From Actinomadura sp. 6K520 (GTDB taxonomy: Bacteria > Actinomycetota > Actinomycetes > Streptosporangiales > Streptosporangiaceae), in assembly GCF_004349245.1 (NCBI RefSeq), contig NZ_SMLC01000002.1:82383-146382 (forward strand): a DNA stretch of 64,000 bases, read 5' to 3'. The notes under the pieces were generated by a model that was not told the DNA's origin, did no database searches, and saw only the letters and a list, made by a program, of their open reading frames with translations. The position numbers and the translations under genes are program-made. Within the stretch, counting starts at the first letter, position 1, and each line of letters starts with the position of its first letter. Of this stretch, positions 1-64,000 are shown piece after piece.

Positions 1-379
1 CGGGCGGCACGACGCGTCCCTTGTACGCCTGGTAGTAGAAGCCGTCGTCGACGTCCCCGCGCTGCGCGGCCAGCACCAGCAGCGGCAGTTCGTGCAGGTG
101 GACGTACCCGGCGAGGGCGTTCGCGCCGACGAGCAGGCCCGCGTTCTGGCAGACGACGGCGCCGAGCCCGCCCGCGAGCGCCGCCCCGGCGGCGATGCCC
201 AGCGCGTCGTCCTCCCTGGTGACCTTGACGTGCCGGATCCGCGGATCGGCGTCGAGGGCCGTGAGGAGAGGGGACAGCCACGAGTCGGGGAGGCTCGCCA
301 CGACCTGGATGCCCGCCGCGCCGAGCGCGGTGCGCAGGGTCGCGGCCGGGTCCCGGCCCGGTGGACGCTCGTTGCTCAC
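1..379 (-). CDS. thiamine-diphosphate-binding decarboxylase, alpha-subunit-like (3' end outside window)
   Basis: About 126 N-terminal residues are visible and the frame is open to the left edge. The peptide matches the N-terminal pyrimidine-binding half of thiamine-diphosphate enzymes of the sulfopyruvate/phosphonopyruvate decarboxylase alpha type. It has a PDSWLSPLL segment, the conserved TREDDALGIAAGAALAG stretch carrying the cofactor-activating Glu, and a QNAGLLVGANALAG segment. The GTG start overlaps the stop of the molybdenum-enzyme gene in a GTGA junction, so it is the last visible gene of the long minus-strand operon. A beta subunit carrying the diphosphate-binding half would be expected beyond the left edge. 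Decarboxylation of a 2-oxo acid late in the pathway is inference; the substrate cannot be told from this fragment. Confidence 0.7.
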   Translation of the reverse strand, partial: MSNERPPGRDPAATLRTALGAAGIQVVASLPDSWLSPLLTALDADPRIRHVKVTREDDALGIAAGAALAGGLGAVVCQNAGLLVGANALAGYVHLHELPLLVLAAQRGDVDDGFYYQAYKGRVVPP

Positions 380-3300
380 TGGTCTCCTTCCAACCGTCCG
401 GCCGCCCGTACCGCCATGCCGAGCGCCGCGTCGAGCTTCCAGTCGTTGCCCGCGAGCGGGTGGCCGTGCCTTGCCAGCTCGCCGTCGAGGAGCGCGCGGA
501 ACCGGGCGGGGTCGAAGCGGGCGCCGTCGCATCCCGCCTCCGTGGCGCGGGCCCGCCACGGTGTGGGGGCCACCGCGCCGAGGACGACGCGGGTGTCGTC
601 CCAGCGGCCGGCGGTGACGGTGGCCGACAGCGCGACCGACACGACGGCGAAGTCCCCCGACCACAGCTGGAGCTTGTCGAACACGCAGCGGCGTTCCCGC
701 GCGGAGGCCGGGACGCGTACCGCCGTGACGATTTCGCCGGGCCGCAGGCACGTTTCCCCCGGCCCGGTGTAGAAGTCGCCGATCGTGACCGTCCGGTCCC
801 CGGCGGGGCCGGAGAGCAGCACCCGGGCGTCCAGTGCGGTGAACACGGTGCCGAGGTCGGACGGCGTCACCGCCTGGCAGCGGTGCCCGCCGATCGCCGC
901 GTGGTAGAAGCGGTGGTCGCCCTGGACGGCGTAGCACGGGCACGCGGCGCCGCCGCGCTTGTAGCAGTCGAAGCCGTTGCGGAAGAACCAGCAGCGCTTG
1001 GCCTGCACGAGGTTGCCGCCGACGGTGGCGACCGCCCGGATCTGGGTGGACGCGATCGACGCGACGGCGTCGGCGACCGCGTCGAACCGGCCGCGGGTCG
1101 TGGCCGCGAGGGCGTCCAGGGTGACCGCGGCGCCGATGTCGAGGGCGCCGTCGTCGCGGTCGGTGATCGTCCGCAGGGCAGGGACGGCGCTGAGCCGCAC
1201 CAGGGTCGTCGGTGCGATCAGGCGCTGCTGCCGCTGCGGGGCGAGGTCGGTGTTGCCGCCCACGGCGGTGCCGCCCTCGCCGGTCAGCGCCACGGCCTCG
1301 GCGGTGTCGGCGGGCCGTTCCACCGACTCGATCTCCCGTACCGGGACGCGGCGGGCAAGCCGGGTGCCGAACCGGTGGAGCGTCCAGTGCACGCCGAACG
1401 GGTACGCCCGCCGCAGCAGCTCGATCCACCACCGCGACGGCCGCGCGGCGATCCGGTACCTGCGGGCGGGACGGCCGTCGCGCTCGGCCAGGGCGCGCAG
1501 CACCTTGTCCGGGGTGATCGGCAGGTCGCGGATGCGCACGCCGATCGCGTCGTATACCGCGTTCGCGACCGCGGGGGCGGGCGGCACGATCGGCATCTCG
1601 CCGACGCTCTTGGCGTCGTACGGCCCTGCCTCCTCGTCCCCCTCGATCAGCACGACCCGGACCGGCGGCAGGTCGGCAGCCCTGGGCAGGGCGTAGTTGA
1701 TGTAGGCCGGGTTGACGGTGCGGCCGGACTCGTAGCCGAGCTCCTCGCCGAGCGCGGCGCCGAGCCCCTGCGCGACCCCGCCGATCACCTGGCCCTCGGC
1801 CATCGCCGGGTTGATCGCCCGGCCGATGTCGTGGGCCGCGACGTAGTCCAGGACGCGGACCCGGCCGGTCACTTCGTCCACCTCGACCTCGACCGCGTGG
1901 GCCGCGAAGGTGTAGCTGGCCGAGACGTTCGGGCGGGGGTTGCCGCCACCGAAGGTCTCCATCCGCGGGTCGACATAGGACGTCTCGTGGCTGAGCATCC
2001 CGTCGCGTGCGTCCGGGCTGAGCGCGACCAGGTCGCCGAGCGCGATGTCCGCGTCCGCGGCGTGCGCTCGCCCGCCGGCCAGCCTGACGTCGGCCGAGCC
2101 GAGCTTCTCCGCCGCCAGCCCGCGCACGGTCTCGGCGAGTTCCGCGGCGGCCTTCCGCACGGCGTGGCCGCCCATGTGCGTGCCGCGCGACGACCAGGCG
2201 CCCATGTCGAACGGGGTCAGCTCCCCGTCGGCCATCAGGACGTCCACGTCGTCGACGTCCACGCCGAGTTCCTCCGCGGCGATCTGCGCGAGGATCGTGC
2301 GCTGGCCGGTGCCCGCGTCGGCGCCGCCGAACCGCACCCGCGCCCGGCCGTCCTCGAACAGGTCGACGGCGGCGTCGGACCGGTTGGAGCCGCCGTGCGC
2401 GTACGAGCCGCTGCCGTGCATCCCGCACGCGACGCCCACCCCGCGCAGCGGACGGCGGTCGCGGCGCTTCTCGTCCCAGCCGATCGCGTCGCGGACCGCG
2501 GCCAGGCACTCGGCCAGCCGCGCGGAGCCCAGCCGGGCGCCGGACAGCGTCGTGGTGCCCGGCTCGTTGGCGTTGCGGAGCCGGAAGTCGATCGGGTCGA
2601 TGCCGAGCCGCTCGGCCAGCTCGTCGGCCTGCGACTCCATCGCGAACGCGACCTGCGGGCTGCCGTAGCCGCGGAACTGCCCGCCGGGCGGCAGCGCAGT
2701 GTCGATCAGCCGGGCGTCCCAGGCGACACCCTCCGGCCGGTAGATCGAGCCGAGCGTCTTGATCCCGACCTTCATGATCGACGGTCCGTAGTGGTTGTAG
2801 GCGCCGTTGTCGACGTCGAGCCGGGCGTCGAGGGCGCGGAGCCTGCCGCCGTCGTCGGCGGCCGAGCGGAGCCGCACCCGGAAGGCGTGCCGCGGCTTGG
2901 TGGCGGCGAACTCCTCCTCGCGCGTGTACGCCAGCCGGACGGGCCTGCCCGCGGCGATGGACAGCGCCGCGGCGAGCGCCTCGTGCTCGCACACCTTCGA
3001 CTTGGACCCGAACCCGCCGCCCACGGCGACGTCCCGGCAGATCACCCGCGCGGGGTCGAGCCCGAGCACGTGGGCGACCTCGGTCGTCACGAACCACGGG
3101 GCCTGCGTCGAGGTCCACAGTTCGAGGGTTCCGGTGTCGGCGTGCCAGTGGGCGAGCGTGGTGTTCGGCTCCATGCAGGCGTGCGAGACCCGCGGGTAGT
3201 GGAACGTTCCCTCCACCGACACCGTCGCGGCGTCGCGGCCGGTCCCGGGGTCGCCCCACTGCCCCGTGTCGTGCACCGACACGTTGTGCTCGCCGGACGG

Positions 3301-3762
3301 GCGGCGGTGCAGCCGGAGGGAACGCCGCTTCAGGGCGGCGTCCAACGTCAGCGGTGGCCGCCGGAGGGGACGGCGGTACCGCGCCACGATCGCTTCGGCG
3401 GCGGCCCTGGCCTGCTCCGCGGTCTCCGCGGCGACCGCGGCGACCTCCTCACCGACGAAGCGGACGACGTCGCGGGCGAGCGGATGGCGGTCCGAGTGCG
3501 CCCCTTCCGCGTGGATGTAGGGGGTGTCCACCGGGAAGTCCGCGGCGGTGATCACGGCGTGCACCCCGGGCATCCGGCGCGCCCGCGCGGTGTCCAGGGA
3601 GACGATCCGCGCGTACGGGTGCGGCGAGCGCAGGACATGTGCGGTCAGCGTGCCGGGCGGGGCGAGGTCACCGGCGTAGGCGTCGGTGCCGGAGGTCCGC
3701 TCGTCCCAGTTCTTGGGCGGCACGCTGGTGCCCACGACCCGCGGGACCGGCGGGGAGGTCAC
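376..3762 (-). CDS. xanthine dehydrogenase-family enzyme: molybdopterin subunit fused to FAD subunit
   Basis: A 1128-residue fusion. Residues 1 to about 790 are a CoxL/XdhB-type molybdopterin subunit, with a GGGFGSK motif near residue 249 and an AKSVGE motif placing the catalytic Glu at about 722. Residues from about 800 are a CoxM/FAD-binding domain with a GGNTDL flavin motif near 840 and a TVGGN motif. Such enzymes hydroxylate an aromatic or heterocyclic carbon with water. Between about 921 and 965 the FAD part has a Cys-rich insertion (RCWFFRNGFDC, then ACPC, then GGHRC), resembling the extra 4Fe-4S loop known in 4-hydroxybenzoyl-CoA reductase beta subunits. The GTG start at 3762 was chosen because it overlaps the iron-sulfur gene stop (GTGA) and gives the standard N-terminus; the frame stays open further upstream without sensible homology. 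The fused subunits are normally separate genes. The substrate is unknown; a nitrogen heterocycle fits the neighbours. Confidence 0.88.
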   Translation of the reverse strand: MTSPPVPRVVGTSVPPKNWDERTSGTDAYAGDLAPPGTLTAHVLRSPHPYARIVSLDTARARRMPGVHAVITAADFPVDTPYIHAEGAHSDRHPLARDVVRFVGEEVAAVAAETAEQARAAAEAIVARYRRPLRRPPLTLDAALKRRSLRLHRRPSGEHNVSVHDTGQWGDPGTGRDAATVSVEGTFHYPRVSHACMEPNTTLAHWHADTGTLELWTSTQAPWFVTTEVAHVLGLDPARVICRDVAVGGGFGSKSKVCEHEALAAALSIAAGRPVRLAYTREEEFAATKPRHAFRVRLRSAADDGGRLRALDARLDVDNGAYNHYGPSIMKVGIKTLGSIYRPEGVAWDARLIDTALPPGGQFRGYGSPQVAFAMESQADELAERLGIDPIDFRLRNANEPGTTTLSGARLGSARLAECLAAVRDAIGWDEKRRDRRPLRGVGVACGMHGSGSYAHGGSNRSDAAVDLFEDGRARVRFGGADAGTGQRTILAQIAAEELGVDVDDVDVLMADGELTPFDMGAWSSRGTHMGGHAVRKAAAELAETVRGLAAEKLGSADVRLAGGRAHAADADIALGDLVALSPDARDGMLSHETSYVDPRMETFGGGNPRPNVSASYTFAAHAVEVEVDEVTGRVRVLDYVAAHDIGRAINPAMAEGQVIGGVAQGLGAALGEELGYESGRTVNPAYINYALPRAADLPPVRVVLIEGDEEAGPYDAKSVGEMPIVPPAPAVANAVYDAIGVRIRDLPITPDKVLRALAERDGRPARRYRIAARPSRWWIELLRRAYPFGVHWTLHRFGTRLARRVPVREIESVERPADTAEAVALTGEGGTAVGGNTDLAPQRQQRLIAPTTLVRLSAVPALRTITDRDDGALDIGAAVTLDALAATTRGRFDAVADAVASIASTQIRAVATVGGNLVQAKRCWFFRNGFDCYKRGGAACPCYAVQGDHRFYHAAIGGHRCQAVTPSDLGTVFTALDARVLLSGPAGDRTVTIGDFYTGPGETCLRPGEIVTAVRVPASARERRCVFDKLQLWSGDFAVVSVALSATVTAGRWDDTRVVLGAVAPTPWRARATEAGCDGARFDPARFRALLDGELARHGHPLAGNDWKLDAALGMAVRAAGRLEGDQ

Positions 3763-4262
3763 GCTGTCTCCCGGTGCGCTGTCTCCCGGTGCGCCGTCTC
3801 CCGATGCGCGGCCGCCCGGCGGATCGCGCCGATGATCTGCGTGTAGCCGGTGCAGCGGCAGATGTTCCCCGACATCGCGACCCGGAGTTCCTCGTCGCTG
3901 AGCCGCGCGGCCTCGTCGAGCAGGGCACCCGCCCGGACGATCTGCCCGGGCGTGCAGAACCCGCACTGGAACCCGCCCGTCTCGGCGAACGCGCGCCGCA
4001 GCTCGCGGTGCTCGTCCGCGAGTCCCTCCACGGTCGTGATCCGGGCGTGCTCGGCCTCCTCGACCATGAGCACGCACGACATCACCGGGACGCCGTCGAG
4101 CAGGACCGTGCACGCCCCGCACTCGCCGCGCCCGCACGCCTCCTTGGCGCCGCGCAGCCCCAGCCCGCCGCGCAGCACCGAGAGCAGCGGCTCGCCGGGC
4201 CGCGCGTCGACCTCGACCACGGCGCCGTTGACGTCGAGTTCCGTCCGCCGCGATCGACTCAT
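3759..4262 (-). CDS. xanthine dehydrogenase-family [2Fe-2S] subunit (CoxS/XdhC type)
   Basis: 167 residues, the usual length for this small electron-transfer subunit. The N-terminal plant-ferredoxin cluster is seen as CGRGECGAC followed by a later Cys (VPVMSC). The C-terminal helical cluster domain has CGFCTPGQI and CRCTGY. It passes electrons from the molybdenum centre to FAD in the partner fusion encoded immediately downstream. The ATG at 4262 overlaps the stop of the isochorismatase-like gene (ATGA), and the stop overlaps the GTG of the next gene. The C-terminus carries three in-frame copies of a five-residue unit (AHRET), from a 15-base tandem repeat, which is unusual for the family. Confidence 0.92.
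   Translation of the reverse strand: MSRSRRTELDVNGAVVEVDARPGEPLLSVLRGGLGLRGAKEACGRGECGACTVLLDGVPVMSCVLMVEEAEHARITTVEGLADEHRELRRAFAETGGFQCGFCTPGQIVRAGALLDEAARLSDEELRVAMSGNICRCTGYTQIIGAIRRAAAHRETAHRETAHRETA
3766..3810. repeat. 15-bp tandem repeat, 3 copies
   Basis: Three adjacent 15-base units (3766-3780, 3781-3795, 3796-3810) differing at one or two positions. They lie inside the 3' end of the [2Fe-2S] subunit gene and encode repeated AHRET at its C-terminus. Because 15 is a multiple of three, copy-number change would not shift the frame. Confidence 0.9.
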
Positions 4263-4906
4263 CGTCCGGCGCCCGGTCGCAGCGCGGCCATCAGTTCGTC
4301 CGCCGTGGTGACCACGCCGTGGAAGCGGTCGGTGCTCGCGAGGACCGCCGCGTGGGCGGCGTCGTCGGTGTCGGCGACGCACTCCGCCGGGACCACGACG
4401 TCGAAGTCGCGTGCGTACGCGTCACGGATGGTGGAGTCGACGCAGAAGCTCGTCGTCGTGCCCGCCACGACCAGGACCTGCACGCCGCTCATCCGCAGCA
4501 CGCTCTCCAGCCTCGTGTTGTAGAAGCCGCTGGCGCGGTGCTTGACGATGACCTCGTCCTCGCTGCGGACGTGCTCCTTCACCTCGTCCAGCAGTTCCGC
4601 GTCCCAGGTGCCCTGGTGGCAGAGGTCGAGCCGCACGCCGCGCCGGTCCAGGTGCGACGGGATGCGGCGCCGCGCCCGGCCGCGGTCGCCGGGGAAGTGC
4701 ACCTGCCGCGTGAACCAGACCGGGATCCCGGCGGCGCGGCAGCGTTCGGCCAGGCTCAGCGCGTGCGGGACCATCTCGCGCGGCTTGGCCACGCTGTCCG
4801 CCCCGAACGCGCGCCCGCGGGACCCCTCCGGGTGGCAGAACCCGTTCTGCAGGTCGATGACCAGCAGGCCGACGTCGGCCGGGTCGAGTGTCACGTCAAG
4901 CGGCAT
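4259..4906 (-). CDS. isochorismatase-family cysteine hydrolase (amidase)
   Basis: 215 residues with the full family triad: Asp18 in LLVIDLQNGF, Lys122 in VIVKHRASGF and Cys155 in TTSFCVDST. This fold includes N-carbamoylsarcosine amidase, maleamate amidase, biuret hydrolase and nicotinamidase, which hydrolyse small amides or carbamoyl groups. It sits directly after a hydantoinase-type gene and before the molybdenum enzyme, so hydrolysis of the amide or carbamoyl product of ring opening is a reasonable inference. The ATG at 4906 has a strong ribosome site (GGAGGAAG) about five bases upstream. Its stop overlaps the start of the iron-sulfur gene. Confidence 0.88.
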   Translation of the reverse strand: MPLDVTLDPADVGLLVIDLQNGFCHPEGSRGRAFGADSVAKPREMVPHALSLAERCRAAGIPVWFTRQVHFPGDRGRARRRIPSHLDRRGVRLDLCHQGTWDAELLDEVKEHVRSEDEVIVKHRASGFYNTRLESVLRMSGVQVLVVAGTTTSFCVDSTIRDAYARDFDVVVPAECVADTDDAAHAAVLASTDRFHGVVTTADELMAALRPGAGR

Positions 4907-4952
4907 GGCTTCCTCCGTACGGCTCGTCTGGGCTGTTCGTCGCGGCTCCTCG

Positions 4953-6311
4953 TCACGGGCGCAGCACCCGGCCCGATCCCGGGCGCACCGACACCTCGCC
5001 GTCGCGCAACTGGACCTCGCCGCGCCTGATCGTCAGCGCCGGCCAGCCCTTCAGCGCCATCCCCTCGAACGCGCTGGTGTACTTGCTGCGGGTGACGTCC
5101 GGGCCCACGACGCGCTCGGTGTCGAGGTCGACCACGACGAAGTCGGCGTCGCCGCCGACGGCGATCGCGCCCTTGCGCGGGTAGAGGCCGAAGATGCGGG
5201 CCGGGTTCTCCGCCATCGCGGCGGCGACGTGCTCCAACTCGATGCGGCCCTTCAGCACGCCCTCGGTCAGCACGACGGGCAGCATCGTCGCGAGCCCGGC
5301 GAAGCCCGGCTTCTCCTCCCACAGCGCGGCGCCGGTCTTCACCAGCGGGACGTGGTCGGAACCGATCGTCCGGATGCTTCCGTCGCGGAGGCCGTCCCAC
5401 AGCCGCAGCCGGTCCTCCTCGCCCCGCAGCGCCGGCGCGACCTTCCCGACGCCCGCGCCCTGCTCGGCGAGCCGCCGGTCGTCGATGGTGAGGGCCAGGT
5501 AGTGCGGGCAGGTCTCCAGCACGACGTCCGCGCCGCGCTCGCGGGCCTCGCGGGCGGCGTCGATCCCGGCGCCGATCGTGGTGTGCGGGATGTACAGCGG
5601 GGACTTCTGCAGCTCGGCCAGCCAGATCGCGCGCAGGATGTCCTGCTCCTCGACGAAGCCCGGCCGCGAGTCGGTGTAGGCGGCCAGGTCGGCGCGGCCG
5701 CTCGCCTTGACCCGTTCGGTGAGGTGCTCCACGAGGGAGTCGTCCTCGCAGTGCACCATGCACCGCGCGTACGGCCCGAGTTCGCGGATGCGGGCCATGG
5801 CCTCGTAGAGGTCGGCGTCGGACACGGTCACCAGGCCGATGGGATTACCCTCCGGGTAACCGCCCATGTAGAACTTGTAGCTCCGCACGCCGAACCGCTC
5901 GGCGTACTGGGGGATCTCCTCGATCTGGGCCATCGAGTTGAGGATGAAGTGGAACGCGGTGTCGAACGAGCTGTGCGCCTCCGCGATGTCCCGTTCCTTC
6001 TCGAACGTGTCGAGCAGCGAGGTGGCGCTGCGCTTGTACTGCAGCAGGGTGGTGATGCCGCCGATCGCCGCCGAGACCGACTCGGTCTCGCACAGCTCCT
6101 CGTACGGCACACCGCCGCCCAGGTGGACGTGCGGGTCGACGATGCCCGGCAGCACCGGGCGGCCGCCGCAGTCGATCGTCTCGTCCGCGGCGGGCAGGTC
6201 GGCGTCCCGGCCGATCGCGATGATCTTGCCGTCGCGCACCGCCACACCCGCGTGCACGCGGCCCTTCGGCGTCACGAGTTCCGCGTTGTGCAGCGCGAGG
6301 TCTGCGCTCAT
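4953..6311 (-). CDS. hydantoinase/dihydropyrimidinase-type cyclic amidohydrolase
   Basis: 452 residues of the amidohydrolase superfamily. Metal ligands are visible: DPHVH (His61, His63), the carbamylated lysine in SYKFYMGG (Lys146), His187 in VHCEDD, His243 in IPHTT and Asp319 in GSDH. The C-terminal small-domain motif PRKGAIAVGGDADFVVVD is typical. The enzyme opens cyclic imides or amides such as hydantoins and dihydropyrimidines. Its neighbours suggest it opens a ring first oxidised by the molybdenum enzyme, or the reverse order. ATG at 6311 with AGGAGCC just upstream. The exact substrate cannot be assigned from sequence; allantoinase and dihydropyrimidinase are close relatives. Confidence 0.88.
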   Translation of the reverse strand: MSADLALHNAELVTPKGRVHAGVAVRDGKIIAIGRDADLPAADETIDCGGRPVLPGIVDPHVHLGGGVPYEELCETESVSAAIGGITTLLQYKRSATSLLDTFEKERDIAEAHSSFDTAFHFILNSMAQIEEIPQYAERFGVRSYKFYMGGYPEGNPIGLVTVSDADLYEAMARIRELGPYARCMVHCEDDSLVEHLTERVKASGRADLAAYTDSRPGFVEEQDILRAIWLAELQKSPLYIPHTTIGAGIDAAREARERGADVVLETCPHYLALTIDDRRLAEQGAGVGKVAPALRGEEDRLRLWDGLRDGSIRTIGSDHVPLVKTGAALWEEKPGFAGLATMLPVVLTEGVLKGRIELEHVAAAMAENPARIFGLYPRKGAIAVGGDADFVVVDLDTERVVGPDVTRSKYTSAFEGMALKGWPALTIRRGEVQLRDGEVSVRPGSGRVLRP

Positions 6312-6357
6312 GGTGGAAGGCTCCTGTTCGTAGAGGTGGCGGACGGGGGAGGCCGGC

Positions 6358-7149
6358 TCACCCGCCCGTGCTGCCGAGTTCCCGGGTCAGGCCGCCCGCG
6401 ACACGCACGAGCGCCTTCGCCATGGGCGAGTCGCAGTCCGGCGGGATCGTGACGGTGGTGCCGACGACCGCGATGGCCGCCGTGATGCACGAGTCCTGGA
6501 AGACCGGCGCCGCGAGCGTCCGCACGCCCGTAGCCTGCGGCGTGTTCGTCGCGAGGTTCCTTGCCCGGATGTCCGCCAGTTCGGCGCGCAGCTCGCGTGA
6601 CCTGCGCAGCCGCCCGGCCAGGCCCGGGACGGCCGCGGGGTCCAGGAACGCGCAGAACAGCCGGCCCTGCGCGGATTCGAGCGACAGCCGGGAACCCGCC
6701 CGGATGCTGATCCGCACCAGCCGGTTGGCGTTGTCGTCGACCCGCACCACGATGGGCCCCTCGCCGTCCCACACGCTCAGCACCACCGTCTCGTTCACCT
6801 CGTGCACCAGCGCCTTCAGGAACGGACCGGAGGCGCTGATGATCGGGTGGCCGGACCGCACCGCCGCCGCCAGCGTGAGGATCTGCGGCCCGAGCGAGTA
6901 CAGGCCCGTCGCCGCGTCGAAACGCAGCAGGTTGGCGGTGCGCAGCGCCTTGGTGTAGCGGTGCGCGGTCGGCTTGCTGACACCGAGCCGCGCGGTGAGC
7001 TCGTTGAGGGTGAGGCGCGGGCGGCCCACCGTGAACGCGCCAAGGACCGTCGCGGCGCGCTGCACCGACTGGATGACGGGGGACGCGCCGTCCGGCGGCC
7101 CCCCGCCCGTCCCGGTCACGCCCGTTCCGGCGCCGGAGCCCCGTCCCAT
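6358..7149 (-). CDS. IclR-family transcriptional regulator
   Basis: 263 residues. After a Gly/Pro-rich leader (about 1-23) comes the IclR winged helix (about 24-85: LTLNELTARLGVSKPTAHRYTKAL), then the effector-binding GAF-like domain. It sits inside the operon between the lipoprotein and catabolic genes, the usual place for a substrate-sensing local regulator. A likely operator is the palindrome within the promoter spacer at 11,282-11,296, upstream of the ATPase gene; this is inference. The start has no strong ribosome site, and a GTG about ten codons further in could also serve. Confidence 0.9.
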   Translation of the reverse strand: MGRGSGAGTGVTGTGGGPPDGASPVIQSVQRAATVLGAFTVGRPRLTLNELTARLGVSKPTAHRYTKALRTANLLRFDAATGLYSLGPQILTLAAAVRSGHPIISASGPFLKALVHEVNETVVLSVWDGEGPIVVRVDDNANRLVRISIRAGSRLSLESAQGRLFCAFLDPAAVPGLAGRLRRSRELRAELADIRARNLATNTPQATGVRTLAAPVFQDSCITAAIAVVGTTVTIPPDCDSPMAKALVRVAGGLTRELGSTGG

Positions 7150-7162
7150 CGCGATGAGCCCA

Positions 7163-8203
7163 TCAGCTCCGGGAGTACTCCGGCACGAGCTTCTCCACGT
7201 CCGGAAGCTTCTCGGTCTGGCCCTGGTCGACGAGGATCTGCGCCATCTGCTTCATGGCGTCCATCGGGACGTCCGCGAAGTACGGGTTCTCCGGGTCCGT
7301 GGCCAGCTTCTTGGCGTCCTGCCCGCAGTGCTCGGCCTCGATCCGGTACTTCTCGTCCTTGTTGGCCGGGTCGTTGACCGCGGTGTTGGACTCCTTCAGG
7401 GACGCCAGGAACTTCTTCATCGACTCCTCGTTCTTCTCCACGAAGTCGGCGGTCCCGACGTAGCCGGCGAAGACCAGCCACCGGTCCTTGCCGACCTCCA
7501 TGTACGGGTCGCCGAGGCTCTTGACCCCCGGGGTGTTCGAGTACTGCTCGGGCGCCTGCGAGGCGTCGACCTTGCCGGACGCCACCGCCGACGCCAGCTC
7601 GCCGAACGGCAGCGCGACGAACTTGACCTTCGCCGGGTCGCCGCCCGCGTCCGTCACGAACTGCTGGACGATGATCTGGTTGATCCCGCCGAGCTCGTTG
7701 ACCGCGACGGTCTTGCCGTGGAGGTCCTTGCCGTTCTTGATCGGCGAGTCCTCCTTCACGAGCACCGCGTTCGAGGGGGTCTCCCCCTTCTTCGGCGTGC
7801 CGTACGCCGTCGCCACCCACCGGAGGTCGATGCCGCTGTTCATCGCGAGCATCGTCGAGAACGGGTTGGTGAACGCGAGGTCCGCCGACTTGCCCTGCAC
7901 GGCGGCCAGTCCCGCCGCGCCGCCGCCGGCCTTCACCAGCTCGACCTGCAGCCCGTTCTTCTCGAAGACGCCCTTCTTCTGCGCCCACAGGACCGAGATC
8001 TCGTTGCACAGGCTCAGCGTGGTGACCTTCAGCTTGCTGACGCCGGTCTCGGCGCCGCCGCCGTCACCCGCCGAGCCCGGCGACCCGCACGCGGCGGTGA
8101 GCAGCGCGGTGACCGCCCCCACGGCGATCAGGAACGACTTCCCGGAGCGCCGGTGCGGACGGTTCCCGGTGCGGGGCGACGACGCGGATTCCTTCGTTGA
8201 CAT
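7163..8203 (-). CDS. ABC transporter substrate-binding lipoprotein (NMT1/SsuA-like)
   Basis: 346 residues. A hydrophobic signal segment ends in the lipobox LTAAC (Cys at about residue 39), so it is a membrane-anchored lipoprotein. The mature part has the NMT1/THI5/SsuA pattern: a KGVFEKNGLQVELVKAGGG segment, then DLAFTNPFS. This family binds thiamine-pyrimidine precursors, riboflavin, alkanesulfonates, nitrate or aromatic acids. The ATG at 8203 has GAGGAG upstream. With the two permeases and ATPase further upstream it forms a complete importer, probably for the compound broken down by the downstream enzymes. Confidence 0.9.
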   Translation of the reverse strand: MSTKESASSPRTGNRPHRRSGKSFLIAVGAVTALLTAACGSPGSAGDGGGAETGVSKLKVTTLSLCNEISVLWAQKKGVFEKNGLQVELVKAGGGAAGLAAVQGKSADLAFTNPFSTMLAMNSGIDLRWVATAYGTPKKGETPSNAVLVKEDSPIKNGKDLHGKTVAVNELGGINQIIVQQFVTDAGGDPAKVKFVALPFGELASAVASGKVDASQAPEQYSNTPGVKSLGDPYMEVGKDRWLVFAGYVGTADFVEKNEESMKKFLASLKESNTAVNDPANKDEKYRIEAEHCGQDAKKLATDPENPYFADVPMDAMKQMAQILVDQGQTEKLPDVEKLVPEYSRS

Positions 8204-8268
8204 GCCAACTCCTCAAGGATCGAAGCGGGCCGGGCCGGCGTCGTGGCGCCGGCGCGGCGATGGGGGGT

Positions 8269-9165
8269 TCACGCCGAGTCGGCTCGCTTGCGCGACTCCC
8301 GGTGCCACCGGAGGACGCGGGCCTCGACGAGCGCGAACGCGACGTTCAGGAGCAGGCCGATCACCGCGATCAGCAGCACACCGCTCCACATGTCGACGTA
8401 ACGGAACTGGCGGGAGGCGAGCACGATGTAGTAGCCGATGCCGTTGGTCGCCGCGAAGAGCTCCGAGACGACCATCAGGATGAGCCCGATGCCGAGGCTC
8501 ACCCGCAGCCCGCTGATGATCTGCGGGCTGGCGCCGGGCAGCAGCACCGTGCAGAAGTAGCGGACCCTGCCCATCCGCATGCTGCGCGCCGTCATGATGA
8601 CGGTGCGGTCGATGCCCTGGACCCCGTCCATCGTGTTGATCAGGATCGGGAACACCGTGCCGATGACGATCAGCGAGACGTTCATCTCGTCGGTGACGCC
8701 GAAGAAGACCACGGCGAGCGGGAGCAGCGCCGTCGCCGGGATCGACATCCCGAACCGGATCAGCGGGTTGCACACCGCCGCGGCCCGCGCCGAGACGCCG
8801 AGCGCGATGCCCGCGCAGAGGCCGGCGACCACCGAGATCAGCCAGCCCTGCCCGGCCCGCGCCATGCTGGAGCCCAGGTCGGTGGTGAACTGCTCGGTGA
8901 CGAAGCCGCGCGAGGCGTCGGTGGTGAACCAGTTGGTGAAGAACGCGCCGGCGGACTCGGTGAAGGTGGGGAAGTACGGCGACTGGTACAGCCGGGACCC
9001 CACCTCCCACGCGATCAGCAGCAGCACGACCATCCAGGAGTAGGCGATCGCGCGGCCCAGCGCCGTCCCCGCCGCGGACGCCGCTTCGGCCAGGCCCGGC
9101 AGCGGGGGCCGGCCGCGGCTCGCGGTGCCCCGCTCGGCCCGTGCGGTGCTCGTCGTCTCGGTCAT
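8269..9165 (-). CDS. ABC transporter permease (SsuC/BPD type)
   Basis: 298 residues with about six membrane segments and the inner-membrane permease EAA-type loop (TARSMRMGRVRYFCTVLLPGASPQIISGLR). The N-terminal 40 residues are hydrophilic, followed by YSWMVVLLLIAWEV. The ATG at 9165 was chosen because it overlaps the stop of the other permease (ATGA); the much longer open frame upstream is an out-of-frame read through that gene. It pairs with the permease at 9162-10025 as a heterodimeric channel. Confidence 0.9.
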   Translation of the reverse strand: MTETTSTARAERGTASRGRPPLPGLAEAASAAGTALGRAIAYSWMVVLLLIAWEVGSRLYQSPYFPTFTESAGAFFTNWFTTDASRGFVTEQFTTDLGSSMARAGQGWLISVVAGLCAGIALGVSARAAAVCNPLIRFGMSIPATALLPLAVVFFGVTDEMNVSLIVIGTVFPILINTMDGVQGIDRTVIMTARSMRMGRVRYFCTVLLPGASPQIISGLRVSLGIGLILMVVSELFAATNGIGYYIVLASRQFRYVDMWSGVLLIAVIGLLLNVAFALVEARVLRWHRESRKRADSA

Positions 9166-10025
9166 GACCGTCCCCCCGCGTCCGTGGCCCGCCGCGTCCA
9201 CGGCAGGCTGCGCCGCTCGATGGCGGCGAGCGTGGTGTAGAGCAGCCAGCCGAGCACGCCCGCGAGGATGATCCCGGCGTACACGAAGTCGGGCCGCGGG
9301 ATGCCCTGGTACTTGACGATCACCGTGCCGATGCCGTAGCTCGCGCCGAGCAGCTCGACACTGACGATCACGATCAGGGCGATGCCGCTGGCCACCCGGA
9401 TGCCGGTGACGATGGACGGCAGCGCCGAGGGCAGCACCACGCGGCGCAGCGTCTGGAACCGGCTCCAGCGCATGCTGCGCGCGACGGTGAGCAGCTGCGG
9501 CTCGGTGTTGTGGACGCCGTACACCGTGTTGAGCAGGATCGGGCCGAAGATCGCGAAGACCGTCAGCGCGAGCTTCATGCTCAGCCCGAGCCCGAAGAGC
9601 AGCACCGACGCCGGGATGAACACCGTGGCGGGCACCGATCGCAGCGCGTGCACCACGGTGACCGTCGGGCGGTAGAGGGCGGCGACCGTGCCGAGCACGA
9701 TCCCGAGCGGGACGGCGACGGCGCTGGTGAGCGCCATCGACAGGAACCAGGTGTAGACGGTGTCGAGGACCTGGAGCCGGAAGTCCGAGCTCACCGCCAG
9801 GTCCTTGATCCGCAGCGCCACCGTCCCCGGCGTCGGCAGGGATTCGCGCGCCACGAGGTCGAGGCTGCAGGCGGCCTGCCACAGCGCGACCAGGATGCCG
9901 ACGCCGAGCGCGCCGAGCGCCAGCGGTGACCGCAGGGCCCGAGCCAGCGGCCCGGCGGGTGCGCCGACCGCGGCCCGGGCTCTGCCGGGGGCTTTGTCGA
10001 GGGTCTGCGTGGACGTGGAGGACAT
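9162..10025 (-). CDS. ABC transporter permease (SsuC/BPD type)
   Basis: 287 residues and about six membrane segments. Its EAA-type loop begins VARSMRWSRFQTLRRVVLP. It is a diverged paralogue of the next permease in the operon, and the two overlap by four bases, so they probably form the two halves of one channel. The ATG at 10025 gives a short hydrophilic leader (MSSTSTQTLDK), with GGACGG about seven bases upstream. Upstream ATGs in the same frame lack homology. Its transcript must cross a 376-base non-coding gap from the ATPase gene, which holds two hairpins. Confidence 0.88.
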   Translation of the reverse strand: MSSTSTQTLDKAPGRARAAVGAPAGPLARALRSPLALGALGVGILVALWQAACSLDLVARESLPTPGTVALRIKDLAVSSDFRLQVLDTVYTWFLSMALTSAVAVPLGIVLGTVAALYRPTVTVVHALRSVPATVFIPASVLLFGLGLSMKLALTVFAIFGPILLNTVYGVHNTEPQLLTVARSMRWSRFQTLRRVVLPSALPSIVTGIRVASGIALIVIVSVELLGASYGIGTVIVKYQGIPRPDFVYAGIILAGVLGWLLYTTLAAIERRSLPWTRRATDAGGRS

Positions 10026-10265
10026 CGCTACCGTCCAGCCGGAAGGGAAGGGGGCACGCCGACTCCAGCTCTGCTTCAGGGCCACGTCCATCTCGGAGGA
10101 CGTAATGGCGTTGCGGGTGACGGTATGGCGCACGTCTCACTGAAGTCAAGGTCGCCGGCGCCGGAAAATGCGGAAGACTTTTTTCGGCGGTCGAATGCAA
10201 AGTGCACGACGACAACGGCCGACGGCATGGCCGCCGGCCGGAGGAAGGCACACTTGCGGACGCCG

Positions 10266-10331
10266 GGCCGGGTGTTCCTGTGACACCCGGCCGGGCGTCA
10301 CGCGTCGATTTCGGGTTGCTTTCTCAACCCG
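10266..10331. promoter_or_regulatory. two strong hairpins in the ATPase-permease gap (10026-10401)
   Basis: The 376-base stretch between the permease and ATPase genes holds no convincing gene. It contains a perfect 10-base stem at 10266-10275/10283-10292 with a 7-base loop, and a perfect 7-base stem at 10312-10318/10325-10331 (CGGGTTG/CAACCCG). No T-run follows on the minus strand, so this is not a classical terminator. It may instead process or stabilise the transcript or cut expression after the ATPase gene. The rest of the gap is unassigned. Confidence 0.55.
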
Positions 10332-10401
10332 TGAAATGAATGCACGGGTGACATATCCGCCGGAGTTGTCTCCGCGGTCGGAAATGTATGCTCCGCCGGT
10401 G

Positions 10402-11241
10402 CTAGGCGGCCGGCATGTCCTTCATGACCAGGCGGAAGACCTCCGCCCGAAGCTGGGCGTAGATCGGGTTCTCCTTGGTGGCGAACTGGTCGCGCGGCCG
10501 GGGCAGCGGCACTTCGAGTTCGGCGACGACACTGGACGGGCTCTTGGACAGCACGACGATCCGGTCGGAAAGGTAGACCGCTTCGTCGATGTCGTGGGTG
10601 ACGAAGAGAATCGTCTTGTTGTACTCCTCCCAGACCCGCAGGAGAAGGTCTTCGAGCCCGGTACGGGTCTGCGCGTCCACCGACGCGAAAGGCTCGTCCA
10701 TGAGCAGTACTTTCGGATGCGAGATCAGCGCGCGGGCGATCGCCACGCGCTGCTGCATGCCGCCCGAAAGCTGCCAGGGGTAGCGGCCTCCGACGGACGG
10801 GTCGAGGCCGACCTGGGTCAGCAGCCGCGCCACGTCGCGCTTGATCTCCGCGCGCGAGGCCCGCTCCGACTTCATGGGCAGGCCGACGTTGCTCTCCACG
10901 CTCAGCCAGGGGAACAGCGACCTGCTGTAGTCCTGGAAGACGACCGACAGGCCGGGCGGCGGCCCGGTGACGGCATCGCCGCCGAGCGTCACGGTGCCGC
11001 CGGTGGGCGGGAGGAGGCCGGCGATGCAGCTCAGCAGGGTCGTCTTGCCGCATCCGGAGGGACCGACGATCGAGACGAACTCCCCCTCATGGAGCGTGAA
11101 CGAGACCTGCTCGATCGCCCGGACGGCGCCCTTCTTGTTCGGATAGGACTTCGCGAGACCGTCCACCGCGAGCATCGCGGCCCCTGAGCCGTCGCGTTCC
11201 GCGGTGGCCGTCGGTGACGGGGGCGTCGAGTCAGGTTTCAT
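10402..11241 (-). CDS. ABC transporter ATPase (SsuB/TauB-like)
   Basis: 279 residues with Walker A GPSGCGKTT, Q-loop VVFQD, signature LSGGMQQR, Walker B VLLMDEPF and the H-loop FVTHDIDEA. It powers import through the two permeases downstream. The N-terminal 30 residues are a disordered leader. The ATG at 11241 is preceded by GAGGAG at good spacing, and the start lies just downstream of a recognisable promoter (11,271-11,300). It is the first gene of the catabolic operon. Confidence 0.92.
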   Translation of the reverse strand: MKPDSTPPSPTATAERDGSGAAMLAVDGLAKSYPNKKGAVRAIEQVSFTLHEGEFVSIVGPSGCGKTTLLSCIAGLLPPTGGTVTLGGDAVTGPPPGLSVVFQDYSRSLFPWLSVESNVGLPMKSERASRAEIKRDVARLLTQVGLDPSVGGRYPWQLSGGMQQRVAIARALISHPKVLLMDEPFASVDAQTRTGLEDLLLRVWEEYNKTILFVTHDIDEAVYLSDRIVVLSKSPSSVVAELEVPLPRPRDQFATKENPIYAQLRAEVFRLVMKDMPAA

Positions 11242-11270
11242 TTGCGCTCTCCTCGCACCAGGGTCCACGA

Positions 11271-11300
11271 TTTATACAATGCGAGATGGCATCTCGTCAA
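11271..11300 (-). promoter_or_regulatory. sigma70-type promoter with a palindrome in the spacer
   Basis: Read on the minus strand there is TTGACG (11300-11295), an 18-base spacer, then TATAAA (11276-11271), about 30 bases before the ATPase ATG. The spacer holds a perfect 15-base palindrome, CGAGATG-N-CATCTCG (11282-11296, touching the -35 box). A protein bound there would block polymerase. The operon's own IclR regulator is the natural candidate. Confidence 0.7.
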
Positions 11301-11398
11301 GTGCGAATGCCCTGGTGAGAGCCGGTCTCCGGGTTTCTCGTCGCGTTCCGGGGATAGGGAGCGGACGAGTGGAGTCGTGGCTACAGGGAGGCCCGCAC

Positions 11399-12328
11399 AT
11401 GAACATGCCGCACAGGACGATGCGCCGGGTGGAGGAGGCGGAGGCGCTCGACGGATACGCCAAGCCGCTGGCCAAGGTGGCCCAGCGCGCCGTCCGGCCG
11501 CGCATCGTCCGCAACCTGCTGAGCGGGGCCAAGGTCGGTCATCCGCTGCATCCCCCGCTCACGGACGTGCCGATCGGCGCCTGGAGCATGTCCGCGCTGC
11601 TGGACCTCATGGGCGGCCGCGAGTCCGAACCGGCCGCCGACCTGCTGGTGAAGGTCGGCCTGGTCACCGCCCTGCCCACCGCCCTCAGCGGCTTCAACGA
11701 CTGGTCCGACACCCTCGGCGCGGACCGGCGGGTCGGGCTCGTGCACGCCGCGGCCAACAGCGCGGCCCTGTCCCTGTACGCGGCGTCGGCCGTCGCGCGT
11801 GCCCGCGGCAGGCGCGGAAAGGGCAAGGCCCTCGGGTTCGCGGGACTGGGGCTGATGGCGGTCGGCGGCTACCTCGGCGGCCACCTGTCGTTCGCCAACG
11901 GCGTCAACGTCAACCGCACCGCCTGGGAGCACGAACCGGAGGAGTGGACGCCCGTCCTCGCGGAGGGCGAGCTGGCCGACGGCGAGCACCGCACGGCGGA
12001 GGCGGACGGCGTGGACGTCCTGCTGTACCGGAAGGGCGCGACGATCTACGCCATGGCCGCCACCTGCAGCCACATGGGCGGCCCGCTGGGCGAGGGCTCG
12101 GTCGAGGACGACTGCGTCACCTGCCCCTGGCACGGCAGCATCTTCCGCTTCGCCGACGGCGGCATCGAACGCGGCCCGGCCAGCAGCCCGCAGCCGCACT
12201 ACGAGACGCGGATCCAGGGCGGGCGCATCGAGGTCCGCCTAGCCCCGCCGGAGCTCTCCGCCGAGCAGGGCGAGCAAGGCACCCGCCGCGGCCACCGCCG
12301 CCCGCTCGCCCGGACACCGGCCTCCTGA
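11399..12328 (+). CDS. DUF2231 membrane domain fused to a Rieske [2Fe-2S] domain
   Basis: 309 residues. Residues about 40-190 form a DUF2231-type membrane domain of four or so hydrophobic helices with the HPLHPPLTDVPIGAW motif. Residues about 195-290 are a Rieske domain with cluster ligands CSHMGGPL and CPWHGSIF. The combination is a recurring actinobacterial arrangement, probably a membrane redox protein; its partner is unknown. ATG 11399 has AGGGAGG upstream; a second ATG two codons later is possible. It is divergent from the transporter operon and shares its upstream region. Confidence 0.85.
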   Translation: MNMPHRTMRRVEEAEALDGYAKPLAKVAQRAVRPRIVRNLLSGAKVGHPLHPPLTDVPIGAWSMSALLDLMGGRESEPAADLLVKVGLVTALPTALSGFNDWSDTLGADRRVGLVHAAANSAALSLYAASAVARARGRRGKGKALGFAGLGLMAVGGYLGGHLSFANGVNVNRTAWEHEPEEWTPVLAEGELADGEHRTAEADGVDVLLYRKGATIYAMAATCSHMGGPLGEGSVEDDCVTCPWHGSIFRFADGGIERGPASSPQPHYETRIQGGRIEVRLAPPELSAEQGEQGTRRGHRRPLARTPAS

Positions 12329-12371
12329 CAGGGACGCCGCGTCCTGACGGGCGCCCGGGTGACCGCGCCGC

Positions 12372-12470
12372 TCACGGACGTCCGGCGCGGAACGCCCGGC
12401 GGTAGGCGCCGGGGGTCGTGCCGTCGAGCTGCGCGGGGCGCGGCGGCGCCGCGAACTGCAGATGCCCGCC
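12372..12470 (-). pseudogene. possible remnant of an AraC-family regulator (C-terminus)
   Basis: The 333-base gap between the Rieske gene and murJ has no intact gene. On the minus strand it ends in LDGTTPGAYRRAFR, the typical last helix region of AraC-family DNA-binding domains, preceded by a short HLQFA segment that could be the end of the second helix-turn-helix. The preceding sequence does not continue as an AraC protein in any frame. It looks like a decayed gene end. Confidence 0.45.
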
Positions 12471-12661
12471 TTCGCGGCATGACCATGGTCCGCGTGCCGC
12501 GCGGGCAGCCCCGGGCGCCGGATGGTCTGCGGCGTCGCCGGAGGGGTAGCGGCGTGTCCGTGGCCGCCTGACCTGGACCACTGTCGGGCTCGATTTCCGA
12601 CCTGTCCGCTTCTTGTGGGATCGTCACCGTCGCAGCCGTGACCGCGATCCCCGAGGAGCCC

Positions 12662-14539
12662 ATGGTGAGGCGCGACTCTGCCGCGGAGCCCGATCCCACC
12701 GAGGCCGGACATCTCCGGGACGAGGAGATGGCGGGCGGCTACACCGGCCGCGTCGTCATGCCCGGCGACGTCCTGGACGCCATCGAGCGGCGGGAACCGC
12801 CGTCCCGCCCGGAGCGCGGCCTGGAGGTGCGGCACGACCCGAGCGACTTCGGCGACCTCGGGACCGCCGACCGCCCCGGCGAGGAGGGCGAGGAGATCGG
12901 CGGTGCCGCCCACGCGGCGCCGCCGTCCCTGGCCCGCTCCAGCGTCATCATGGCGATCGGGACGGTCGCGTCCCGCGCGACGGGCTTCATCCGGACGGCG
13001 GCGATCGTCGCCGCGCTCGGCACCGGGCTCCTCGGTGACGCCTACCAGACGGCCAACATGGTGCCGTTCGTGGTGTACGACCTGCTCATCGGCGGCCTGC
13101 TGGCGAGCGTCTTCGTGCCGTTCCTCGTGAAGCGGCGGGAGCAGGACCCGGACGGCGGGGTGGCGACCGAGCAGCGGTTCATGACGGTGACGCTGCTCGC
13201 CCTGGCCGCCATCACGTTCGTCGCGGTCCTCGGCGCGCAGTTCCTCATCACCGTCTACGCGGGCGGGTGGACGGGCAACCAGCGCGACGTCGCCGTCACC
13301 CTGGCGCGCTTCCTGCTGCTGCAGATCTTCTTCATCGGGGCGAGCGGCGTCGTCAGCTCGATGCTGAACAGCCGCGAGCGGTTCGGCGCGCCGATGTGGG
13401 CGCCGGTCGTCAACAACCTCACGATCATCGCGACGGCCGTGCTGTTCCTGTGGATCGCCGGACCCGGCCGCACCCCCGGCGACATCACCGACGGCCAGGT
13501 CGCGCTCCTCGGGCTCGGCGCGACCGCCGGCCAGTTGCTCCAGGCCCTCATCCTGGCGTGGTCGCTGTGGCGCGCCGGGTTCCGCTGGCGTCCCCGTCTC
13601 GGCCTGCGCGGATCGGGCTTCGGTGAGGCGATGCGGAACGCGGGCTGGATGATGGTGTACGCCGTCGTCGCGCAGATCAGCCTGCTGGTCAGCACGAACG
13701 TCGCGACCCGCGCCGGCGCCCGGGTGGCGGAGGCGGGGCTGGAGACCGGGGCGGGCATCACCGCCTACAAGAACGCCTTCGTCATCTTCCAGCTGCCGTA
13801 CGCCATCATCGCGGTCTCGGTGATCACGGCGCTGCTGCCGAAGATGAGCCGGCACGTCGCGGACGGGCGCAAGGACCTGGTCCGGCTGGACTTCTCCCGC
13901 GGAGTCCGGCTGGCGGCCGTCCTGCTGGTCCCCGCGTCCGTCGCGATGGTGGTCTTCGCGGTGCCGATGTCGGTCGTCCTGTACGCCCGCGGCAGCGCCT
14001 CGGTGGACGACGCGCACGTCATCGGCTATGTGCTCATGATGTTCGCGGTGTCGCTCATCCCCTTCACGCTGTTCCAGATGATGCTGCGGGTCTTCTACTC
14101 CCTGGGCGACACCCGCACCCCCGGGCTCATCGCCCTCGCCCCCGTCGCCATCCACGGGATCTCGGGCTTCCTGGTCCTGTACCTGGCACCGCCGGAGCAC
14201 ATCGTCATCTACCTGCCGATCGGCCACGGCCTCTACTACGTGGTCGGCTTCCTGATCGCGGGCCAGATCCTGCGGAAGCGCCTCCACGGACTGGACGGCC
14301 GCCGCGTCTTCCGCTCCCTCCTCCTGCTCCACCTGGCGGCACTCCCGGGCGCCGCGGCGGGCGGCGCGGTGGCCTGGCTGCTGGGCGGCTTCACCGGCGG
14401 AACCGCCGCCGCGCTCCTCGCCCTCTTCGCAGGCTGCGCGGTCGGCGGCGTCATCTTCGGCCTGACCGCCTACGCCCTGCGCATCGAAGAGGTACGGGTC
14501 TTCCTGGAGACGGCCCGCACGAAGGCCCTGCGCCGTTAG
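12662..14539 (+). CDS. murJ: lipid II flippase MurJ (MviN family)
   Basis: 625 residues from ATG 12662. A disordered, acidic N-terminus of about 90 residues is followed by a MATE-like membrane domain of about 14 helices that starts at SSVIMAIGTVASRATGF, the hallmark MurJ beginning. Further helices include the NSRERFGAPMWAPVVNN and FQMMLRVFYSLGDTRTP motifs. MurJ flips lipid II across the membrane for peptidoglycan synthesis. ATG 12662 has GAGGAG only three bases upstream; an in-frame GTG at 12638 is the alternative. It is convergent with the glycosyltransferase operon, with a 19-base gap. Confidence 0.9.
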   Translation: MVRRDSAAEPDPTEAGHLRDEEMAGGYTGRVVMPGDVLDAIERREPPSRPERGLEVRHDPSDFGDLGTADRPGEEGEEIGGAAHAAPPSLARSSVIMAIGTVASRATGFIRTAAIVAALGTGLLGDAYQTANMVPFVVYDLLIGGLLASVFVPFLVKRREQDPDGGVATEQRFMTVTLLALAAITFVAVLGAQFLITVYAGGWTGNQRDVAVTLARFLLLQIFFIGASGVVSSMLNSRERFGAPMWAPVVNNLTIIATAVLFLWIAGPGRTPGDITDGQVALLGLGATAGQLLQALILAWSLWRAGFRWRPRLGLRGSGFGEAMRNAGWMMVYAVVAQISLLVSTNVATRAGARVAEAGLETGAGITAYKNAFVIFQLPYAIIAVSVITALLPKMSRHVADGRKDLVRLDFSRGVRLAAVLLVPASVAMVVFAVPMSVVLYARGSASVDDAHVIGYVLMMFAVSLIPFTLFQMMLRVFYSLGDTRTPGLIALAPVAIHGISGFLVLYLAPPEHIVIYLPIGHGLYYVVGFLIAGQILRKRLHGLDGRRVFRSLLLLHLAALPGAAAGGAVAWLLGGFTGGTAAALLALFAGCAVGGVIFGLTAYALRIEEVRVFLETARTKALRR

Positions 14540-14558
14540 GACATACCAGGGAGGCTCC

Positions 14559-15545
14559 TTATACGGCGTTGTAGATGTCCAGGAGCCGCTCGACGTTGGC
14601 CTTGGAATCGAACTTCGCCGCGAGTTCCCCCGCGCGTAGGGAAAGCCGGGTGAGCAGGCCGCGGTCGCTGCTCAGCCGATCGATCAGGGCGGGGAAGTCC
14701 AGGTCGTCGCCATAGAGACATGCGTCTCCGAACTGGTCCTCATACTGGGGGAGGGCGCGCAGCAGTATCGGTTTCCGCAGCGCCGCCGCCTCCAGGACGG
14801 CCATCGGGCAGTTCTCCTGCAGAGCGGGAAGGAAGAAGAGGTCCGCGGCGGCCACGTGGGACAGGACGGCCGATCGTGGAAGCGGGCCCGTGAAGAGGAG
14901 ATTGGGGGGTGCGTCGCGCATGAGCCGATGCATCTCGGCTCGGTGGTCCGCCAGCGGACCGAAGATGACGCCCCCCACCCAGCGGAACAGGACGTCTGGA
15001 AGGGCCCGAGCGCATTCGACGAACGCGGCGATGCCTTTTCGGGGCTGAACTTGGCCGACCCCGACGACCATGAATCGGCCCTGCGGCACGCCCAGCCTCT
15101 TGCGAGACTCCTCGGACGAATCCGCGTTCGCCCTGATGGCCGCGACGTCGACCGTGTTCGGGACGACCCGGATCGGCCGCTCGACCCCCATGTCCCTGAG
15201 TTCGGCGCGTACCGCCGAACTCACGGCCAGAACGGTGTCCGCCCCGTTGTAGAACGCGCGCAGGTATCGCGTGAACGCGCATTTCCAGTGCCGGTGAGCG
15301 CGGAGGCTGCCGACCACCGAATCGGCGGTCAGGTGGGCGGTGACGATGCGGCGCCGGCCCGCCATCAGCAGACCGGCGGCGTAGGGGCCGACGGTGTGCG
15401 CGTGCTGGACGTCGGCGCGGCGCGGCAGGTTGACGGTCACCTCGGCCACCCGGCGGAGCATGGTGACCTGCTCCAGGTACGCGGAATGCACGCCGTGACC
15501 GGCCACGGTGAGGGCGGACTCCGAGACGACGTTCACCGCGAGCAT
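14559..15545 (-). CDS. glycosyltransferase, GT4/GT-B type
   Basis: 328 residues. The N-terminal half has HAHTVGPYAAGLL. The C-terminal nucleotide-sugar half has VVGVGQVQPRKGI and a FFLPALQENCPMAVLEAAALRKP stretch, the EX7E-like donor-binding region of GT4 enzymes. It is the last gene of a three-gene minus-strand operon with another glycosyltransferase and a membrane protein, suggesting synthesis of a surface glycan or glycolipid. The acceptor is unknown. The ATG at 15545 was chosen because the protein then begins with the family-like MLAVNVVSESAL. Confidence 0.82.
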   Translation of the reverse strand: MLAVNVVSESALTVAGHGVHSAYLEQVTMLRRVAEVTVNLPRRADVQHAHTVGPYAAGLLMAGRRRIVTAHLTADSVVGSLRAHRHWKCAFTRYLRAFYNGADTVLAVSSAVRAELRDMGVERPIRVVPNTVDVAAIRANADSSEESRKRLGVPQGRFMVVGVGQVQPRKGIAAFVECARALPDVLFRWVGGVIFGPLADHRAEMHRLMRDAPPNLLFTGPLPRSAVLSHVAAADLFFLPALQENCPMAVLEAAALRKPILLRALPQYEDQFGDACLYGDDLDFPALIDRLSSDRGLLTRLSLRAGELAAKFDSKANVERLLDIYNAV

Positions 15546-15567
15546 CCGGCCGCCCTGGGCAGGACCG

Positions 15568-16269
15568 TCACGGCGGCGGAGGTGCGTGGTTCCCCTGGAG
15601 GGCGGCCGCTTGCCGGTACGCCTTGCCGCTCGCCTGCATGTTCTCCCGGAGCGCAAGGCCCAGGACGAACACGGAGAACGCCAGGAGCGCGATATTGAGC
15701 GTATTGAGATTGAGCAGATGCAGCCCGCGGATCTCCGGCCCCTCGTCGCCATACCGCTGAACGGTCTCCTTGGCGCTCAGCGCGATCAGGCCGAAGAATC
15801 CCATCGCGTTCAGTACCTGCATGCCGATCACACTCTTGCGGTTACGCTCCACCCGCGAATTGATCTGCGACTCCAGCAGGACCGGCCGGCCCACCAGCGA
15901 GTTGACGCGGGCTTCGAGAAAGCGCTTGTAACCGGCGCGCTTCTCCACCTCGGTGTAAATCTGAATCAGGTATCCGAAGGCGAGGGCGATTCCATAGGGG
16001 GCGAAGACGAGCGCCAGCCAGTTCTTTCCCTCGTCATGCTTGATGAGCCCGATGGTCAGCGCCCCGACCGCGATGAGGCCCGCGAAGTTGATGAACCGGT
16101 CGGCCGTCATGAGCATTTCGCGCATCGCCTTGGTGAGGTCCGCCACCTCGGTGAGCAGGATGCGCAGTATCTGGCCGTCTTCCGACTCACCGACCGTGGC
16201 GTCCACCGCGAAGGGTTTGACGGGATTGGGCGGCCCGTTGTCGGCGGGCTGCCTCAGCGTGATGCGCAT
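15568..16269 (-). CDS. membrane protein of unknown function in a glycosyltransferase operon
   Basis: 233 residues, not recognised. A hydrophilic N-terminus of about 58 residues precedes two closely spaced hydrophobic segments (about 60-80 and 86-106). Then comes a charged soluble stretch (about 107-148) and two more segments (about 150-167 and 190-210). Four membrane helices with a cytoplasmic loop is the likely layout. It lies between two glycosyltransferase genes, so a role in glycan export, or as a scaffold for the enzymes, is possible but unproven. Confidence 0.7.
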   Translation of the reverse strand: MRITLRQPADNGPPNPVKPFAVDATVGESEDGQILRILLTEVADLTKAMREMLMTADRFINFAGLIAVGALTIGLIKHDEGKNWLALVFAPYGIALAFGYLIQIYTEVEKRAGYKRFLEARVNSLVGRPVLLESQINSRVERNRKSVIGMQVLNAMGFFGLIALSAKETVQRYGDEGPEIRGLHLLNLNTLNIALLAFSVFVLGLALRENMQASGKAYRQAAALQGNHAPPPP

Positions 16270-16346
16270 ACCATTCTTCCTGTGCCTCCGAGGGGAGGTC
16301 GAACATTACTCGGCCCACTCTGCGGAGCGCAAGACCGGGCCGGACG

Positions 16347-17591
16347 TCACTGCGGGAATGTGAGTTCGTCGTAGACGCCGGCCACCCGTGCGGCGTATTG
16401 CGCCGGAGTGTATTCGGTGGCCTGGCGTTTCGCGTTGGAACCCAGCCGGTGCCGGGTGTCCGGGCATTCCAGGAGCCGGACCAGAGCGGCACCGAAGCAC
16501 TTTTCCGAGTCGGCGGCATATCCGGTCTGGTCGTTCTTGACCACGAAACCGTCGAGTGCGCCGTCCAGGACGACCGCCGGAATGCCCTCCAGCGCCGCTT
16601 CGGCGATGACCATCCCCTGCGTTTCGGTCAGCGACGGGTGGGCGAGTACCTTGCTCGGGCCGAGCAGGTGGTTGACGAGCTCCGGCGGCGCGGGCCCCGC
16701 GAACGCCACGGCGTGCGAGATGCCGAGCGCCTCGGCCATACGCTCGTACTTCTTCCGTTGGCCGTCTCCGATGATGTTCAGCCTGGCGGCCGGGACGGCC
16801 GGCAGGACCTGATGTGCCATCGCCTGGAGAAGCGTATCCAGGTTCTTCTCCGAAGAAAGGCGGCCCACGTACGCGAGAACTGCATCCCCAGAATGGATGG
16901 ACTGCCGCATCTCCCGCAGTCGCCGTGCCGACGCGGGGGCCAGCGGTCCATGCCGGACGGGCGCACTGGGAATGACGCAAGGTACACAGGAAGGCGACAT
17001 CTCCCGCAGGGCGGACGCGGTTTTCGGTGACGGCACGATTATCCGGTCGAAAAGGGTCGCAACACTCGACAGCATCTGCCGGTGGTGGGGCGCGACATCG
17101 ACTCCGGCCAGCGCCGCCAAGCCCGCCCGTCCCAGTACCTTCGCGACTCCACCCGCGTTGTCCGGCAGCAGGCCGCCCGCGTACATGATGGGAATGCCCA
17201 GCTTGAGAATCGGATAGGCGTCCCGATAGGCCAGCAGATCCGTGTGCCAGGTGAGCACGGATTTCAAACCCGTCCGCCGGCACAGCCGCGCCGCGAGCAG
17301 GCCCAGCGAACCCAGCGTGTGGATGTGGACCACGTCCGGTTTGTGAAGCTCGACCAGCCGTTCGAGGGTCTTCGGGGAAATCCAGCCGAACCTGAATCCC
17401 CCCTGCCCCGTAGCAAAGGACGGGGCCAGGTAGGTGGGATACCCGCGGGTAGGTATCGGCGTCCGGGTGCGGGGAGCGATTACCGCCACGTCGTGGCCCG
17501 ACTCGCGCAGCCCCGCGGCCAGGGATGCCACGGAAGTCGCGACGCCGTCCCGGTTTGGCGGGTAATTGTCTGAAACGAGCAGAATGCGCAC
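16347..17591 (-). CDS. glycosyltransferase family 4 (mannosyltransferase-like)
   Basis: 414 residues. It opens with VRILLVSDNYPPNRDGVATSV, the classic GT4 start with a PPNRDG acceptor loop. HIHTLGSLGLLAARL and HTDLLAYRDAY follow, then YVGRLSSEKNLDTLL and the donor-site region HPSLTETQGMVIAEAALEG. It resembles phosphatidylinositol or lipoglycan mannosyltransferases and sucrose-phosphate-like GT4 enzymes. The GTG at 17591 has AGGGAG about ten bases upstream. First gene of the operon running to 14,559 and divergent from the membrane-protein gene at 17,817. Confidence 0.85.
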   Translation of the reverse strand: MRILLVSDNYPPNRDGVATSVASLAAGLRESGHDVAVIAPRTRTPIPTRGYPTYLAPSFATGQGGFRFGWISPKTLERLVELHKPDVVHIHTLGSLGLLAARLCRRTGLKSVLTWHTDLLAYRDAYPILKLGIPIMYAGGLLPDNAGGVAKVLGRAGLAALAGVDVAPHHRQMLSSVATLFDRIIVPSPKTASALREMSPSCVPCVIPSAPVRHGPLAPASARRLREMRQSIHSGDAVLAYVGRLSSEKNLDTLLQAMAHQVLPAVPAARLNIIGDGQRKKYERMAEALGISHAVAFAGPAPPELVNHLLGPSKVLAHPSLTETQGMVIAEAALEGIPAVVLDGALDGFVVKNDQTGYAADSEKCFGAALVRLLECPDTRHRLGSNAKRQATEYTPAQYAARVAGVYDELTFPQ

Positions 17592-17816
17592 TGATTGATC
17601 ACTCCCTGGGGAATCGTAGCGACTTCCCGTCGTCCAGGAGTGGGCGTACAGAAATCCAAATCGGCAAGACGCGGTGTCGAGCACGAGACCGCCCCGCGAC
17701 CGGCGCCGCCGGCTGCCCCGTGCCTCCCTCCCGCGACCGGTGCTCCTGGTTCCCATGGGTGATGTGCGGGCGCCGACCCTCGCCGGACGATGGGGATCCA
17801 CGGTTTGGGAGGCACC

Positions 17817-18968
17817 TTGAACGCGCACCGATGGACGACCCTGCTCGCGACGTGCTGGTCGGCGACGACCACCGCGCTCGGCCTGTGGTGGACCCTGCGG
17901 CCATCGGCGTACCTCCTCGGCGGAGGCGACGCCGGCAGCCCCCCGCTGGCCTTCGAGTTCCCCCCGGAGTGGCTGCTGCTGATCGGCACCGGCGGCATCG
18001 CCGTCACGCTCGGCCTGCGCACCCGGCGACGTTCCAGGTCCCTGCGCTGGGCACTCGTGGCCATCGCCGCAGGCTTCGCCGGGCTCTGCCTGGCGGTTTC
18101 GGGACACATGCCGCTGCTCGCCCTGGCCTACGCCCTCGCGTTCGCCGGCCCGCCGGCCCTGATCGCGGCCCTGCTGGCACGGGCCTTCCGGCTCGGCATC
18201 AAGGGCACCTCGGCGATGGTGGGCACTCCGCTGACGGCCGGCCTCCTGCTGGCCGGCACCATCATGGTGATGAAGGGAGCCCACTGGACGCTGCTGTCCG
18301 TGGCCGGCTGCCTGGTCTGGCTCGCCCTGACGGTGACGTCCTACCGGGTGAACCACGGCCGCTGCGCCGCCTGCGGCCGTCCCGGCGCGGCGTGGACCCA
18401 CCCGGAGTCCGCCGCCCGCTGGGGACGCAAGCTCACGATCATCGCCGCGCTCATGCCGCTGCCCTACGGCCTGGCCCGCCTCACCTGGTTCACCCCGTGG
18501 CCGATCGCGTTCCCCGAAGGCGCCGGCTGGGGAATCTGGCTCACCGGCATCCTGCTCGGCTTCGCGTCGGAGGGCGGCGCGATCCTGACCCGCGGCCTCA
18601 TCCGCCCCTGGGGCGAGGTATGGCCAAGGTGGGTGCCCGCCCTGCACGGCCGTCCCATCCCGGTAGCCGTACCGACCTTCGCGGCACTCACGGTCTCGGT
18701 CATGCTCGCCCTGCTGACCGTCTACTTCGCGGGCACCATCGCCGGCGGCGAGATAGACCTCCTGGTCATCGTGGCCTTCGTGCCCCTCAGCCTCTGGGGC
18801 CCCCTCCTGGCCGGCGCGGCGATGGCGTACTACTACCGCCGCCGCACCGCGTGCCACTGTCTCGCGTCACCCGCTGATGGGCGCGAGCCCGTCCACCAGC
18901 ACCACACGCCCCGGCGCCACCCGGGCCCCGAACCGCGTGTCGCCCTCGCGCTCGCGGATTCGAGGTGA
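17817..18968 (+). CDS. multi-pass membrane protein, unknown function
   Basis: 383 residues and about nine to ten hydrophobic segments, with a CAACGRPG motif near residue 190 that could bind a metal. The C-terminal tail is His/Pro-rich. A TTG start at 17817 is preferred because GGGAGG lies four bases upstream; an ATG at 17790 is in frame but has no ribosome site. No family could be named. It stands alone, divergent from the glycosyltransferase operon. Confidence 0.72.
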   Translation: MNAHRWTTLLATCWSATTTALGLWWTLRPSAYLLGGGDAGSPPLAFEFPPEWLLLIGTGGIAVTLGLRTRRRSRSLRWALVAIAAGFAGLCLAVSGHMPLLALAYALAFAGPPALIAALLARAFRLGIKGTSAMVGTPLTAGLLLAGTIMVMKGAHWTLLSVAGCLVWLALTVTSYRVNHGRCAACGRPGAAWTHPESAARWGRKLTIIAALMPLPYGLARLTWFTPWPIAFPEGAGWGIWLTGILLGFASEGGAILTRGLIRPWGEVWPRWVPALHGRPIPVAVPTFAALTVSVMLALLTVYFAGTIAGGEIDLLVIVAFVPLSLWGPLLAGAAMAYYYRRRTACHCLASPADGREPVHQHHTPRRHPGPEPRVALALADSR

Positions 18969-19082
18969 ACGTGCCCCGAGGGCGGTGGCATGGCGGACGC
19001 CGCCCTCGTGCAGAATCTGCGGACGACGGGAGCGCGCCCCCCGCTGGTCCGGATCGCAGGCGCGGACAAGGAGTCGGCACCG

Positions 19083-20297
19083 ATGCAGAGCGAGGATCGC
19101 CTCGGCGATGACGGCGGGACGGATGCCGGCAGGCCGGATGTCGGCAGGACAGATGTCGGTCGGCCCGTCCTGCCGCCGACCGTGGAGGACGAGCGGCTGC
19201 GGGCACTGCGCGCCCGCGTACGCTCGTTCGTCCGGCACGAGCTGGAGACCGGCGGGTTCACGCCGGCCGTCGACTCGTGGATGAGCGCGTGGGACATCGG
19301 GTTCACCCGCAGACTCGCCGGCCAGGGCTGGCTCGGCATGACGATTCCCGTCGAGTACGGCGGGCACGGCCGTACGTTCCTCGAACGTTTCGTCGTCACC
19401 GAGGAACTGCTCGCCGCCGGAGCACCCGTCACCGCGCACTGGTTCGCCGACCGGCAGGTGGCGCCCTCACTCCTGAGGTTCGGCACCGAGGAGCAGAAGA
19501 GGGAGTTCCTGCCCGGCATCGCCCGCGGCGAGGTGCTGTTCGCGATCGGCATGAGTGAGCCGGAGTCGGGGTCCGACCTCGCCAGTGTCGGCACGAGGGC
19601 GGTGCGCACCGAGGGCGGCTGGACGGTCACCGGCACCAAGGTCTGGACGACCAACGCCCACCGCGCCGACCACATGATCGCCCTGGCCCGCACCGCACCG
19701 GTCGACGCCGGTGACCGCCACGCCGGGCTCAGCCAGTTCATCGTCGACCTCCGGTCGCCCGGCGTGGAGATCCGGCCCATCGTCTCGATGGACGGCGGGC
19801 ACCATTTCAACGAGGTGTTCCTGGGCGATGTCTTCGTCCCCGACGGGAGGGTCCTCGGCGCCATCGGGGACGGGTGGCACCAGGTGACCTCCGAGCTCGG
19901 ATTCGAGCGCAGCGGACCGGAGCGCTTCCTGTCCACGTACCTGCTCCTTGAGGACCTGACGGAGGCGATGCGCCGCGGGCAGCTCCCGGCCGATCCGCGG
20001 CTGGGCCGGTTCGTCGCCAGGATCGCGGGACTGCACCGGATGTCGCTCGCGGTCGCGGGCGCGCTCGAACGAGGCGAACGCGCCGATGTCGCCGCCGCGG
20101 TCGTCAAGGCGCTCGGAACCAGGACCGAGGGGGACGTGGCCGAGTACGCGGCCATGTTCCTCGGCGGGGCGGACGTTCCGGCGTCCGTACGGGACGCGGC
20201 CGGCGCCGCGCTCCTCGCCCGCCCGGGGTTCACGATCCGCGGGGGGACCAACGAGATCCTGCACGGTGTCATCGCCAGGGGATTGGGGTTGCGGTGA
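19083..20297 (+). CDS. acyl-CoA dehydrogenase (FadE-type, larger partner)
   Basis: 404 residues from ATG 19083, which has AAGGAG nine bases upstream; the frame extends further 5' without homology. It shows the N-terminal helical domain, MSEPESGSDLAS (FAD/substrate-binding beta domain), VTGTKVWTTNAH, and the C-terminal end FTIRGGTNEILHGVIARGLGL. Its stop overlaps the start of a second, shorter acyl-CoA dehydrogenase by one base. Adjacent FadE pairs in actinobacteria are known to form alpha2beta2 heterotetramers in steroid side-chain oxidation, so a heteromer is likely. Substrate unknown. Residues about 14-30 are a repetitive GRPDVGRTDVGR segment. Confidence 0.85.
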   Translation: MQSEDRLGDDGGTDAGRPDVGRTDVGRPVLPPTVEDERLRALRARVRSFVRHELETGGFTPAVDSWMSAWDIGFTRRLAGQGWLGMTIPVEYGGHGRTFLERFVVTEELLAAGAPVTAHWFADRQVAPSLLRFGTEEQKREFLPGIARGEVLFAIGMSEPESGSDLASVGTRAVRTEGGWTVTGTKVWTTNAHRADHMIALARTAPVDAGDRHAGLSQFIVDLRSPGVEIRPIVSMDGGHHFNEVFLGDVFVPDGRVLGAIGDGWHQVTSELGFERSGPERFLSTYLLLEDLTEAMRRGQLPADPRLGRFVARIAGLHRMSLAVAGALERGERADVAAAVVKALGTRTEGDVAEYAAMFLGGADVPASVRDAAGAALLARPGFTIRGGTNEILHGVIARGLGLR

Positions 20298-21346
20298 TGA
20301 GCGAGATCATGCGGGTCGACGGCGACCTGGAGCGGCTGTTCCGCGACGTGTTCACCGACTGGCGCGACACGCGGCCCGCGGCAACGCTTCAGGTCAGCGT
20401 TGACCGCGACCTGTGGAGGACCCTTGAGGAGCTGGGGCTCACCCGGCTCACCTCCGGCGAGGAAGCCGCGGCCGGGTGGGTCGAGGCCGCGGCGCTGCTC
20501 CGCGCGGCGGCCGGGGCCGCGGCGCCGGTACCGCTGGCCGAGCACGACCTGCTCGCCGGATGGCTGCTCGACCGCGCCGGCCTGCCGGGCTCGGGCGCGC
20601 TGCGCACGGGCTGCCTGCTCGATCAGGACGGAAGCGCCGAACGGGTCCCCTGGGCGGCCTCGGCGGACGCGATCGTGGTGATCTGGGGCGAACAGGGAGC
20701 CTGGAAGGCCGCCGACGTCCCGGCGTCGGCGGCGGCGATCGAACCGTCCCATGACCTGGCCGGTCAGCCGCGCGACACCGTGCGGGTCGCCGTGGAGTCG
20801 CTGGCGGGCGTGGAGATCGGTGACGACGTGGTGCGCGAGTACTCGCTGCGCGGTGCGCTGGCCCGGACCGTCCAGATCACGGGCGCCATGGACCGCATCG
20901 TCGAACTGTGCCTCCGGCACGCCTCCGAGAGGCGGCAGTTCGGCCGGCCCATCACACGGTTCCAAGCCGTCCAGCACCTCATCGCCGAAGCGGCGAGCGA
21001 GTGCGCCCTCGCCATGGCCGCGACCGACGCCGCGGTGCTCGAAGCGGCCTCCCCTGGCCCGGATCTCGACTCGCTGGAGTTCGCGGTCGCCGCGGCCCGT
21101 TCCGTGACCGGCCACGCGGCATCGGTCGTGGTGCGCAACGCCCACCAGGTGCACGGCGCGATCGGCACGACGTTCGAGCATCGGCTGCACGAGTTCACCA
21201 AGCCCGCCCTCGCGTGGCGTTCCGAGTTCGGCTCGATGCACGAGTGGGACGCGCGGCTGACGGCGTTGATACTCGGTTCGAGTGGCCCCGCGTGGGACAT
21301 GGCGGTACCGGCTTACGGCACGTCCCTATCAAGAGCGGATGATTGA
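20297..21346 (+). CDS. acyl-CoA dehydrogenase-like protein (smaller partner)
   Basis: 349 residues. The N-terminal and middle domains are reduced compared with typical family members. The C-terminal helical domain is well preserved: ASERRQFGRPITRFQAVQH and the HQVHGAIGTTFEHRLHEF flavin/ADP-contact region. Such short partners usually complete the FAD site of the larger subunit. ATG 20297 shares one base with the preceding stop; a GTG one codon earlier is also in frame. Confidence 0.82.
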   Translation: MSEIMRVDGDLERLFRDVFTDWRDTRPAATLQVSVDRDLWRTLEELGLTRLTSGEEAAAGWVEAAALLRAAAGAAAPVPLAEHDLLAGWLLDRAGLPGSGALRTGCLLDQDGSAERVPWAASADAIVVIWGEQGAWKAADVPASAAAIEPSHDLAGQPRDTVRVAVESLAGVEIGDDVVREYSLRGALARTVQITGAMDRIVELCLRHASERRQFGRPITRFQAVQHLIAEAASECALAMAATDAAVLEAASPGPDLDSLEFAVAAARSVTGHAASVVVRNAHQVHGAIGTTFEHRLHEFTKPALAWRSEFGSMHEWDARLTALILGSSGPAWDMAVPAYGTSLSRADD

Positions 21347-21430
21347 TCGGTAGATCAGTGGATATGTGTCCCTACGTTCGCGTTGGCGTGGAACCTCTGC
21401 GTGCGACGAGCCAGTACACCGGACGAGGAC

Positions 21431-21970
21431 ATGATGGCCCAGGACAGGCAGCCGACCGAAACGCGCTCCTCCGGGCAGGGCGGCGATGTCGTCCGTCCCG
21501 CTTCGATCGAGCGCCGCAGTACCGGATCGACCGTGACCGCACGGGACATGACCGGGCGCCCGGTCGGCACTCGGCGCCCGATGGAGCCGCAGCGCTCCGG
21601 TGACGGCGGCCTGGCCCACGTGGTCGAGGTCCTGCTGGACAAGGGCCTGGTGATCAACGCCGACATCATGGTGTCGGTGGCGGGTGTGGAGCTGCTCGGG
21701 ATCCGGTTGCGGGCGGCACTGGCGTCGTTCGAGACCGCCGCGCGCTACGGCCTGGAGTTCCCCTCCGGGACGAACGTGGAGACGGCCGCCTGGAAGGAGA
21801 CCGAGGACCCGAAGGAGACCTGCCCCGACTGCGGGAAGCGGGCTCCCATACGGCAGTTGCTGGAGGAGTACTGCCCGTGGTGCGGCTGGCGCAGCGCCAA
21901 GGCGCTGACCGAGGCCGCGCGGAACGGCTCTTCGGCCAAGAAGAAGCCGCGGGACGGCGATGCCGGCTGA
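21431..21970 (+). CDS. gas vesicle GvpA/J/S-family protein with a C-terminal zinc ribbon
   Basis: 179 residues. Residues about 59-108 carry the GvpA/J core (VVEVLLDKGLVINADIMVSV, then GVELLGIRLRAALASFET), closest in feel to GvpJ/GvpS rather than the main shell protein GvpA. After it come two CxxC pairs, Cys131/Cys134 and Cys148/Cys151, in CPDCGK and CPWCGW, which look like a zinc ribbon. The N-terminal 58 residues are Arg/Thr-rich and disordered. First gene of a tight four-gene cluster (overlaps of 11, 17 and 4 bases) that contains no obvious gvpA, gvpN, gvpO or gvpG. ATG 21431 follows GAGGAC; an adjacent ATG is possible. Confidence 0.85.
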   Translation: MMAQDRQPTETRSSGQGGDVVRPASIERRSTGSTVTARDMTGRPVGTRRPMEPQRSGDGGLAHVVEVLLDKGLVINADIMVSVAGVELLGIRLRAALASFETAARYGLEFPSGTNVETAAWKETEDPKETCPDCGKRAPIRQLLEEYCPWCGWRSAKALTEAARNGSSAKKKPRDGDAG

Positions 21971-22913
21971 ATCCCCGATGTCCGCGCCGCTGCGCCCGAC
22001 GCGCGACCCGCAGGTCACCCTGGACGACCTGCTGGAGGTCGTGCTGAACAAGGGCGCGGTGCTCCACCTGGACCTCATCATCGCGGTCGCCGACATCCCG
22101 CTCATCGGGGTCAACCTGCGCGCGGCGATCGCCGGTATGGAGACCATGCTGGAGTACGGGCTGCTGGAGCAGTGGGACGCCGACACGCGCGCCTGGGCGG
22201 AGCGCGCCACCGCCGCCGCACCCGAACTCGAAGAGGACGAGCGGGTGGTCATCCGGTCGTTCGGCGGCCATTACGACGAACGCGGCATGTCCCACGTCTG
22301 GCGGCCCGGCACCCTCTTCCTCACCGACCGGCGCATCCTGGTCCACCGGCGCGAGCCGCGCGAGGTGCTCTGGGAGGCCCGGCTGGAGGACGTCGACGCC
22401 ACCCGCCTGCAGAGTGAGCGGACGGTCGGCGGCGAGGAGCGCCTGCGGGTGCGCGTGGAGCTGACCGGCGGGGACGGCGCCCTCCTCTCCGCCGCGAACC
22501 CAGAGAAGTTCGACGAGACCCTGCGCCGCCTGGCACCACACGTCCGGTCCCACGAGCCGCGCCCCCTGATCGCGGACGACGGCGGCCCCGAATGCGAGGC
22601 CCACATGTGGTACCACGAACCGCGCCGGGACGGCGCCATGTGGCGCGGCGGCCGGGCCCGGCTGGAGAACGGCCGCCTGACCTGGAAGTCGCCGACCGAC
22701 GCTCGCCCGGCCGTGACCCTGGACACCGCCCGGATCCGCGACGTGCGGCTCGAACCCGGGACCACGCCCACGACCGGCCTGGACCGCCTGGTCGTGGACG
22801 CGGCGGGCGAGCACCTCGTGCTGGCCACCGCGGAGGGGCCGCGCTGGGCGCGGCTTCTGGCGCCGTCCGCCCGCACCGCCGCTGGGAAGGAGCCTCATGG
22901 CCATCACCGTTGA
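21960..22913 (+). CDS. GvpA/J/S-family domain fused to two PH/GRAM-like domains
   Basis: 317 residues. Residues 19-68 are a gas-vesicle GvpA/J-type core (DDLLEVVLNKGAVLHLDLII, then PLIGVNLRAAIAGMETMLEYG). Residues about 90-198 look like a bacterial PH/GRAM domain (GTLFLTDRRILVHRREP, then EDVDATRLQ). Residues about 210-303 look like a second copy (GRARLENGRLTWKS, ending LVVDAAGEHLVLATAEG). PH-like domains bind membranes, peptides or self-assemble. Such a fusion would place a gas-vesicle-type oligomerising segment next to a membrane- or partner-binding module. ATG 21960 overlaps the previous gene by 11 bases. The PH/GRAM call rests on pattern only. Confidence 0.78.
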   Translation: MPAESPMSAPLRPTRDPQVTLDDLLEVVLNKGAVLHLDLIIAVADIPLIGVNLRAAIAGMETMLEYGLLEQWDADTRAWAERATAAAPELEEDERVVIRSFGGHYDERGMSHVWRPGTLFLTDRRILVHRREPREVLWEARLEDVDATRLQSERTVGGEERLRVRVELTGGDGALLSAANPEKFDETLRRLAPHVRSHEPRPLIADDGGPECEAHMWYHEPRRDGAMWRGGRARLENGRLTWKSPTDARPAVTLDTARIRDVRLEPGTTPTTGLDRLVVDAAGEHLVLATAEGPRWARLLAPSARTAAGKEPHGHHR

Positions 22914-23226
22914 CGAGAGCAGCCTCAAGAACGGTGTTCTCACCCTCGTGGTCACCCTGGTCGAAGTGATCCAGGAAGCGCTGGAACGGCAGGCCGTGCG
23001 CCGGATGGAGGGCGGCGACCTCAGCACCGAGGAGCTGAACCGCCTGGGCGACGCCCTGCTGGAGCTGGACGAGGCCATGGAGGAGATCAAGGCCGAGCAC
23101 GGCATCACCGCCTCCGTGGCGGACCTGCACCGCGGCCTGGACGAGGTCGTCGACGAGGTCGTGGACCGCCTGGCCAACCCCGAACGCTGGGCCGAGGAGA
23201 TCGAGGGCGGGGGTGAGCGGCGTTGA
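22897..23226 (+). CDS. gvpK: gas vesicle protein GvpK
   Basis: 109 residues matching GvpK across nearly its whole length: SLKNGVLTLVVTLVEVIQEA, then ERQAVRRMEGGDLSTEELNR and LGDALLELDEAMEEI. GvpK is an accessory protein required for vesicle assembly in characterised clusters. ATG 22897 has AAGGAG six bases upstream and overlaps the end of the previous gene by 17 bases. Confidence 0.9.
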   Translation: MAITVDESSLKNGVLTLVVTLVEVIQEALERQAVRRMEGGDLSTEELNRLGDALLELDEAMEEIKAEHGITASVADLHRGLDEVVDEVVDRLANPERWAEEIEGGGERR

Positions 23227-24035
23227 GCGGCGAAGCCCTGTACGTGTACGCGCTCCTCGCCGACCCCGGGGCCGGCGCCGAACCCCCGGGCGAGGGACTC
23301 GACGGCGCGCCGCTGCGGCTGGTCCGGGCCGCCGACTGCGGGCTGGCCGCCCTGGTCCACGCGGCCCCGGCGCGGCCCTACCAGGGGCCGGACGACGACG
23401 TCCGCCGCTGGATCCGCACCCACGACGAGGCGGTCGAGGGCATGCGCCGCGCGGCGGGCGGCGTGCTGCCCATGACCTTCAACGTGCTGGTCGCCCCCGG
23501 CGAGGACGGCGACGCCGAGAGCCGCCTGCGCGCCTGGCTGCGGGAGAGCCGCGACGACCTCCACGACCGCCTCGCCAGGTTGCGCGGCCGCGCCGAGTAC
23601 CGCGTCGAGATCACGCTGGACTCCACGGCCGTGCCGACCGACGACGGCTCCGTCCAGGAGATCGAAGAGCGCATGCGGAACAGCTCGCTCGGCCTGCGGC
23701 GCCTGCTGGCCAAGCAGCTGGACGCCAAGCGCCGGGCCGCGGCCGACTCCTTCGCCGACCAGCTGCACGCCGACGCCCGCCGCCGGCTGGGCGCCGTCGC
23801 CGAGGACCTGGCCGACCGCCGCCGCGCGACGCGCCGTCCCGAGGAGATCGAGGTGCTCTCCCTGGCCCTGCTGGTGCACGACGACGATGTCGAGAACCTG
23901 GGGTTCATCCTCTCCGAACTGCAGGAAGGCCATCCCGCCGTCCAGGTGCGCTTCCTCGGCCCGTGGCCGCCCTACTCGTTCACCGGAGACCAGCTGGCGA
24001 CCCCGGCCGCCACGAGCACGACCCCCGGCCACTGA
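23223..24035 (+). CDS. gas vesicle protein GvpF/GvpL
   Basis: 270 residues of the GvpL/F family. It starts LYVYALLADPG, followed by the HDEAVEGM helix and GGVLPMTFNVL motif. A C-terminal domain ends VQVRFLGPWPPYSFTG, a signature close. GvpF/L proteins bind GvpA and help nucleate vesicles. Translation probably starts at TTG 23223 in a TTGA overlap with the gvpK stop, with GGGGGTGAG upstream. The usual second copy of this family (F and L together) is absent. Confidence 0.88.
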   Translation: MSGEALYVYALLADPGAGAEPPGEGLDGAPLRLVRAADCGLAALVHAAPARPYQGPDDDVRRWIRTHDEAVEGMRRAAGGVLPMTFNVLVAPGEDGDAESRLRAWLRESRDDLHDRLARLRGRAEYRVEITLDSTAVPTDDGSVQEIEERMRNSSLGLRRLLAKQLDAKRRAAADSFADQLHADARRRLGAVAEDLADRRRATRRPEEIEVLSLALLVHDDDVENLGFILSELQEGHPAVQVRFLGPWPPYSFTGDQLATPAATSTTPGH

Positions 24036-24128
24036 GACCACCCGCCCGTCCACGCGACCTCGGCATCACCTGTGGCTCGGCCGTATTGCGGACATCTTCT
24101 GGCCGCTTCCGTCTCTAGCGTGCCGGGC

Positions 24129-25259
24129 ATGGACATCACCGAGATCCGCCCGTTCCGCATCGAGATCCCGCAGCGCGACCTGGACGATCTGCGTGACCGG
24201 CTGGCCCGTACCCGCTGGCCCGACCAGCTGCCGGGCGTGGGCTGGTCGTTCGGGGTGCCGCTGGATCGGGTGCAGGAGCTGGCCGAACACTGGCGCACCG
24301 AGTACGACTGGCGGCGCCACGAGACCAGGCTGAACGGATTTCCGCAGTTCACCACCGAGATCGACGGGCAGCGGGTGCATTTCCTGCACGTCCGCTCGCC
24401 GGAGCCGGACGCGTTGCCGCTGATCCTCACGCACGGCTGGCCGAGCACGTTCGCCGACTTCAGCGCGATGGTGGGCCCGCTGACGGACCCGCGCGCACAC
24501 GGCGGCGACCCGGCGGACGCGTTCCACGTGGTCGCACCGTCCGTTCCGGGTTTCGGGTTCTCCGGCCCCACGCGCGAACCCGGCTGGGGGCTGGCGCGCA
24601 TCGCCCGCGCCTGGGCAGAGCTGATGCGGCGCCTGGGGTACGAGCGTTATGGCGCGCAGGGCAACGACATCGGCTCGGTGCTGGCACCCGAACTCGGACG
24701 CACGGCGCCGGACAACGTTGTGGGCGTGCACGTCAACGCACATATGACATTGCCGTCAGGGGATCCGGCGGAGCTGGAAGGGCTGTCCCAGGCCGACCAG
24801 GCCCGGCTGGCGCTGATGGCCGGCTGGGAGGAGTACTCGGGCTATGGGGTGGTGCAGAGCACCCGTCCGCAAACCCTCGCGTATGCCCTGGCCGACTCTC
24901 CTGCGGGGCAGCTGGCCTGGTACGCCGACCATTACGACGACCACGGCGGCAAGGTGGACGCGATCGACCGCGACGCCGTCCTGACCAACGTGAGCATCTT
25001 CTGGCTGACCGGAACCGCGGGGTCGGCGATACGCCTCTACCGGGAGTCGGCCGACATCTGGGGCAAGCCGGTCTCGAAGTCGGCGGTGCCGACGGGAGTG
25101 GCGGTGTTCCCAGGGGACGCGACCGTGCGGCGCTTCGCCGAACGCGACAACGAGATCACGGCATGGACGGAGCACGACGAGGGCGGGCACTTCGCCGCAT
25201 TGGAGGTTCCCGGCCTGGTCACGTCCGTGATCCGGGAATTCTTCCGCACCCTGCGCTGA
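24129..25259 (+). CDS. epoxide hydrolase (EHN-domain alpha/beta hydrolase)
   Basis: 376 residues. The N-terminal EHN cap domain ([20 protein letters not shown]) precedes an alpha/beta hydrolase core with the oxyanion motif HGWPST, nucleophile Asp180 in GNDIGS and catalytic His in [11 protein letters not shown] near the end. It hydrolyses epoxides to diols, similar to microsomal epoxide hydrolases and juvenile-hormone epoxide hydrolases. ATG 24129 gives the standard start ([10 protein letters not shown]). It is monocistronic and convergent with the photolyase gene. Confidence 0.9.
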
Positions 25260-25294
25260 ACCATGTGCCACCGATGCCACGTCAGGCCCGGCGG

Positions 25295-26587
25295 TCATTC
25301 GGGGAGGAGGATGGGCTGTGGGTAGTCGAGGGTGCGTCGCTGGGACGCGGGCAGGGCCCACGGGCGGTGGACGCGCGAACCCTCGATGCCGGCGAGTTCG
25401 GGCACGTATCTGCGGACGTAATCGCCGCGCGGGTCGAACCGGGACGCCTGCCGGAGCGGGTTCATGACCTGGTCCGGCCGGGTGCTGTTCCCGGTGCCCG
25501 CCACCCACTGCCAGTTCCCCGCGTTGTCGGCGATGTCGCCGTCGGTGAGCCAGTCGCCGAAGTGGCGCAGGCCGTCCCGCCAGTCGATCCCGAGGTCGCG
25601 GGTCAGGAACGATGCGGTGATGAGCCGTGCGCGGTTGTGCATGAAGCCCTCGCGGTGCAACTGGCGCATGCCCGCGTCCACGATCGGGACGCCGGTCATG
25701 CCGTCGCACCACGCGGCGAGGGCGTCCTCGTCGTCGTTCCAGCGCCGGTCGCGCGGCCGGTAGTCGTCCCTGGGCAGCGCCGGGAACGCCGCGGCGACCT
25801 GGTGGTGGAAGTCGCGCCACGCGAGCTGGCGGCGGAACGCGTCCGGCCCGGTCTGCGCCAGTTCCCGCGGCGAGACGCAGCCGAACTTCAGGTACGGGCT
25901 GAGCCGGGACGTCCGGTCGGCGGCGAGATCGTCGTGGACGTCCTCGTACGCCGCCGCGTCCCGCCGGAGCCACGCCGCGAGGCGTTCCCGCCCCTTCCGC
26001 TCGCCGCCGGGCGCGAGGTCCGGCGACGGCGAGCCCGGCGTCAGTTCGGCGAGCCGCGGCAGCGGGCCCGCGTTGACGCCGGACGGCAGGCGGACCGCCT
26101 CGGGCACGTCCGCGACCGGACGCCACCGGGCCGCCTCCCAGGCCCGCCAGTACGGGGTGAACACCCGGTAGTGGTCGCCGCTGGCGGGCGTGAGCTCACC
26201 CGGCGGGACGACCGTGATGCCGGGATGCAGCGAGATGTCCAGGCCGATCTGCCGGAGGCCGGCGAGGCGCCGGGTGGCGAACGCCGACCGCTCGTCGGCG
26301 ACGAACAGCGACGCGGCGTGCGTCCTCTCGGCCAGCCGCGCGACCTCCGCGACCGGGTCGCCGCGCACCACCACCAGGTCGCCGCCCAGCTCGCGCAGCG
26401 ATTTCCGCAGGTCCGCCAGGCTGTCCAGGAGGAACCGGACGCGGTTGGGCACGCCGAACGGACCGTCCAGGATCGCCCTGTCGAGGACGAACGCCGGAAC
26501 GACACGGCCGGCCTCGCAGGCGGCGGCCAGAGCGGGATTGTCCCGGACCCGGAGATCACGGGTGAACAGCATGATCGACGTGCTCAT
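25295..26587 (-). CDS. phr: deoxyribodipyrimidine photolyase
   Basis: 430 residues of the cryptochrome/photolyase family. It begins MLFTRDLRVRDNPAL, the N-terminal antenna domain. The FAD domain holds SRLSPYLKFG, WRDFHHQ, GMRQLHREGFMHNRARL, and DNAGNWQWVAGTG before the end. It repairs UV cyclobutane dimers with blue light. ATG 26587 shares one base with the stop of tspO (TGATG), so the two are co-transcribed. A true cryptochrome role cannot be excluded. Confidence 0.92.
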   Translation of the reverse strand: MSTSIMLFTRDLRVRDNPALAAACEAGRVVPAFVLDRAILDGPFGVPNRVRFLLDSLADLRKSLRELGGDLVVVRGDPVAEVARLAERTHAASLFVADERSAFATRRLAGLRQIGLDISLHPGITVVPPGELTPASGDHYRVFTPYWRAWEAARWRPVADVPEAVRLPSGVNAGPLPRLAELTPGSPSPDLAPGGERKGRERLAAWLRRDAAAYEDVHDDLAADRTSRLSPYLKFGCVSPRELAQTGPDAFRRQLAWRDFHHQVAAAFPALPRDDYRPRDRRWNDDEDALAAWCDGMTGVPIVDAGMRQLHREGFMHNRARLITASFLTRDLGIDWRDGLRHFGDWLTDGDIADNAGNWQWVAGTGNSTRPDQVMNPLRQASRFDPRGDYVRRYVPELAGIEGSRVHRPWALPASQRRTLDYPQPILLPE

Positions 26588-27027
26588 CACCGGCGGGCGC
26601 GGCGGTTGCGGTAGGCGATATCGCTGTTCAGCGCGGTGGCGAACGCGCACCACGCCGCGTACGGCACCAGCACGGCGCCCGCGACGGCGTCGGCACGGGC
26701 CGTGCGCCTGATCAGCTCGGCGTTGCTCACGTCCAGCAGAACCGTGCCCACGACTCCCGCGGCCGTGCTGCGCCGACGGAAGAACAAGACATTCCACGCG
26801 GCGTTCAGTGCCAGGTTGACCCCCAGGCTGGCGGCCAAGGCACAGTGCTCACGCCCCTGCGACCTCACCAGCGCACGCCCGCTCGCCCACGCGATCGACG
26901 CGTAGAGCGGCGTCCACACGACCCCGAACGCCCACGCCGGCGGCTGCCACGACGGCTTGGCCAACGACCGGTACCAGGCGGTATCGGGGTCGACCGCCTT
27001 GGCGCCCACCGCAGCCGCCACCGCCAC
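26587..27027 (-). CDS. tspO: TspO/MBR-family membrane protein, 5' end apparently truncated
   Basis: 146 residues. The TspO pattern is clear: WYRSLAKPSWQPPAWAFGVVWTPLY, LNLALNAAWNVLFF-like (GVNLALNAAWNVLFF) and VPYAAWCAFATALNSDI. TspO proteins bind tetrapyrroles such as protoporphyrin and can help in porphyrin handling. The first membrane helix is cut short: only AVAAAVGAKA precedes the first loop, where relatives have about 12-15 more residues. The only start available is one of the GTG codons in a Gly-coding repeat shared with the overlapping neocarzinostatin-like gene, and no ribosome site is visible. A deletion joining the two genes is likely. Confidence 0.8.
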   Translation of the reverse strand: MAVAAAVGAKAVDPDTAWYRSLAKPSWQPPAWAFGVVWTPLYASIAWASGRALVRSQGREHCALAASLGVNLALNAAWNVLFFRRRSTAAGVVGTVLLDVSNAELIRRTARADAVAGAVLVPYAAWCAFATALNSDIAYRNRRARR

Positions 27028-27523
27028 CGCCGCCGAAGGTGAGCGGGATCTCGGCGGTGTTCGGCCCCTGGTTGCCCGGCGCGGTGACGGCGATGACGCA
27101 GGCGCCGGCCTTGGCGGCGCAGTCGGCGCCGCCCGCCTCGGCGACGAGCTTGATCTTGGCGTCCGTGGAGCCGTCCTTGGTCACGAAGTTGCCATCGGCG
27201 TCGGTGGCGCCGAGGATCGCTCCCCCGGTGCCCTGCGCGGCGCAGTCGTTGGGGAGCTTGGGGCCGGGCTTGCACTGGCCGAGCGTCACGAAGGTCTCGT
27301 TGGGGCTCATGCCGGTCACCTGGACGGTGATCGTGTCTCCGGCCTTCACACCCGTGGTCTTGCTGGCATTGATCTTCGGTGCGGCCAGCGCGGGCAGCGC
27401 GACCGCCAGGACGCATGCCCCGGCTAGTGCGACCACGGCGCCGGCACGTCTCACAAGTCCGGCGAAGCCGGTCCGGGGGGCGTGGGGGGTCGCCCCCCCT
27501 CGAAAAATACTGATTCCGGTCAC
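26849..27523 (-). CDS. secreted neocarzinostatin-fold protein with out-of-frame 3' extension
   Basis: 224 residues. After the signal region (about 24-48, ending ALPALAAP) comes a neocarzinostatin-family beta-sandwich (KINASKTTGVKAGDTITVQV, TLGQCKPG, then DCAAKAGACVIAVTAPGNQG), with paired cysteines as in macromomycin and related apoproteins. The recognised domain ends at a Gly run near 27,038. The last 60 or so residues are tspO read in another frame. Its sister genes end in a membrane anchor, which this one lacks. GTG 27523 has AAGGAG eight bases upstream. The first 20 codons include a GC hairpin of terminator type. It follows the sister gene at 27,553 by 29 bases. Confidence 0.72.
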   Translation of the reverse strand: MTGISIFRGGATPHAPRTGFAGLVRRAGAVVALAGACVLAVALPALAAPKINASKTTGVKAGDTITVQVTGMSPNETFVTLGQCKPGPKLPNDCAAQGTGGAILGATDADGNFVTKDGSTDAKIKLVAEAGGADCAAKAGACVIAVTAPGNQGPNTAEIPLTFGGGGGGGCGGRQGGRPRYRLVPVVGQAVVAAAGVGVRGRVDAALRVDRVGERACAGEVAGA

Positions 27524-27552
27524 GGCGTTTGCTCCTTCTGGTTGGCTGCCGC

Positions 27553-28125
27553 CTATCTGCTGCGGCGTTGGACGACGGTGACGACTCCCCCGGCGAGGAC
27601 GAGCAGCGCGACGGTCGCGGCCCAGAGCGGCGTCGAGGGGCCTCCGGTGCCCGGCCCGGCCCCGGCGGCGGGCACCGGGGAGGTGTGCACGGCGGAACCG
27701 CCCTTGAACGACGACCCCTTGAAGCCCACGCGGACGATCGCGGTGTTGGTGTCGTAGACGGCGTCCGGCACGGTGCCCGGCAGGGGCCCGGCGCCGATGA
27801 CGCACTGCCGGGTCATGCAGTCGATGCCGCCGAACTCCGGACGGGCCTTCAACCGGACCTCCGGCAGCTTGCCGTGCGCGTCGACGTTGACGAAGGTGGC
27901 GCCGCCGCCGAGGTCGCAGTCCTTGAGCCCGTTGGTGTAGCCCTCCCGGCACAGCCCGACGGCGACCGCCTTCAGCCCGGGCCGGAACCCGGCCCCGGAG
28001 ACGATGATCGTCTCGCCGGCGGTGAGGTCGGCGGAGCGGCTGACGTGCAGCTCGGGCGGGGCCGCCACCGTCCCGGCGGAGGCGAGCGGGGACAGCGCCA
28101 GCGCGGCGAGCGCGATGGGGATCAC
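27553..28125 (-). CDS. membrane-anchored neocarzinostatin-fold surface protein
   Basis: 190 residues: signal peptide (IPIALAALALSPLASAG), one neocarzinostatin-type domain (about 22-130: ELHVSRSADLTAGETIIVSG, VGLCREG, then GIDCMTRQCVIGAGPLPG), a Pro/Gly linker and a C-terminal membrane helix (LWAATVALLVLAGGVVTVV) with Arg stop-transfer. It is therefore displayed outside the cell, anchored by the C-terminal helix. There is no LPxTG or LAxTG signal. GTG 28125 overlaps the upstream stop (GTGA) and has GGAGG nine bases upstream. Confidence 0.82.
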   Translation of the reverse strand: MIPIALAALALSPLASAGTVAAPPELHVSRSADLTAGETIIVSGAGFRPGLKAVAVGLCREGYTNGLKDCDLGGGATFVNVDAHGKLPEVRLKARPEFGGIDCMTRQCVIGAGPLPGTVPDAVYDTNTAIVRVGFKGSSFKGGSAVHTSPVPAAGAGPGTGGPSTPLWAATVALLVLAGGVVTVVQRRSR

Positions 28126-29963
28126 GTGACGGAACCTCCGGTGCTGCGGGCCACGGCCGGCGGGCGCGGCTCGCCGGCCGCCGGGACGGGGATCTCGGCG
28201 ATGCGGCCGGGCTCGACGGCGTAGGCGCGGTGGACGAGCGCGAGGATCTCCGGCGTGGCGGGTCCGGCGATGACCACGGCGGTGCCGGTGGCGGCGAGCC
28301 GGCGCAGCACGGCGTGCACGGCGGTGGCGCACGGGCCGCCCGCGATGCCGTCCACCAGCAGGAGCCGGGGCCGGGTGAGCAGCGCCTCGGCGAGCGAGAG
28401 CAGTCCCTTCGGCGCGGCGGTGAGCGCTCCCGCGGGTTCGCCCGCGAGCTTGCGGAGCGAGGGGAAGACGTCCAGGACGGAGTGCGCGGCGGCGCCGGGG
28501 TCGGCGTGGCCCATCGCGCGGGCGTGCGCGGCCAGCCCCACCGCGACCGGCGACTCTCCGGGGGCGCGCGGCTCGGGGCCCGCGTGGTGGCACAGCCCCA
28601 GCGCCATGCGCTGGTAGGCGTCGAGCGCGGTCAGGTCGGCGCCGCCCAGCACGATCCCGCCCTTGCACGGCGTCCGCCCGGCCAGGGCGGCGGCGAGCGT
28701 GCCCGCGCCGGGGCCGGACAGCGCGACGATCTCGCCCGCCGCCATCCGCAGCCCGATCCGGCGCAGCCGGGCCGGGCCGCGCGGGACCGCCAGGTCCCGG
28801 ACGTCGAGGAACGGCGGCGGCTGCGCGCTCCCGGGGCCGCGCACGCGCAGCGCCAGCAGCGCACCGACGATCGGCGGCAGCGCCGTCAGCGTCAGCGCGG
28901 ACCCCTCGGCGAGCACCGCGCGCAGGGCCGCCGCGCAGCCGAAACCGGCGAGCCCGCCGCCCGCCGCCGCGATCCCGGTGAGGCCGGCCGCCGCCAGACG
29001 GCGCGGTTCTGGCAGCGGCCGGAGCACGGTGGTGTCGAGGGCGGCGACGGCCAGGCCCGCGGCGGGCAGGGCGACGGCGAACCCGGCCGCGAGCGTGCCC
29101 GGGCCGGGCGCGCTCGCCATCAGGATCGGCGCGGCGGCGCCCGCGAGCAGCAGCCAGGGGACGGTCTGCGCCGTACCGGCCGCCCGGCGCCCGAGCACGG
29201 CGAGCGCGACCGCCGGGAGCAGCGCCCACGCCAGGTGCCGGACGGGTTCCTCCCCGATCAGATCCCAGCGGAAGGTGAGCAGGTGCAGCCCGCCCATGAG
29301 CGAGGACCCCGCCACCCAGCCGACGAGCAGGTACACCGGAAGGGACGCCTTGACCTCGCGGACGCCGATCATGTCCCGCACCCGCCCGACGGACCGGCCG
29401 GACTCCCCGGGCGCCTCGCGGGCGAGGAGGGCGGCCGCCGCGGCGAGCGCGGCGGCGCAGCCGCCCGCGATCAGCAGCGCCGACCCGGGATCGGCGGACC
29501 GGAGCACCGTGAGCCAGGCGGCCGCGGCCAGGCCGGCGAGCGCGGCGGCCTGCCCGCGCGCGGGCCCGCCGGACGACCGGGCGGCGCACGCCCTCGGCAC
29601 GGCGAGCAGCGGCCCCGCGAGGACCCCGGCGGCCAGCAGCGCGGTGGCGAAGACCGGGACGGCCGGGACGAGCCCCGCCAGCGCGACGGCGAGCCCGGCC
29701 GTCGCGCCGCAGGCCGCCGCCGCGCGGTGCGGGCGCCGCCGCCCGGCCGTCCAGAGCAGCGGGAAGAGTCCCGCGCAGGCGAGCACGAGGCCCGTGAGCG
29801 CCATGTAGGTCACCACGTCGCCGGGGACCTTCACCACGCCGCCGAGCGCGTCGGTGAGCAGCAGCACGGTCCCGCCCGCCGGCGGCCCGGCCGCGGCAAG
29901 GAGCACCGGCCCCGCGGTGCGGGCGGCGGCGTGCCGGGGGACCGGCGGGAGCGGAACGGTCAT
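28122..29963 (-). CDS. multi-pass membrane protein fused to a degenerate ABC ATPase domain
   Basis: 613 residues. Residues about 15-390 are 11-12 hydrophobic helices of major-facilitator-like character. From about 395 the protein becomes an ABC ATPase most like LivF/LivG (FLDVRDLAVPRGPARLRRIG). Every catalytic motif is damaged: Walker A reads GPGAGTL without Lys (about 412-420), the signature LSGG is replaced by LTAA, and Walker B reads LLLVDGIAGG without the catalytic Glu (about 534). It is probably a pseudo-ATPase with a regulatory or scaffolding role. It is embedded in the surface-protein operon with four-base overlaps on both sides, so it may help export or organise those proteins; that is inference. 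Confidence 0.78.
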   Translation of the reverse strand: MTVPLPPVPRHAAARTAGPVLLAAAGPPAGGTVLLLTDALGGVVKVPGDVVTYMALTGLVLACAGLFPLLWTAGRRRPHRAAAACGATAGLAVALAGLVPAVPVFATALLAAGVLAGPLLAVPRACAARSSGGPARGQAAALAGLAAAAWLTVLRSADPGSALLIAGGCAAALAAAAALLAREAPGESGRSVGRVRDMIGVREVKASLPVYLLVGWVAGSSLMGGLHLLTFRWDLIGEEPVRHLAWALLPAVALAVLGRRAAGTAQTVPWLLLAGAAAPILMASAPGPGTLAAGFAVALPAAGLAVAALDTTVLRPLPEPRRLAAAGLTGIAAAGGGLAGFGCAAALRAVLAEGSALTLTALPPIVGALLALRVRGPGSAQPPPFLDVRDLAVPRGPARLRRIGLRMAAGEIVALSGPGAGTLAAALAGRTPCKGGIVLGGADLTALDAYQRMALGLCHHAGPEPRAPGESPVAVGLAAHARAMGHADPGAAAHSVLDVFPSLRKLAGEPAGALTAAPKGLLSLAEALLTRPRLLLVDGIAGGPCATAVHAVLRRLAATGTAVVIAGPATPEILALVHRAYAVEPGRIAEIPVPAAGEPRPPAVARSTGGSVT

Positions 29964-31069
29964 ACCGCCTCTCCCCTCGGCGGGGCGAGGAACCGGTCCA
30001 GCGCCTCGGCGTCGACGGGTTCGAGGACCTCGCCGGTGCGCCGTTCCAGGTAGCCGATCAGCTCGGCGCGGTCGACCACGTACGCCCCGCTCGGCGACGG
30101 CGCCACCGAGTCCAGGTAGCCGAGCACGTCGGTGAGCTCCACGCCCGGGGCGGCGCGCGGGGCCACCGGGTGGTGGGCGGGGGACGCCGACGCGCCGCGG
30201 CGCTTCCGCCGCCGCGCCGCCGCCCAGCGGCCGAGCGCCAGCCGGATGCCGAACAGCAGCAGCAGCGCGGCGAGCGCGTTGGCCCCGATCAGCCCCCAGG
30301 GGTAGGCGCTGAACGTCGTCTCGAACGGGACGGACCCGGCGTACCGCCCGCCGACCACGAACTGGCCGAAGGCCGCCGGCGGCAGCACCACCGGAATCCG
30401 GTACGTCGCGGTCCGGCCCGGCTGCAGGGTGCCGGTGCGCGGCGCGTCCAGCGGGCTGTCGGGGGTGTCCTCGGCGCCCCAGCCGACCACCAGCGGGGTG
30501 TTCTCGATGGGTTCGGCGCCCGAGTTGCGGATGCGGAGCACCAGGGTCCGCCGCGGCCTGCCGCCGAACAGCTCGGCGCGGTCCCCGCCGCCGACGACCT
30601 CCAGGCCGACCACGTCCGCGCGGACGGGCACGACGTCCCGGACGATCCGCTCGACGGGATGCCCCTCGACGGTGAACGGCGCCGTCGCGGTGGCGGCCGG
30701 GCCCGTCCCGCCCGGCAGGGTGGTGACACGGACGACGCAGGGGCACGCCGCGGGGGGCGCGCCGACGGTGAGGCCCGCCTCGAACGTCCCGGCGGGGGCG
30801 ACCATCGCGGTGACGCCCCGCTCGGTGTCGCAGTCGGCCGAGCCGTGCACCGCGTTCGCCCCGCAGATCTGGACCTGCACGGTCGCGCCCGGCGTCCAGG
30901 AGCCGCCGCGGACCCGGGCGGTCGTGCCCGCGGCGGCGGCGCCGGGCTCGGCGCTCACCCCGGGCTCCGCCGCGCGGGCCGGGGCGGCGGCCGCCGCCGG
31001 CCGGGCGGACAGGGGCGGCTGGACGACCAGGGCGGCGGCCAGCAGGACGGTGATCGACCGGGCCCTCAC
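29960..31069 (-). CDS. membrane-anchored surface protein: neocarzinostatin-like plus CARDB-like domains
   Basis: 369 residues: signal peptide (about 1-28), a neocarzinostatin-like domain (about 45-135, with VQICGANA and ACPCVVRVTTLPGG), a second beta-sandwich (about 140-250: LVLRIRNSGAEPIENTPLVV, PGRTATYRIPVVL) and a membrane helix (about 258-280: WGLIGANALAALLLLFGI). An Arg-rich stop and a cytoplasmic tail of about 85 residues follow, ending in a helix-rich domain (GVELTDVLGYLDSVAP). The tail sets it apart from its neighbours and could signal to the cytoplasm. GTG 31069 overlaps the upstream stop. Confidence 0.78.
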   Translation of the reverse strand: MRARSITVLLAAALVVQPPLSARPAAAAAPARAAEPGVSAEPGAAAAGTTARVRGGSWTPGATVQVQICGANAVHGSADCDTERGVTAMVAPAGTFEAGLTVGAPPAACPCVVRVTTLPGGTGPAATATAPFTVEGHPVERIVRDVVPVRADVVGLEVVGGGDRAELFGGRPRRTLVLRIRNSGAEPIENTPLVVGWGAEDTPDSPLDAPRTGTLQPGRTATYRIPVVLPPAAFGQFVVGGRYAGSVPFETTFSAYPWGLIGANALAALLLLFGIRLALGRWAAARRRKRRGASASPAHHPVAPRAAPGVELTDVLGYLDSVAPSPSGAYVVDRAELIGYLERRTGEVLEPVDAEALDRFLAPPRGEAV

Positions 31070-32100
31070 ATGAACACCCCCGTCTCACCGGAGGTCAGGC
31101 CCGCCCGCTCCCGCCAGCGGCGGATCAGCCGCGGCAGGACGGACCACAGCACGAACACGGTGCCCGCGAGGACGAGCAGCGCGGGCCAGGGCACCGCCGT
31201 GAACCGGGTCTGGGCCCGGACGTCGATGCCGCCGGCGGCGGTCAGCTCCACCCGGACGGTGACCCTGTCCAGGGCGGGAGGGCCGTTCCAGGGCAGCGTG
31301 ATCTCGGTGCGCTCCCCGGGCAGGATCTCCGGGATGCGCCGGTCGGGCCACCGCTTCACCTCGCGGCCGAACACGCCGGTGGCCCGGACGCGGGCGGTCG
31401 GGGAGATCCGCTGGTTGCCGGTGTTGACGATGGTGTAGCGGACGGTCCCGCGCCCGCTCCGCACGAACGGCACGAGGGGTTCGGTGCGGGCGACGCCGAG
31501 GCCGTCGGCGCGCATGCCGGGCGTCAGCGGGCCGGTCACCCGCAGGTACACGCGGGCGCCGACGGCCCGCCGGATCCCGACGCGGGCGCCGCCGCTCCGC
31601 TGGACGCTCTCGACGGCCGTGTGCAGCGCGACGATGCCGCCGATGTGCTCGCCGGGCGTCGCGTCGGCGGGGATCTTCAGCGTGAAGGGGATCTCCCTGG
31701 CCTTCCCGCCGGGGATCTTCGGCGACGCGGCCCTGAGGGAGATCCAGGCGCCGACGCCCCGGGACGTCTCCTCGGCCGCGCGCAGGGCGAACCCGGCGTC
31801 GCGGGGGGTGTTGTAGGCGTCCGTCCCGTACACCTCGAAGGCGATGGGCGCCTCGGTCAGGTTGGTGATCCGGACGACGTCCCGGACGGTGGCGCCGGCG
31901 GGCGCCTCGAACGCGAAGAAGGGACGCGCGGCCGGGGCCGCGCTGCGGTTCGCGGGCCCCACCGACCAGGCGCCGTTCCCGGTGGCGGGGCCGGGCGCCG
32001 CCGGGGCCCGGGCAACCGCCGCCGCGGCGCCGGGCGCGGCCGCCGCGGCGGCCAGGCCCGCCGCCACCGCCGCGGCGGCGATCCGGAGCAGGGGACTCAT
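31066..32100 (-). CDS. DUF916/WxLIP-like surface protein with C-terminal membrane anchor
   Basis: 344 residues: signal peptide, then two beta-sandwich domains like the DUF916/DUF3324 WxL-interacting proteins of Gram-positives (RDVVRITNLTEAPIAFEVYG, PADATPGEHIGGIVAL, then VRYTIVNTGNQRISP and LPGERTEITLPW). A C-terminal helix (PALLVLAGTVFVLWSVLP) and an Arg-rich tail complete it. In Firmicutes such proteins bind WxL-domain proteins and host or wall ligands. Here it lies directly after a WxL-like gene, matching that pairing. ATG 32100 has GAGGTGATCG upstream. Confidence 0.78.
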   Translation of the reverse strand: MSPLLRIAAAAVAAGLAAAAAAPGAAAAVARAPAAPGPATGNGAWSVGPANRSAAPAARPFFAFEAPAGATVRDVVRITNLTEAPIAFEVYGTDAYNTPRDAGFALRAAEETSRGVGAWISLRAASPKIPGGKAREIPFTLKIPADATPGEHIGGIVALHTAVESVQRSGGARVGIRRAVGARVYLRVTGPLTPGMRADGLGVARTEPLVPFVRSGRGTVRYTIVNTGNQRISPTARVRATGVFGREVKRWPDRRIPEILPGERTEITLPWNGPPALDRVTVRVELTAAGGIDVRAQTRFTAVPWPALLVLAGTVFVLWSVLPRLIRRWRERAGLTSGETGVFM

Positions 32101-32159
32101 CGATCACCTCGTGCGGCCGGGCGATGGTGCGCGCCGTCCGGCCGCGGGGCTCGGGGCGG

Positions 32160-33479
32160 TCAGGACAGCGTGAGGGTGAGGACGGCGGTGTAGCGCCCGG
32201 CGCCGGTCAGCGGGGGGACGGTGAGGTCGAGGCCGGCGCCGGCGGCGAACGTCCCGCCGACGACCTGCCCGGTGCCGCCGGGCGCGGTGCACAGCGTCGC
32301 CGCGGTGGTGGTGTCGAGCGGTCCCGCGCTGCCGGGCGTGACGGCGCTGGCCCCGGGCGCGGCGGTGCACGCCGGCGTCCAGGAGAGGTTCCCGGCCGGG
32401 ATCTTCGTGCCGGCGGGCGACGTGAAGTCGGTGAGCGTGCCGGTGAGCGACCAGCCGGTGGTGCCGCCGCGCGCGTCGATGACCTCGACCCGCTTGAGCG
32501 AGCCGGTGGCGGACTGCTCGGTGCCGTCCAGCGTGACGGGGCTGAGGTCGACCTCGCCCGCCTCGCGGGACATGGTGAGCGGCCCGCCGTTGACGGTGAC
32601 GTTGATCTTCTGCTCGCCGCACCGGTCCGCGTCCTCGCCCTCGCACTCGCCGGTGGGCGGCGGCGTCTTCCCGGTGACGGTCAGCGCCACGCGCGTGCTC
32701 GCCTCACCCTGGGCGACCACGATCGTGCGGGCGCCCGGCGCGGCGGACTCCGCGACGGTCGCCGATCCGGTCAGCTTCCCGGCGGCGTCGGCGGAGGCGG
32801 TGACGCCGGTCAGGTCGTCCGGCTCGCACGCGGCCCCGGCGGCGTCGCACAGTGTCACGTCCACGGCGCCCGGCCGCCAGCCCGCCCCGGTGAGGGTGAC
32901 GGTGCCGCCCTGGACGACGCTCGGGGGGCTGACCGACGCGCCCGGCCCGCCCTCGGTGACGTTGATCGTGGCGAGGTGCCCGGGGGTGCTCTTGGGCGTG
33001 CAGGTGATGGTGGCCTGCGCCCCGGCCTCGGCGACGACCGTCAGCCCGGCGGGGGCGATGCGCACCTCGCCGGCACCGGTGAGGGTGAGCTCGCCGGAGA
33101 CCTTGCCGATCGGGAGTTCGCCGTACGCCGGGATCGCCCCGGTCCGTTTCGGCGCGCTGATCGGCACGGACCCGGACTGCGCGCCGGAGACGGTGAGCGT
33201 CCCGGACGTGGTCCAGGAGTCGACCGGCAGCGGCGCGACGCCGGGCAGGTCGGAGAAGTCGGCCTCGACGGTGACCGCGTCCCCGGTGGTGGCCGAGGCG
33301 GGTGCGGTGACCGTCACGGTCGCGTCGTAGTCGAACCCGGAGCCGAAGATCTGGCACCGGTAGGGGACCTGGCCCGTGGCGGCGTGCGCGGTGCCCGCCT
33401 GCATCGCGGGAGCCGCGACGGCGCCCGCCGCGGTGATCACCGCGGCGGCTCCGCGCAGGGCCGTGCGTGTGCGTCTCAT
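32160..33479 (-). CDS. secreted WxL-like domain protein
   Basis: 439 residues: Arg-rich signal peptide ending THAAT, then several beta domains (DUF6801-like front part with YRCQIFGSGFDYDATVTVTA, a neocarzinostatin-like middle with VTLCDAAGAACEPDD) and a WxL-like C-terminal domain (VIDARGGTTGWSLTGTLTDF, ending GAGRYTAVLTLTLS). No membrane anchor is present, so it probably attaches to the wall non-covalently or through the DUF916-like partner. ATG 33479 has GAGGAG nine bases upstream. First gene of the surface operon, divergent from a sortase gene, with a GAAAC-type operator between them. Confidence 0.8.
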   Translation of the reverse strand: MRRTRTALRGAAAVITAAGAVAAPAMQAGTAHAATGQVPYRCQIFGSGFDYDATVTVTAPASATTGDAVTVEADFSDLPGVAPLPVDSWTTSGTLTVSGAQSGSVPISAPKRTGAIPAYGELPIGKVSGELTLTGAGEVRIAPAGLTVVAEAGAQATITCTPKSTPGHLATINVTEGGPGASVSPPSVVQGGTVTLTGAGWRPGAVDVTLCDAAGAACEPDDLTGVTASADAAGKLTGSATVAESAAPGARTIVVAQGEASTRVALTVTGKTPPPTGECEGEDADRCGEQKINVTVNGGPLTMSREAGEVDLSPVTLDGTEQSATGSLKRVEVIDARGGTTGWSLTGTLTDFTSPAGTKIPAGNLSWTPACTAAPGASAVTPGSAGPLDTTTAATLCTAPGGTGQVVGGTFAAGAGLDLTVPPLTGAGRYTAVLTLTLS

Positions 33480-33519
33480 CTGCCGCTGCTCCTCAACTGC
33501 CGGCCGTTTGCGGAGCTTC

Positions 33520-33544
33520 GTTTCTCATCGGGAAACAAAGTTTC
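33520..33544. promoter_or_regulatory. GTTTC-N7-GAAAC-N3-GTTTC composite operator (WxL operon/sortase)
   Basis: Half sites at 33520-33524, 33532-33536 and 33540-33544 give an exact GTTTC-N7-GAAAC followed by an exact 13-base palindrome GAAAC-AAA-GTTTC. It lies 41 bases upstream of the WxL gene and 120 bases upstream of the sortase gene. Extra GAAAC/GTTTC half sites occur at 33,561, 33,615 and 33,635. Same architecture as four other sites in this window. Confidence 0.65.
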
Positions 33545-33666
33545 GCAAGACGGACATAGCGAAACCGCTCCGGAGCGGAGCTGTCAAGGGGCGGGCGCGG
33601 GCGGCAACCGAATCGTTTCACTCAGGGGATCGCCGTTTCCCTACCGAAGGGTTACGGTTTCCGACC

Positions 33667-34335
33667 ATGCGCACGGTGCTGCGGAGCCTGGCGGAGCTGT
33701 CGATGACGGCCGGCCTCGTCCTCGCGATGTTCGTCGGCTACCTGTCCTGGGGAACCGGCGAGTACACGCACCGGCAGCAGGGCGACCTGCACAGCGAGCT
33801 GGAACGGCGGTGGAACGCGGCCCAGACGCGCAGGCTCGCGGCGGCGGGGCCGCGGCGCGGGGGCGGGGCCGCCGTCCCCGTGCCCGCGGCCGGGCAGGCG
33901 TACGCGCTGATCCGCGTCCCGAAGTTCGGATCGTCCTACCGGTACGCGGTGGTGGAGGGCGTGGGCACGGCCGACCTGCGCAGGGGCCCCGGGCACTATC
34001 CGGGTACGGCCGGGCCGGGCCAGGTCGGCAACATGGCGATCGCCGGCCACCGCACCACCTACGGCGGGCCGTTCGAGCGCAACGGCGAGCTGGCCCGCGG
34101 GGACGAGATCCTCGTCGACACCGCCGCGACGACCTTCGTCTACCGGGTGACGGGACGCGTCGTGGTGCGGCCTGGCCGCACCGACGTGACCGCGCCGGTG
34201 CCGGGCAGGCCGGGGCGCAGTCCCCGGAAGGCGATGCTCACGCTCACCACCTGCCATCCGAAGTTCTCCGCCGCCTACCGCCTCGTCGTCTTCGCCGAGC
34301 TGGCGGGACGCCGGGCACGCACCCCGGCGGCCTGA
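33667..34335 (+). CDS. class E sortase
   Basis: 222 residues: an N-terminal membrane helix (about 10-28), a variable linker, and the sortase barrel from about 78. The catalytic His128 is in GNMAIAGHRTTYGGPF, Cys196 in TLTTCHPKF and Arg205 in SAAYRLVVF. Class E enzymes of actinobacteria attach LAxTG-type proteins to the wall. No LAxTG protein is seen in the window, so its targets are elsewhere or it serves the divergent surface operon. ATG 33667 has only a weak ribosome site. Confidence 0.9.
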   Translation: MRTVLRSLAELSMTAGLVLAMFVGYLSWGTGEYTHRQQGDLHSELERRWNAAQTRRLAAAGPRRGGGAAVPVPAAGQAYALIRVPKFGSSYRYAVVEGVGTADLRRGPGHYPGTAGPGQVGNMAIAGHRTTYGGPFERNGELARGDEILVDTAATTFVYRVTGRVVVRPGRTDVTAPVPGRPGRSPRKAMLTLTTCHPKFSAAYRLVVFAELAGRRARTPAA

Positions 34336-34349
34336 CCCGTCGTGTTACC

Positions 34350-34374
34350 GTTCCCCAGATTGAAACAGTGTTTC
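34350..34374. promoter_or_regulatory. GAAAC/GTTTC composite operator (membrane-protein gene)
   Basis: GTTCC at 34350-34354, seven bases, GAAAC at 34362-34366, three bases, GTTTC at 34370-34374. It ends 17 bases before the GTG of the next gene, a position suited to repression. Confidence 0.62.
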
Positions 34375-34391
34375 CATATGGGGAGGGTGCC

Positions 34392-35099
34392 GTGGGAGCG
34401 CACGCGCACGGCTGGTGGATCCTGCTGCACCTGGTGCTCTTCGTCTTCTGGCTGGGCGGCGACCTCGGGGTGTTCTACTCCAGCCGGTTCGTCCTCAGGC
34501 CGGACCTGACCCCCGCCGCACGCGCCACCGCGCTCAGCGTGATGAGCGGGCTCGACCTCGGCCCGAAGATCTGCCTGGTGCTGTTCCTGCCGAGCGGCGT
34601 GACGCTCATGGCGCTGGAGCCGCACGGCGCGGAGCTGTTCGGCGTGCCCGTCTTCGGCCGGTGGCAGGTCGTGCTCGTGTGGCTGCTGGCCCTCGGCTGG
34701 CTGGCCGCCACGATCGCCGACCACCGCACGCACGGGCGCTTCCCGTGGGTGCGCCGCGCCGACTGGGCGGTCCGGATCGGGCTGATCGCCGCGCTCGCCG
34801 CCCTGTCCGCGTACACGCTGCTCGCCGACCGGCCGTTCGGCGTCACCACCGACCCGCGCTGGCTCGGCGGCAAGGTCGCGCTCTACACCGCCGCCATCGC
34901 CTGCGGGCTCGGCATCCGGCTCACCCTGCGCCCCTTCGGCCCCGCGTTCGGCGCGCTGATGGGCGGGGGCTCCACCCCGGAGGTCGAGCGCACGCTCAAG
35001 CGCGCCGTGGACGGGTGCCTGCCGTACGTGTTCGGCATCTGGGCGTCCGTCCTGGGCGCCGCCGTCCTGGGCGTGCTCAAGCCCGGCGCCAACCTGTGA
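34392..35099 (+). CDS. multi-pass membrane protein (CopD-like character)
   Basis: 235 residues with about five to six hydrophobic helices. The first helix region carries His residues (AHAHGWWILLHLVLFVFWLGGDL), as in heme- or metal-binding CopD/DUF2269-type membrane proteins, but the match is only in character. GTG 34392 has GGGAGG five bases upstream. A GAAAC-type operator sits immediately in front, tying it to the regulon of the nearby catabolic genes. It is convergent with the IclR gene. Confidence 0.7.
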   Translation: MGAHAHGWWILLHLVLFVFWLGGDLGVFYSSRFVLRPDLTPAARATALSVMSGLDLGPKICLVLFLPSGVTLMALEPHGAELFGVPVFGRWQVVLVWLLALGWLAATIADHRTHGRFPWVRRADWAVRIGLIAALAALSAYTLLADRPFGVTTDPRWLGGKVALYTAAIACGLGIRLTLRPFGPAFGALMGGGSTPEVERTLKRAVDGCLPYVFGIWASVLGAAVLGVLKPGANL

Positions 35100-35112
35100 C
35101 GTGGGCCCCGCC

Positions 35113-35937
35113 TCAGCCGCCGCCGTGGCCGAGCTTGCCGGACACCCGCGCCGCGGCCTCCAGCAGCGGCGGCGCGCACTCGGCCAGCCGGGGCCGGAAC
35201 CGGGTCTGCGGGCCGGCCACGCTCAGCGCCGCGATCACCCGGCCGTCGTGGTCGAAGACCGGCGCGGCGATCGAGGCGGTCCCCTCTTGGCGCTCGCCCT
35301 GGGAGGATGCGTAGCCGCGCTTGCGGATCGTGGCGAGCTCCCTGCGCAGGCGCTCCTCGTCCACGATCGTCCGGTCGGTCAGCGCCTCCAGCCCGTGCCG
35401 GCCGAGCAGCGCGCCGACCTCGGCCTCGTCGAGGAAGGCCAGGATCGCCTTGGACGAGCTGCCGGCGTGCAGCGGGTACGGGATGCCGAGGCTGACCTCG
35501 ACGCGGAGCTCGTGCGGCGGCACGACCTGGTCGACGTAGAGCCGGGTGTCGCCGCGGCGGATCGACAGGGTGGCGGTCTCCCCGAGCTGCTGGGCGAGGC
35601 GGCGCAGCTCGGGCGCCGCCAGCGCGCGCAGGTCCATCCTGGCGAGGTAGGCGCGGCCGAGCGCGATCGCGGCGTGCCCGAGCGCGTACCGGCGGGTCAC
35701 CGGGTCGACGGCGATCAGGTCGCGGCTGCGCAGCGCGGTCAGGATGCGGTGCACGGCGGCCTTGGTGAGCCCCAGCTCGGTGGCGATCTCGGTCACCCCG
35801 AGGTCCGGCCGGCCGCTGCGGCCGAACAGCAGCAGGACGTCCATCGCGCGCTCGACGGCGGCGATCGACCGGCTCTGCCCCTCGCCCTCCTCGGCGGGGG
35901 ACGCGGAGACGCTCCGGGAGGTCGCGCTACGCGACAC
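35113..35937 (-). CDS. IclR-family transcriptional regulator (candidate regulator of the GAAAC sites)
   Basis: 274 residues: a Ser/Glu-rich leader, the winged helix (about 24-85: LGVTEIATELGLTKAAVHRIL) and the IclR effector domain, with PYPLHAGSSSKAILAFL and SIAAPVFDHDGRVIAALSVAG. GTG 35937 has GGAAGGAA upstream. It is divergent from the flavin-reductase gene that starts the catabolic gene series, and two GAAAC/GTTTC sites lie in the shared gap. IclR proteins bind such short inverted repeats and often respond to pathway substrates. Control of the downstream genes is inferred from position and site distribution. Confidence 0.92.
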   Translation of the reverse strand: MSRSATSRSVSASPAEEGEGQSRSIAAVERAMDVLLLFGRSGRPDLGVTEIATELGLTKAAVHRILTALRSRDLIAVDPVTRRYALGHAAIALGRAYLARMDLRALAAPELRRLAQQLGETATLSIRRGDTRLYVDQVVPPHELRVEVSLGIPYPLHAGSSSKAILAFLDEAEVGALLGRHGLEALTDRTIVDEERLRRELATIRKRGYASSQGERQEGTASIAAPVFDHDGRVIAALSVAGPQTRFRPRLAECAPPLLEAAARVSGKLGHGGG

Positions 35938-35985
35938 GGCGGTTCCTTCCGACGGGGTGGGGTCAGCCGCAGTCTAGGGCATCGC

Positions 35986-36002
35986 GTTTCCCTTGACGGA
36001 AC
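35986..36002. promoter_or_regulatory. GTTTC-N7-GGAAC site in the iclR/flavin-reductase gap
   Basis: GTTTC at 35986-35990 and GGAAC at 35998-36002, seven bases apart, one mismatch from the GTTTC-N7-GAAAC pattern. It lies 48 bases upstream of the IclR gene and would suit autoregulation. Confidence 0.5.
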
Positions 36003-36064
36003 ACTTGTCACCGCCCGGGGCGTTGACACCCGCTCCGCGGCCTCGTTACCGTGAGTGGGACGGT

Positions 36065-36081
36065 GTTTCCGTTAGCGAAAC
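36065..36081. promoter_or_regulatory. GTTTC-N7-GAAAC operator before the monooxygenase operon
   Basis: An exact inverted repeat, GTTTC (36065-36069), CGTTAGC, GAAAC (36077-36081), ending 15 bases before the GTG of the flavin reductase fusion. A weaker third half site (GGGAC, 36057-36061) is three bases upstream, giving the composite layout in reverse orientation. Confidence 0.65.
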
Positions 36082-36096
36082 GAAGGGCGCGGTGCC

Positions 36097-37401
36097 GTGG
36101 CGGTCGACGCACAGACCTTCCGTTCGGTGCTCGGCCAGTGGCCGACCGGTGTCGCCGTGGTCACCACCACCTCCGGGGACGGATGGCACGGCATGACCGC
36201 GGGCTCGTTCTGCAGCGTCAGCCTCGACCCGCCCCTGGTGCTGGTCTGCCTGTCCCGGGACATCCACACGCACGCGCTCGTCGAACGCAGCGGCGTCTTC
36301 GCGGTCAGCTTCCTCGGCAAGGACCAGGCGGTCATCGGCCACCGGTTCGCCGGGCGCGGGACCGGCGACCGGTTCGCGCACGGCACCTGGACCCCGGCCC
36401 CCACCGGGGCGCCCGTGCTGGCGGAGGCGCTCGGCCGACTCGACTGCCGGGTGGTGTACGCGTATCCGGGCGGCGACCACACCATCTTCGTGGGCGAGGT
36501 GCTGACCGCCGAGACGCCGCGGCGCACCGCGCCGCTGCTGTTCCACTCCCGCGCCTGGGGGCAGCTGGCCGACCCGCTGCCGGACGAGGTGACGATCGCC
36601 GACACCGGGCTGGCCGCCGCGCTGCACCGCGGGCTCGCCGCCTCCGGCGGCGCGCCCGCCCGCGTCACCCGGGCCGGTGCCGCCCGGCTGCTGGAGTCGG
36701 TCCGCGCGGCCGGTGTCCGGGTCCGGACGCCGGTCCCGCCCGGCCCGCTGCCGGACAGCGCGCAACCGGACAGCGCGCAACCGGACGGCGCGCAACCGGA
36801 CGGCGCGGCGCACGGCGCCCGGTGCCCGTCGTGGTCGGTCCTGGTCGAGGACGCGGCGTCCCTGACACGGGTCCCCCGCGACTCGCCGGTGACGGCCGAG
36901 ATCGCGGACGGGCCGCACGCGCCCCGCCTGATCGCGGCGGCCCGCACACGGGGCCTGGCCGTGGTGGGCCGGGTGAGCGACGTCTTCGCGCCCGGCCGCG
37001 AGGCCGCCGTGCTCGCCGCCGTCGACCGGCTGGCCGCCGCCGGGTGCGCCGAGATCGCGCTCGACGAGGGCGCCGAGGCCGCCTCGCCGCTGCTCGTCCG
37101 CAACGTGCTCCAGGAGGCGGTGGCGCGGGCCCGGCCGGTGCCGCTGCGGGTGCGGCTGCGCGAGGCGTACGGGCTCGGCCTGGCCAACGCGCTGACCGCG
37201 ATGAAGAGCGGTGTACGGAGCTTCGACGTGACGCTCGGCGGCATCGACGGCGGCCTGTGCGCGGAGGACCTGCTGTTCCTGGCCGACCGGCTCGACGTCG
37301 CCACCCCGATCGACAGGGCCGCCCTGGTGGCCGCCGCCGCGGACCTGGAGGCGCTCTGGGGGTCGGCCCTACCCGGCCGCACCCACCGGGCCGCCTCCTG
37401 A
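36097..37401 (+). CDS. flavin reductase fused to an HMG-CoA lyase-like pseudoenzyme domain
   Basis: 434 residues. Residues 1 to about 165 are a HpaC/ActVB-type flavin reductase (FRSVLGQWPTGVAVVTT, GMTAGSFCSVSLDPPLVLVC), which supplies reduced flavin to a partner monooxygenase, probably the next gene. A linker has four copies of a 15-base repeat (QPDSAQPDSAQPDGA). Residues about 280-430 match the C-terminal half of HMG-CoA lyase-type TIM barrels (VVGRVSDVFAPGREAAVLAA, EAYGLGLANALTAMKSGVRS). In active lyases the metal-binding HFHDT is here RLREA, the catalytic Cys loop is missing, and the N-terminal barrel half is absent. The tail cannot be an active lyase and may be a docking or regulatory domain. 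GTG start at 36097. Confidence 0.82.
   Translation: MAVDAQTFRSVLGQWPTGVAVVTTTSGDGWHGMTAGSFCSVSLDPPLVLVCLSRDIHTHALVERSGVFAVSFLGKDQAVIGHRFAGRGTGDRFAHGTWTPAPTGAPVLAEALGRLDCRVVYAYPGGDHTIFVGEVLTAETPRRTAPLLFHSRAWGQLADPLPDEVTIADTGLAAALHRGLAASGGAPARVTRAGAARLLESVRAAGVRVRTPVPPGPLPDSAQPDSAQPDGAQPDGAAHGARCPSWSVLVEDAASLTRVPRDSPVTAEIADGPHAPRLIAAARTRGLAVVGRVSDVFAPGREAAVLAAVDRLAAAGCAEIALDEGAEAASPLLVRNVLQEAVARARPVPLRVRLREAYGLGLANALTAMKSGVRSFDVTLGGIDGGLCAEDLLFLADRLDVATPIDRAALVAAAADLEALWGSALPGRTHRAAS
36751..36810. repeat. 15-bp tandem repeat, 4 copies
   Basis: Four adjacent 15-base units (starting at 36751, 36766, 36781 and 36796) coding for PDSAQ/PDGAQ in the linker of the flavin reductase fusion. The frame is kept whatever the copy number. 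Confidence 0.92.
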
Positions 37402-37424
37402 CCAGTTCGAAGGGAATGCAGCCG

Positions 37425-38708
37425 ATGACCCAGCCGAGCACGCCGACCGGCGCACGGCTCGTGGAGCAGATGACCGACGCCGAGCGGGCGCGGGCGGAGC
37501 GCGTGGATGCCGTCCTGCCGCGGCTGCGCGCGGCCGCCGCCGCCGCGGACGCCGCCGCCGAGTTCCCGTCCGGGCACGTGGCGCTGCTGCGCGACGCCGG
37601 GCTGCTCGGCCTCGTGGTGCCCGCGGAGTACGGCGGGCTCGGCGGCGGCCTGCGCGACCTGGCCGCCGCCACCTACGCGATGGGCACGGCCTGCCCGTCC
37701 ACCGCGCTGTCGTACTTCTTCCACAACACCAGCGCCTCGCGCGGCCTGCTGCCGCTGGAGGCGATCGAGGCCGGGCTGTTCGAGGGCGACGACGAGGTGA
37801 AGCCCGTGCGGGCGTTCGCCGAGAAGGTGCTGAACCGGATGGCCGCCGGGACGTGGATGGCCAACTTCGCCAGCGAGGAGGTCAAGTCCTCCAGCGCCAA
37901 CATCGCCATCGCCACGACCGCGTCCCCCGCCGAGGGCGGCTGGCTGCTCAACGGCGTGAAGTCGTTCGGCTGCGCGACGGGCGTCGCCGACACCTACCTG
38001 GTGACCGCCCGGCTCGACGGCACCACCGGCGCCGACGGGCTGGCGCTGTTCCTGGTGCCGCGCGACGCGCCGGGCGTCGTCTCCCGCGAGCCGTGGAACG
38101 GGCTCGGGATGCGGGCCTCCAACAACCACGGCGTGACGCTCACCGACGTGTTCGTCCCGGCGGAGGAGGCGCTGACCGTCCCCGGCGCGTTCGTGCGGAT
38201 GCTGCGGATGAGCCGCGGCAGCTTCGTCGGCAACCAGCTCGCCATCGCGGCCTGCTACCTGGGCGCGACGCAGCACGTCTACGACTTCGCCGTCGAGCGG
38301 CTCACCCGGCGGACCTTCGCCGACTCCGGCCGGCCGATCGCGTCCTCGCCGATGCACCAGGTGATCATCGGGGACATGACCGAGCGGCTGGAGACGGCCT
38401 ACCTGTGGATCCGCCGCCAGCTCGAACTGGAGACCTCCGAGCCGCCGCTGCTGCCGAAGGGCGAGGTGTACCGCCAGTGGCGGATCGCCAAGGGCGACAT
38501 CACCGAGGCGTGCTTCCAGGTCGTGCTGGGCGCGTTCAAGGCGTGCGGCACCTCCGCGGCCACGATGGACGGGGTGATCGGGCGGGCGCTGCGCGACCTC
38601 GCGATGGGACTGGTGATGACCTTCCCGGCGGAGCGGGGCCGCCTTGAGGCCGCCCAGGTCATCACGGAGAACAAGGAGAACGAGTTGTTCGCGAGCGTCC
38701 AGCGGTGA
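37425..38708 (+). CDS. flavin-dependent monooxygenase/acyl-CoA dehydrogenase-fold protein
   Basis: 427 residues of acyl-CoA dehydrogenase fold: LGLVVPAEYGGLGGGL, the middle beta domain with LLNGVKSFGCATGVADTYLV, and a C-terminal helical domain. Directly following a flavin reductase, it fits group D two-component monooxygenases (HpaB, HsaA and DszC relatives), which hydroxylate with reduced flavin and oxygen. A plain acyl-CoA dehydrogenase is the alternative. ATG 37425 has AAGGGA about nine bases upstream. The stop overlaps the GTG of the aldehyde dehydrogenase gene. Confidence 0.8.
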   Translation: MTQPSTPTGARLVEQMTDAERARAERVDAVLPRLRAAAAAADAAAEFPSGHVALLRDAGLLGLVVPAEYGGLGGGLRDLAAATYAMGTACPSTALSYFFHNTSASRGLLPLEAIEAGLFEGDDEVKPVRAFAEKVLNRMAAGTWMANFASEEVKSSSANIAIATTASPAEGGWLLNGVKSFGCATGVADTYLVTARLDGTTGADGLALFLVPRDAPGVVSREPWNGLGMRASNNHGVTLTDVFVPAEEALTVPGAFVRMLRMSRGSFVGNQLAIAACYLGATQHVYDFAVERLTRRTFADSGRPIASSPMHQVIIGDMTERLETAYLWIRRQLELETSEPPLLPKGEVYRQWRIAKGDITEACFQVVLGAFKACGTSAATMDGVIGRALRDLAMGLVMTFPAERGRLEAAQVITENKENELFASVQR

Positions 38709-40156
38709 ACTCCCCGCACCGTGACCTGGTGGCCGGGGAGTGGGCCGCGGCTCCCGGCGGCGGGCCCGTCCTGGAGGACCCGGCCACCGGTGAGGAGGCC
38801 GGGCCCGCCCCCGTCACCGGCCCCGCGCGGCTGGAACGGGCGCTGGCCGCGGCCGGCGACGCGGCGGAGGGCTGGGCCGCGCGCCCCGCCGCCGAGCGCG
38901 CCGAGCTGCTGGACGCGGTCGCGGGCACCCTGGAACCGGTGACCCGGGAGATCGCCGCCCTGGAGGCGGCGGCCACCGGCGTCCCGATCCGGCAGGCGGT
39001 CCCGCTCGGCGTCATCGTGCCGGGGTCGTTCCGGCTGGCCGCCGAGCAGTTGCGCGGCGGCGGGCTGGAGACGTCCTTCACCCGCGAGGACGGCGGGGTG
39101 GCCGAGGTGCGGCGGCTGCCGTGGGGGCCCGCCCTGTGCCTGGTCCCGTGGAACGCGCCCGCCCCGATGGCCGCGCACAAGGTGGCCAACGCGCTGGCCG
39201 CGGGCTGCCCGGCGATCCTCAAGCCCAGCGAGTACGCGCCGTACGGGGCCCAGCGGTTCGCCGAGGCCGTCGGTGCCGCGCTCGCGGACCGGGGCGTCCC
39301 CGGCGGGGTCTTCCAGCTCGTGCACGGTACCGGGGCCACCGGCGCGCGGCTGACCGCCGACCCGCGGATCCGCGCGGTCTCGTTCACCGGCGGCGCCGCG
39401 GGCGGCCGGTCGGTCGCCGCCGCCTGCGCGGCCGGGATCAAGCCCGTCCAGCTGGAGCTCGGCGGCAACAACCCCCTGGTCGTGATGCCGGACGCCGACC
39501 CCGGCCGGGCCGCGCGGACCGCCGTGGACCTGCTCACCACGCTCAACGGCCAGTGGTGCCGGGCGCTCGGCCGGCTCATCGTGCCCGAGCCCCTCCAGGA
39601 CGCGCTGCTGGAGGCGATCGGCGAACGGCTCGCGGCGCTGCGCGCGGGCCCGCCGCTGGACGAGGACACCGACCTCGGGCCGCTGGTGCACTCGCGCCAC
39701 CGCGACCTGGTCGCCGCCCGGCGGGACGCGCTCGGCGGCCGGGTCCTCGCCACCACCAAGGTCCCGGACGAGGGCAGCTACCTGGCCCCCGCGCTGGTCA
39801 CGGACGTCGACCCCGGCGACGCCACCGAGGAGATCTTCGGGCCGGTCGCCACCGTCCACCCCTACCGGACGCTGGACGAGGCGGTGGCCCTGGCCAACGG
39901 CACCGCGTACGGGCTCGAAGGGTACGTGACCGGCACCGACGAGGACGCGGCCCTCGCCGTGGCGCGGCGCGTCCGCGCCGGGGAGGTGAAGGTCAACGGC
40001 TCCAGCGTGCTGAGCCTGCACCTGTTCGCGCCCCGTCCCGCGTGGGGGGCGTCCGGGCTGGGCGAGGAGGGCACGGCCGAGACCCTGCGGTTCTTCACCA
40101 ACCCGCGGGTCGTCGGCGTGGAGAACGGGTTCGCCCTGCACTCCCGGGAGCCGTGA
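38705..40156 (+). CDS. NAD(P)-dependent aldehyde dehydrogenase
   Basis: 483 residues with VPWNAPAPMAAHK, KPSEYAP, VSFTGGAAGG, the catalytic Glu motif LELGGNNP and the catalytic Cys in NGQWCRALGR. The C-terminal motif EEIFGPVATVHPY is standard. It oxidises an aldehyde to the acid. Vanillin- and benzaldehyde-type enzymes are of this kind; the substrate here is unknown. A formyl group or the phytol-derived aldehyde are candidates if the neighbouring pathway is chlorophyll breakdown. It is translationally coupled on both sides. Confidence 0.9.
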   Translation: MNSPHRDLVAGEWAAAPGGGPVLEDPATGEEAGPAPVTGPARLERALAAAGDAAEGWAARPAAERAELLDAVAGTLEPVTREIAALEAAATGVPIRQAVPLGVIVPGSFRLAAEQLRGGGLETSFTREDGGVAEVRRLPWGPALCLVPWNAPAPMAAHKVANALAAGCPAILKPSEYAPYGAQRFAEAVGAALADRGVPGGVFQLVHGTGATGARLTADPRIRAVSFTGGAAGGRSVAAACAAGIKPVQLELGGNNPLVVMPDADPGRAARTAVDLLTTLNGQWCRALGRLIVPEPLQDALLEAIGERLAALRAGPPLDEDTDLGPLVHSRHRDLVAARRDALGGRVLATTKVPDEGSYLAPALVTDVDPGDATEEIFGPVATVHPYRTLDEAVALANGTAYGLEGYVTGTDEDAALAVARRVRAGEVKVNGSSVLSLHLFAPRPAWGASGLGEEGTAETLRFFTNPRVVGVENGFALHSREP

Positions 40157-41301
40157 TGGCGCCGGTGCCGGTGCTGGTGGCAGGGGCGGGCCCGGTGGGG
40201 CTCACCGCGGCGCTGGCCCTGGCGCGCCGCGGTGTCCGGGTCACCGTGCTGGAGGCGGAACCGGGGCTGGCCGCGGAGTCGCGTGCGTCCACCTTCCATC
40301 CGCCGTCGCTGGAGATGCTGGACGGGCTCGGCGTGCTGGAGCCGCTGCTGGAGCGCGGCCTGGTCTCCCGGACCTTCCAGTACCGGGAACGGCGCGGCGG
40401 CGTCGTCGCCGAACTGGACCTGGCGGTGCTGGCGGGCGACACGCCGTACCCGTTCCGCGTCCAGTGCGAGCAGGGCAAGCTCACCCCGATCCTGCGCGAC
40501 CACCTCGTGGCCGCGGGCGGTGCGGTCCGGTTCGGCGCGGCCGTGCGCGCGGTCCGGCCGGGCCCGGACGGGGTGGAGGTGACGACGTCCGCCGGCGACC
40601 GGGTCAGCGGCGCCTGGCTGATCGGCGCGGACGGCGCCGGCTCGGCGGTGCGGCAGGACCTGGGCATCGGCTTCGACGGCATGACCTACCCCGAGCGGTT
40701 CCTGGTCGCCTCCACCCGGACCGCCGTCGAGGACCTGCTGCCCGGCATCGCCGCGGTGAACTACGTCTTCGACCCCGGCGAATGGCTGGTGCTGCTGCGC
40801 ACCCCGGACCACTGGCGGGTCCTGTTCCCGACCCCCGAGGACACCCCCGACGCCGGCGAGCTGGCGCGGCTGCCCGAGCGCCTGCGCGGGGTCGCCGACG
40901 TCACCTGGGACGTCGCGCACGCCAGCCTGTACCGCGTGCACCAGCGCGTGGCGGAGACGTTCCGGACGGGCCGGGTGCTGCTGGCCGGGGACGCGGCGCA
41001 CGTCAACAATCCGCTCGGCGGCATGGGCATGAACAGCGGCATCCACGACGCGGTGCTGCTGGCGGGCGCGCTCGCGGACGTCCTGGCGGGCGGCCCGGAG
41101 GCCCTGCTCGACGCCGTCGCCGCCGCCCGCCGCGACGTCGCGCGGTCGTTCGTCGGCCGGCTGACCCACGCCAACTGGGAGCGGATGCGCGACCCGGCCG
41201 GGTACCGGGACGAGCTCCGGAGGCTGGCCGGAGACCCCGCCGCGGCCCGCCGGCACCTGCTGCGCACGTCGATGATCGCCTCGCTGCGGGACGTCGCGTG
41301 A
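40156..41301 (+). CDS. FAD-dependent aromatic monooxygenase (PHBH fold)
   Basis: 381 residues with the three flavin motifs of the p-hydroxybenzoate hydroxylase fold: GAGPVGLTAALALARRG near the start, the DG motif GADGAGSAVRQDLG, and the GD motif LLAGDAAHVNNPLGGMGMNSG. It inserts one oxygen into an electron-rich ring with NAD(P)H. ATG 40156 shares a base with the preceding stop, so it is co-translated with the aldehyde dehydrogenase. In a tetrapyrrole pathway it could oxidise a linear bilin or pyrrole, but this is speculation. Confidence 0.9.
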   Translation: MAPVPVLVAGAGPVGLTAALALARRGVRVTVLEAEPGLAAESRASTFHPPSLEMLDGLGVLEPLLERGLVSRTFQYRERRGGVVAELDLAVLAGDTPYPFRVQCEQGKLTPILRDHLVAAGGAVRFGAAVRAVRPGPDGVEVTTSAGDRVSGAWLIGADGAGSAVRQDLGIGFDGMTYPERFLVASTRTAVEDLLPGIAAVNYVFDPGEWLVLLRTPDHWRVLFPTPEDTPDAGELARLPERLRGVADVTWDVAHASLYRVHQRVAETFRTGRVLLAGDAAHVNNPLGGMGMNSGIHDAVLLAGALADVLAGGPEALLDAVAAARRDVARSFVGRLTHANWERMRDPAGYRDELRRLAGDPAAARRHLLRTSMIASLRDVA

Positions 41302-41320
41302 CGCCCGGTGCGGTCGCCTG

Positions 41321-42745
41321 ATGCCCGGTGAGATCGTCCGGGAGAACCCGGCCCGGCTGGACGAGGTCGTCGGCCGGGTGCCGGTCGCGGACGACGCCGA
41401 GGTCGACCGGGCAGTCCGGGAGGCCGAGGCCCGGCAGCGCGACTGGTGCCGCGTGCCGGTCGAAGACCGGGCCGCCGCGCTGCTCCGGGCCGCCGACGCG
41501 GTCGACGCGATGCCAGGCGTGGCGGAGCTGCTGGCCCGCGAGTCCGGCAAGCCGCGCGCCGACTGCGCCGGCGAGCTGCGGTTCGCCGCCGCCTACCTGC
41601 GCTGGGCGGCGGAGCGCACGCCCGCGGTGTTCGCGGACCACGAGACCGACGACGCGGCCGGGCGGCTCGTCCTGCGCCGGCGCCCCTACGGGGTCGTCGC
41701 GGCCATCACCCCCTGGAACGCGCCCGTCATCCTCACGCTGCTGAAGGCCGGTCCCGCGCTGGCGGCCGGGAACACGGTGGTGGTCAAGCCGTCGCCGCTC
41801 GCGCCGCTGGCGGTCACCCGCGTCATGGCGGCGTTCCCGCCGGGGCTCGTGCGGGTCGTGCACGGCCATGCCGGGACCGCGCGGGCGCTCGCCGGCCACT
41901 CCCGCGTGCACCGCGTCGCGTTCACCGGCGGCGCGGAGGCGGGCCGCGCCATCGGGGCGGCCGCCGCCAAGGCGATCACCCCCGCGCTGCTGGAGCTGGG
42001 CGGCAACGACCCGGTGGTGCTGCTCGACGACGCGGACCTCGCGGACGCGGCGATGGACCGGCTGGTGCTGGCGTCCTTCGCCACCGCGGGCCAGGTGTGC
42101 ATGGCCGCCAAGCGCCTGTACGTCCCGAGGGCGCGGCTGGCCGAGGTCCGCGACGCCTACCTGGCGGCGGCCGCGCGGACGCTGGTGCTCGGCGACCCCC
42201 TCGACGCCGCGACCACGGTCGGCCCGGTCATCTCGGCCGCGGCGGCGGACCGCGTCCGGGCGCTGGTCTCCGGCTCGCGGCGGCGGGGCGGCACCGTCAC
42301 CGGGCTGGGCACCGTCACGGCCGACATGGGACGCGGGCACTTCGTCCGGCCCGCCCTGGTCACGGACGTGGCCGACGACGCGCCGGTGGTGGCCGAAGAG
42401 CAGTTCGGCCCGGTCGTGCCGCTGCTGGCCTACGACGACGAGGACGAGGTGGTGGCGCGCGCCAACGCGGGCGACCTCGGCCTCGGCGCGTCGGTCTGGT
42501 CCGCCGACGAGGAGCGGGCGTTCGCGTTCGCCCGCCGCTTCGACGCGGGCTTCACCTTCGTCAACACCCACAACCGCACCGGGATGGCGCTGCGCGCGCC
42601 GTTCGGCGGCGTGAAGCGCAGCGGGCACGGCCGCGAGTACGGCACCGAGGGCCTGCTTGAGTACGCGCAGACGTGCGCGATCCACGCCCCCGCCGCGTTC
42701 CGCGCGGACGGCACCGGCATGAGCGCGGGCGCCTACCCCTCCTGA
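41321..42745 (+). CDS. NAD(P)-dependent aldehyde dehydrogenase (second copy)
   Basis: 474 residues: ITPWNAPVILTLLKAGPALA, VKPSPLAPLAV, VAFTGGAEAGR, LELGGNDPVVL and the catalytic Cys in GQVCMAAKR; EEQFGPVVPLLAY near the end. It is a distinct paralogue of the enzyme at 38,705-40,156 and closes the oxidative gene block. ATG 41321 has a weak ribosome site and lies 19 bases after the previous stop. Confidence 0.9.
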   Translation: MPGEIVRENPARLDEVVGRVPVADDAEVDRAVREAEARQRDWCRVPVEDRAAALLRAADAVDAMPGVAELLARESGKPRADCAGELRFAAAYLRWAAERTPAVFADHETDDAAGRLVLRRRPYGVVAAITPWNAPVILTLLKAGPALAAGNTVVVKPSPLAPLAVTRVMAAFPPGLVRVVHGHAGTARALAGHSRVHRVAFTGGAEAGRAIGAAAAKAITPALLELGGNDPVVLLDDADLADAAMDRLVLASFATAGQVCMAAKRLYVPRARLAEVRDAYLAAAARTLVLGDPLDAATTVGPVISAAAADRVRALVSGSRRRGGTVTGLGTVTADMGRGHFVRPALVTDVADDAPVVAEEQFGPVVPLLAYDDEDEVVARANAGDLGLGASVWSADEERAFAFARRFDAGFTFVNTHNRTGMALRAPFGGVKRSGHGREYGTEGLLEYAQTCAIHAPAAFRADGTGMSAGAYPS

Positions 42746-42808
42746 GCCCGCGCCCCAGGGCCATTGCCTTCCCGCGCCCCGGAGTGCTTAATTGAGGTGG
42801 CCATATTG

Positions 42809-42833
42809 GAAACTCTGTTTCTCTCATGGAAAC
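42809..42833. promoter_or_regulatory. GAAAC-N3-GTTTC-N7-GAAAC composite operator (secreted hydrolase)
   Basis: GAAAC 42809-42813, TCT, GTTTC 42817-42821, TCTCATG, GAAAC 42829-42833, all three half sites exact. The inner repeat extends to CTCTGTTTC/GAAACAGAG, nine-base arms. It lies 23 bases before the hydrolase ATG. The strongest copy of the motif in the window. Confidence 0.72.
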
Positions 42834-42856
42834 AGAGGTTTGCCTTCGGAGGCAGC

Positions 42857-43837
42857 ATGCGCCCCGTACGTGCCGTCCGGACCCTGGCCGCGGCCAGCGC
42901 CGCCACCCTCGCCCTGACCGCCCTCGGCCCCCTCGCCCCCGCGCACGCCGCGGTCTCCCGCGTCCAGACCACCGTCGAGATCCGCTGCGCGTTCACGACC
43001 CTGAACCAGAGCGCCGACTGGTACTTCCCCTCCGGCTCCCCGCAGGGCCTCGTGTGGCTGCAGCACGGCTTCGCCCGCGCCAACGACCACGTCGCCGACC
43101 TGGCCTCCCGGTACGCCGCGGCCGGCTACCTGGTCTTCGCCCCGACCCTGCCCAGCGCCAACCTGTTCGGCTGCACGCTGCAGAACATCGGGAACAACAC
43201 CGCCTTCCTCGGCAACGTCGCCGACCTCTTCGCCAAGATGGGCGACCCGTCCGACAAGCTCGGCCGCAGCTTCGCCAGGGCCAAGGCCGAAGCGGGACGC
43301 CCCGGGCTCGCGCTGCCCGGCTCCCTCGTCCTCTCCGGGCACTCGGCGGGCGGCGAGGCCGTCGGCTACGTGGCCGGGCGGCTCCGCACCGACAACGCCG
43401 CCGCGTGGGCCCGGGTGCGCGGCCTGGTCCTGCTGGACCCGGTGAAGTCGTTCATCGGCGACAACCTCGGCACCGGGCTGCGGGCGGTGGACGGCACCGG
43501 CCGCATGGTCCGCACGATCTCCGCGCCGGACGGCACCTGCAACAACGGCGGCAGCGGCACCGACGCCGTCCAGGCGGGCGTGCGCTCCCCGTTCGTCGGC
43601 GTCCGGCTGCCCGGCGGCGCGCACACCGACGCCGAGGGCGCGAGCACCGACTCCGTCGGGACGATCGCCTGCGGGACGCCGAAGGCGGAGAACGTCGCGG
43701 TCCTGCAGACGTTCGCGGTCGCCTGGGCCAAGGACGCCTTCAACGGCACGCAGACCCCCGCCTACCTGCCCGGCGGCTCCTACTACCAGACGCAACTGGG
43801 CGCGGGCAGGATCCAGACCCTGACCGGCGCCTCCTGA
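42857..43837 (+). CDS. secreted alpha/beta hydrolase (chlorophyllase/cutinase-like esterase)
   Basis: 326 residues: signal peptide 1-31 (ending APAHAAV), then an alpha/beta hydrolase core with the oxyanion region VWLQHGFARAND, nucleophile Ser163 in LVLSGHSAGGEAVG and several Cys likely in disulfides. This fold includes chlorophyllase, PET hydrolase-like esterases and lipases. With a chlorophyll b reductase-like gene and bilin-reductase-like genes just downstream, removal of the phytol ester outside the cell is an attractive role; a general polyester or lipid esterase is the alternative. ATG 42857 has GGAGG upstream, and the operator just in front suggests regulated expression. Confidence 0.8.
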   Translation: MRPVRAVRTLAAASAATLALTALGPLAPAHAAVSRVQTTVEIRCAFTTLNQSADWYFPSGSPQGLVWLQHGFARANDHVADLASRYAAAGYLVFAPTLPSANLFGCTLQNIGNNTAFLGNVADLFAKMGDPSDKLGRSFARAKAEAGRPGLALPGSLVLSGHSAGGEAVGYVAGRLRTDNAAAWARVRGLVLLDPVKSFIGDNLGTGLRAVDGTGRMVRTISAPDGTCNNGGSGTDAVQAGVRSPFVGVRLPGGAHTDAEGASTDSVGTIACGTPKAENVAVLQTFAVAWAKDAFNGTQTPAYLPGGSYYQTQLGAGRIQTLTGAS

Positions 43838-43849
43838 CGCCCGGTCACC

Positions 43850-43869
43850 GGTGGGGGCCGCCCCCCACC
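43850..43869 (+). terminator. GC-rich hairpin terminator
   Basis: GGTGGGGG (43850-43857), four-base loop, CCCCCACC (43862-43869), 13 bases after the hydrolase stop. It lacks a U-run, as is common for actinomycete terminators. It separates the hydrolase from the next unit, which has its own operator. Confidence 0.65.
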
Positions 43870-43967
43870 CCCCGGAACGGCTCCTTCCCGGCGGCCGCCG
43901 GTCCCGTGAGCGGGAAGTTTCCGCCCGCGGGATCTGGCGGACCGGGAACCGCGATTGTAGTGTCTTG

Positions 43968-43992
43968 GAAACAGCGTTTCGCTAGAGGAACC
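43968..43992. promoter_or_regulatory. GAAAC-N3-GTTTC operator before the nitrilase-led operon
   Basis: GAAAC 43968-43972, AGC, GTTTC 43976-43980 is an exact 13-base palindrome (with an extra G in front). A degenerate third half site (GAACC, 43988-43992) follows after seven bases. It ends 10 bases before the nitrilase ATG. Confidence 0.66.
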
Positions 43993-44002
43993 GGGAGGCC
44001 CG

Positions 44003-45634
44003 ATGGGTCCGGTCCGCGTGGCCGCCGTGCAGTTCGCGGCCGGCCGGGACGTGCCCGGCAACCTCGCCACCTGCCTGCGCATGATCGACCGCGCCGCCGC
44101 CGAGGGTGCGAGCATCATCGTCCTGCCGGAGTTCTGCAACCGCCTGTCCTGGTACGCGGACAGGGCGGAGGCCCTCCGGCACGCCTGCACCCCGGACGGT
44201 CCGTTCCTCACGGCGATCAAGGAGCGGGCCGCCGCGCACCGCGCGTACGTCAAGGTCAACGTCACCCTCACCACCGGCGGCCGGGTCACCGTCGGCAGCC
44301 TGCTCTACGGGCCGGACGGCGCGCTCCTCGGCCGCTCCGACAAGCTCACGCTGATGGGCGCCGAGGGCGACAACCTCGACCCCGGCACCGCCGCCGGTCC
44401 CGTCGTCGCCACCCCGCACGGCCGGCTCGGCATGTACGCGTGCATGGAGGGCGTCACCAGCGACGTCCCCCGCGACCTGGCCGTGCGCGGGGCGCAGGTG
44501 CTGCTGAACAGCCTCAACTCGTTCGCCACCGACGAGGCCGGGCTGCACGTCCCGGTCCGCGCGGCGGAGAACAGGGTGTGGGTGGTGGCGGCCAACAAGG
44601 TCGGCCCGCTGCTGCCCGCCGACCTGCTGCCCGCGATCGCCGAGCGGCTCGGCGTCCCGGCCGGCCTGCTGGACGGGGCGGGCGAGAGCCAGATCGTCGC
44701 CCCCGACGGGACGGTCGTCGCGAAGGGCCCGCGCACCGGCGAGGCCGTCGTCGTCGCCGACATCGACCCGTCGCTCGCCGACCGCAAGACCCGCCCGGAC
44801 GGCACCGACCTGTTCGCCGCCCGCAGGCCGCGGCTGTACACGCCGATCGTGGCGGCACCGCGTCCCCGATCCGCACCGCCCGGCGAGGCGAAGGTGGACG
44901 TCGCCGCCGTCCGCTCGCCCGGCCTGGTGCGGGACGCCGCGCTGGCGGGCGCCGAGCTGATCGTCCTCCCGGAACTGGCGTTCGGCGTGGACGCCGACCC
45001 CGGCGCCGTCGTCGCCGCGCTGGCCACCGCGCTCGACGGCACCACCGCGCACGCGGTGACGACCGTCCGGGCGGGCGCCGCGCACGCCGCCTACCTGGTG
45101 AACGCCCGCGGCCTCGCCGGAAGCCAGCCCCAGCTGCACGCCTGCGCCCGGCACTCCGGCTGGGCCACCGAGTACGGCAAGCGGCTCGCCGTCTTCGCCC
45201 TCCCCTGGGGGCGGCTCGCGCTCGTCCCCGGCGACGACGCCCTCTACCCCGAGGTCTTCCGGCTCGCCGCCATCGCCGACGCCGACGCCGTCGCGGTCCC
45301 GTGCACCCCCGCCGAGGACTGGGAGATCGCCCTCGGCCTGCCGGAACGCGCCGCCGAGAACCGGCTGAACGTCGTCGCCTCCGGGCCGGACGACGGCGTG
45401 GTCCTCGCGCTGCCCGCCGACTTCACCCTGTGGACGTCCTGGGCGGGGCCGTTCGAGGGCCGCATCAGCCACCCCCTGGTCACCCGCGCGTCCGGGCCGG
45501 TCACCGTGGCCGCCGTCCATCCCGCGCAGGCCGTGAACCGGCTCGTGTCCAAGAACACCGACCTGGTCGGCGGGCGTCCCGCGCACGCGGTCGCCGCGCT
45601 GGCCGACGACGACCCGAGCGGAGTGCGCCGTTGA
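44003..45634 (+). CDS. tandem nitrilase-family protein; second domain inactive
   Basis: 543 residues with two carbon-nitrogen hydrolase domains. The first (about 1-270) has the complete Glu-Lys-Cys triad: Glu43 in VLPEFCN, Lys114 in RSDKLTL and Cys147 in MYACMEGVTSD. The second (about 290-520) repeats the fold (LIVLPELAFG) but has no Cys at the expected place (the strand reads ALVPGDDALYPE), so it is probably structural. The family hydrolyses nitriles, amides and carbamoyl groups. First gene of an eleven-gene unit running to 53,176. ATG 44003 has GGGAGG upstream. Confidence 0.85.
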   Translation: MGPVRVAAVQFAAGRDVPGNLATCLRMIDRAAAEGASIIVLPEFCNRLSWYADRAEALRHACTPDGPFLTAIKERAAAHRAYVKVNVTLTTGGRVTVGSLLYGPDGALLGRSDKLTLMGAEGDNLDPGTAAGPVVATPHGRLGMYACMEGVTSDVPRDLAVRGAQVLLNSLNSFATDEAGLHVPVRAAENRVWVVAANKVGPLLPADLLPAIAERLGVPAGLLDGAGESQIVAPDGTVVAKGPRTGEAVVVADIDPSLADRKTRPDGTDLFAARRPRLYTPIVAAPRPRSAPPGEAKVDVAAVRSPGLVRDAALAGAELIVLPELAFGVDADPGAVVAALATALDGTTAHAVTTVRAGAAHAAYLVNARGLAGSQPQLHACARHSGWATEYGKRLAVFALPWGRLALVPGDDALYPEVFRLAAIADADAVAVPCTPAEDWEIALGLPERAAENRLNVVASGPDDGVVLALPADFTLWTSWAGPFEGRISHPLVTRASGPVTVAAVHPAQAVNRLVSKNTDLVGGRPAHAVAALADDDPSGVRR

Positions 45635-46434
45635 AGGAGACCCTGCAGCACGTCGAGCAGATGGTGGACGAGTCCCCCGCCGTCGACGTGACCGACACCT
45701 TCCACCGGTTCGGCACGATCCTGGACGGCCTCAAGGCCAGGATCGACGAACGGTTCGAGCTGGCGCGCGACCCGTCCACCGACGACCTGGAGTCGTACGG
45801 GAACCCGCCCGAGAGCCCCGGCGGGCGCCTGGCCGCCTACAGCGGGCCCGAGGTCGACTGGATGGTCCACTCCTGGCTCGGCAACCCCACGGCCGGCTTC
45901 GCCAACCTGCACCTGACGGTGTGGCTCGGCCCGCACATCCGGGTGCCGCACCTCGGCGTCGCGCTGCTCGTCTGGCCGGAGGGCTGGTTCTACGTCGACT
46001 CGGTGCCCCGCGCCAACCTGCTCGCGGACGGCGAGTACTACGACGCCTACTACGAGCCCCTCAACGCGGAGTGGCTGGCGGTCCGGGAGCAGAACCCGCA
46101 GCTGGAATGGTTCACCAGCCGCGCCGGGTTCATCCGGGCGAGCCTGTCCCCCACCGCCCACTGCCACTCCTTCCCCCGCGAGGAGAAGAACATCGACCTG
46201 GTGGAGCGGCTGCTCACCGGGCACGTGGACCGCTGGCTCGGCTGGGTGGACGAGGCCGAGCCCGTCCCGGCGGCCGACCGCGCCGCGCTCGCCGCCGCCG
46301 ACCTGGCGACGCGCCGCAACATCGCCGAACGCGACCCGGCGAACGTGATGGGCGTCCGGTACTTCGGCCGGGAGCTGACCGACCGGCTCGTCCGCGCCCT
46401 GTGGGGCGGCGACCGGAAGCTGCCCCGGCCATGA
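45631..46434 (+). CDS. red chlorophyll catabolite reductase-like (bilin reductase superfamily)
   Basis: 267 residues. The C-terminal half resembles plant RCC reductase: FIRASLSPTA (167-176) corresponds to the conserved FVRSAFSPTA-like strand, and RDPANVMGVRYFGRELTDRL (from 234) matches the family's C-terminal DP-x-R-x-G-E-x-R-L signature with the conserved Asp (Asp235). EYYDAYYEPLNAEW fits the YLKEYY helix region. The family reduces bilins with ferredoxin electrons and without a metal. The TTG at 45631 overlaps the previous stop (TTGA), with GCGGAG upstream; an ATG at 45661 is the alternative. The substrate would be an open-chain tetrapyrrole. Confidence 0.75.
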   Translation: MKETLQHVEQMVDESPAVDVTDTFHRFGTILDGLKARIDERFELARDPSTDDLESYGNPPESPGGRLAAYSGPEVDWMVHSWLGNPTAGFANLHLTVWLGPHIRVPHLGVALLVWPEGWFYVDSVPRANLLADGEYYDAYYEPLNAEWLAVREQNPQLEWFTSRAGFIRASLSPTAHCHSFPREEKNIDLVERLLTGHVDRWLGWVDEAEPVPAADRAALAAADLATRRNIAERDPANVMGVRYFGRELTDRLVRALWGGDRKLPRP

Positions 46435-47363
46435 CGAACGTCCGGTCGCTGTGGTGGTCGGCGGACACCGGCGGCCCCGCGCCCTTCGGCACCGCGCACC
46501 TCAAGGTGTACTACCCGGCCCGCGCGGAGGGCACCGACGCCGAGCGGCTGTCGGGAGAGATCCCGGCCGATCCGCGGGGCGCCCCCTACCCGGTGGTCGT
46601 GTTCTGCTCCGGGGTGAACGTCGAGCAGGCCGTCTACCGCCCGCTGGCGGCCGGCATCGCCGCCGCCGGATTCGTCGTCGTGACGTTCGACCGGGTGGCC
46701 GAGCTGTTCGGCGGCCGGTACGGCCTCACCCCCGGCGTCGACCTGGACGCGGCCAGGCCCGGCACCTACGGCACGCGGCCGACCTGCCCGGCCCTGCCCG
46801 CCGTCCTGGACGCGCTGGACAGGATCGACCTGCTCAAGGGTTCGCTCGACCTGACCCGGATCGCCCTCGGCGGGCATTCCGCGGGCGGCACCGTGGTGCT
46901 GCAGTCCGCCCGGTTCGTCCCCGGCGTCCGGGCCTGCTTCGGCTACGGGACGCACACCATGGTCGCCACCATGCTCGGCTGGCCCGCCGGAACCGTCCTG
47001 CCCGCGCAGGCCGGCTGCCCGGTGCTGCTCGGCGTCGGCACGCGCGACGGCGTCATCATGGGCAGCTCCGACCGGTACGGGCAGGACGCGCCGTCCGACC
47101 CCGTCACCCGCACCTTCACCGAGGCGCTGCACGATCCGCGCGACCTGCTGGCCGTCGTGCGGGGCGCCAACCACTTCGCCGTGGCGGACCCGGTCGACCC
47201 GACCGCCGCCCGCGCGTTCCTCGACCTGCCGCCCGAGACCGACCCCGCCGAGGCACGCCGCGCCTTCACGGACCTGGTCGCCGGCTTCCTGCGCGCCCAC
47301 GTGCGCGGGGAGGACGTAAAACCGTCCGCCGACCCGGCGCTCATCGACCTGCGGCGACGATAG
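46431..47363 (+). CDS. chlorophyllase-like alpha/beta hydrolase
   Basis: 310 residues without a signal peptide, so cytoplasmic. The core starts AHLKVYYPA and PYPVVVFCSGVNVEQAVYRP, with AAAGFVVVTFD following, the layout of chlorophyllases and PAF-acetylhydrolase-like enzymes. Nucleophile Ser150 is in GGHSAGGTVV, and His in GANHFAVAD is the likely triad base. Chlorophyllase removes phytol from chlorophyll. The placement between an RCC-reductase-like gene and a Rieske oxygenase gene supports this, but a general esterase is possible. ATGA overlap with the gene before. Confidence 0.75.
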   Translation: MTNVRSLWWSADTGGPAPFGTAHLKVYYPARAEGTDAERLSGEIPADPRGAPYPVVVFCSGVNVEQAVYRPLAAGIAAAGFVVVTFDRVAELFGGRYGLTPGVDLDAARPGTYGTRPTCPALPAVLDALDRIDLLKGSLDLTRIALGGHSAGGTVVLQSARFVPGVRACFGYGTHTMVATMLGWPAGTVLPAQAGCPVLLGVGTRDGVIMGSSDRYGQDAPSDPVTRTFTEALHDPRDLLAVVRGANHFAVADPVDPTAARAFLDLPPETDPAEARRAFTDLVAGFLRAHVRGEDVKPSADPALIDLRRR

Positions 47364-47375
47364 GGAGAGCCCGTC

Positions 47376-48524
47376 ATGCTCAAGAACTTCTGGTACGCGG
47401 TCGAGTTCGCGCACGCGGTCACCCGGGCCCCGAAGCGGGTGACCTGCCTCGGCCAGGACTTCGTCCTCTACCGCAAACGCGACGGCGGCGCGGTGTGCCT
47501 GTCCGACCTGTGCGCGCACCGCGGCGCCGCGCTGTCGGGCGGCACCCTCGTCGACGACAGGCTCGCGTGCCCGTACCACGGGTGGCAGTACGAGCCGGAC
47601 GGCGCGTGCAGCAAGATCCCCGCCAATCCGGAGGGGCGCGGCATCCCGAAGCGGGCCCGCGTCGACTCCTATCCCGTCCAGGAGCGGTACGGGATGGTCT
47701 GGGCGTTCCTCGGCGACCTGCCGGAGGACGAGCGCCCGCCGCTCCCGCACTTCCCCGAGCACGACGACCCCGCGTTCCGCACCGTGTACGTCGAGATGGT
47801 CATCGAGGCGAACTACGAGCGGACGTTCGAGAACGTCGTGGACGCCGCGCACACGCCGTTCGTGCACGGCACCCGGTTCGGCAATCCGGACAAGCCGGAG
47901 ATCCCCGACTACGAGGTCACCGAGGACGAGTGGTCGGCGACCGCCGACATCCGGCTCAGCCCGCCACCGGCGGGCGGCCTGTGGAAACGGCTGTACAAGG
48001 GGCGGCCGGAGGAGGTCGTCGTCACCAACGGCTGGTACCTGCCCAACATCGTGAAGCTGCACGTCCGGCTGCCGTTCGGGGACATGATCCTCTACGACCA
48101 CAACGTCCCGCTCGACCGGCACCGCACCCTCGTCAAGATCGTCGGATACCGGAACTTCTTCACCGGCAAGTGGGCCGACAACGACGCCCGCAAGCGGATC
48201 CGCAGCATCCTGCTGCAGGACAAGGTGGTGGTGGAGACCCAGCGTCCGGAGCTGCTGCCCTACGACCTGCCCGGCGAGCTGCACCTGCGCTCCGACGCCC
48301 TCCAGGTCGCCTACCGGCGGCGCCGCCAGAAGCTGATGGCCGACGGCTGGTGGCTCGGCGAGGACGAGGAGTTGCCGGTCAACGGCAGGCGCGGCAGCGC
48401 CACCGTGATCCCGTCCCCCGCCCGCCGGGAGAATCCGGAACTGGCCCGCGCCTGGCAGCACCGCCCCCGCGGCGGCGTCCCGGTGCCCCTCGACGGGGCC
48501 GGCGGCGAAGGAGAGGGCGAGTGA
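47376..48524 (+). CDS. Rieske non-heme iron oxygenase (PAO/VanA-like)
   Basis: 382 residues. Rieske ligands Cys46-x-His48 in CAHRGAALSGG and Cys65-x2-His68 in CPYHGW; mononuclear iron region ENVVDAAHTPFVH with His159 and His164. Overall order and the CPYHGW, PDGACSKIP stretch resemble pheophorbide a oxygenase (PAO), Tic55 and vanillate demethylase. PAO opens the pheophorbide ring to red chlorophyll catabolite. The C-terminal CxxC and membrane helix of plant PAO are missing. With RCC-reductase-like genes on both sides, a ring-opening role is the best inference; demethylase is the alternative. No ferredoxin or reductase gene is next to it. ATG 47376 follows GGGAGAG. Confidence 0.85.
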   Translation: MLKNFWYAVEFAHAVTRAPKRVTCLGQDFVLYRKRDGGAVCLSDLCAHRGAALSGGTLVDDRLACPYHGWQYEPDGACSKIPANPEGRGIPKRARVDSYPVQERYGMVWAFLGDLPEDERPPLPHFPEHDDPAFRTVYVEMVIEANYERTFENVVDAAHTPFVHGTRFGNPDKPEIPDYEVTEDEWSATADIRLSPPPAGGLWKRLYKGRPEEVVVTNGWYLPNIVKLHVRLPFGDMILYDHNVPLDRHRTLVKIVGYRNFFTGKWADNDARKRIRSILLQDKVVVETQRPELLPYDLPGELHLRSDALQVAYRRRRQKLMADGWWLGEDEELPVNGRRGSATVIPSPARRENPELARAWQHRPRGGVPVPLDGAGGEGEGE

Positions 48525-49297
48525 GCGTGTCCGCGCCCAAGGCGCTGAACGACCGGACGCTGGCGGCCCTGGCCGATGTCGAGCCGCTGGAGACGGTCCG
48601 CGAGAAGGTGCTCACCAGCGTCCTGTCCCCGGAACCGGCCGGCACGCTGACGGTCCTGACCGGTGAGCGGATCGCCAAGGTCGTCTGCATCGGCCTGACC
48701 GTCGACCGGATCGGCATGGACAGCCACATGATCTTCGCGTTCACCGGCGCGGACTCGGCCGTCCCGCACTTCACGCTCGACTCGGTGCTCGCGGGCGGGC
48801 AGCTCGCCTACCACATCGACCTCGTGCCGCGGGTCGACCTCGGCGCGCACCTGGCGTACGTCAACGCGGTGTTCCAGCCGCTGACGCCGGTGTACGAGGA
48901 GGTCAAGGAGCGGTTCGGGCCGTCCACGGCGGCGATCGGCCCCCGGCAGCACGCCATGATGTCGCCCTGGATGCTCGTCAACCGGGCCGACGACGAGCAC
49001 TTCGCGCAGATCGGCACCTACCTCGACCGCTACTTCGAGCATTGGCGCGACCTGCTGGTGAAGGGCGTCCCCGGCGACGTCCTAGGCACGCTCGCCGGCA
49101 CCGACCTCGCCGCGCGCGACGCCCGCAACCGCGCCGCGCTGTTCAGCCCGGAGGTGGACCCGGTGTGGGCGAACGTGGCCCGGCTGCTCGGCGACGCGCA
49201 GGCCGAGGAGCTGCGCGCCGAACTGCTCAGCAACGACCTGCTCAGCAACGACCTGCTCAGCGACCACCGGCCGGGCGGAGGCGCCGCCGATGGCTGA
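48521..49297 (+). CDS. bilin reductase-like protein (FDBR/RCCR superfamily), second paralogue
   Basis: 258 residues. It shows the superfamily layout: PHFTLDS strand (83-88), GGQLAYHIDLVPR, YVNAVFQPLTPVYEE, then MSPWMLVNRAD (147-157) and a helix with YLDRYFEHW. The C-terminal signature DPVWANVARLLGDAQAEEL (Asp213) matches the DP-R-G-E pattern of ferredoxin-dependent bilin reductases. It is only distantly similar to the protein at 45,631-46,434, so the two may reduce successive double bonds or be subunits. The tail carries a 15-base tandem repeat coding LLSND. GTG 48521 overlaps the previous stop with GAAGGAG upstream. Confidence 0.72.
   Translation: MSVSAPKALNDRTLAALADVEPLETVREKVLTSVLSPEPAGTLTVLTGERIAKVVCIGLTVDRIGMDSHMIFAFTGADSAVPHFTLDSVLAGGQLAYHIDLVPRVDLGAHLAYVNAVFQPLTPVYEEVKERFGPSTAAIGPRQHAMMSPWMLVNRADDEHFAQIGTYLDRYFEHWRDLLVKGVPGDVLGTLAGTDLAARDARNRAALFSPEVDPVWANVARLLGDAQAEELRAELLSNDLLSNDLLSDHRPGGGAADG
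49223..49267. repeat. 15-bp tandem repeat, 3 copies
   Basis: Units at 49223, 49238 and 49253 (the last diverged) coding for LLSND-LLSND-LLSDH at the C-terminus of the second bilin-reductase-like protein. Confidence 0.88.
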
Positions 49298-50243
49298 GCC
49301 GAGCGAGTGGCAGCGCCGCATCGAGGGCGAGTGGCACGGCCGGCCGTCCCTGTTCGACGCGGCCGGCACCTGGCAGGGGTACGAGGACATCCGCCGCTCC
49401 TCGGTCTTCGCGGACGGCGTCACCACGTACTACATGGACGGCGGACTCGAAGGCGGCGGCCCCCTCGCGGGACGGTTCCGGCTCGGCGCGCCGTTCGCGT
49501 TCGGGGTGGTCGACTCCGACGGGGACCGCGTCTACACCGGGCCCGACTTCCACGGCACCGGGCAGCCCTACGGCGGGTTCGTCGACGCGCACTACTACGG
49601 GCCGGGCTGGCAGGTGGACCTCAACACCTGGAACCACGTGCTGCCCGACGGCCAGACCCAGGTGTACTCGTCCACCCTGTACCAGGGCTGGGCGGTCGTG
49701 GGCTGCTTCAACGGCGTCTACAAACGCACCACCGACTACGACACCAACCCCGCGACCAGGGACACGATCGAACGGTTCCTCGCGGAGGAGACCCGGCACG
49801 GCCCGGTCCCGTACATCCTGCCGACCAAGCAACGCGGCGCGTACAGCGGGACGTGCGAGCTGTGGGGCGCCGACCAGAAACCGGCCGGCGAGGTCACGGT
49901 GTCGATCGGGCTGGAGCCCGTCGACCTGCTGCGCACCCGCCAGCACGTCACCTGGACCGGCGCCCTCGACCGGGCCTACACGGTCGAGGCGCGCCGCGAC
50001 GGGACTCGCTCCTTCTACGAGGGCCCGGACGCCTGGGGCAACGCGCAGGCGTTCGGCCGGGCCAACTACCCCGTCCTGCACTTCTCCGACGACGTGTGGA
50101 AGGCCAAGGGACGCGAGTTCATGGTCGACGCCACCCCCGGGATGACCGCCGGCGAGACCCTCACCGTCGTGTACGAGCTGTTCAGGGGCAACGTCCTGCA
50201 CGCCGTCCTGCACGGCGTCCTGAGCTGGGAGGCCGGGGTATGA
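49290..50243 (+). CDS. conserved-looking protein of unknown function in the tetrapyrrole operon
   Basis: 317 residues, not recognised. No signal peptide or membrane helix. It is rich in aromatic and Gly residues with alternating short strands (VTTYYMDGGLEGGG, FGVVDSDGDRVYTGPDF, VDLNTWNHVLPDGQTQVYSS), which suggests a beta-barrel or calycin-like fold, followed by a second beta region (TVSIGLEPVDLLRTRQHV). It overlaps the previous gene by eight bases and the next by four, so it is surely part of the pathway. A pigment-binding or magnesium-removing role would fill a gap in the scheme, but there is no direct evidence. Confidence 0.8.
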   Translation: MAEPSEWQRRIEGEWHGRPSLFDAAGTWQGYEDIRRSSVFADGVTTYYMDGGLEGGGPLAGRFRLGAPFAFGVVDSDGDRVYTGPDFHGTGQPYGGFVDAHYYGPGWQVDLNTWNHVLPDGQTQVYSSTLYQGWAVVGCFNGVYKRTTDYDTNPATRDTIERFLAEETRHGPVPYILPTKQRGAYSGTCELWGADQKPAGEVTVSIGLEPVDLLRTRQHVTWTGALDRAYTVEARRDGTRSFYEGPDAWGNAQAFGRANYPVLHFSDDVWKAKGREFMVDATPGMTAGETLTVVYELFRGNVLHAVLHGVLSWEAGV

Positions 50244-51022
50244 CGGGCCGGGCGGTGGTCATCACCGGCGGGACCCGCGGCATCGGGCTCGGCCTCGCCG
50301 CGGAGTTCCTGGCCCGCGGCGTCCGCGTCGCGATCTGCGGCCGGTCGGGCGAGTCGGTCGGCAAGGCACTCGCCGAACTTGGCGACGGCGCGGTCGGCGT
50401 GGTCTGCGACATGGCCGACCGGGACCAGGTGCAGGCCCTCTGGGACGCGGCGGCCGAGGCGTTCGGGCACATCGACCACTGGATCAACAACGCGGGGGTG
50501 TCCACCTCCCGCCGTCCCCTCACCGACCTGCCGCCCGAGCAGCTCGAAACCGTGGTGGCGGCCAACCTGCTCGGCGTGATGCACGGCAGCGCCGTCGCGG
50601 TGCGGGGCATGACCGCCCAGGGCGGCGGCACCGTGTGGAACATGGCGGGGCTCGGCAGCGACGGCCGGACCGTCCCCGGCCTCATCGCCTACGGCGCGAC
50701 CAAGCGCGGCACCGACTACCTCACCACCGGCCTCGCCAGGGAGGTCAGGGGCGGCCCGGTCAGGGTGGCGCACCTGTCCCCCGGCATGGTCGTGACCGAC
50801 CTGCTGCTCCGCGACTACTCCCCCGACGAGCTGGCCAAGGCGAAGAAGATCTTCAACATTCTCGCCGACCGAGTGGAGACGGTGACGCCCTGGCTGGCCG
50901 AGCGGATTCTCGCCGGGACCAGGAACGGCGGCACGGTCGCCTGGCTCACCACCCCCAAGGTCATGGCCCGGTTCACGCTGGCCCCGTTCCGAAGGCGCGA
51001 CCTGTTCGGGGCGGAAGCATGA
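50240..51022 (+). CDS. NYC1/NOL-type chlorophyll(ide) b reductase-like SDR
   Basis: 260 residues. Short-chain dehydrogenase with TGGTRGIGLGLA cofactor motif, CDMADRD, WINNAG, and the YGATK active site (Tyr151, Lys155). Beyond the general fold it matches plant NOL/NYC1 in unusual places: IDHWINNAGVSTS, the GSDGRTVPGLIAYGATKR stretch, LSPGMVVTDLLL, then AKKIFNILADRVETV and the late GGTVAWLTTPKVMARF. These segments align with NOL/NYC1 motifs as I recall them. That enzyme reduces the 7-formyl of chlorophyll b on the way to chlorophyll a. ATG 50240 overlaps the previous stop. The most diagnostic gene of the operon. Confidence 0.85.
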   Translation: MTGRAVVITGGTRGIGLGLAAEFLARGVRVAICGRSGESVGKALAELGDGAVGVVCDMADRDQVQALWDAAAEAFGHIDHWINNAGVSTSRRPLTDLPPEQLETVVAANLLGVMHGSAVAVRGMTAQGGGTVWNMAGLGSDGRTVPGLIAYGATKRGTDYLTTGLAREVRGGPVRVAHLSPGMVVTDLLLRDYSPDELAKAKKIFNILADRVETVTPWLAERILAGTRNGGTVAWLTTPKVMARFTLAPFRRRDLFGAEA

Positions 51023-51648
51023 CCGACTACCCGGTCGCGCTCGCCGCCGAGGACTTCGTGCCGGTGGCGCTGACCGCGCTGGGCATGGCGATGCTGCGGC
51101 ACCGGCATCCGCTGGTGCCCGCGGCCGCCGCCCTGGTCGTGGCGGGCGGATTCGGCAAGGCCACCTGGAAGCTGGTCGTCGCGCTCGGCGGCCCGGACCT
51201 CCCCTGGCTGCGCGGCGCCCTGTTCCCGCTGCTGGCGATCGGCTTCACGGCGTTCGCGTACGCGCTGTCCCGGGAGTCGCGCCGGCCGCCGCATCCGGCG
51301 GTGCTCGCGGTCCCGGCGATGACGGCGCTTGCCATGTCGGCCGTCCTGCGCGACACCTGGCCCGCGCTGCTGTGGACGATCGTCGCTGTGACGGCCGCCG
51401 CCGTCCTGCTGGCGCGGTCCGCCGCGCGGGCGGGCGACCCGCTCGCGGCGACGCTCTTCGGCCTCTGGCTCGCCGGACAGTACCTGCTCGGCCCGATGGC
51501 GGCGCGCGCCGAGCAGTCCGTCCCCCTCCAGTGGGTGGAGCAGTCCTGCAACACCCTCGCCCAGGCCGCCTTCGCGTTCGCCGCCTGGCACCTCACCAGA
51601 ACGACACGGACCCGAACGGAACGGACCGGGGAAAGGGCGGCGGCGTGA
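51019..51648 (+). CDS. six-helix membrane protein, unknown function
   Basis: 209 residues with about six hydrophobic helices and a short Arg/Thr-rich cytoplasmic tail. It is not recognised; His and Arg residues (LRHRHPLVP) flank the first helices. It is co-translated with the NOL-like gene (ATGA) and the maleate-isomerase-like gene (GTGA). A membrane role in pigment handling or transport is guesswork. Confidence 0.75.
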   Translation: MTDYPVALAAEDFVPVALTALGMAMLRHRHPLVPAAAALVVAGGFGKATWKLVVALGGPDLPWLRGALFPLLAIGFTAFAYALSRESRRPPHPAVLAVPAMTALAMSAVLRDTWPALLWTIVAVTAAAVLLARSAARAGDPLAATLFGLWLAGQYLLGPMAARAEQSVPLQWVEQSCNTLAQAAFAFAAWHLTRTTRTRTERTGERAAA

Positions 51649-52388
51649 CGGACGCACTCGGCTGGCGGCGCAAGTTCGGCGTGATCGCGCCGTCCACCAA
51701 CACCATCGTCGAACCCGACTTCCACCGGATGAGCGTCCCCGGTGTGACGTCCCACTTCTCCCGCATCCACATCCGCGACCAGGACATGGCCGGGGACGAG
51801 GGCATGGAGCGGCTCCTGGCGCAGATCCGCGACGAGATCGGCGCGGCCTGCGAGCGGGTCCTGACCTGCGAGCCCGACTACATGGTGATGGGCATGTCCG
51901 CCGAGACGTTCTGGGGCGGGATCGAGGGCAACAGGCAGTTCGTCGAGCAGATCAACGCCATCACGGGCCTGCGGGTGGCGACCGGTGCCGAGGCGTGCGA
52001 GCGCGCGCTGAAGCTCTACGGGGCGCGGCGCATCGGCGTCGTCACCCCGTACCAGCCGGTCGGCGACGTCAACGTCCGGCGGTTCTTCACCGAACTCGGC
52101 TTCGAGGTCGACCGCATCATCGGCCTCAAGTGCCCGACCGCCGTGTCGATCGCGCACGTCACCGACGCCGAGCTGCGCGCGGCGCTGCGCGAGCTGGCCG
52201 CGGGCGAGGTCGACGCCCTGGTCCAGTGCGGCACCAACCTGTCGATGGTCCGCACGGCCGACGAGGCCGAACGCTGGCTCGACCTCCCCGTCATCGCGAT
52301 CAACGCCGCCACCTGGTGGATGGCCCTCCGCGACAACGGCATCGACGACCGCGTGTACGGCGCGGGAACCCTCCTGCGCGAGCACTGA
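51645..52388 (+). CDS. maleate isomerase/arylmalonate decarboxylase-family protein
   Basis: 247 residues of the Asp/Glu racemase-like maleate cis-trans isomerase family: FGVIAPSTNTIVEPDF at the start, VVTPYQPVGDVNVRRFF in the middle, and the second-domain Cys195 in VQCGTNLSMV. The first-domain Cys of maleate isomerase is not seen (the loop reads MGMSAETFW), which points to a decarboxylase or a variant isomerase. In maleimide or pyrrole breakdown, maleate-type acids arise after amide hydrolysis, so it could act late on pyrrole-ring fragments together with the nitrilase-like enzyme; inference only. Confidence 0.8.
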   Translation: MTDALGWRRKFGVIAPSTNTIVEPDFHRMSVPGVTSHFSRIHIRDQDMAGDEGMERLLAQIRDEIGAACERVLTCEPDYMVMGMSAETFWGGIEGNRQFVEQINAITGLRVATGAEACERALKLYGARRIGVVTPYQPVGDVNVRRFFTELGFEVDRIIGLKCPTAVSIAHVTDAELRAALRELAAGEVDALVQCGTNLSMVRTADEAERWLDLPVIAINAATWWMALRDNGIDDRVYGAGTLLREH

Positions 52389-53176
52389 TGACCAGGGGCT
52401 ACGTCGACACCGGGTGGGGCCAGGTCCACTACCGCGCCTGCGGTGACTCCGGCCCCTGGATCGGGCTGTTCCACGAATCCCCGCTGTCCTCCCGCGTCTT
52501 CGAGGACGTCCTGCCCGTACTCGGCCGCCGCGCCCGCGCCGTCGCCTTCGACACCCCCGGCTACGGCGCGTCCGACCCGCCCCCCGGACCGGGCTTCGAG
52601 ATCCCCGACTACGGCCGCGTCCTGGCGGAGGCGGCGGCCGGGATCGGGATGGAGAGGCCGGTTCTCGCCGGCGTGCACAGCGGAGCGTCCCTCGCCCTCG
52701 CGGCCGCCGCGCACCTGCCGGCCGCGGGCCTGGCCCTGAGCGGCGTCCCGCTGTTCACCCCGGAGGAGCGGGCCGGCTTCATCGCGGGATGGACGCCCGA
52801 GGCCCCGCTCGACGACCGGGGCTCCCAGTTCACCTGGGCCGTCGAACGCTACCTGCGGAGCTGGGGGCCGGACCTCCCCCGCGAACTCCTCCACCTCGCC
52901 GTAGTGGAGCTGATGCGGGTGGCGGACCGCTACGAGTGGGGCTACCAGGCCGCGTTCCGCTTCGACCCCTCGGAGGCCCTCGCGGCGGCGGACGTCCCCG
53001 TCCTCCTCCTCAACGCCGAGTTCGACAGGCTCGCCCCCAAGGACGCCCTCGCACTGGACCTGGCACGCGACGCCCGCCTGGTCGTCCTCCCCGGCCTCCC
53101 CGGCCAGCCGCACCTGCGGGCCCCCGGCGACTTCGCCGCAGCGCTCCTGGCCTTCACCCTGGAAGCCGGCTCCTGA
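52388..53176 (+). CDS. alpha/beta hydrolase (esterase)
   Basis: 262 residues, cytoplasmic. Nucleophile Ser98 in LAGVHSGASLA, acid Asp in LLLNAEFDRLAP and a late His (LPGQPHLRAPGDF). It resembles 3-oxoadipate enol-lactonase and methylesterase types. In the plant pathway the C13 carboxymethyl ester is cut by MES16, so a methylesterase role is possible here. ATG 52388 shares one base with the previous stop. Last gene of the unit; convergent with a secreted-protein gene four bases away. Confidence 0.8.
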   Translation: MTRGYVDTGWGQVHYRACGDSGPWIGLFHESPLSSRVFEDVLPVLGRRARAVAFDTPGYGASDPPPGPGFEIPDYGRVLAEAAAGIGMERPVLAGVHSGASLALAAAAHLPAAGLALSGVPLFTPEERAGFIAGWTPEAPLDDRGSQFTWAVERYLRSWGPDLPRELLHLAVVELMRVADRYEWGYQAAFRFDPSEALAAADVPVLLLNAEFDRLAPKDALALDLARDARLVVLPGLPGQPHLRAPGDFAAALLAFTLEAGS

Positions 53177-53180
53177 CCGC

Positions 53181-53618
53181 TCAGAACGCGCAGTCGGGCA
53201 CCCCGTCGAGGTGGGCCTTCCCGCGGATGTAGACGTTGCTCACCCAGCCGCTGGGCTGGTAGCCACCGTTGTAGGTGTACGACCACCACTCGCTGTAGTA
53301 CCCCGAGTCGGAGACCGGCTGCCCCCGCTTCTGGCAGTACACACCGATCTCCTGCTTGGAGACCTTCCGGATGATCGTCGGGCAGTTGCCCGTGGACGGG
53401 TACTCGGTACACGCCCTGGTCCCGCCGGTACGGACGTTCACGTTGGTCGCCCACACATAGACCCAGACGATCCGGTCCGCCGCCCGCTTCCCCACCGGCT
53501 GCCGCGCCGGCGCGGCCTGCGCCGGCGCGGCGGCGATGACCGAGGCACCGAGCGCACCCGAGGCAACGACCGCCATCGCCGCCCTCCTGAGACCGGACCA
53601 GCGAGTTTTCCAAAGCAT
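53181..53618 (-). CDS. small secreted protein, SH3-like
   Basis: 145 residues: signal peptide (about 1-36, ending APAQAAP), then a domain with VNVRTGGTRACTEYPSTG and WWSYTYNGGYQPSGWVSNVY. This resembles bacterial SH3 domains with four Cys likely in two disulfides. Such proteins bind peptidoglycan or act as small extracellular modulators. ATG 53618 has GGAG nine bases upstream. Confidence 0.75.
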   Translation of the reverse strand: MLWKTRWSGLRRAAMAVVASGALGASVIAAAPAQAAPARQPVGKRAADRIVWVYVWATNVNVRTGGTRACTEYPSTGNCPTIIRKVSKQEIGVYCQKRGQPVSDSGYYSEWWSYTYNGGYQPSGWVSNVYIRGKAHLDGVPDCAF

Positions 53619-53730
53619 GATGCTGTCTCCGTTCGGTTCCCGTCCTGCTCAGCTCTGCGAGCAGGTGGACTCAAGGCGAGTGAACCGTCCACCTGCTTCA
53701 GCCCGGCTTCACATCAGCTTCACGCCTTAA

Positions 53731-53771
53731 TTTCGCCACTGGACGAAAAAGTGTGGTCCGATATGGCGAAA
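53731..53771. promoter_or_regulatory. nested inverted repeat in a 620-base gene-free stretch
   Basis: The stretch 53619-54238 holds no convincing gene and is less GC-rich than its surroundings. TTTCGCCA (53731-53738) pairs exactly with TGGCGAAA (53764-53771), and GGAC/GTCC pair inside it. It lies about 113 bases upstream of the secreted-protein start. Closer to 54,110-54,145 is a second hairpin-like CCCCGGG pair in front of the XRE gene. Otherwise I see nothing assignable. Confidence 0.4.
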
Positions 53772-54238
53772 GGAAGACTTCACGTGGCTTAATCTCTGCG
53801 GGACAAGCTCAGCCACGCCCCCTTGGGCATGTTCGACCCGTATTTAGCCTGATCATTCATCGTGCATTCGCCACCCCGGCGGACGCTCTACGGCCTCCGG
53901 CCACATACACAGTATTCAAGATGCTTCTGCGTCAGGTGACGCACTTCTTACGTAGTCACCTGATTCCCGGTCAGCGGCCGATTCCGGACAGAAAGGCACT
54001 GACGCCAAGCTCCGGAGGTCGCATGTTGATGATGGGGCAGTTGTGATGAGGGTGCCGTCCAGTGATCAATGGGATCGGCTTCGCAGGCTAGTACCATACG
54101 ATCAGCGGGTAAACCCCGGGTGAAAGGTTCTCCCCGGGGGCAACTCCGAAAGCGAAGACGCGGCGATCCATCGGTCAGGGACCATGGGCCCGCCAGGCCA
54201 GCAGGCCGGCGGGCTCTGGTGACGATCTAGGAGTTGGC

Positions 54239-55099
54239 ATGACCTCGAGTCCGGGGCCGGTTGTCCAACGAGCACTTCTCAGCAAGCAACTGACCGAGAT
54301 CCGTCACCGAAGCGGACGCTCCGAGGACGAGGCGGCCGCGGGACTGGGATGGCCGACAGGTCGCCTGATCCGCATCGAAAGCGGTCTCGACCTCCCCGCA
54401 CCGGCGGAGCTGGCCGAGCTGATCGGTTTCTACGGCATCGATGACGAGAAGCTTTCGCAGCGTCTCCACGGACTGGCCGAAGGGGGAGCCACGGCCGGAT
54501 GGTGGGAGCCCTACAAAGCGCACATCGACGACCCGGCCTTCTACACGTACCTGCAACATGAGGCCGGAACGTCCAAAGTCGAGCAGTTCCAGTCCGCCCT
54601 CGTTCCGGGGCTGCTGCAGACCGAGAGGTATGCCGTTTCCGTGCTGCGGCAGTTCTTCCCTGGGATCGGCGAGAGCCGCCTAAACGCGCTCGTTGAGATG
54701 CGCATGCGGCGGCAGGCGGAACTGGAGGGACGGCTGCAGGTCTTCGTCATCGACGAATCCGTGATTCAGCGCAGGGTGGGCGGCGCCGACGTCATGCGCG
54801 AGCAGATCGGCAAAATCCTGACTTTCGCCCGCATGCCGCACATCACCGTTCAGGTTCTGCCCCTTTCCGAGGGTGAGAGCTTCGGGATCCGAGGACCGTT
54901 CGGCCTCCTCAGCTTCGCCGAGGGGCTCGGCCATGTGCTCTACCTGGAAAGGACACCGGGAAGCGTCACCTATGTCCGGTCATGCGCGGAGACTGCCGCA
55001 CATCGTGCGGCGTTCCTGTCGCTTAGGCAGACCGCACTGAGCGACAGGCAGTCAGAAAGTCTGATCGTCGAGGTCGCTCGTAGCCTCGACGACATGTAG
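54239..55099 (+). CDS. XRE-family regulator with DUF5753 domain
   Basis: 286 residues. N-terminal helix-turn-helix (about 14-68) followed by the DUF5753 domain (about 85-275: FQSALVPGLLQTERYAVSVL, MRMRRQAEL, FVIDESVIQRRVGG). Such proteins are abundant in actinomycetes, usually beside DUF397 genes as here, and have been linked to differentiation and toxin-like pairs. The helix-turn-helix is weak compared with the paralogue at 55,370. Confidence 0.88.
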   Translation: MTSSPGPVVQRALLSKQLTEIRHRSGRSEDEAAAGLGWPTGRLIRIESGLDLPAPAELAELIGFYGIDDEKLSQRLHGLAEGGATAGWWEPYKAHIDDPAFYTYLQHEAGTSKVEQFQSALVPGLLQTERYAVSVLRQFFPGIGESRLNALVEMRMRRQAELEGRLQVFVIDESVIQRRVGGADVMREQIGKILTFARMPHITVQVLPLSEGESFGIRGPFGLLSFAEGLGHVLYLERTPGSVTYVRSCAETAAHRAAFLSLRQTALSDRQSESLIVEVARSLDDM

Positions 55100-55117
55100 C
55101 CCCATGGCCGGCGCAGT

Positions 55118-55339
55118 TCACCCTGTGAGGTCCGGCGCGTCCATCTTGATCCGGGCGATGAATCGCGCCCACTCGTCCGGCCGATAGGAGTGACGCGGTC
55201 CGTACGGGTCCTTGGAGTCCCGCACAGCGATTCCGTGGTCCGATCGTGCGACCTGGACGCAGTCGCCAGCACCACTGGCGGTCGCGGTACGCCATTCCAA
55301 CTCGGCGCACTTAGGGTCGTCGGACGCATCCGTAGGCAT
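55118..55339 (-). CDS. DUF397 protein
   Basis: 73 residues, the normal size: ELEWRTATASGAGDCVQVAR, then VRDSKDPYGPRHSYRPDEWARF. DUF397 proteins pair with XRE/DUF5753 regulators and modulate them. It lies 30 bases downstream of the minus-strand XRE gene start-to-stop series, so the two are probably co-transcribed. Confidence 0.9.
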   Translation of the reverse strand: MPTDASDDPKCAELEWRTATASGAGDCVQVARSDHGIAVRDSKDPYGPRHSYRPDEWARFIARIKMDAPDLTG

Positions 55340-55369
55340 TCGATCTCTTTTCGGATGAAAGTAGTCTGC

Positions 55370-56212
55370 TTACAGTTGTATTGACAGACGCGAGATGAAG
55401 TCGAGCGACTCAGCGGGACCGAGAGCTGCGGCACGCAGATGCTCGACCGCCTCCCGATATCGATTGATATCGACTTCACGTTCGAGGTAAATGTTCCCCA
55501 CCAGACCTTCCACGAAAACCACAGGGGAGAGCCCGGGATCGTCGAAACTCATAAAAACAAAGGTGCTGTCCAGCCCCGGATGAGCGCCGACCTGGAAGGG
55601 AATAGCCTGAATTGTCACGTTCGACTGGTGGCCAACGGCAACGATTTTGTCGAGTTGCCGCTTCATGAGGTCCCGGCCGCCGACATGACGTCGCAGGACC
55701 GCCTCGTCAAGCAGAGCCCAGAAATGCGGAGGTTCTTCCTTGTAGAGGATCTCCTGGCGCCGCATCCTGGCCTCGAGGCGCTCCTCAAGGACCTCCTGGC
55801 GCATCCGGGGGGCGAGTCCTCGGATGATCGCCCGCGCGTACTCCTCCGTCTGGAGCAGCGACGGCACGATGCAGGACTCGTAATCGGTGATGGAGGAGGC
55901 CGCATCCTGAAGGCCGATCAGCGGGGCGATTCCGAGATCACCATAGTGCTGCCACCAGCCCTGCTGGCGAGCATCGCGCGCCAGCCGCATCAACTCGTCG
56001 CGCTCCCGGGCGTCGACCTCGTAGATCCCGCACAGATCCCGCACATCGCGCAGGCTGGCCGCCCGTTTCGCGGTCTCCATACGGCTGATCTTCGTGGGAT
56101 GGCACAGCAGCCGTTCGGCGATCTCCTCGATGCTCTTTCCCGACTCAAGCCGGAGCTTGCGCAAGCGGGCCGCGAGCTCGCGCCGACGCAGCGTAGGACT
56201 GTCAGAGGCCAC
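55370..56212 (-). CDS. XRE-family regulator with DUF5753 domain
   Basis: 280 residues: a clear helix-turn-helix (about 9-64: ELAARLRKLRLESGKSIEEI, CHPTKISRME) followed by DUF5753 (ITDYESCIVPSLLQTEEYAR, ALLDEAVLRRHVGGRDLM). GTG 56212 has GGAGG about eight bases upstream. Partner of the DUF397 gene immediately downstream. Confidence 0.9.
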   Translation of the reverse strand: MASDSPTLRRRELAARLRKLRLESGKSIEEIAERLLCHPTKISRMETAKRAASLRDVRDLCGIYEVDARERDELMRLARDARQQGWWQHYGDLGIAPLIGLQDAASSITDYESCIVPSLLQTEEYARAIIRGLAPRMRQEVLEERLEARMRRQEILYKEEPPHFWALLDEAVLRRHVGGRDLMKRQLDKIVAVGHQSNVTIQAIPFQVGAHPGLDSTFVFMSFDDPGLSPVVFVEGLVGNIYLEREVDINRYREAVEHLRAAALGPAESLDFISRLSIQL

Positions 56213-56332
56213 GCCGCCGCCTCCGTTCTCCGTTGAACCCGATACGGCACATAGGCATCAGCTGTCGCTTCGTGTCCCAATCGAGAGGAATCGAGAGGTA
56301 TCACCCCGGGCAGAAGCCTCTGTCCCTTTCCA

Positions 56333-56346
56333 TTGGCACTTGCCAA
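56333..56346. promoter_or_regulatory. perfect palindrome TTGGCA-CT-TGCCAA in the 56213-56686 gap
   Basis: The 474-base gap between the XRE gene and the cyclase-like gene has no convincing gene. It holds this 14-base palindrome, 121 bases upstream of the XRE start, and a nine-base direct repeat (ATCGAGAGG, near 56,279-56,298). An operator for the divergent XRE regulator is possible. Confidence 0.4.
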
Positions 56347-56686
56347 GGGCAGGTGCTGCAGTCACTATACAGCTAGGCCCTGAAGAGACAAGCGGCGAAC
56401 CGGCGGAGGTGCACGCGGTGTCGACTCCCGCTCAGAAGAGGTGGTGGCAGCACTCAGCAGCGACAGAATCTCGCCCAATAAACAGGCCAGGCCGGTGCCC
56501 ACACACCGACCCAGCCAACAGCACGTCCCCTGATCCAGCTCAGACCACGTGAGGATGTTGCCTTGCTTCATCGTAACGGCTCTGGCCTCGAAGACAACCG
56601 GCCCTGCGCAGGCCGCTCCTCCCTTCCTTCCCGCTGGCGTCCGATATGCCAGGAGCGGTGCGTGAACGCGGGGACCTGGGGGCGTC

Positions 56687-58072
56687 ATGGACCGCCCAAC
56701 TGACCGCCCGGCGAGCAACGGACCGGTCTTCGCGACCATCCCAACGAAGTACCTGGCGTTCGTCGCCGCGCTGGTCGTCGGCGTGTGCCTGCTGGCCGGG
56801 CCGGCGGACCTGCTCGCCATCGGCGGCCTGCTCCTGCTTATGGTCCCCGTCGTCGGCTTCACGATGATCCGGCTCACGCTGGCCGTGCGCCTGTGCGAAC
56901 TGGCGCAGAACCCTGGTGATCTGCTGAGGTCGCCGACCGGGACCAGCACGCCCGTCCCCGGCCTGATGCCGGGGCACCCGTCCCCCGGGAATTACCTGGA
57001 AGCCGCGGCCTCCGTCGGTACTGGACGCCACGGACCGTCCGGCGGGAGCTTCTGGGACGCCCTCGGCGACACCGAACGGCGAGCGCTGCGGCGGCTCGCG
57101 GTCGAGCGGCGCTTCGCGCACGGCACCGAGATCTTCCGGGAAGGCGACCAGGCGGACCACGTACTCGTCATCCGCGAGGGAAGGACGAGGGTCTGCCTAC
57201 GCCGTGCCGACGGCAACGAACGAGTCCTCGCACGGCGTGGGCCAGGCCAGCTCGTGGGCGAACGCGGCGCTCTGGAGGTCAAGGTCCGTTCGGCGACCGT
57301 CGTCGCGGAAGGACCGGTGCGTGCATGGGTGGTCCGGACCCATGACTTCGCCACCTTCATCGGAGCGAATCCTCGGGTCCTGGACATTGTCGAACACCAG
57401 GTCTACTGGAGGCTCACTGAGCCATCCTCTGCGGGCCCGATCATTCCCGGTTCGGAACAGGCCGGCCTCTGGCCGGAAGAACACCAGAGTCTGCAACCCC
57501 GCCTGGACGGAGACATCTGTTCGATCCTCCTAGGCGACATTGTGAGCTTCAGCGGAACCGAACGCACTGACGACGACAGGAGATTCATCCGGCAGACGCT
57601 CACTGACAGCGTGCGGCAGTCGTTCGCCGAGTCCCACATCCCCGTTCGGCTATGCCACTGGGAGGACCGCGGTGACGGATTCCTCATCGTCGTCCCCCCG
57701 AATGCCGCGACGACTTCGCAGGTCCTGGAGGGCGTGCCGCACAGGCTGGCGATCAAGCTCCGCCGGCACAACCGGCGTAGTCAGGCCGCCGGGCGGATCC
57801 AGTTGCGGCTCGCCGTTCACGTCGGCCCGGTCGTCCGCGACCAGTCCGGCGTGTCGGGGGACGCGATCATCCACGCCGCGCGCCTCGTCGAGGCACCGGT
57901 GTTCAAACGCGCCGTGGTCCAGCGAGCGGCCTGCCTCGGGCTCATCGTGTCGGCCTACCTTTACGACACCCTCGTGCGCAGCGCCGTCGCAGCCGTGGAG
58001 GCGTGCGAGTACGAGCGCATCACCTGCAAGGTCAAGGAATCGCGGATCATCGGCTGGGTCTCATTCCGTTGA
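56687..58072 (+). CDS. membrane protein: cyclic-nucleotide-binding domain fused to a class III cyclase-like domain
   Basis: 461 residues. Two N-terminal membrane helices (about 22-64); a CRP-type cyclic-nucleotide-binding domain (about 128-245) with GERGALEVKVRSATV as the phosphate-binding cassette; then a class III nucleotidyl cyclase-like domain (about 275-440). The two metal Asp residues are present: Asp284 in LLGDIVSFS and Asp330 in RGDGFLIVVP. The usual late GD-x-VN-x-AAR segment is GDAIIHAARL, with the Asn replaced. It may make and sense a cyclic nucleotide in one chain. The fusion is known in outline among actinomycetes but its function is not. Confidence 0.82.
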   Translation: MDRPTDRPASNGPVFATIPTKYLAFVAALVVGVCLLAGPADLLAIGGLLLLMVPVVGFTMIRLTLAVRLCELAQNPGDLLRSPTGTSTPVPGLMPGHPSPGNYLEAAASVGTGRHGPSGGSFWDALGDTERRALRRLAVERRFAHGTEIFREGDQADHVLVIREGRTRVCLRRADGNERVLARRGPGQLVGERGALEVKVRSATVVAEGPVRAWVVRTHDFATFIGANPRVLDIVEHQVYWRLTEPSSAGPIIPGSEQAGLWPEEHQSLQPRLDGDICSILLGDIVSFSGTERTDDDRRFIRQTLTDSVRQSFAESHIPVRLCHWEDRGDGFLIVVPPNAATTSQVLEGVPHRLAIKLRRHNRRSQAAGRIQLRLAVHVGPVVRDQSGVSGDAIIHAARLVEAPVFKRAVVQRAACLGLIVSAYLYDTLVRSAVAAVEACEYERITCKVKESRIIGWVSFR

Positions 58073-58103
58073 GGCCCGGTCGGCGGTGCGGAGGGCGGGC
58101 GTC

Positions 58104-58652
58104 TTAGGGTGTGGTTTCGTCCAGGACGGTCTGGATTCGGCTCCAGGCATGTTCCAGGTCGGTGTCGGGGGCGGGTTCGAAGACCAGGACACCGTCGCCC
58201 AGGTCGATGGTGAGGACCGGCCGGCCCGCCTCGGTGAGCATCGGTTCGCGTGCTTCCACGCCGTACGGGGCCTCCAGGACGCTCATCTCCGCGTCACCGC
58301 GCGGGTCGAACATCAGGAGTCCGGGCGCGACCCACAGGGCTCCGCGTTGCAGCACGTTCTCGTGGACGACGCCCTCGTCGTACTGCAGCGGTCCGCACAG
58401 CCTGCCGATCAGGCAGAGGCGGGGGCGGCGCCCCGCGGTCAGCTCGGCCACGATCTCGTCGGTGTCGCCCAGACCGGGTGGGATGACGTAGAAGGCCAGG
58501 CCGGGGCGCGGGCCGGTGAGCTCGCGGCGGAAGGACCGCAGCGAGGGGCGGCGCCGCAGCAGCCGATCCGCGGCGGGCCGGAGCAGCAGGCCCCCGGCGA
58601 ACCCCGTCAGGGCCGCGACGATGACCGACATGACGATGGACACCCGCGTCAC
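58104..58652 (-). CDS. membrane-anchored protein, unknown function
   Basis: 182 residues: one N-terminal membrane helix (about 5-25), an Arg-rich segment, then a soluble beta-rich domain (LAFYVIPPGLGDTDEIVAEL, LWVAPGLLMFDPRG). Not recognised. GTG start at 58652; convergent with the cyclase-like gene and divergent from the oxidoreductase gene. Confidence 0.7.
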   Translation of the reverse strand: MTRVSIVMSVIVAALTGFAGGLLLRPAADRLLRRRPSLRSFRRELTGPRPGLAFYVIPPGLGDTDEIVAELTAGRRPRLCLIGRLCGPLQYDEGVVHENVLQRGALWVAPGLLMFDPRGDAEMSVLEAPYGVEAREPMLTEAGRPVLTIDLGDGVLVFEPAPDTDLEHAWSRIQTVLDETTP

Positions 58653-58730
58653 CTTAGCCTTCGTAGATCACGCCCAGGTGTCCGACTTGCGTGTCTCGCC
58701 ACGTTCGGGGGCCGCTGTCATCCTGAGGAC

Positions 58731-59834
58731 ATGCGGATTCTGGTCGTGGGTGCCGGGATCGTCGGCGCCGCGCTGGCGGACCGGCTCGCCTCGCGTGCGC
58801 GGGACGAGGTCACCGTGGTCGAGGCGGACGCGCCCGGCGCCGGGACCTCGGGCACCAGCTACGCCTGGATCAATGCCAACGATCCCGCCGACCCCGCCTA
58901 CCACCGGTTGCGGACCGCGGCGATGTCGACCTGGCGGGACCTGGCCGCCGAGTTCGGTGACCCGGCCTGGTACCGGCCGGCGGGCAACACGACGTGGGCG
59001 GTCACCGATGACGCGAAGGCCGGGCTGGCCGAGCGGGTCGGGCGCCTCGTCAAGCTGGGCTACGCCGCCGAGCTGATCGACACCGGCCGGCTGGGCGGGC
59101 TGGAGCCGTGCGTCCGGGCTCCGCGGAACGCCCTCATCGCGCACTATCCCGATGAGGGCTACGTGCACGGCGGTGCGGTGGCGCGGGCGCTGGCCCGGCG
59201 CGCGGGGGAAGCGGGGGCCGAGATCGTCACGGGTCACCGCGCGGTCGGCCTCACCACCGGAGGTGACCGCGTGACCGGTGTGCGGCTGGACGACGGCCGG
59301 GACCTGGACGCCGACCTCACGATCTGCGCGGCCGGCCGGCACGCCCCCGCGCTCCTCGCCACGGCCGGTGCCGTCCTCCCGCTGGTCGACCCGGCCGAAC
59401 CCGGCTCTGCGGCGCCCTGTCTCGTCGCCACCACCACCGCGGCGCGGGGCGTCGTCAACGGGCTCGTCCACGCCCCCGGCCTTTCCGTCCGCCCCGCGCC
59501 GGACGGGGGTCTCGTCCTGGAGGCCGACGACCTGGACGCCGGTGTCGATGAGTCGGCCTCCCCCGCGCTGATGCGCACGGTCGGCGCCGAGCTTCTCGCT
59601 CGTGCGCACGCCCTCGTCCCCCGGCTCAGGGCGGACGTCGCGGAGATCCGGCGGTGCGTCCGTCCGCTGCCCGTCGACGGGTATCCGCTCGGCGGGTTCC
59701 AGCGCCCCGGTCTGTACACCGCCGTCACCCATAGCGGCATCACGCTCGGTCCGCATCTTGCCTTGCTGATCGAGCGGGAGGTGCACGGAGACCCGCCGCC
59801 GGAGCTCGCCCCCTATCGGCCGGACCGCGCCTGA
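58731..59834 (+). CDS. FAD-dependent D-amino-acid oxidase-type oxidoreductase
   Basis: 367 residues of the DAO family: MRILVVGAGIVGAALADRL dinucleotide fold, ADAPGAGTSGTSYAWINAN, and the C-terminal LYTAVTHSGITLGPHLALLI motif. It oxidises an amine or imine such as a D-amino acid, sarcosine or glycine; the substrate is unknown. ATG 58731 has TGAGGAC upstream. Confidence 0.88.
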   Translation: MRILVVGAGIVGAALADRLASRARDEVTVVEADAPGAGTSGTSYAWINANDPADPAYHRLRTAAMSTWRDLAAEFGDPAWYRPAGNTTWAVTDDAKAGLAERVGRLVKLGYAAELIDTGRLGGLEPCVRAPRNALIAHYPDEGYVHGGAVARALARRAGEAGAEIVTGHRAVGLTTGGDRVTGVRLDDGRDLDADLTICAAGRHAPALLATAGAVLPLVDPAEPGSAAPCLVATTTAARGVVNGLVHAPGLSVRPAPDGGLVLEADDLDAGVDESASPALMRTVGAELLARAHALVPRLRADVAEIRRCVRPLPVDGYPLGGFQRPGLYTAVTHSGITLGPHLALLIEREVHGDPPPELAPYRPDRA

Positions 59835-59854
59835 GCGGACCGGCGAGGGCATGT

Positions 59855-59885
59855 CCTCCTCCCCTGCGGGTGGCCGGGGAGGAGG
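59855..59885. terminator. bidirectional hairpin terminator
   Basis: Perfect 10-base stem CCTCCTCCCC (59855-59864) / GGGGAGGAGG (59876-59885) with an 11-base loop, between convergent genes ending at 59,834 and 59,903. Confidence 0.75.
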
Positions 59886-59902
59886 GCGCACTCGGCCGGG
59901 GG

Positions 59903-60343
59903 CTACCGGGTGCGGTCGGGTAGCCGGCGGGCGACCAGCGGGACGACGATCGCCGCGGCCACGAGGTGGGTGGCGATCAGGGTGAGCCGCGTCTCGGCCG
60001 CCATCGCGATGAGCAGGTCGGGCACGACCGACAGCGCGATGAGGGCGCCGGTGACCACGAGGAACGTGCGTCTGGGCGCCGCGGCCCAGCGGCGCAGCGC
60101 CACGGCCAGCAGCACGCCGACCGCGCTGAACAGCAGGGTGAGCTGGGTGAAGCCGAGCAGCGGGATCGGCTCGCCGTCGATGTCGAGCGAGACGCCCGCG
60201 CTGCTGGCGAGCGCGGCGACGGCGGTGGTCGCCGCGGCGGCGGCGACGCAGGCGAACAGGCCGGTTCGCCACATGGGGGCGGTGCCGGTGGCGGTCGTCG
60301 GGGCCGCGGGGGCGGCGATGCTGCCGGTGGCGGTGCTCGTCAT
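59903..60343 (-). CDS. DUF6069-type four-helix membrane protein
   Basis: 146 residues: Ala/Thr-rich leader, then four hydrophobic helices (LFACVAAAAATTAVAALASS; FTQLTLLFSAVGVLLAVAL; LVVTGALIALSVVPDLLIAM; LTLIATHLVAAAIVVPLVA). Family function unknown. Divergent from a TetR gene, with a candidate operator between, so it is probably the regulator's target. ATG 60343. Confidence 0.8.
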   Translation of the reverse strand: MTSTATGSIAAPAAPTTATGTAPMWRTGLFACVAAAAATTAVAALASSAGVSLDIDGEPIPLLGFTQLTLLFSAVGVLLAVALRRWAAAPRRTFLVVTGALIALSVVPDLLIAMAAETRLTLIATHLVAAAIVVPLVARRLPDRTR

Positions 60344-60382
60344 GGTCTGACCTTTCCGGTGGGGGTCTCCGATGGACTCTAT

Positions 60383-60415
60383 GTGTCCACCGGATACTTG
60401 ATGTAACGTAGACAC
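60383..60415. promoter_or_regulatory. candidate TetR operator
   Basis: GTGTCCAC (60383-60390) and GTAGACAC (60408-60415) form an inverted repeat with seven of eight bases paired, in the gap between the divergent membrane-protein and TetR genes. Confidence 0.5.
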
Positions 60416-60445
60416 TCCAAGGCCCGGTGACAAGAGGTTGGTGAG

Positions 60446-61120
60446 ATGAAGGCGCTCTGGGATCTCCGCGACCAGCCGGAGAAGAAGCCCCGCATGCCGC
60501 TCTCGGTGTCCGCGATCGTCGAGGCGGCCATCGCGATCGCCGACGCGGACGGCATCGAGGCGGTGTCCATGCAGCGCGTCGCCGCCGATCTCGGCTTCAC
60601 CAAGATGTCGCTCTACCGCCACGTCTCGAACAAGTCCGAGCTGCTCGGCATCATGATCGACACGGCGGTGGGCGAGCCGCCCGACCTGGGCGAGGTGCCC
60701 GGTGGCTGGCGGGCCCGGCTGGAGGAGTTCGTCCGGCGGCTCACGGAGGTGTGGCGGCGGCATCCCTGGCTGCCCGCCGCCACCGTGGGCGCCCGCGTGA
60801 TGGGCCCCCGCGAGGCCGGGTGGACCGAGAGCGCCGTCGCCGCGCTGGCCGGCACCGGGCTCACCGGCGACGAGCGCATGGCCGCCGCGTTCCTGCTGTT
60901 CGGGCACGTCCGCAACACCCAGTCGATGACCACGGCCGGCACCCAGGCATGGTCGGGCGGGGGCGAGACGGCCGAGCTCATCCGCGGCCGGGCCGACCTG
61001 TTCCCCGAGCTCAGCGCGGCGTTGAGCGGCCCCACCCCGACCCTGGACGACAACGCCCGCGCCTTCGGCCTGGAGTGCCTCCTCGACGGCCTCGCCGCCC
61101 GGATCGAGCAGCGGCGATGA
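60446..61120 (+). CDS. TetR-family transcriptional regulator
   Basis: 224 residues: a recognition helix-turn-helix (about 18-65: LSVSAIVEAAIAIADADGIE, GFTKMSLYRHVSNKSELL) and a TetR C-terminal domain. It probably represses the divergent DUF6069 gene and itself. Its stop overlaps the next gene. Confidence 0.9.
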   Translation: MKALWDLRDQPEKKPRMPLSVSAIVEAAIAIADADGIEAVSMQRVAADLGFTKMSLYRHVSNKSELLGIMIDTAVGEPPDLGEVPGGWRARLEEFVRRLTEVWRRHPWLPAATVGARVMGPREAGWTESAVAALAGTGLTGDERMAAAFLLFGHVRNTQSMTTAGTQAWSGGGETAELIRGRADLFPELSAALSGPTPTLDDNARAFGLECLLDGLAARIEQRR

Positions 61121-61509
61121 CCGGGCGCACATTGGCCGGCGGCTACCTCACCGCCCTGGAGCGCGGCGACCTGGCCGGCGTCCTGGCGCTCTTCCACCCC
61201 GACGCGGTCGTCCACTCCCCGCTCTACGGGCCGCTGCCCGCCGCGGAGTTCTACCCGAGGCTGCTCGCCGACACCGGCCGCGCCGAACTCCGCCTCCGCG
61301 GCGTGACCCAGGGCGAACGTCTCGTCGGCGTGTGGTTCCGCTTCGACTGGACGCTGCCCTCGGGCACCGAGACCGGCTTCGAGTGCGTCGACATGCTGGA
61401 ACTGGACGACGCAGGGCTGATCACGACGCTGCGCATCTTCTACGACACCGCGACCACCCGCGCGGCGTTCGAACGCGAGACGGGCGGCTCCTGGCACCAC
61501 CCGGCCTGA
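61117..61509 (+). CDS. SnoaL/NTF2-like protein
   Basis: 130 residues, cone-shaped NTF2-like fold pattern: YLTALERGDLAGVLALFHPD, VHSPLYGPL, then VWFRFDWTLPSG and ECVDMLELDDAGLIT. Such proteins are small isomerases, hydrolases or ligand binders. Coupled to the TetR gene by an ATGA overlap. Confidence 0.82.
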   Translation: MTGRTLAGGYLTALERGDLAGVLALFHPDAVVHSPLYGPLPAAEFYPRLLADTGRAELRLRGVTQGERLVGVWFRFDWTLPSGTETGFECVDMLELDDAGLITTLRIFYDTATTRAAFERETGGSWHHPA

Positions 61510-61620
61510 CGCCACCCGGCCCTTCCGCCCTTTTCAGCGCGCACCCCCGGCGACGGCGGGCTCGCCGAGGTCGCCGTCCCGCACCGATGAGTTCGCAACG
61601 CGAAAGAGGTCGATATCGCC

Positions 61621-62490
61621 ATGACTACCTTGACACTCGAAACGCCCGGCGCCGACCTCGTCTACGACGTGCACGGCCCGCTGCCGCCCGCCGGCGGACG
61701 GCCACCGCTGGTCATGATCGGCCAGCCGATGGACGCCGGCGGCTTCCGCGCCCTGGCGTCACACTTCCCCGACCGCACGGTGATCACCTACGATCCGCGC
61801 GGCCTCGGCCGCAGCACCCGCAAGGACGGACGGCTCGACCACACGCCCGAGACCCAGGCCGCCGACGTGCACGCCCTCATCACGGCGCTCGGCACCGGCC
61901 CGGTCGACATGTTCGCCAGCAGCGGCGGCGCGGTGACCGCGCTCGCCCTGGTGGCGGCCCACCCCGGCGACGTCGGCACCCTGGTCGCCCACGAGCCGCC
62001 GCTCCTCCCTGTGCTCCCCGACGCCGAGGCCGCCGGACGCGCCCGCGCCGGCGTCCGGGACGTCTACGAAGCCAGGGGCTGGGGAGCCGGCATGGCGGCC
62101 TTCATCGCGATGACGTCGTGGCAGGGCGAGTTCACCGACGACTACTTCGCCCAGGAGGCGCCGGATCCCGCCATGTTCGGGATGCCGGCGGAGGACGACG
62201 GCTCCCGGGACGACCCGCTCCTGTCCGACCGGTCATGGGCGGTCAGCGACTACCGGCCCGACGCCGGCGCCCTCGCGGCGGCACCGACCCGGATCGTGAT
62301 CGCGGTGGGCGAGGAGTCCACGGACGTCCTCACCGGCCGCACCTCGGTGGCGGCGGCCGAGCTTCTCGGCCGTCCGGCGACGGTGTTCCCGAGCCACCAC
62401 GGTGGCTTCCTCGACGGTGAGCACGGCTACGCGGGGGAGCCCGAGGCGTTCGCCCGCAAGCTGCGCGACGTCCTCGACCACGCCGGCTGA
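61621..62490 (+). CDS. alpha/beta hydrolase
   Basis: 289 residues. Core motifs: VMIGQPMDAGGFRALASHF, YDPRGLGRST, nucleophile Ser in DMFASSGGAVTALAL (degenerate GxSxG: ASSGG) and His in PSHHGGFLDG. General esterase or lactonase; substrate unknown. ATG 61621 with GAGG upstream. It lies downstream of the TetR pair by 111 bases. Confidence 0.85.
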   Translation: MTTLTLETPGADLVYDVHGPLPPAGGRPPLVMIGQPMDAGGFRALASHFPDRTVITYDPRGLGRSTRKDGRLDHTPETQAADVHALITALGTGPVDMFASSGGAVTALALVAAHPGDVGTLVAHEPPLLPVLPDAEAAGRARAGVRDVYEARGWGAGMAAFIAMTSWQGEFTDDYFAQEAPDPAMFGMPAEDDGSRDDPLLSDRSWAVSDYRPDAGALAAAPTRIVIAVGEESTDVLTGRTSVAAAELLGRPATVFPSHHGGFLDGEHGYAGEPEAFARKLRDVLDHAG

Positions 62491-62542
62491 CCGGGGCGGG
62501 GCACTGCCGCGCGGCGGACAAGCTCCGCGAGGAGGTCTGTGT

Positions 62543-64000
62543 TCAGTCGGGGACGCCTGCGGCGAGCATGGGGGTGAGGGTGAGGCCGGGGTGTTCGCGC
62601 TCGATGGCCCGCAGCCGCCACTTGTCGACGAACACCGCGATGAGCGAGCCGTCCAAGGAGCGGGAGAGGACCTCCACGCCGCGGCGGCCGGTCAAGGTCT
62701 CGGCGGATTCCTTGTCGGTGACGCGGGCGGTGGTGTAGTCGAGCCTGGTGAGGTCGACCGGTGCACCGAACTCGTCGGCCATCCGGGCGGTGACCACGTC
62801 GAACTGCAGCGGCCCGACGGCGGCCAGCACCGGCGCCTGGTCACCGCGCAGATCGCTGCGCAGCACCTGGACCACGCCCTCCCCGTCGAGTTGCTCGATA
62901 CCGCGGCGGAACTGCTTGGCCCGGCTGTTGTCGGTCGTCCTGGCCACCATGAAATGCTCCGGAGCGAACGCCGGGATCGGCGGGAACACCACCGGGGTCT
63001 TGACGTACAGGGTGTCGCCCACCGATAGGCCGGAGGCGTTCGGCAGCCCGATCACATCCCCCGGATAGGCCGCCTCCAGCGTCGAGCGGTCACGGCCGAA
63101 CACCGTCTGGGCGTACTTGGTCGCCAACGGCCGCCCCGTCGGAGCATGCGTCAGCGACATCCCGCGCTCGAACCGCCCCGAGCAGACCCGGATGAAGGCC
63201 AGCCGGTCGCGGTGCGCCCGGTCCATCCCGGCCTGCACCTTGAACACCTGCCCGGCGAACGGCGCCGACACCGCCCGCTCCCGCCCGGCCTCATCAGCGC
63301 GCGCCGACGGCGCCGGCGCCAGCCGGCACACCGTCTCCAGCAGCGCACCCACCCCGAAGTTGGGCAGCGCCGCCCCAAACAGCACCGGGGTACAAGTCCC
63401 GGCGCTGTAGGCGGCCATGTCCAAGGTGGCGCCGATCTCCTCCAGCAGCGCCAGCTCCTCCACCGCGCTCTCCCACGCCTGACCCTCCTGCTCGGCGGCC
63501 TGCCCGGCGGGCACCTGCTCGGCGATCGCCCGGGTCGCGCCGCCCGGAGTACGCCGGAACCGGGTGAACCCCCCACCGGCCCGCTCGATCAACCCGCGGA
63601 AATCCCCCGCCACACCGACCGGCCAGTTCAACGGCGCCGGACGCAACCCGATGCGCTGCTCCACCTCGTCCAGCAACTCCAGCGGCTCACGACCCGGCCG
63701 GTCCCACTTGTTCACGAACGTGATCACCGGGATGCCACGATGCCGGCACACATCGAACAACTTCAGCGTCTGCGCCTCCAGACCCTTGGCCGAGTCCAGC
63801 AGCATGATCGCCCCATCCACCGCCGCCAGCACCCGGTAGGTGTCCTCGGAGAAGTCCGCGTGACCCGGGGTGTCCAGCAGGTTCAGCAGCACCCCGCCGT
63901 ACTCGAACCGCAGCACCGAAGAGGTGATGGAAATCCCGCGCGCACGCTCCATCTCCATCCAGTCCGACCGCACCCCCCGCCGCCCCGACTTACCGTGCAC
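62543..64000 (-). CDS. prfC: peptide chain release factor 3 (5' end outside window)
   Basis: 485 residues visible; the N-terminal P-loop (about 45 residues) lies beyond the right edge. Translational GTPase motifs present: switch I RARGISITSS, G3 DTPGHADFSEDTYR, G4 NKWD. The RF3-specific C-terminal domains follow (VGPLQFDVVTARMADEFGAP, then VFVDKWRLRAIEREHPG). RF3 recycles RF1/RF2 from the ribosome after termination. Stand-alone gene. Confidence 0.95.
   Translation of the reverse strand: MHGKSGRRGVRSDWMEMERARGISITSSVLRFEYGGVLLNLLDTPGHADFSEDTYRVLAAVDGAIMLLDSAKGLEAQTLKLFDVCRHRGIPVITFVNKWDRPGREPLELLDEVEQRIGLRPAPLNWPVGVAGDFRGLIERAGGGFTRFRRTPGGATRAIAEQVPAGQAAEQEGQAWESAVEELALLEEIGATLDMAAYSAGTCTPVLFGAALPNFGVGALLETVCRLAPAPSARADEAGRERAVSAPFAGQVFKVQAGMDRAHRDRLAFIRVCSGRFERGMSLTHAPTGRPLATKYAQTVFGRDRSTLEAAYPGDVIGLPNASGLSVGDTLYVKTPVVFPPIPAFAPEHFMVARTTDNSRAKQFRRGIEQLDGEGVVQVLRSDLRGDQAPVLAAVGPLQFDVVTARMADEFGAPVDLTRLDYTTARVTDKESAETLTGRRGVEVLSRSLDGSLIAVFVDKWRLRAIEREHPGLTLTPMLAAGVPD

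Follow-up and report, generated by a model that had tools for sequence, protein, structure and literature searches.

The region studied here is a conserved actinobacterial gene cluster. At its centre, a Rieske oxygenase is bracketed by two proteins of the RCCR/bilin reductase superfamily, with a predicted calycin next to them. On balance, the cluster probably breaks down chlorophyll-type tetrapyrroles, a substrate that we infer, for carbon and nitrogen, and it likely enables the uptake and digestion of chlorophyll-like pigments. The DNA is from Actinomadura sp. 6K520 (GCF_004349245.1, NZ_SMLC01000002.1, forward strand, 82,383 to 146,382) and this 64,000-nt stretch is referred to as the window. 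The reading frames listed in a first-pass annotation are all present at their coordinates without internal stops, and from 44003 on neighbours overlap by 1–8 bases, a 12-base gap being the sole exception. The gene run is as real as that annotation had it, but it is bigger and better organised.

Genes C, E, F and G (RCCR, Rieske, RCCR2 and calycin) are all held by 79 of 82 loci and the order C-E-F-G is kept in 78 of these 79, while none of 40 control stretches carries any of the four. Gene content, order, conservation and the controls are direct observations, and the arrangement occurs far more often than chance would allow. Loci with all four genes span 17 of 18 genera; the Planomonospora locus (L050), the only one of its genus, lacks G. 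Two loci with the C-E-F-G order lie in genomes outside the class, and D and H were not seen in the 20 kb examined there. L060 has C by itself, and L080, initially taken as a minimal RCCR-Rieske pair, was dropped because the E match there covers less than half of the query and a different frame follows C. Gene counts over 82 loci required a match to at least 50% of the query and leave out L116–L125, those over 92 loci (IclR and surface-protein genes) used a coverage threshold of 40% or 35%, and the 80-locus set comprises the best 80 of 121 loci found, with gene counts made without a coverage filter. Searches for plasmid carriage of the cluster gave no match among 72,556 records, and no ferredoxin or reductase partner was recognised among the core genes.

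The C gene (45631..46434, on the forward strand like all genes A to K) has a TTG start and encodes a 267-residue RCC_reductase-family protein. In Pfam it scores 45.8 bits against RCC_reductase (PF06405), above the cut-off of 24.9, and 19.1 bits against Fe_bilin_red (PF05996), under the cut-off of 31; its family membership is thus observed directly. The AlphaFold model of C has the RCCR/FDBR fold and matches Arabidopsis RCCR, which together with the Pfam score confirms the initial assignment of this protein as RCCR-like. By structure comparison the fold is equally close to PebB/HY2 and RCCR, and one match is a Ycf2-FtsHi subunit, which is no tetrapyrrole enzyme. In a tree AtRCCR clusters with C rather than F with support of 100/100, a placement that carries a long-branch warning. 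The catalytic acids of plant RCCR are E154 and D291. At the E154 position C has A111 (99% of 80), so that the two-acid pair of the RCCR enzyme is incomplete; D235, adjacent to D291 in the alignment, is kept in 100% of 80.

The F gene (48521..49297) encodes a divergent second RCCR/bilin-reductase-like paralogue of 258 residues, the profile of which aligns with that of C (HHalign 97.5%, E 8.8e-12). F itself matched no Pfam family, PF06405 included, although weak PF06405 matches occur for 13 of the 23 sequences in its alignment (best E 4e-4; F is not among them), and its profile retrieved chance matches only from the PDB. Residues D87, D213 and H69 are found in 100% of 70 homologues. The earlier placement of F in the bilin reductase superfamily holds by profile comparison, F having no Pfam match of its own. 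Collectively, the sequence comparisons support the membership of both C and F in the RCCR superfamily.

Gene E (47376..48524) encodes a Rieske non-haem iron oxygenase (Pfam Rieske and VanA_C domains) and is the candidate ring opener. The nearest solved structures are SxtDIOX, SxtT and NdmA, and C46/H48/C65/H68 of the Rieske site and D156/H159/H164 are present in 100% of 77 homologues. With E-values of up to 0.1 allowed, the PaO domain (PF08417) was not recognised in gene E, and it was found in none of 10 cluster genomes, with 2 of 14 controls positive, one above cut-off. Hence, of the proposed Rieske oxygenase "of PAO character", the oxygenase beside RCCR genes stands and the PAO domain does not. 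Haem oxygenase was searched as the PF01126 family: five of 10 cluster genomes gave no match, and in the other five, that of Actinomadura sp. 6K520 among them, it is on another contig or more than 2 Mb distant. Within this family, the absence or distance argues against a haem-oxygenase-fed bilin reductase, and that candidate was rejected.

G (49290..50243) has the predicted fold of a two-barrel calycin and is a candidate bilin binder. Its model shows the calycin barrel of CpeS/CpcS, DUF3598 and BFA1, and is closest to calycins that include the bilin lyase CpeS and Rv2717c. The predicted fold is one that also occurs in bilin lyases. G was found in 12 of 394 genomes of the class, every one within the 15 that hold RCCR (P 1.8e-20). 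The frame had been offered as an unassigned Mg-dechelatase candidate, a role that we rejected given the calycin model.

Two α/β hydrolases, the secreted A (42857..43837; signal-like N-terminus, own palindrome upstream at 42809, homologues at 35 of 82 loci) and the PAF-AH/PETase/chlorophyllase-like D (46431..47363; PF03403, 32.9 bits, cut-off 20; 76 of 82), had been described as chlorophyllase-like esterases, but they score 12.8 and 22.6 bits, respectively, against chlorophyllase PF07224, under the cut-off of 26. A hydrolase in L018 reaches 29.1 bits. H (50240..51022; PF00106, 138 bits; 77 of 82), formerly an NYC1/NOL chlorophyll b reductase, matches generic short-chain dehydrogenase/reductase (SDR) models only and cannot be told by profile from a generic SDR. 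K (52388..53176; PF12697, 37.3 bits), an α/β hydrolase confined to near relatives (6 of 82 loci), matches general α/β hydrolase models only, and these matches provide no specific link to MES16, its suggested counterpart. Esterases of the MES/pheophorbidase family occur in 4 of 92 loci, and L123:18890-19591 matches SABP2 (E 3e-12) and pheophorbidase 5hk8 (E 1e-4).

The carbon-nitrogen hydrolase (amidase) B (44003..45634) is found at 79 of 82 loci; PF00795 (134 bits) covers residues 5–259 of 543, the C-terminal half has no Pfam match, and E43, K114 and C147 are present in 100% of 74 sequences. J (51645..52388) belongs to the AMDase/maleate-isomerase superfamily (PF17645, 71.8 bits, cut-off 25.9; 2xed, E 2.4e-12). 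Maleate isomerase uses two catalytic cysteines. In J the first is M84 and the second C195, both in 100% of 78, leaving a single conserved cysteine at the two usual places. Finally, I (51019..51648; 48 of 82) is, from its translation, a small hydrophobic protein of 209 residues that probably resides in the membrane.

Five forward-strand genes form an upstream block. U1 (36097..37401) fuses a flavin reductase (PF01613, 152.9 bits, cut-off 27; 28 of 82 loci) to an HMGL-like lyase domain (PF00682, 37.9 bits, cut-off 29; 22 of 82), and U2 (37425..38708; PF02770/PF08028/PF02771; 48 of 82), of the acyl-CoA-dehydrogenase fold, is likely its flavin monooxygenase partner. U3 (38705..40156; PF00171, 356.5 bits) and U5 (41321..42745; PF00171, 419.8 bits) are aldehyde dehydrogenases, each at 69 of 82 loci compared to 2 and 3 of 40 controls, respectively, and U4 (40156..41301; PF01494, 201 bits; 65 of 82) is an FAD-dependent monooxygenase. 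A C-C lyase from one of three Pfam families is present at 61 of 82 loci and in 0 of 40 controls. The amidase, the arylmalonate-decarboxylase-family enzyme and the interchangeable C-C lyases point to mineralisation of maleimide-like fragments, and the catabolic character first ascribed to the gene set is supported. Six of 92 loci have a Liv-type (branched-chain-type ABC) importer close to the cluster, with Pfam support for two.

Divergent from U1 is an IclR-family regulator (35113..35937, reverse strand; PF01614, 161 bits), found at 32 of 92 loci and in 3 of 40 controls and 55% identical to an IclR protein adjoining the L116 cluster. The palindrome GAAACNNNGTTTC was observed 145 times across 73 of 80 loci (the best 80 of 121) and not once in 40 controls; 134 of the 145 sites lie at most 350 bases from the start of a cluster-family gene. 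In the window it precedes B (GAAACAGCGTTTC, 43968..43980) and A (GAAACTCTGTTTC, 42809..42821), the secreted esterase, as well as a membrane-protein gene at 34392 (GAAACAGTGTTTC, 34362..34374), and a further copy separates the sortase from the run of surface proteins (GAAACAAAGTTTC, 33532..33544). The palindrome lies within 300 bp of 66 of 74 B homologues (median 24 bp) and within 400 bp of 20 of 32 A homologues. Much of the cluster is likely regulated by the IclR protein acting through GAAACNNNGTTTC. Regulator, palindrome, upstream block and surface proteins were all absent from the first-pass annotation.

The sortase (33667..34335, forward; PF04203, 107.5 bits) has homologues in the L117 and L118 clusters and is followed by a hydrophobic, probably membrane, protein (34392..35099, forward; no Pfam match) with homologues at 7 of 92 loci, one beside the L085 cluster at 33%, and in 0 of 40 controls. 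On the reverse strand are a secreted WxL-like surface protein (32160..33479; PF13731, 22.8 bits, under the cut-off of 25; among 92 loci in L116 only), a WxL-interacting-like surface protein (31066..32100; PF06030, 23.5 bits, under the cut-off of 27.3; homologues in L116 and, above cut-off, in L123), a secreted surface protein (29960..31069; no Pfam match, homologues in L116 and L123) and a membrane protein with a fused ABC-ATPase-like domain (28122..29963; PF00005, 20.1 bits, under the cut-off of 25; 20 of 92 loci, 2 of 40 controls). The run terminates in two secreted neocarzinostatin-family proteins, at 27553..28125 (PF00960, 42.3 bits, cut-off 25; 35 of 92 loci) and at 26849..27535 (44 bits, start uncertain; 29 of 92 loci), neither found in 40 controls. 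The neocarzinostatin fold binds chromophores, and family members carry antibiotic chromophores.

In the mechanism that we propose, the secreted esterase A and the sortase-displayed surface proteins would free and capture the pigment, a branched-chain-type importer being located close to the cluster in some relatives, and D would hydrolyse an ester. Opening of the macrocycle, in plants the task of PAO, would then fall to E, an enzyme from outside the PAO family. C and F, probably fed by ferredoxin, may carry out two successive reductions of the open-chain product, as RCCR or PebA/PebB do, while G could hold or pass on the photoreactive bilin. The flavin oxygenases U1/U2 and U4, the dehydrogenases U3 and U5 and the SDR H would cleave the chain and convert the fragments oxidatively into maleimide-like rings. 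B may open the imide, J would decarboxylate or isomerise the product, and a C-C lyase (HMGL, CitE or ICL type by lineage) would yield central metabolites, much of this being under likely control of the IclR protein.

For a chlorophyll-type substrate we count the Pfam scores of C, which exceed the cut-off for RCC_reductase but not for Fe_bilin_red, its RCCR/FDBR fold and its grouping with AtRCCR; the C-E-F-G order, the co-occurrence of G with RCCR and the calycin likeness of G; and the MES/pheophorbidase esterases, C-C lyases, palindrome, neocarzinostatin-family proteins and Liv-type importer. It is unlikely that another tetrapyrrole (haem-derived bilins, phycobilins, plant-opened phyllobilins or other porphyrins) is degraded and E merely demethylates or hydroxylates side chains: the fold of C is as near PebB/HY2 as RCCR, C lacks one catalytic acid of RCCR, the solved relatives of E are demethylases and hydroxylases, and half of the ten genomes do encode a PF01126 protein elsewhere, but PF01126 is unmatched in the other half, Pfam scores C as RCC_reductase, and the MES/pheophorbidase-family esterases suit the chlorophyll methyl ester.

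We give still less weight to recruitment of the RCCR-like proteins to a non-tetrapyrrole substrate within an ordinary N-heterocycle or aromatic catabolic cluster, of which the Rieske and flavin oxygenases, aldehyde dehydrogenases, amidase, AMDase-family enzyme and lyases are typical, and with which the Ycf2-FtsHi match of C is consistent. It appears improbable that the cluster produces a pyrrole alkaloid or a bilin-type pigment as a specialised metabolite, with the neocarzinostatin-like proteins as carriers, as in their antibiotic-binding relatives. The scattered distribution (9 of 150 genomes of the family, Actinomadura sp. 6K520 included) would fit such a role, but the annotated core genes include no synthase type, the IclR regulator, C-C lyases and, in some loci, an importer accompany the cluster, and it is carried by 6 of 6 assemblies of 1.0–1.7 Mb searched in one family.

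Chlorophyll-type breakdown invites comparison with the plant PAO/phyllobilin pathway (PMC8219035, in the part available), which likewise pairs a Rieske oxygenase with an RCCR-family reductase and includes esterases, the MES/pheophorbidase type being present at 4 of 92 loci of the cluster. The cluster differs in that E lacks the PAO domain and C the E154 acid, and it further includes another RCCR paralogue, a calycin and a mineralising tail. Staygreen (Mg-dechelatase) had no match in 10 cluster genomes, where control genomes were equally silent; bacterial SGR homologues, a chlorophyll-breakdown family, are described in non-photosynthetic bacteria in the portion of PMC8531759 consulted. The plant analogy holds in part only: the searches recovered no PAO-family protein, Mg-dechelatase, above-cut-off chlorophyllase or specific chlorophyll b reductase, and C is missing one acid. 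What survives of the likeness originally proposed is an operon-like run with a Rieske oxygenase and two neighbouring proteins of the RCCR superfamily; the view that most steps are counterparts of plant enzymes is unsupported. The pre-PcyA/FDBR clusters of heterotrophic bacteria (PMC10151467, in part) are also conserved bilin-reductase superfamily clusters of non-photosynthetic bacteria, but their gene content comprises haem oxygenase, V4R, Fe-S and globin genes, in place of the Rieske oxygenase, calycin and catabolic genes of the present cluster.

Two further systems offer partial parallels. In Isd haem acquisition, a single regulator governs surface proteins displayed by sortase, an importer and enzymes that open the tetrapyrrole in the cytoplasm, a layout resembling ours, although the protein families differ and pigment capture is here something we infer. 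The nicotinate/maleamate tail and 2,3-dimethylmalate lyase comprise an amidase, an Asp/Glu-racemase-superfamily enzyme and an ICL/PEP-mutase-type lyase. Here the amidase is a CN hydrolase (isochorismatase type in L120), the lyase type occurs in some loci, and J has one cysteine like AMDase, not the two of maleate isomerase.

The accessible parts of the literature searched, PMC10151467, PMC8531759, PMC2716323 and PMC8219035 included, describe no RCCR-Rieske operon in actinobacteria, no gene set for microbial chlorophyll disposal and, in agreement with the original claim, no characterised bacterial operon for the pathway; chlorophyll turnover is put at an estimated billion tons each year (PMC12930011, in part). 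Tentatively, and with some doubt, the cluster may be a complete bacterial chlorophyll-eating regulon under one IclR operator, comprising a secreted esterase, sortase-displayed neocarzinostatin-fold pigment catchers, a PAO-unrelated Rieske opener, two RCCR-type reductases kin to the plant enzyme, a bilin-holding calycin and a maleimide-to-pyruvate tail, common to actinobacteria of several classes, 1.0–1.7 Mb genomes included. If true, this would name genes for bacterial chlorophyll or phyllobilin mineralisation, provide a testable operator and marker genes (C and G) for soils and waters, represent a second enzymatic solution for chlorin ring opening and bear on the origin of plant RCCR.

The sixteen genes between 36097 and 53176 of the window, whose source contig spans 146,382 bases of an 8.19 Mb genome, all lie on one strand. 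From the amidase gene B (44003) onward adjacent genes overlap by 1–8 bases or sit 12 bases apart, bearing out the tight spacing described in the first-pass annotation, while the gaps further upstream are 165 bases between A, a secreted α/β hydrolase, and B and 111 bases between U5 and A. The block upstream of A (36097–42745) is tightly packed and comprises a fusion of flavin reductase with an HMGL-like domain (U1), a protein with an acyl-CoA-dehydrogenase fold (U2), two aldehyde dehydrogenases (U3 and U5) and an FAD monooxygenase (U4); an IclR regulator (35113–35937) is divergent from it.

One scan of species genomes identified 121 relatives, of which the best 80 were kept (18 genera); together with L085 and L086, from two genomes outside the class, these give 82 loci, which are not mutually independent. 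The closest named relatives by cluster proteins are Actinomadura livida (L004) and Actinomadura sp. GC306 (L002), with 87–96% identity. The RCC reductase (RCCR) family protein C occurs in all 82 loci, followed by the Rieske oxygenase E and the divergent RCCR-like paralogue F (80 each), B and the predicted two-barrel calycin G (79 each), the AMDase/maleate-isomerase superfamily protein J (78), the SDR H (77) and the α/β hydrolase D (76). Less constant are U3 and U5 (69 each), U4 (65), the small hydrophobic protein I (48), U2 (48), A (35), the flavin-reductase part of U1 (28) and the α/β hydrolase K (6); many of the loci end before U1 or U2 is reached. Among forty control stretches of 20 kb (0.8 Mb) taken from four cluster-bearing genomes, the only counted cluster genes to match were U3 (2) and U5 (3). 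The order and strand of C-E-F-G are kept in 78 of the 79 loci having all four (L050, L060 and L080 each lack one or more). The exception, L012, is rearranged, with E and G on the opposite strand past J, and C, D, F, H and J still together. In L085 and L086 C-E-F-G is contiguous, with D and H not seen within the 20 kb examined.

The cluster is scattered in its distribution, occurring in 3/396 genomes of the phylum sample, 9/150 of the family (own genome counted in both) and 8/120 of family f8. In a class-wide sample the RCCR profile PF06405 matches in 15/394 genomes and G is present in 12, every one among those 15 (P = 1.8e-20); of the three genomes lacking G, two are incomplete and the other is G453. 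All eight f8 positives carry two PF06405 genes ~18–21 kb apart on opposite strands (L116/L117 and L118/L119). The second forms a separate clade with L122 and in L116 and L119 is grouped with genes encoding a MES-type esterase and proteins that resemble Dabb and epimerases. All six f78 genomes searched are positive, with up to four PF06405 matches per genome and at most three over the cut-off. Their loci L120–L124 (G546, G569 and G609), outside the 82-locus count, have two Rieske modules whose gene order departs from that of the 82 loci, C-D-E-G-G-H-I-J in L123 and U2-E-F in L120, and come from assemblies of 1.0–1.7 Mb, a size that suggests what we presume to be streamlined planktonic actinobacteria. 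Downstream of an RCCR gene in L120 lies a 225-residue protein with a Pro/Gly-rich start (7640–8317, plus strand), which has no Pfam match and has homologues in 3/92 loci, in f78 only. Because an RCCR homologue (P0330) is attributed to a Chloroflexota metagenome assembly, the RCCR family may extend beyond Actinomycetota.

The palindrome GAAACNNNGTTTC has exact copies in the window at 33532, 34362, 42809 and 43968, and its 14-base form with at most two mismatches matches 14 times against 5.25 expected, a count reached in 0 of 100 shuffles. Exact copies number 145 across 73 of 80 loci and zero in the 0.8 Mb of controls. They lie within 300 bases of B in 66/74 B genes (median 24) and within 400 bases of A in 20/32 A genes. 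In total, 134 sites fall within 350 bases of a cluster-family gene start (B 92, A 22, C 8, IclR/U1 3, others 9); the other 11 have no assigned gene. The B-side palindromes are often shared with a divergent gene that encodes a Dabb or a membrane protein; a small Dabb (PF07876) gene is present in 52/82 loci, mostly divergent and directly upstream of B with the palindrome region in common (L002–L081, mostly around 7.9 kb). In Nonomuraea corallina an RCCR gene without the remaining cluster (L060:10001–10819) has GAAACNNNGTTTC at 9914–9926, 74 bases before its start. The natural reading is that GAAACNNNGTTTC is the operator of the IclR protein, a pairing that we infer; upstream of U1 the window has only a two-mismatch copy.

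Taken from sequence, a conserved, palindrome-linked cluster that catabolises a tetrapyrrole is well supported and probable, and a chlorophyll-type pigment is the best single reading of its substrate, modestly favored. The likeness to plant chlorophyll breakdown proposed earlier holds in that the cluster may work like the PAO-RCCR stage, but the RCCR family is the sole plant enzyme family demonstrated in common. E, previously given PAO character, is a Rieske enzyme outside the PAO family. As a candidate non-PAO enzyme it would open the macrocycle; its solved relatives hydroxylate or demethylate, which speaks for side-chain chemistry instead of ring opening. A and D both score below the Pfam chlorophyllase cut-off, which a hydrolase of L018 exceeds (29.1). 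Staygreen has no match in the cluster genomes searched, and the controls are silent too.

That the substrate is instead a bilin derived from haem, or another non-chlorophyll tetrapyrrole, appears unlikely. In its favor, a PF01126 haem oxygenase is encoded elsewhere in 5/10 cluster genomes, the window's own included. Haem has no isocyclic-ring methyl ester. L085, L116, L119 and L123 carry an esterase of the MES/pheophorbidase family, the comparison with solved structures covering the L123 protein only, and plant MES16 is described in PMC8219035 as stripping the methyl ester from the isocyclic ring.

Degradation of chlorophyll to mono- and dipyrrolic products is described in PMC7318184. A C-C lyase of the ICL/PEP-mutase, HMGL or HpcH/CitE Pfam family accompanies 61/82 loci and 0/40 controls, and none of these three families is found in the other 21. 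CoA-transferases occur in 7/82 loci versus 1/40 controls, and L120, L121 and L124 have an isochorismatase-type amidase inside the cluster, with B not seen in the stretch examined. Such lyase, amidase and CoA-transferase tails would be in keeping with a maleate substituted at positions 2 and 3, the carbon skeleton that remains from a pyrrole ring, and their variation from locus to locus would speak for catabolism. An isomerase step by J is unsure because J has one Cys, as in AMDase. Branched-chain-type ABC importer genes are present in 6/92 loci and adjoin the clusters of L116, L119 and L123.

The window sites at 33532 and 34362 flank a sortase (33667–34335; PF04203, 107.5 bits), a membrane protein beside it (34392–35099) and a minus-strand surface-protein run. 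The run encodes WxL-like surface proteins and an ABC-like membrane protein, with Pfam scores below cut-off, and two secreted proteins of the neocarzinostatin family (PF00960, 42.3 and 44 bits). Neocarzinostatin-family proteins lie close to the cluster in 35/92 loci versus 0/40 controls, and one in L119 bears an LPXTG-type anchor. The proximity of the sortase, palindromes and neocarzinostatin-family proteins to the cluster, together with this anchor, suggests that a hydrophobic chromophore is captured at the cell surface. The run is adjoined by a DNA photolyase/cryptochrome-family gene (25295–26797, minus strand), at which no palindrome was seen and which could be relevant to a cell that consumes a photosensitiser.
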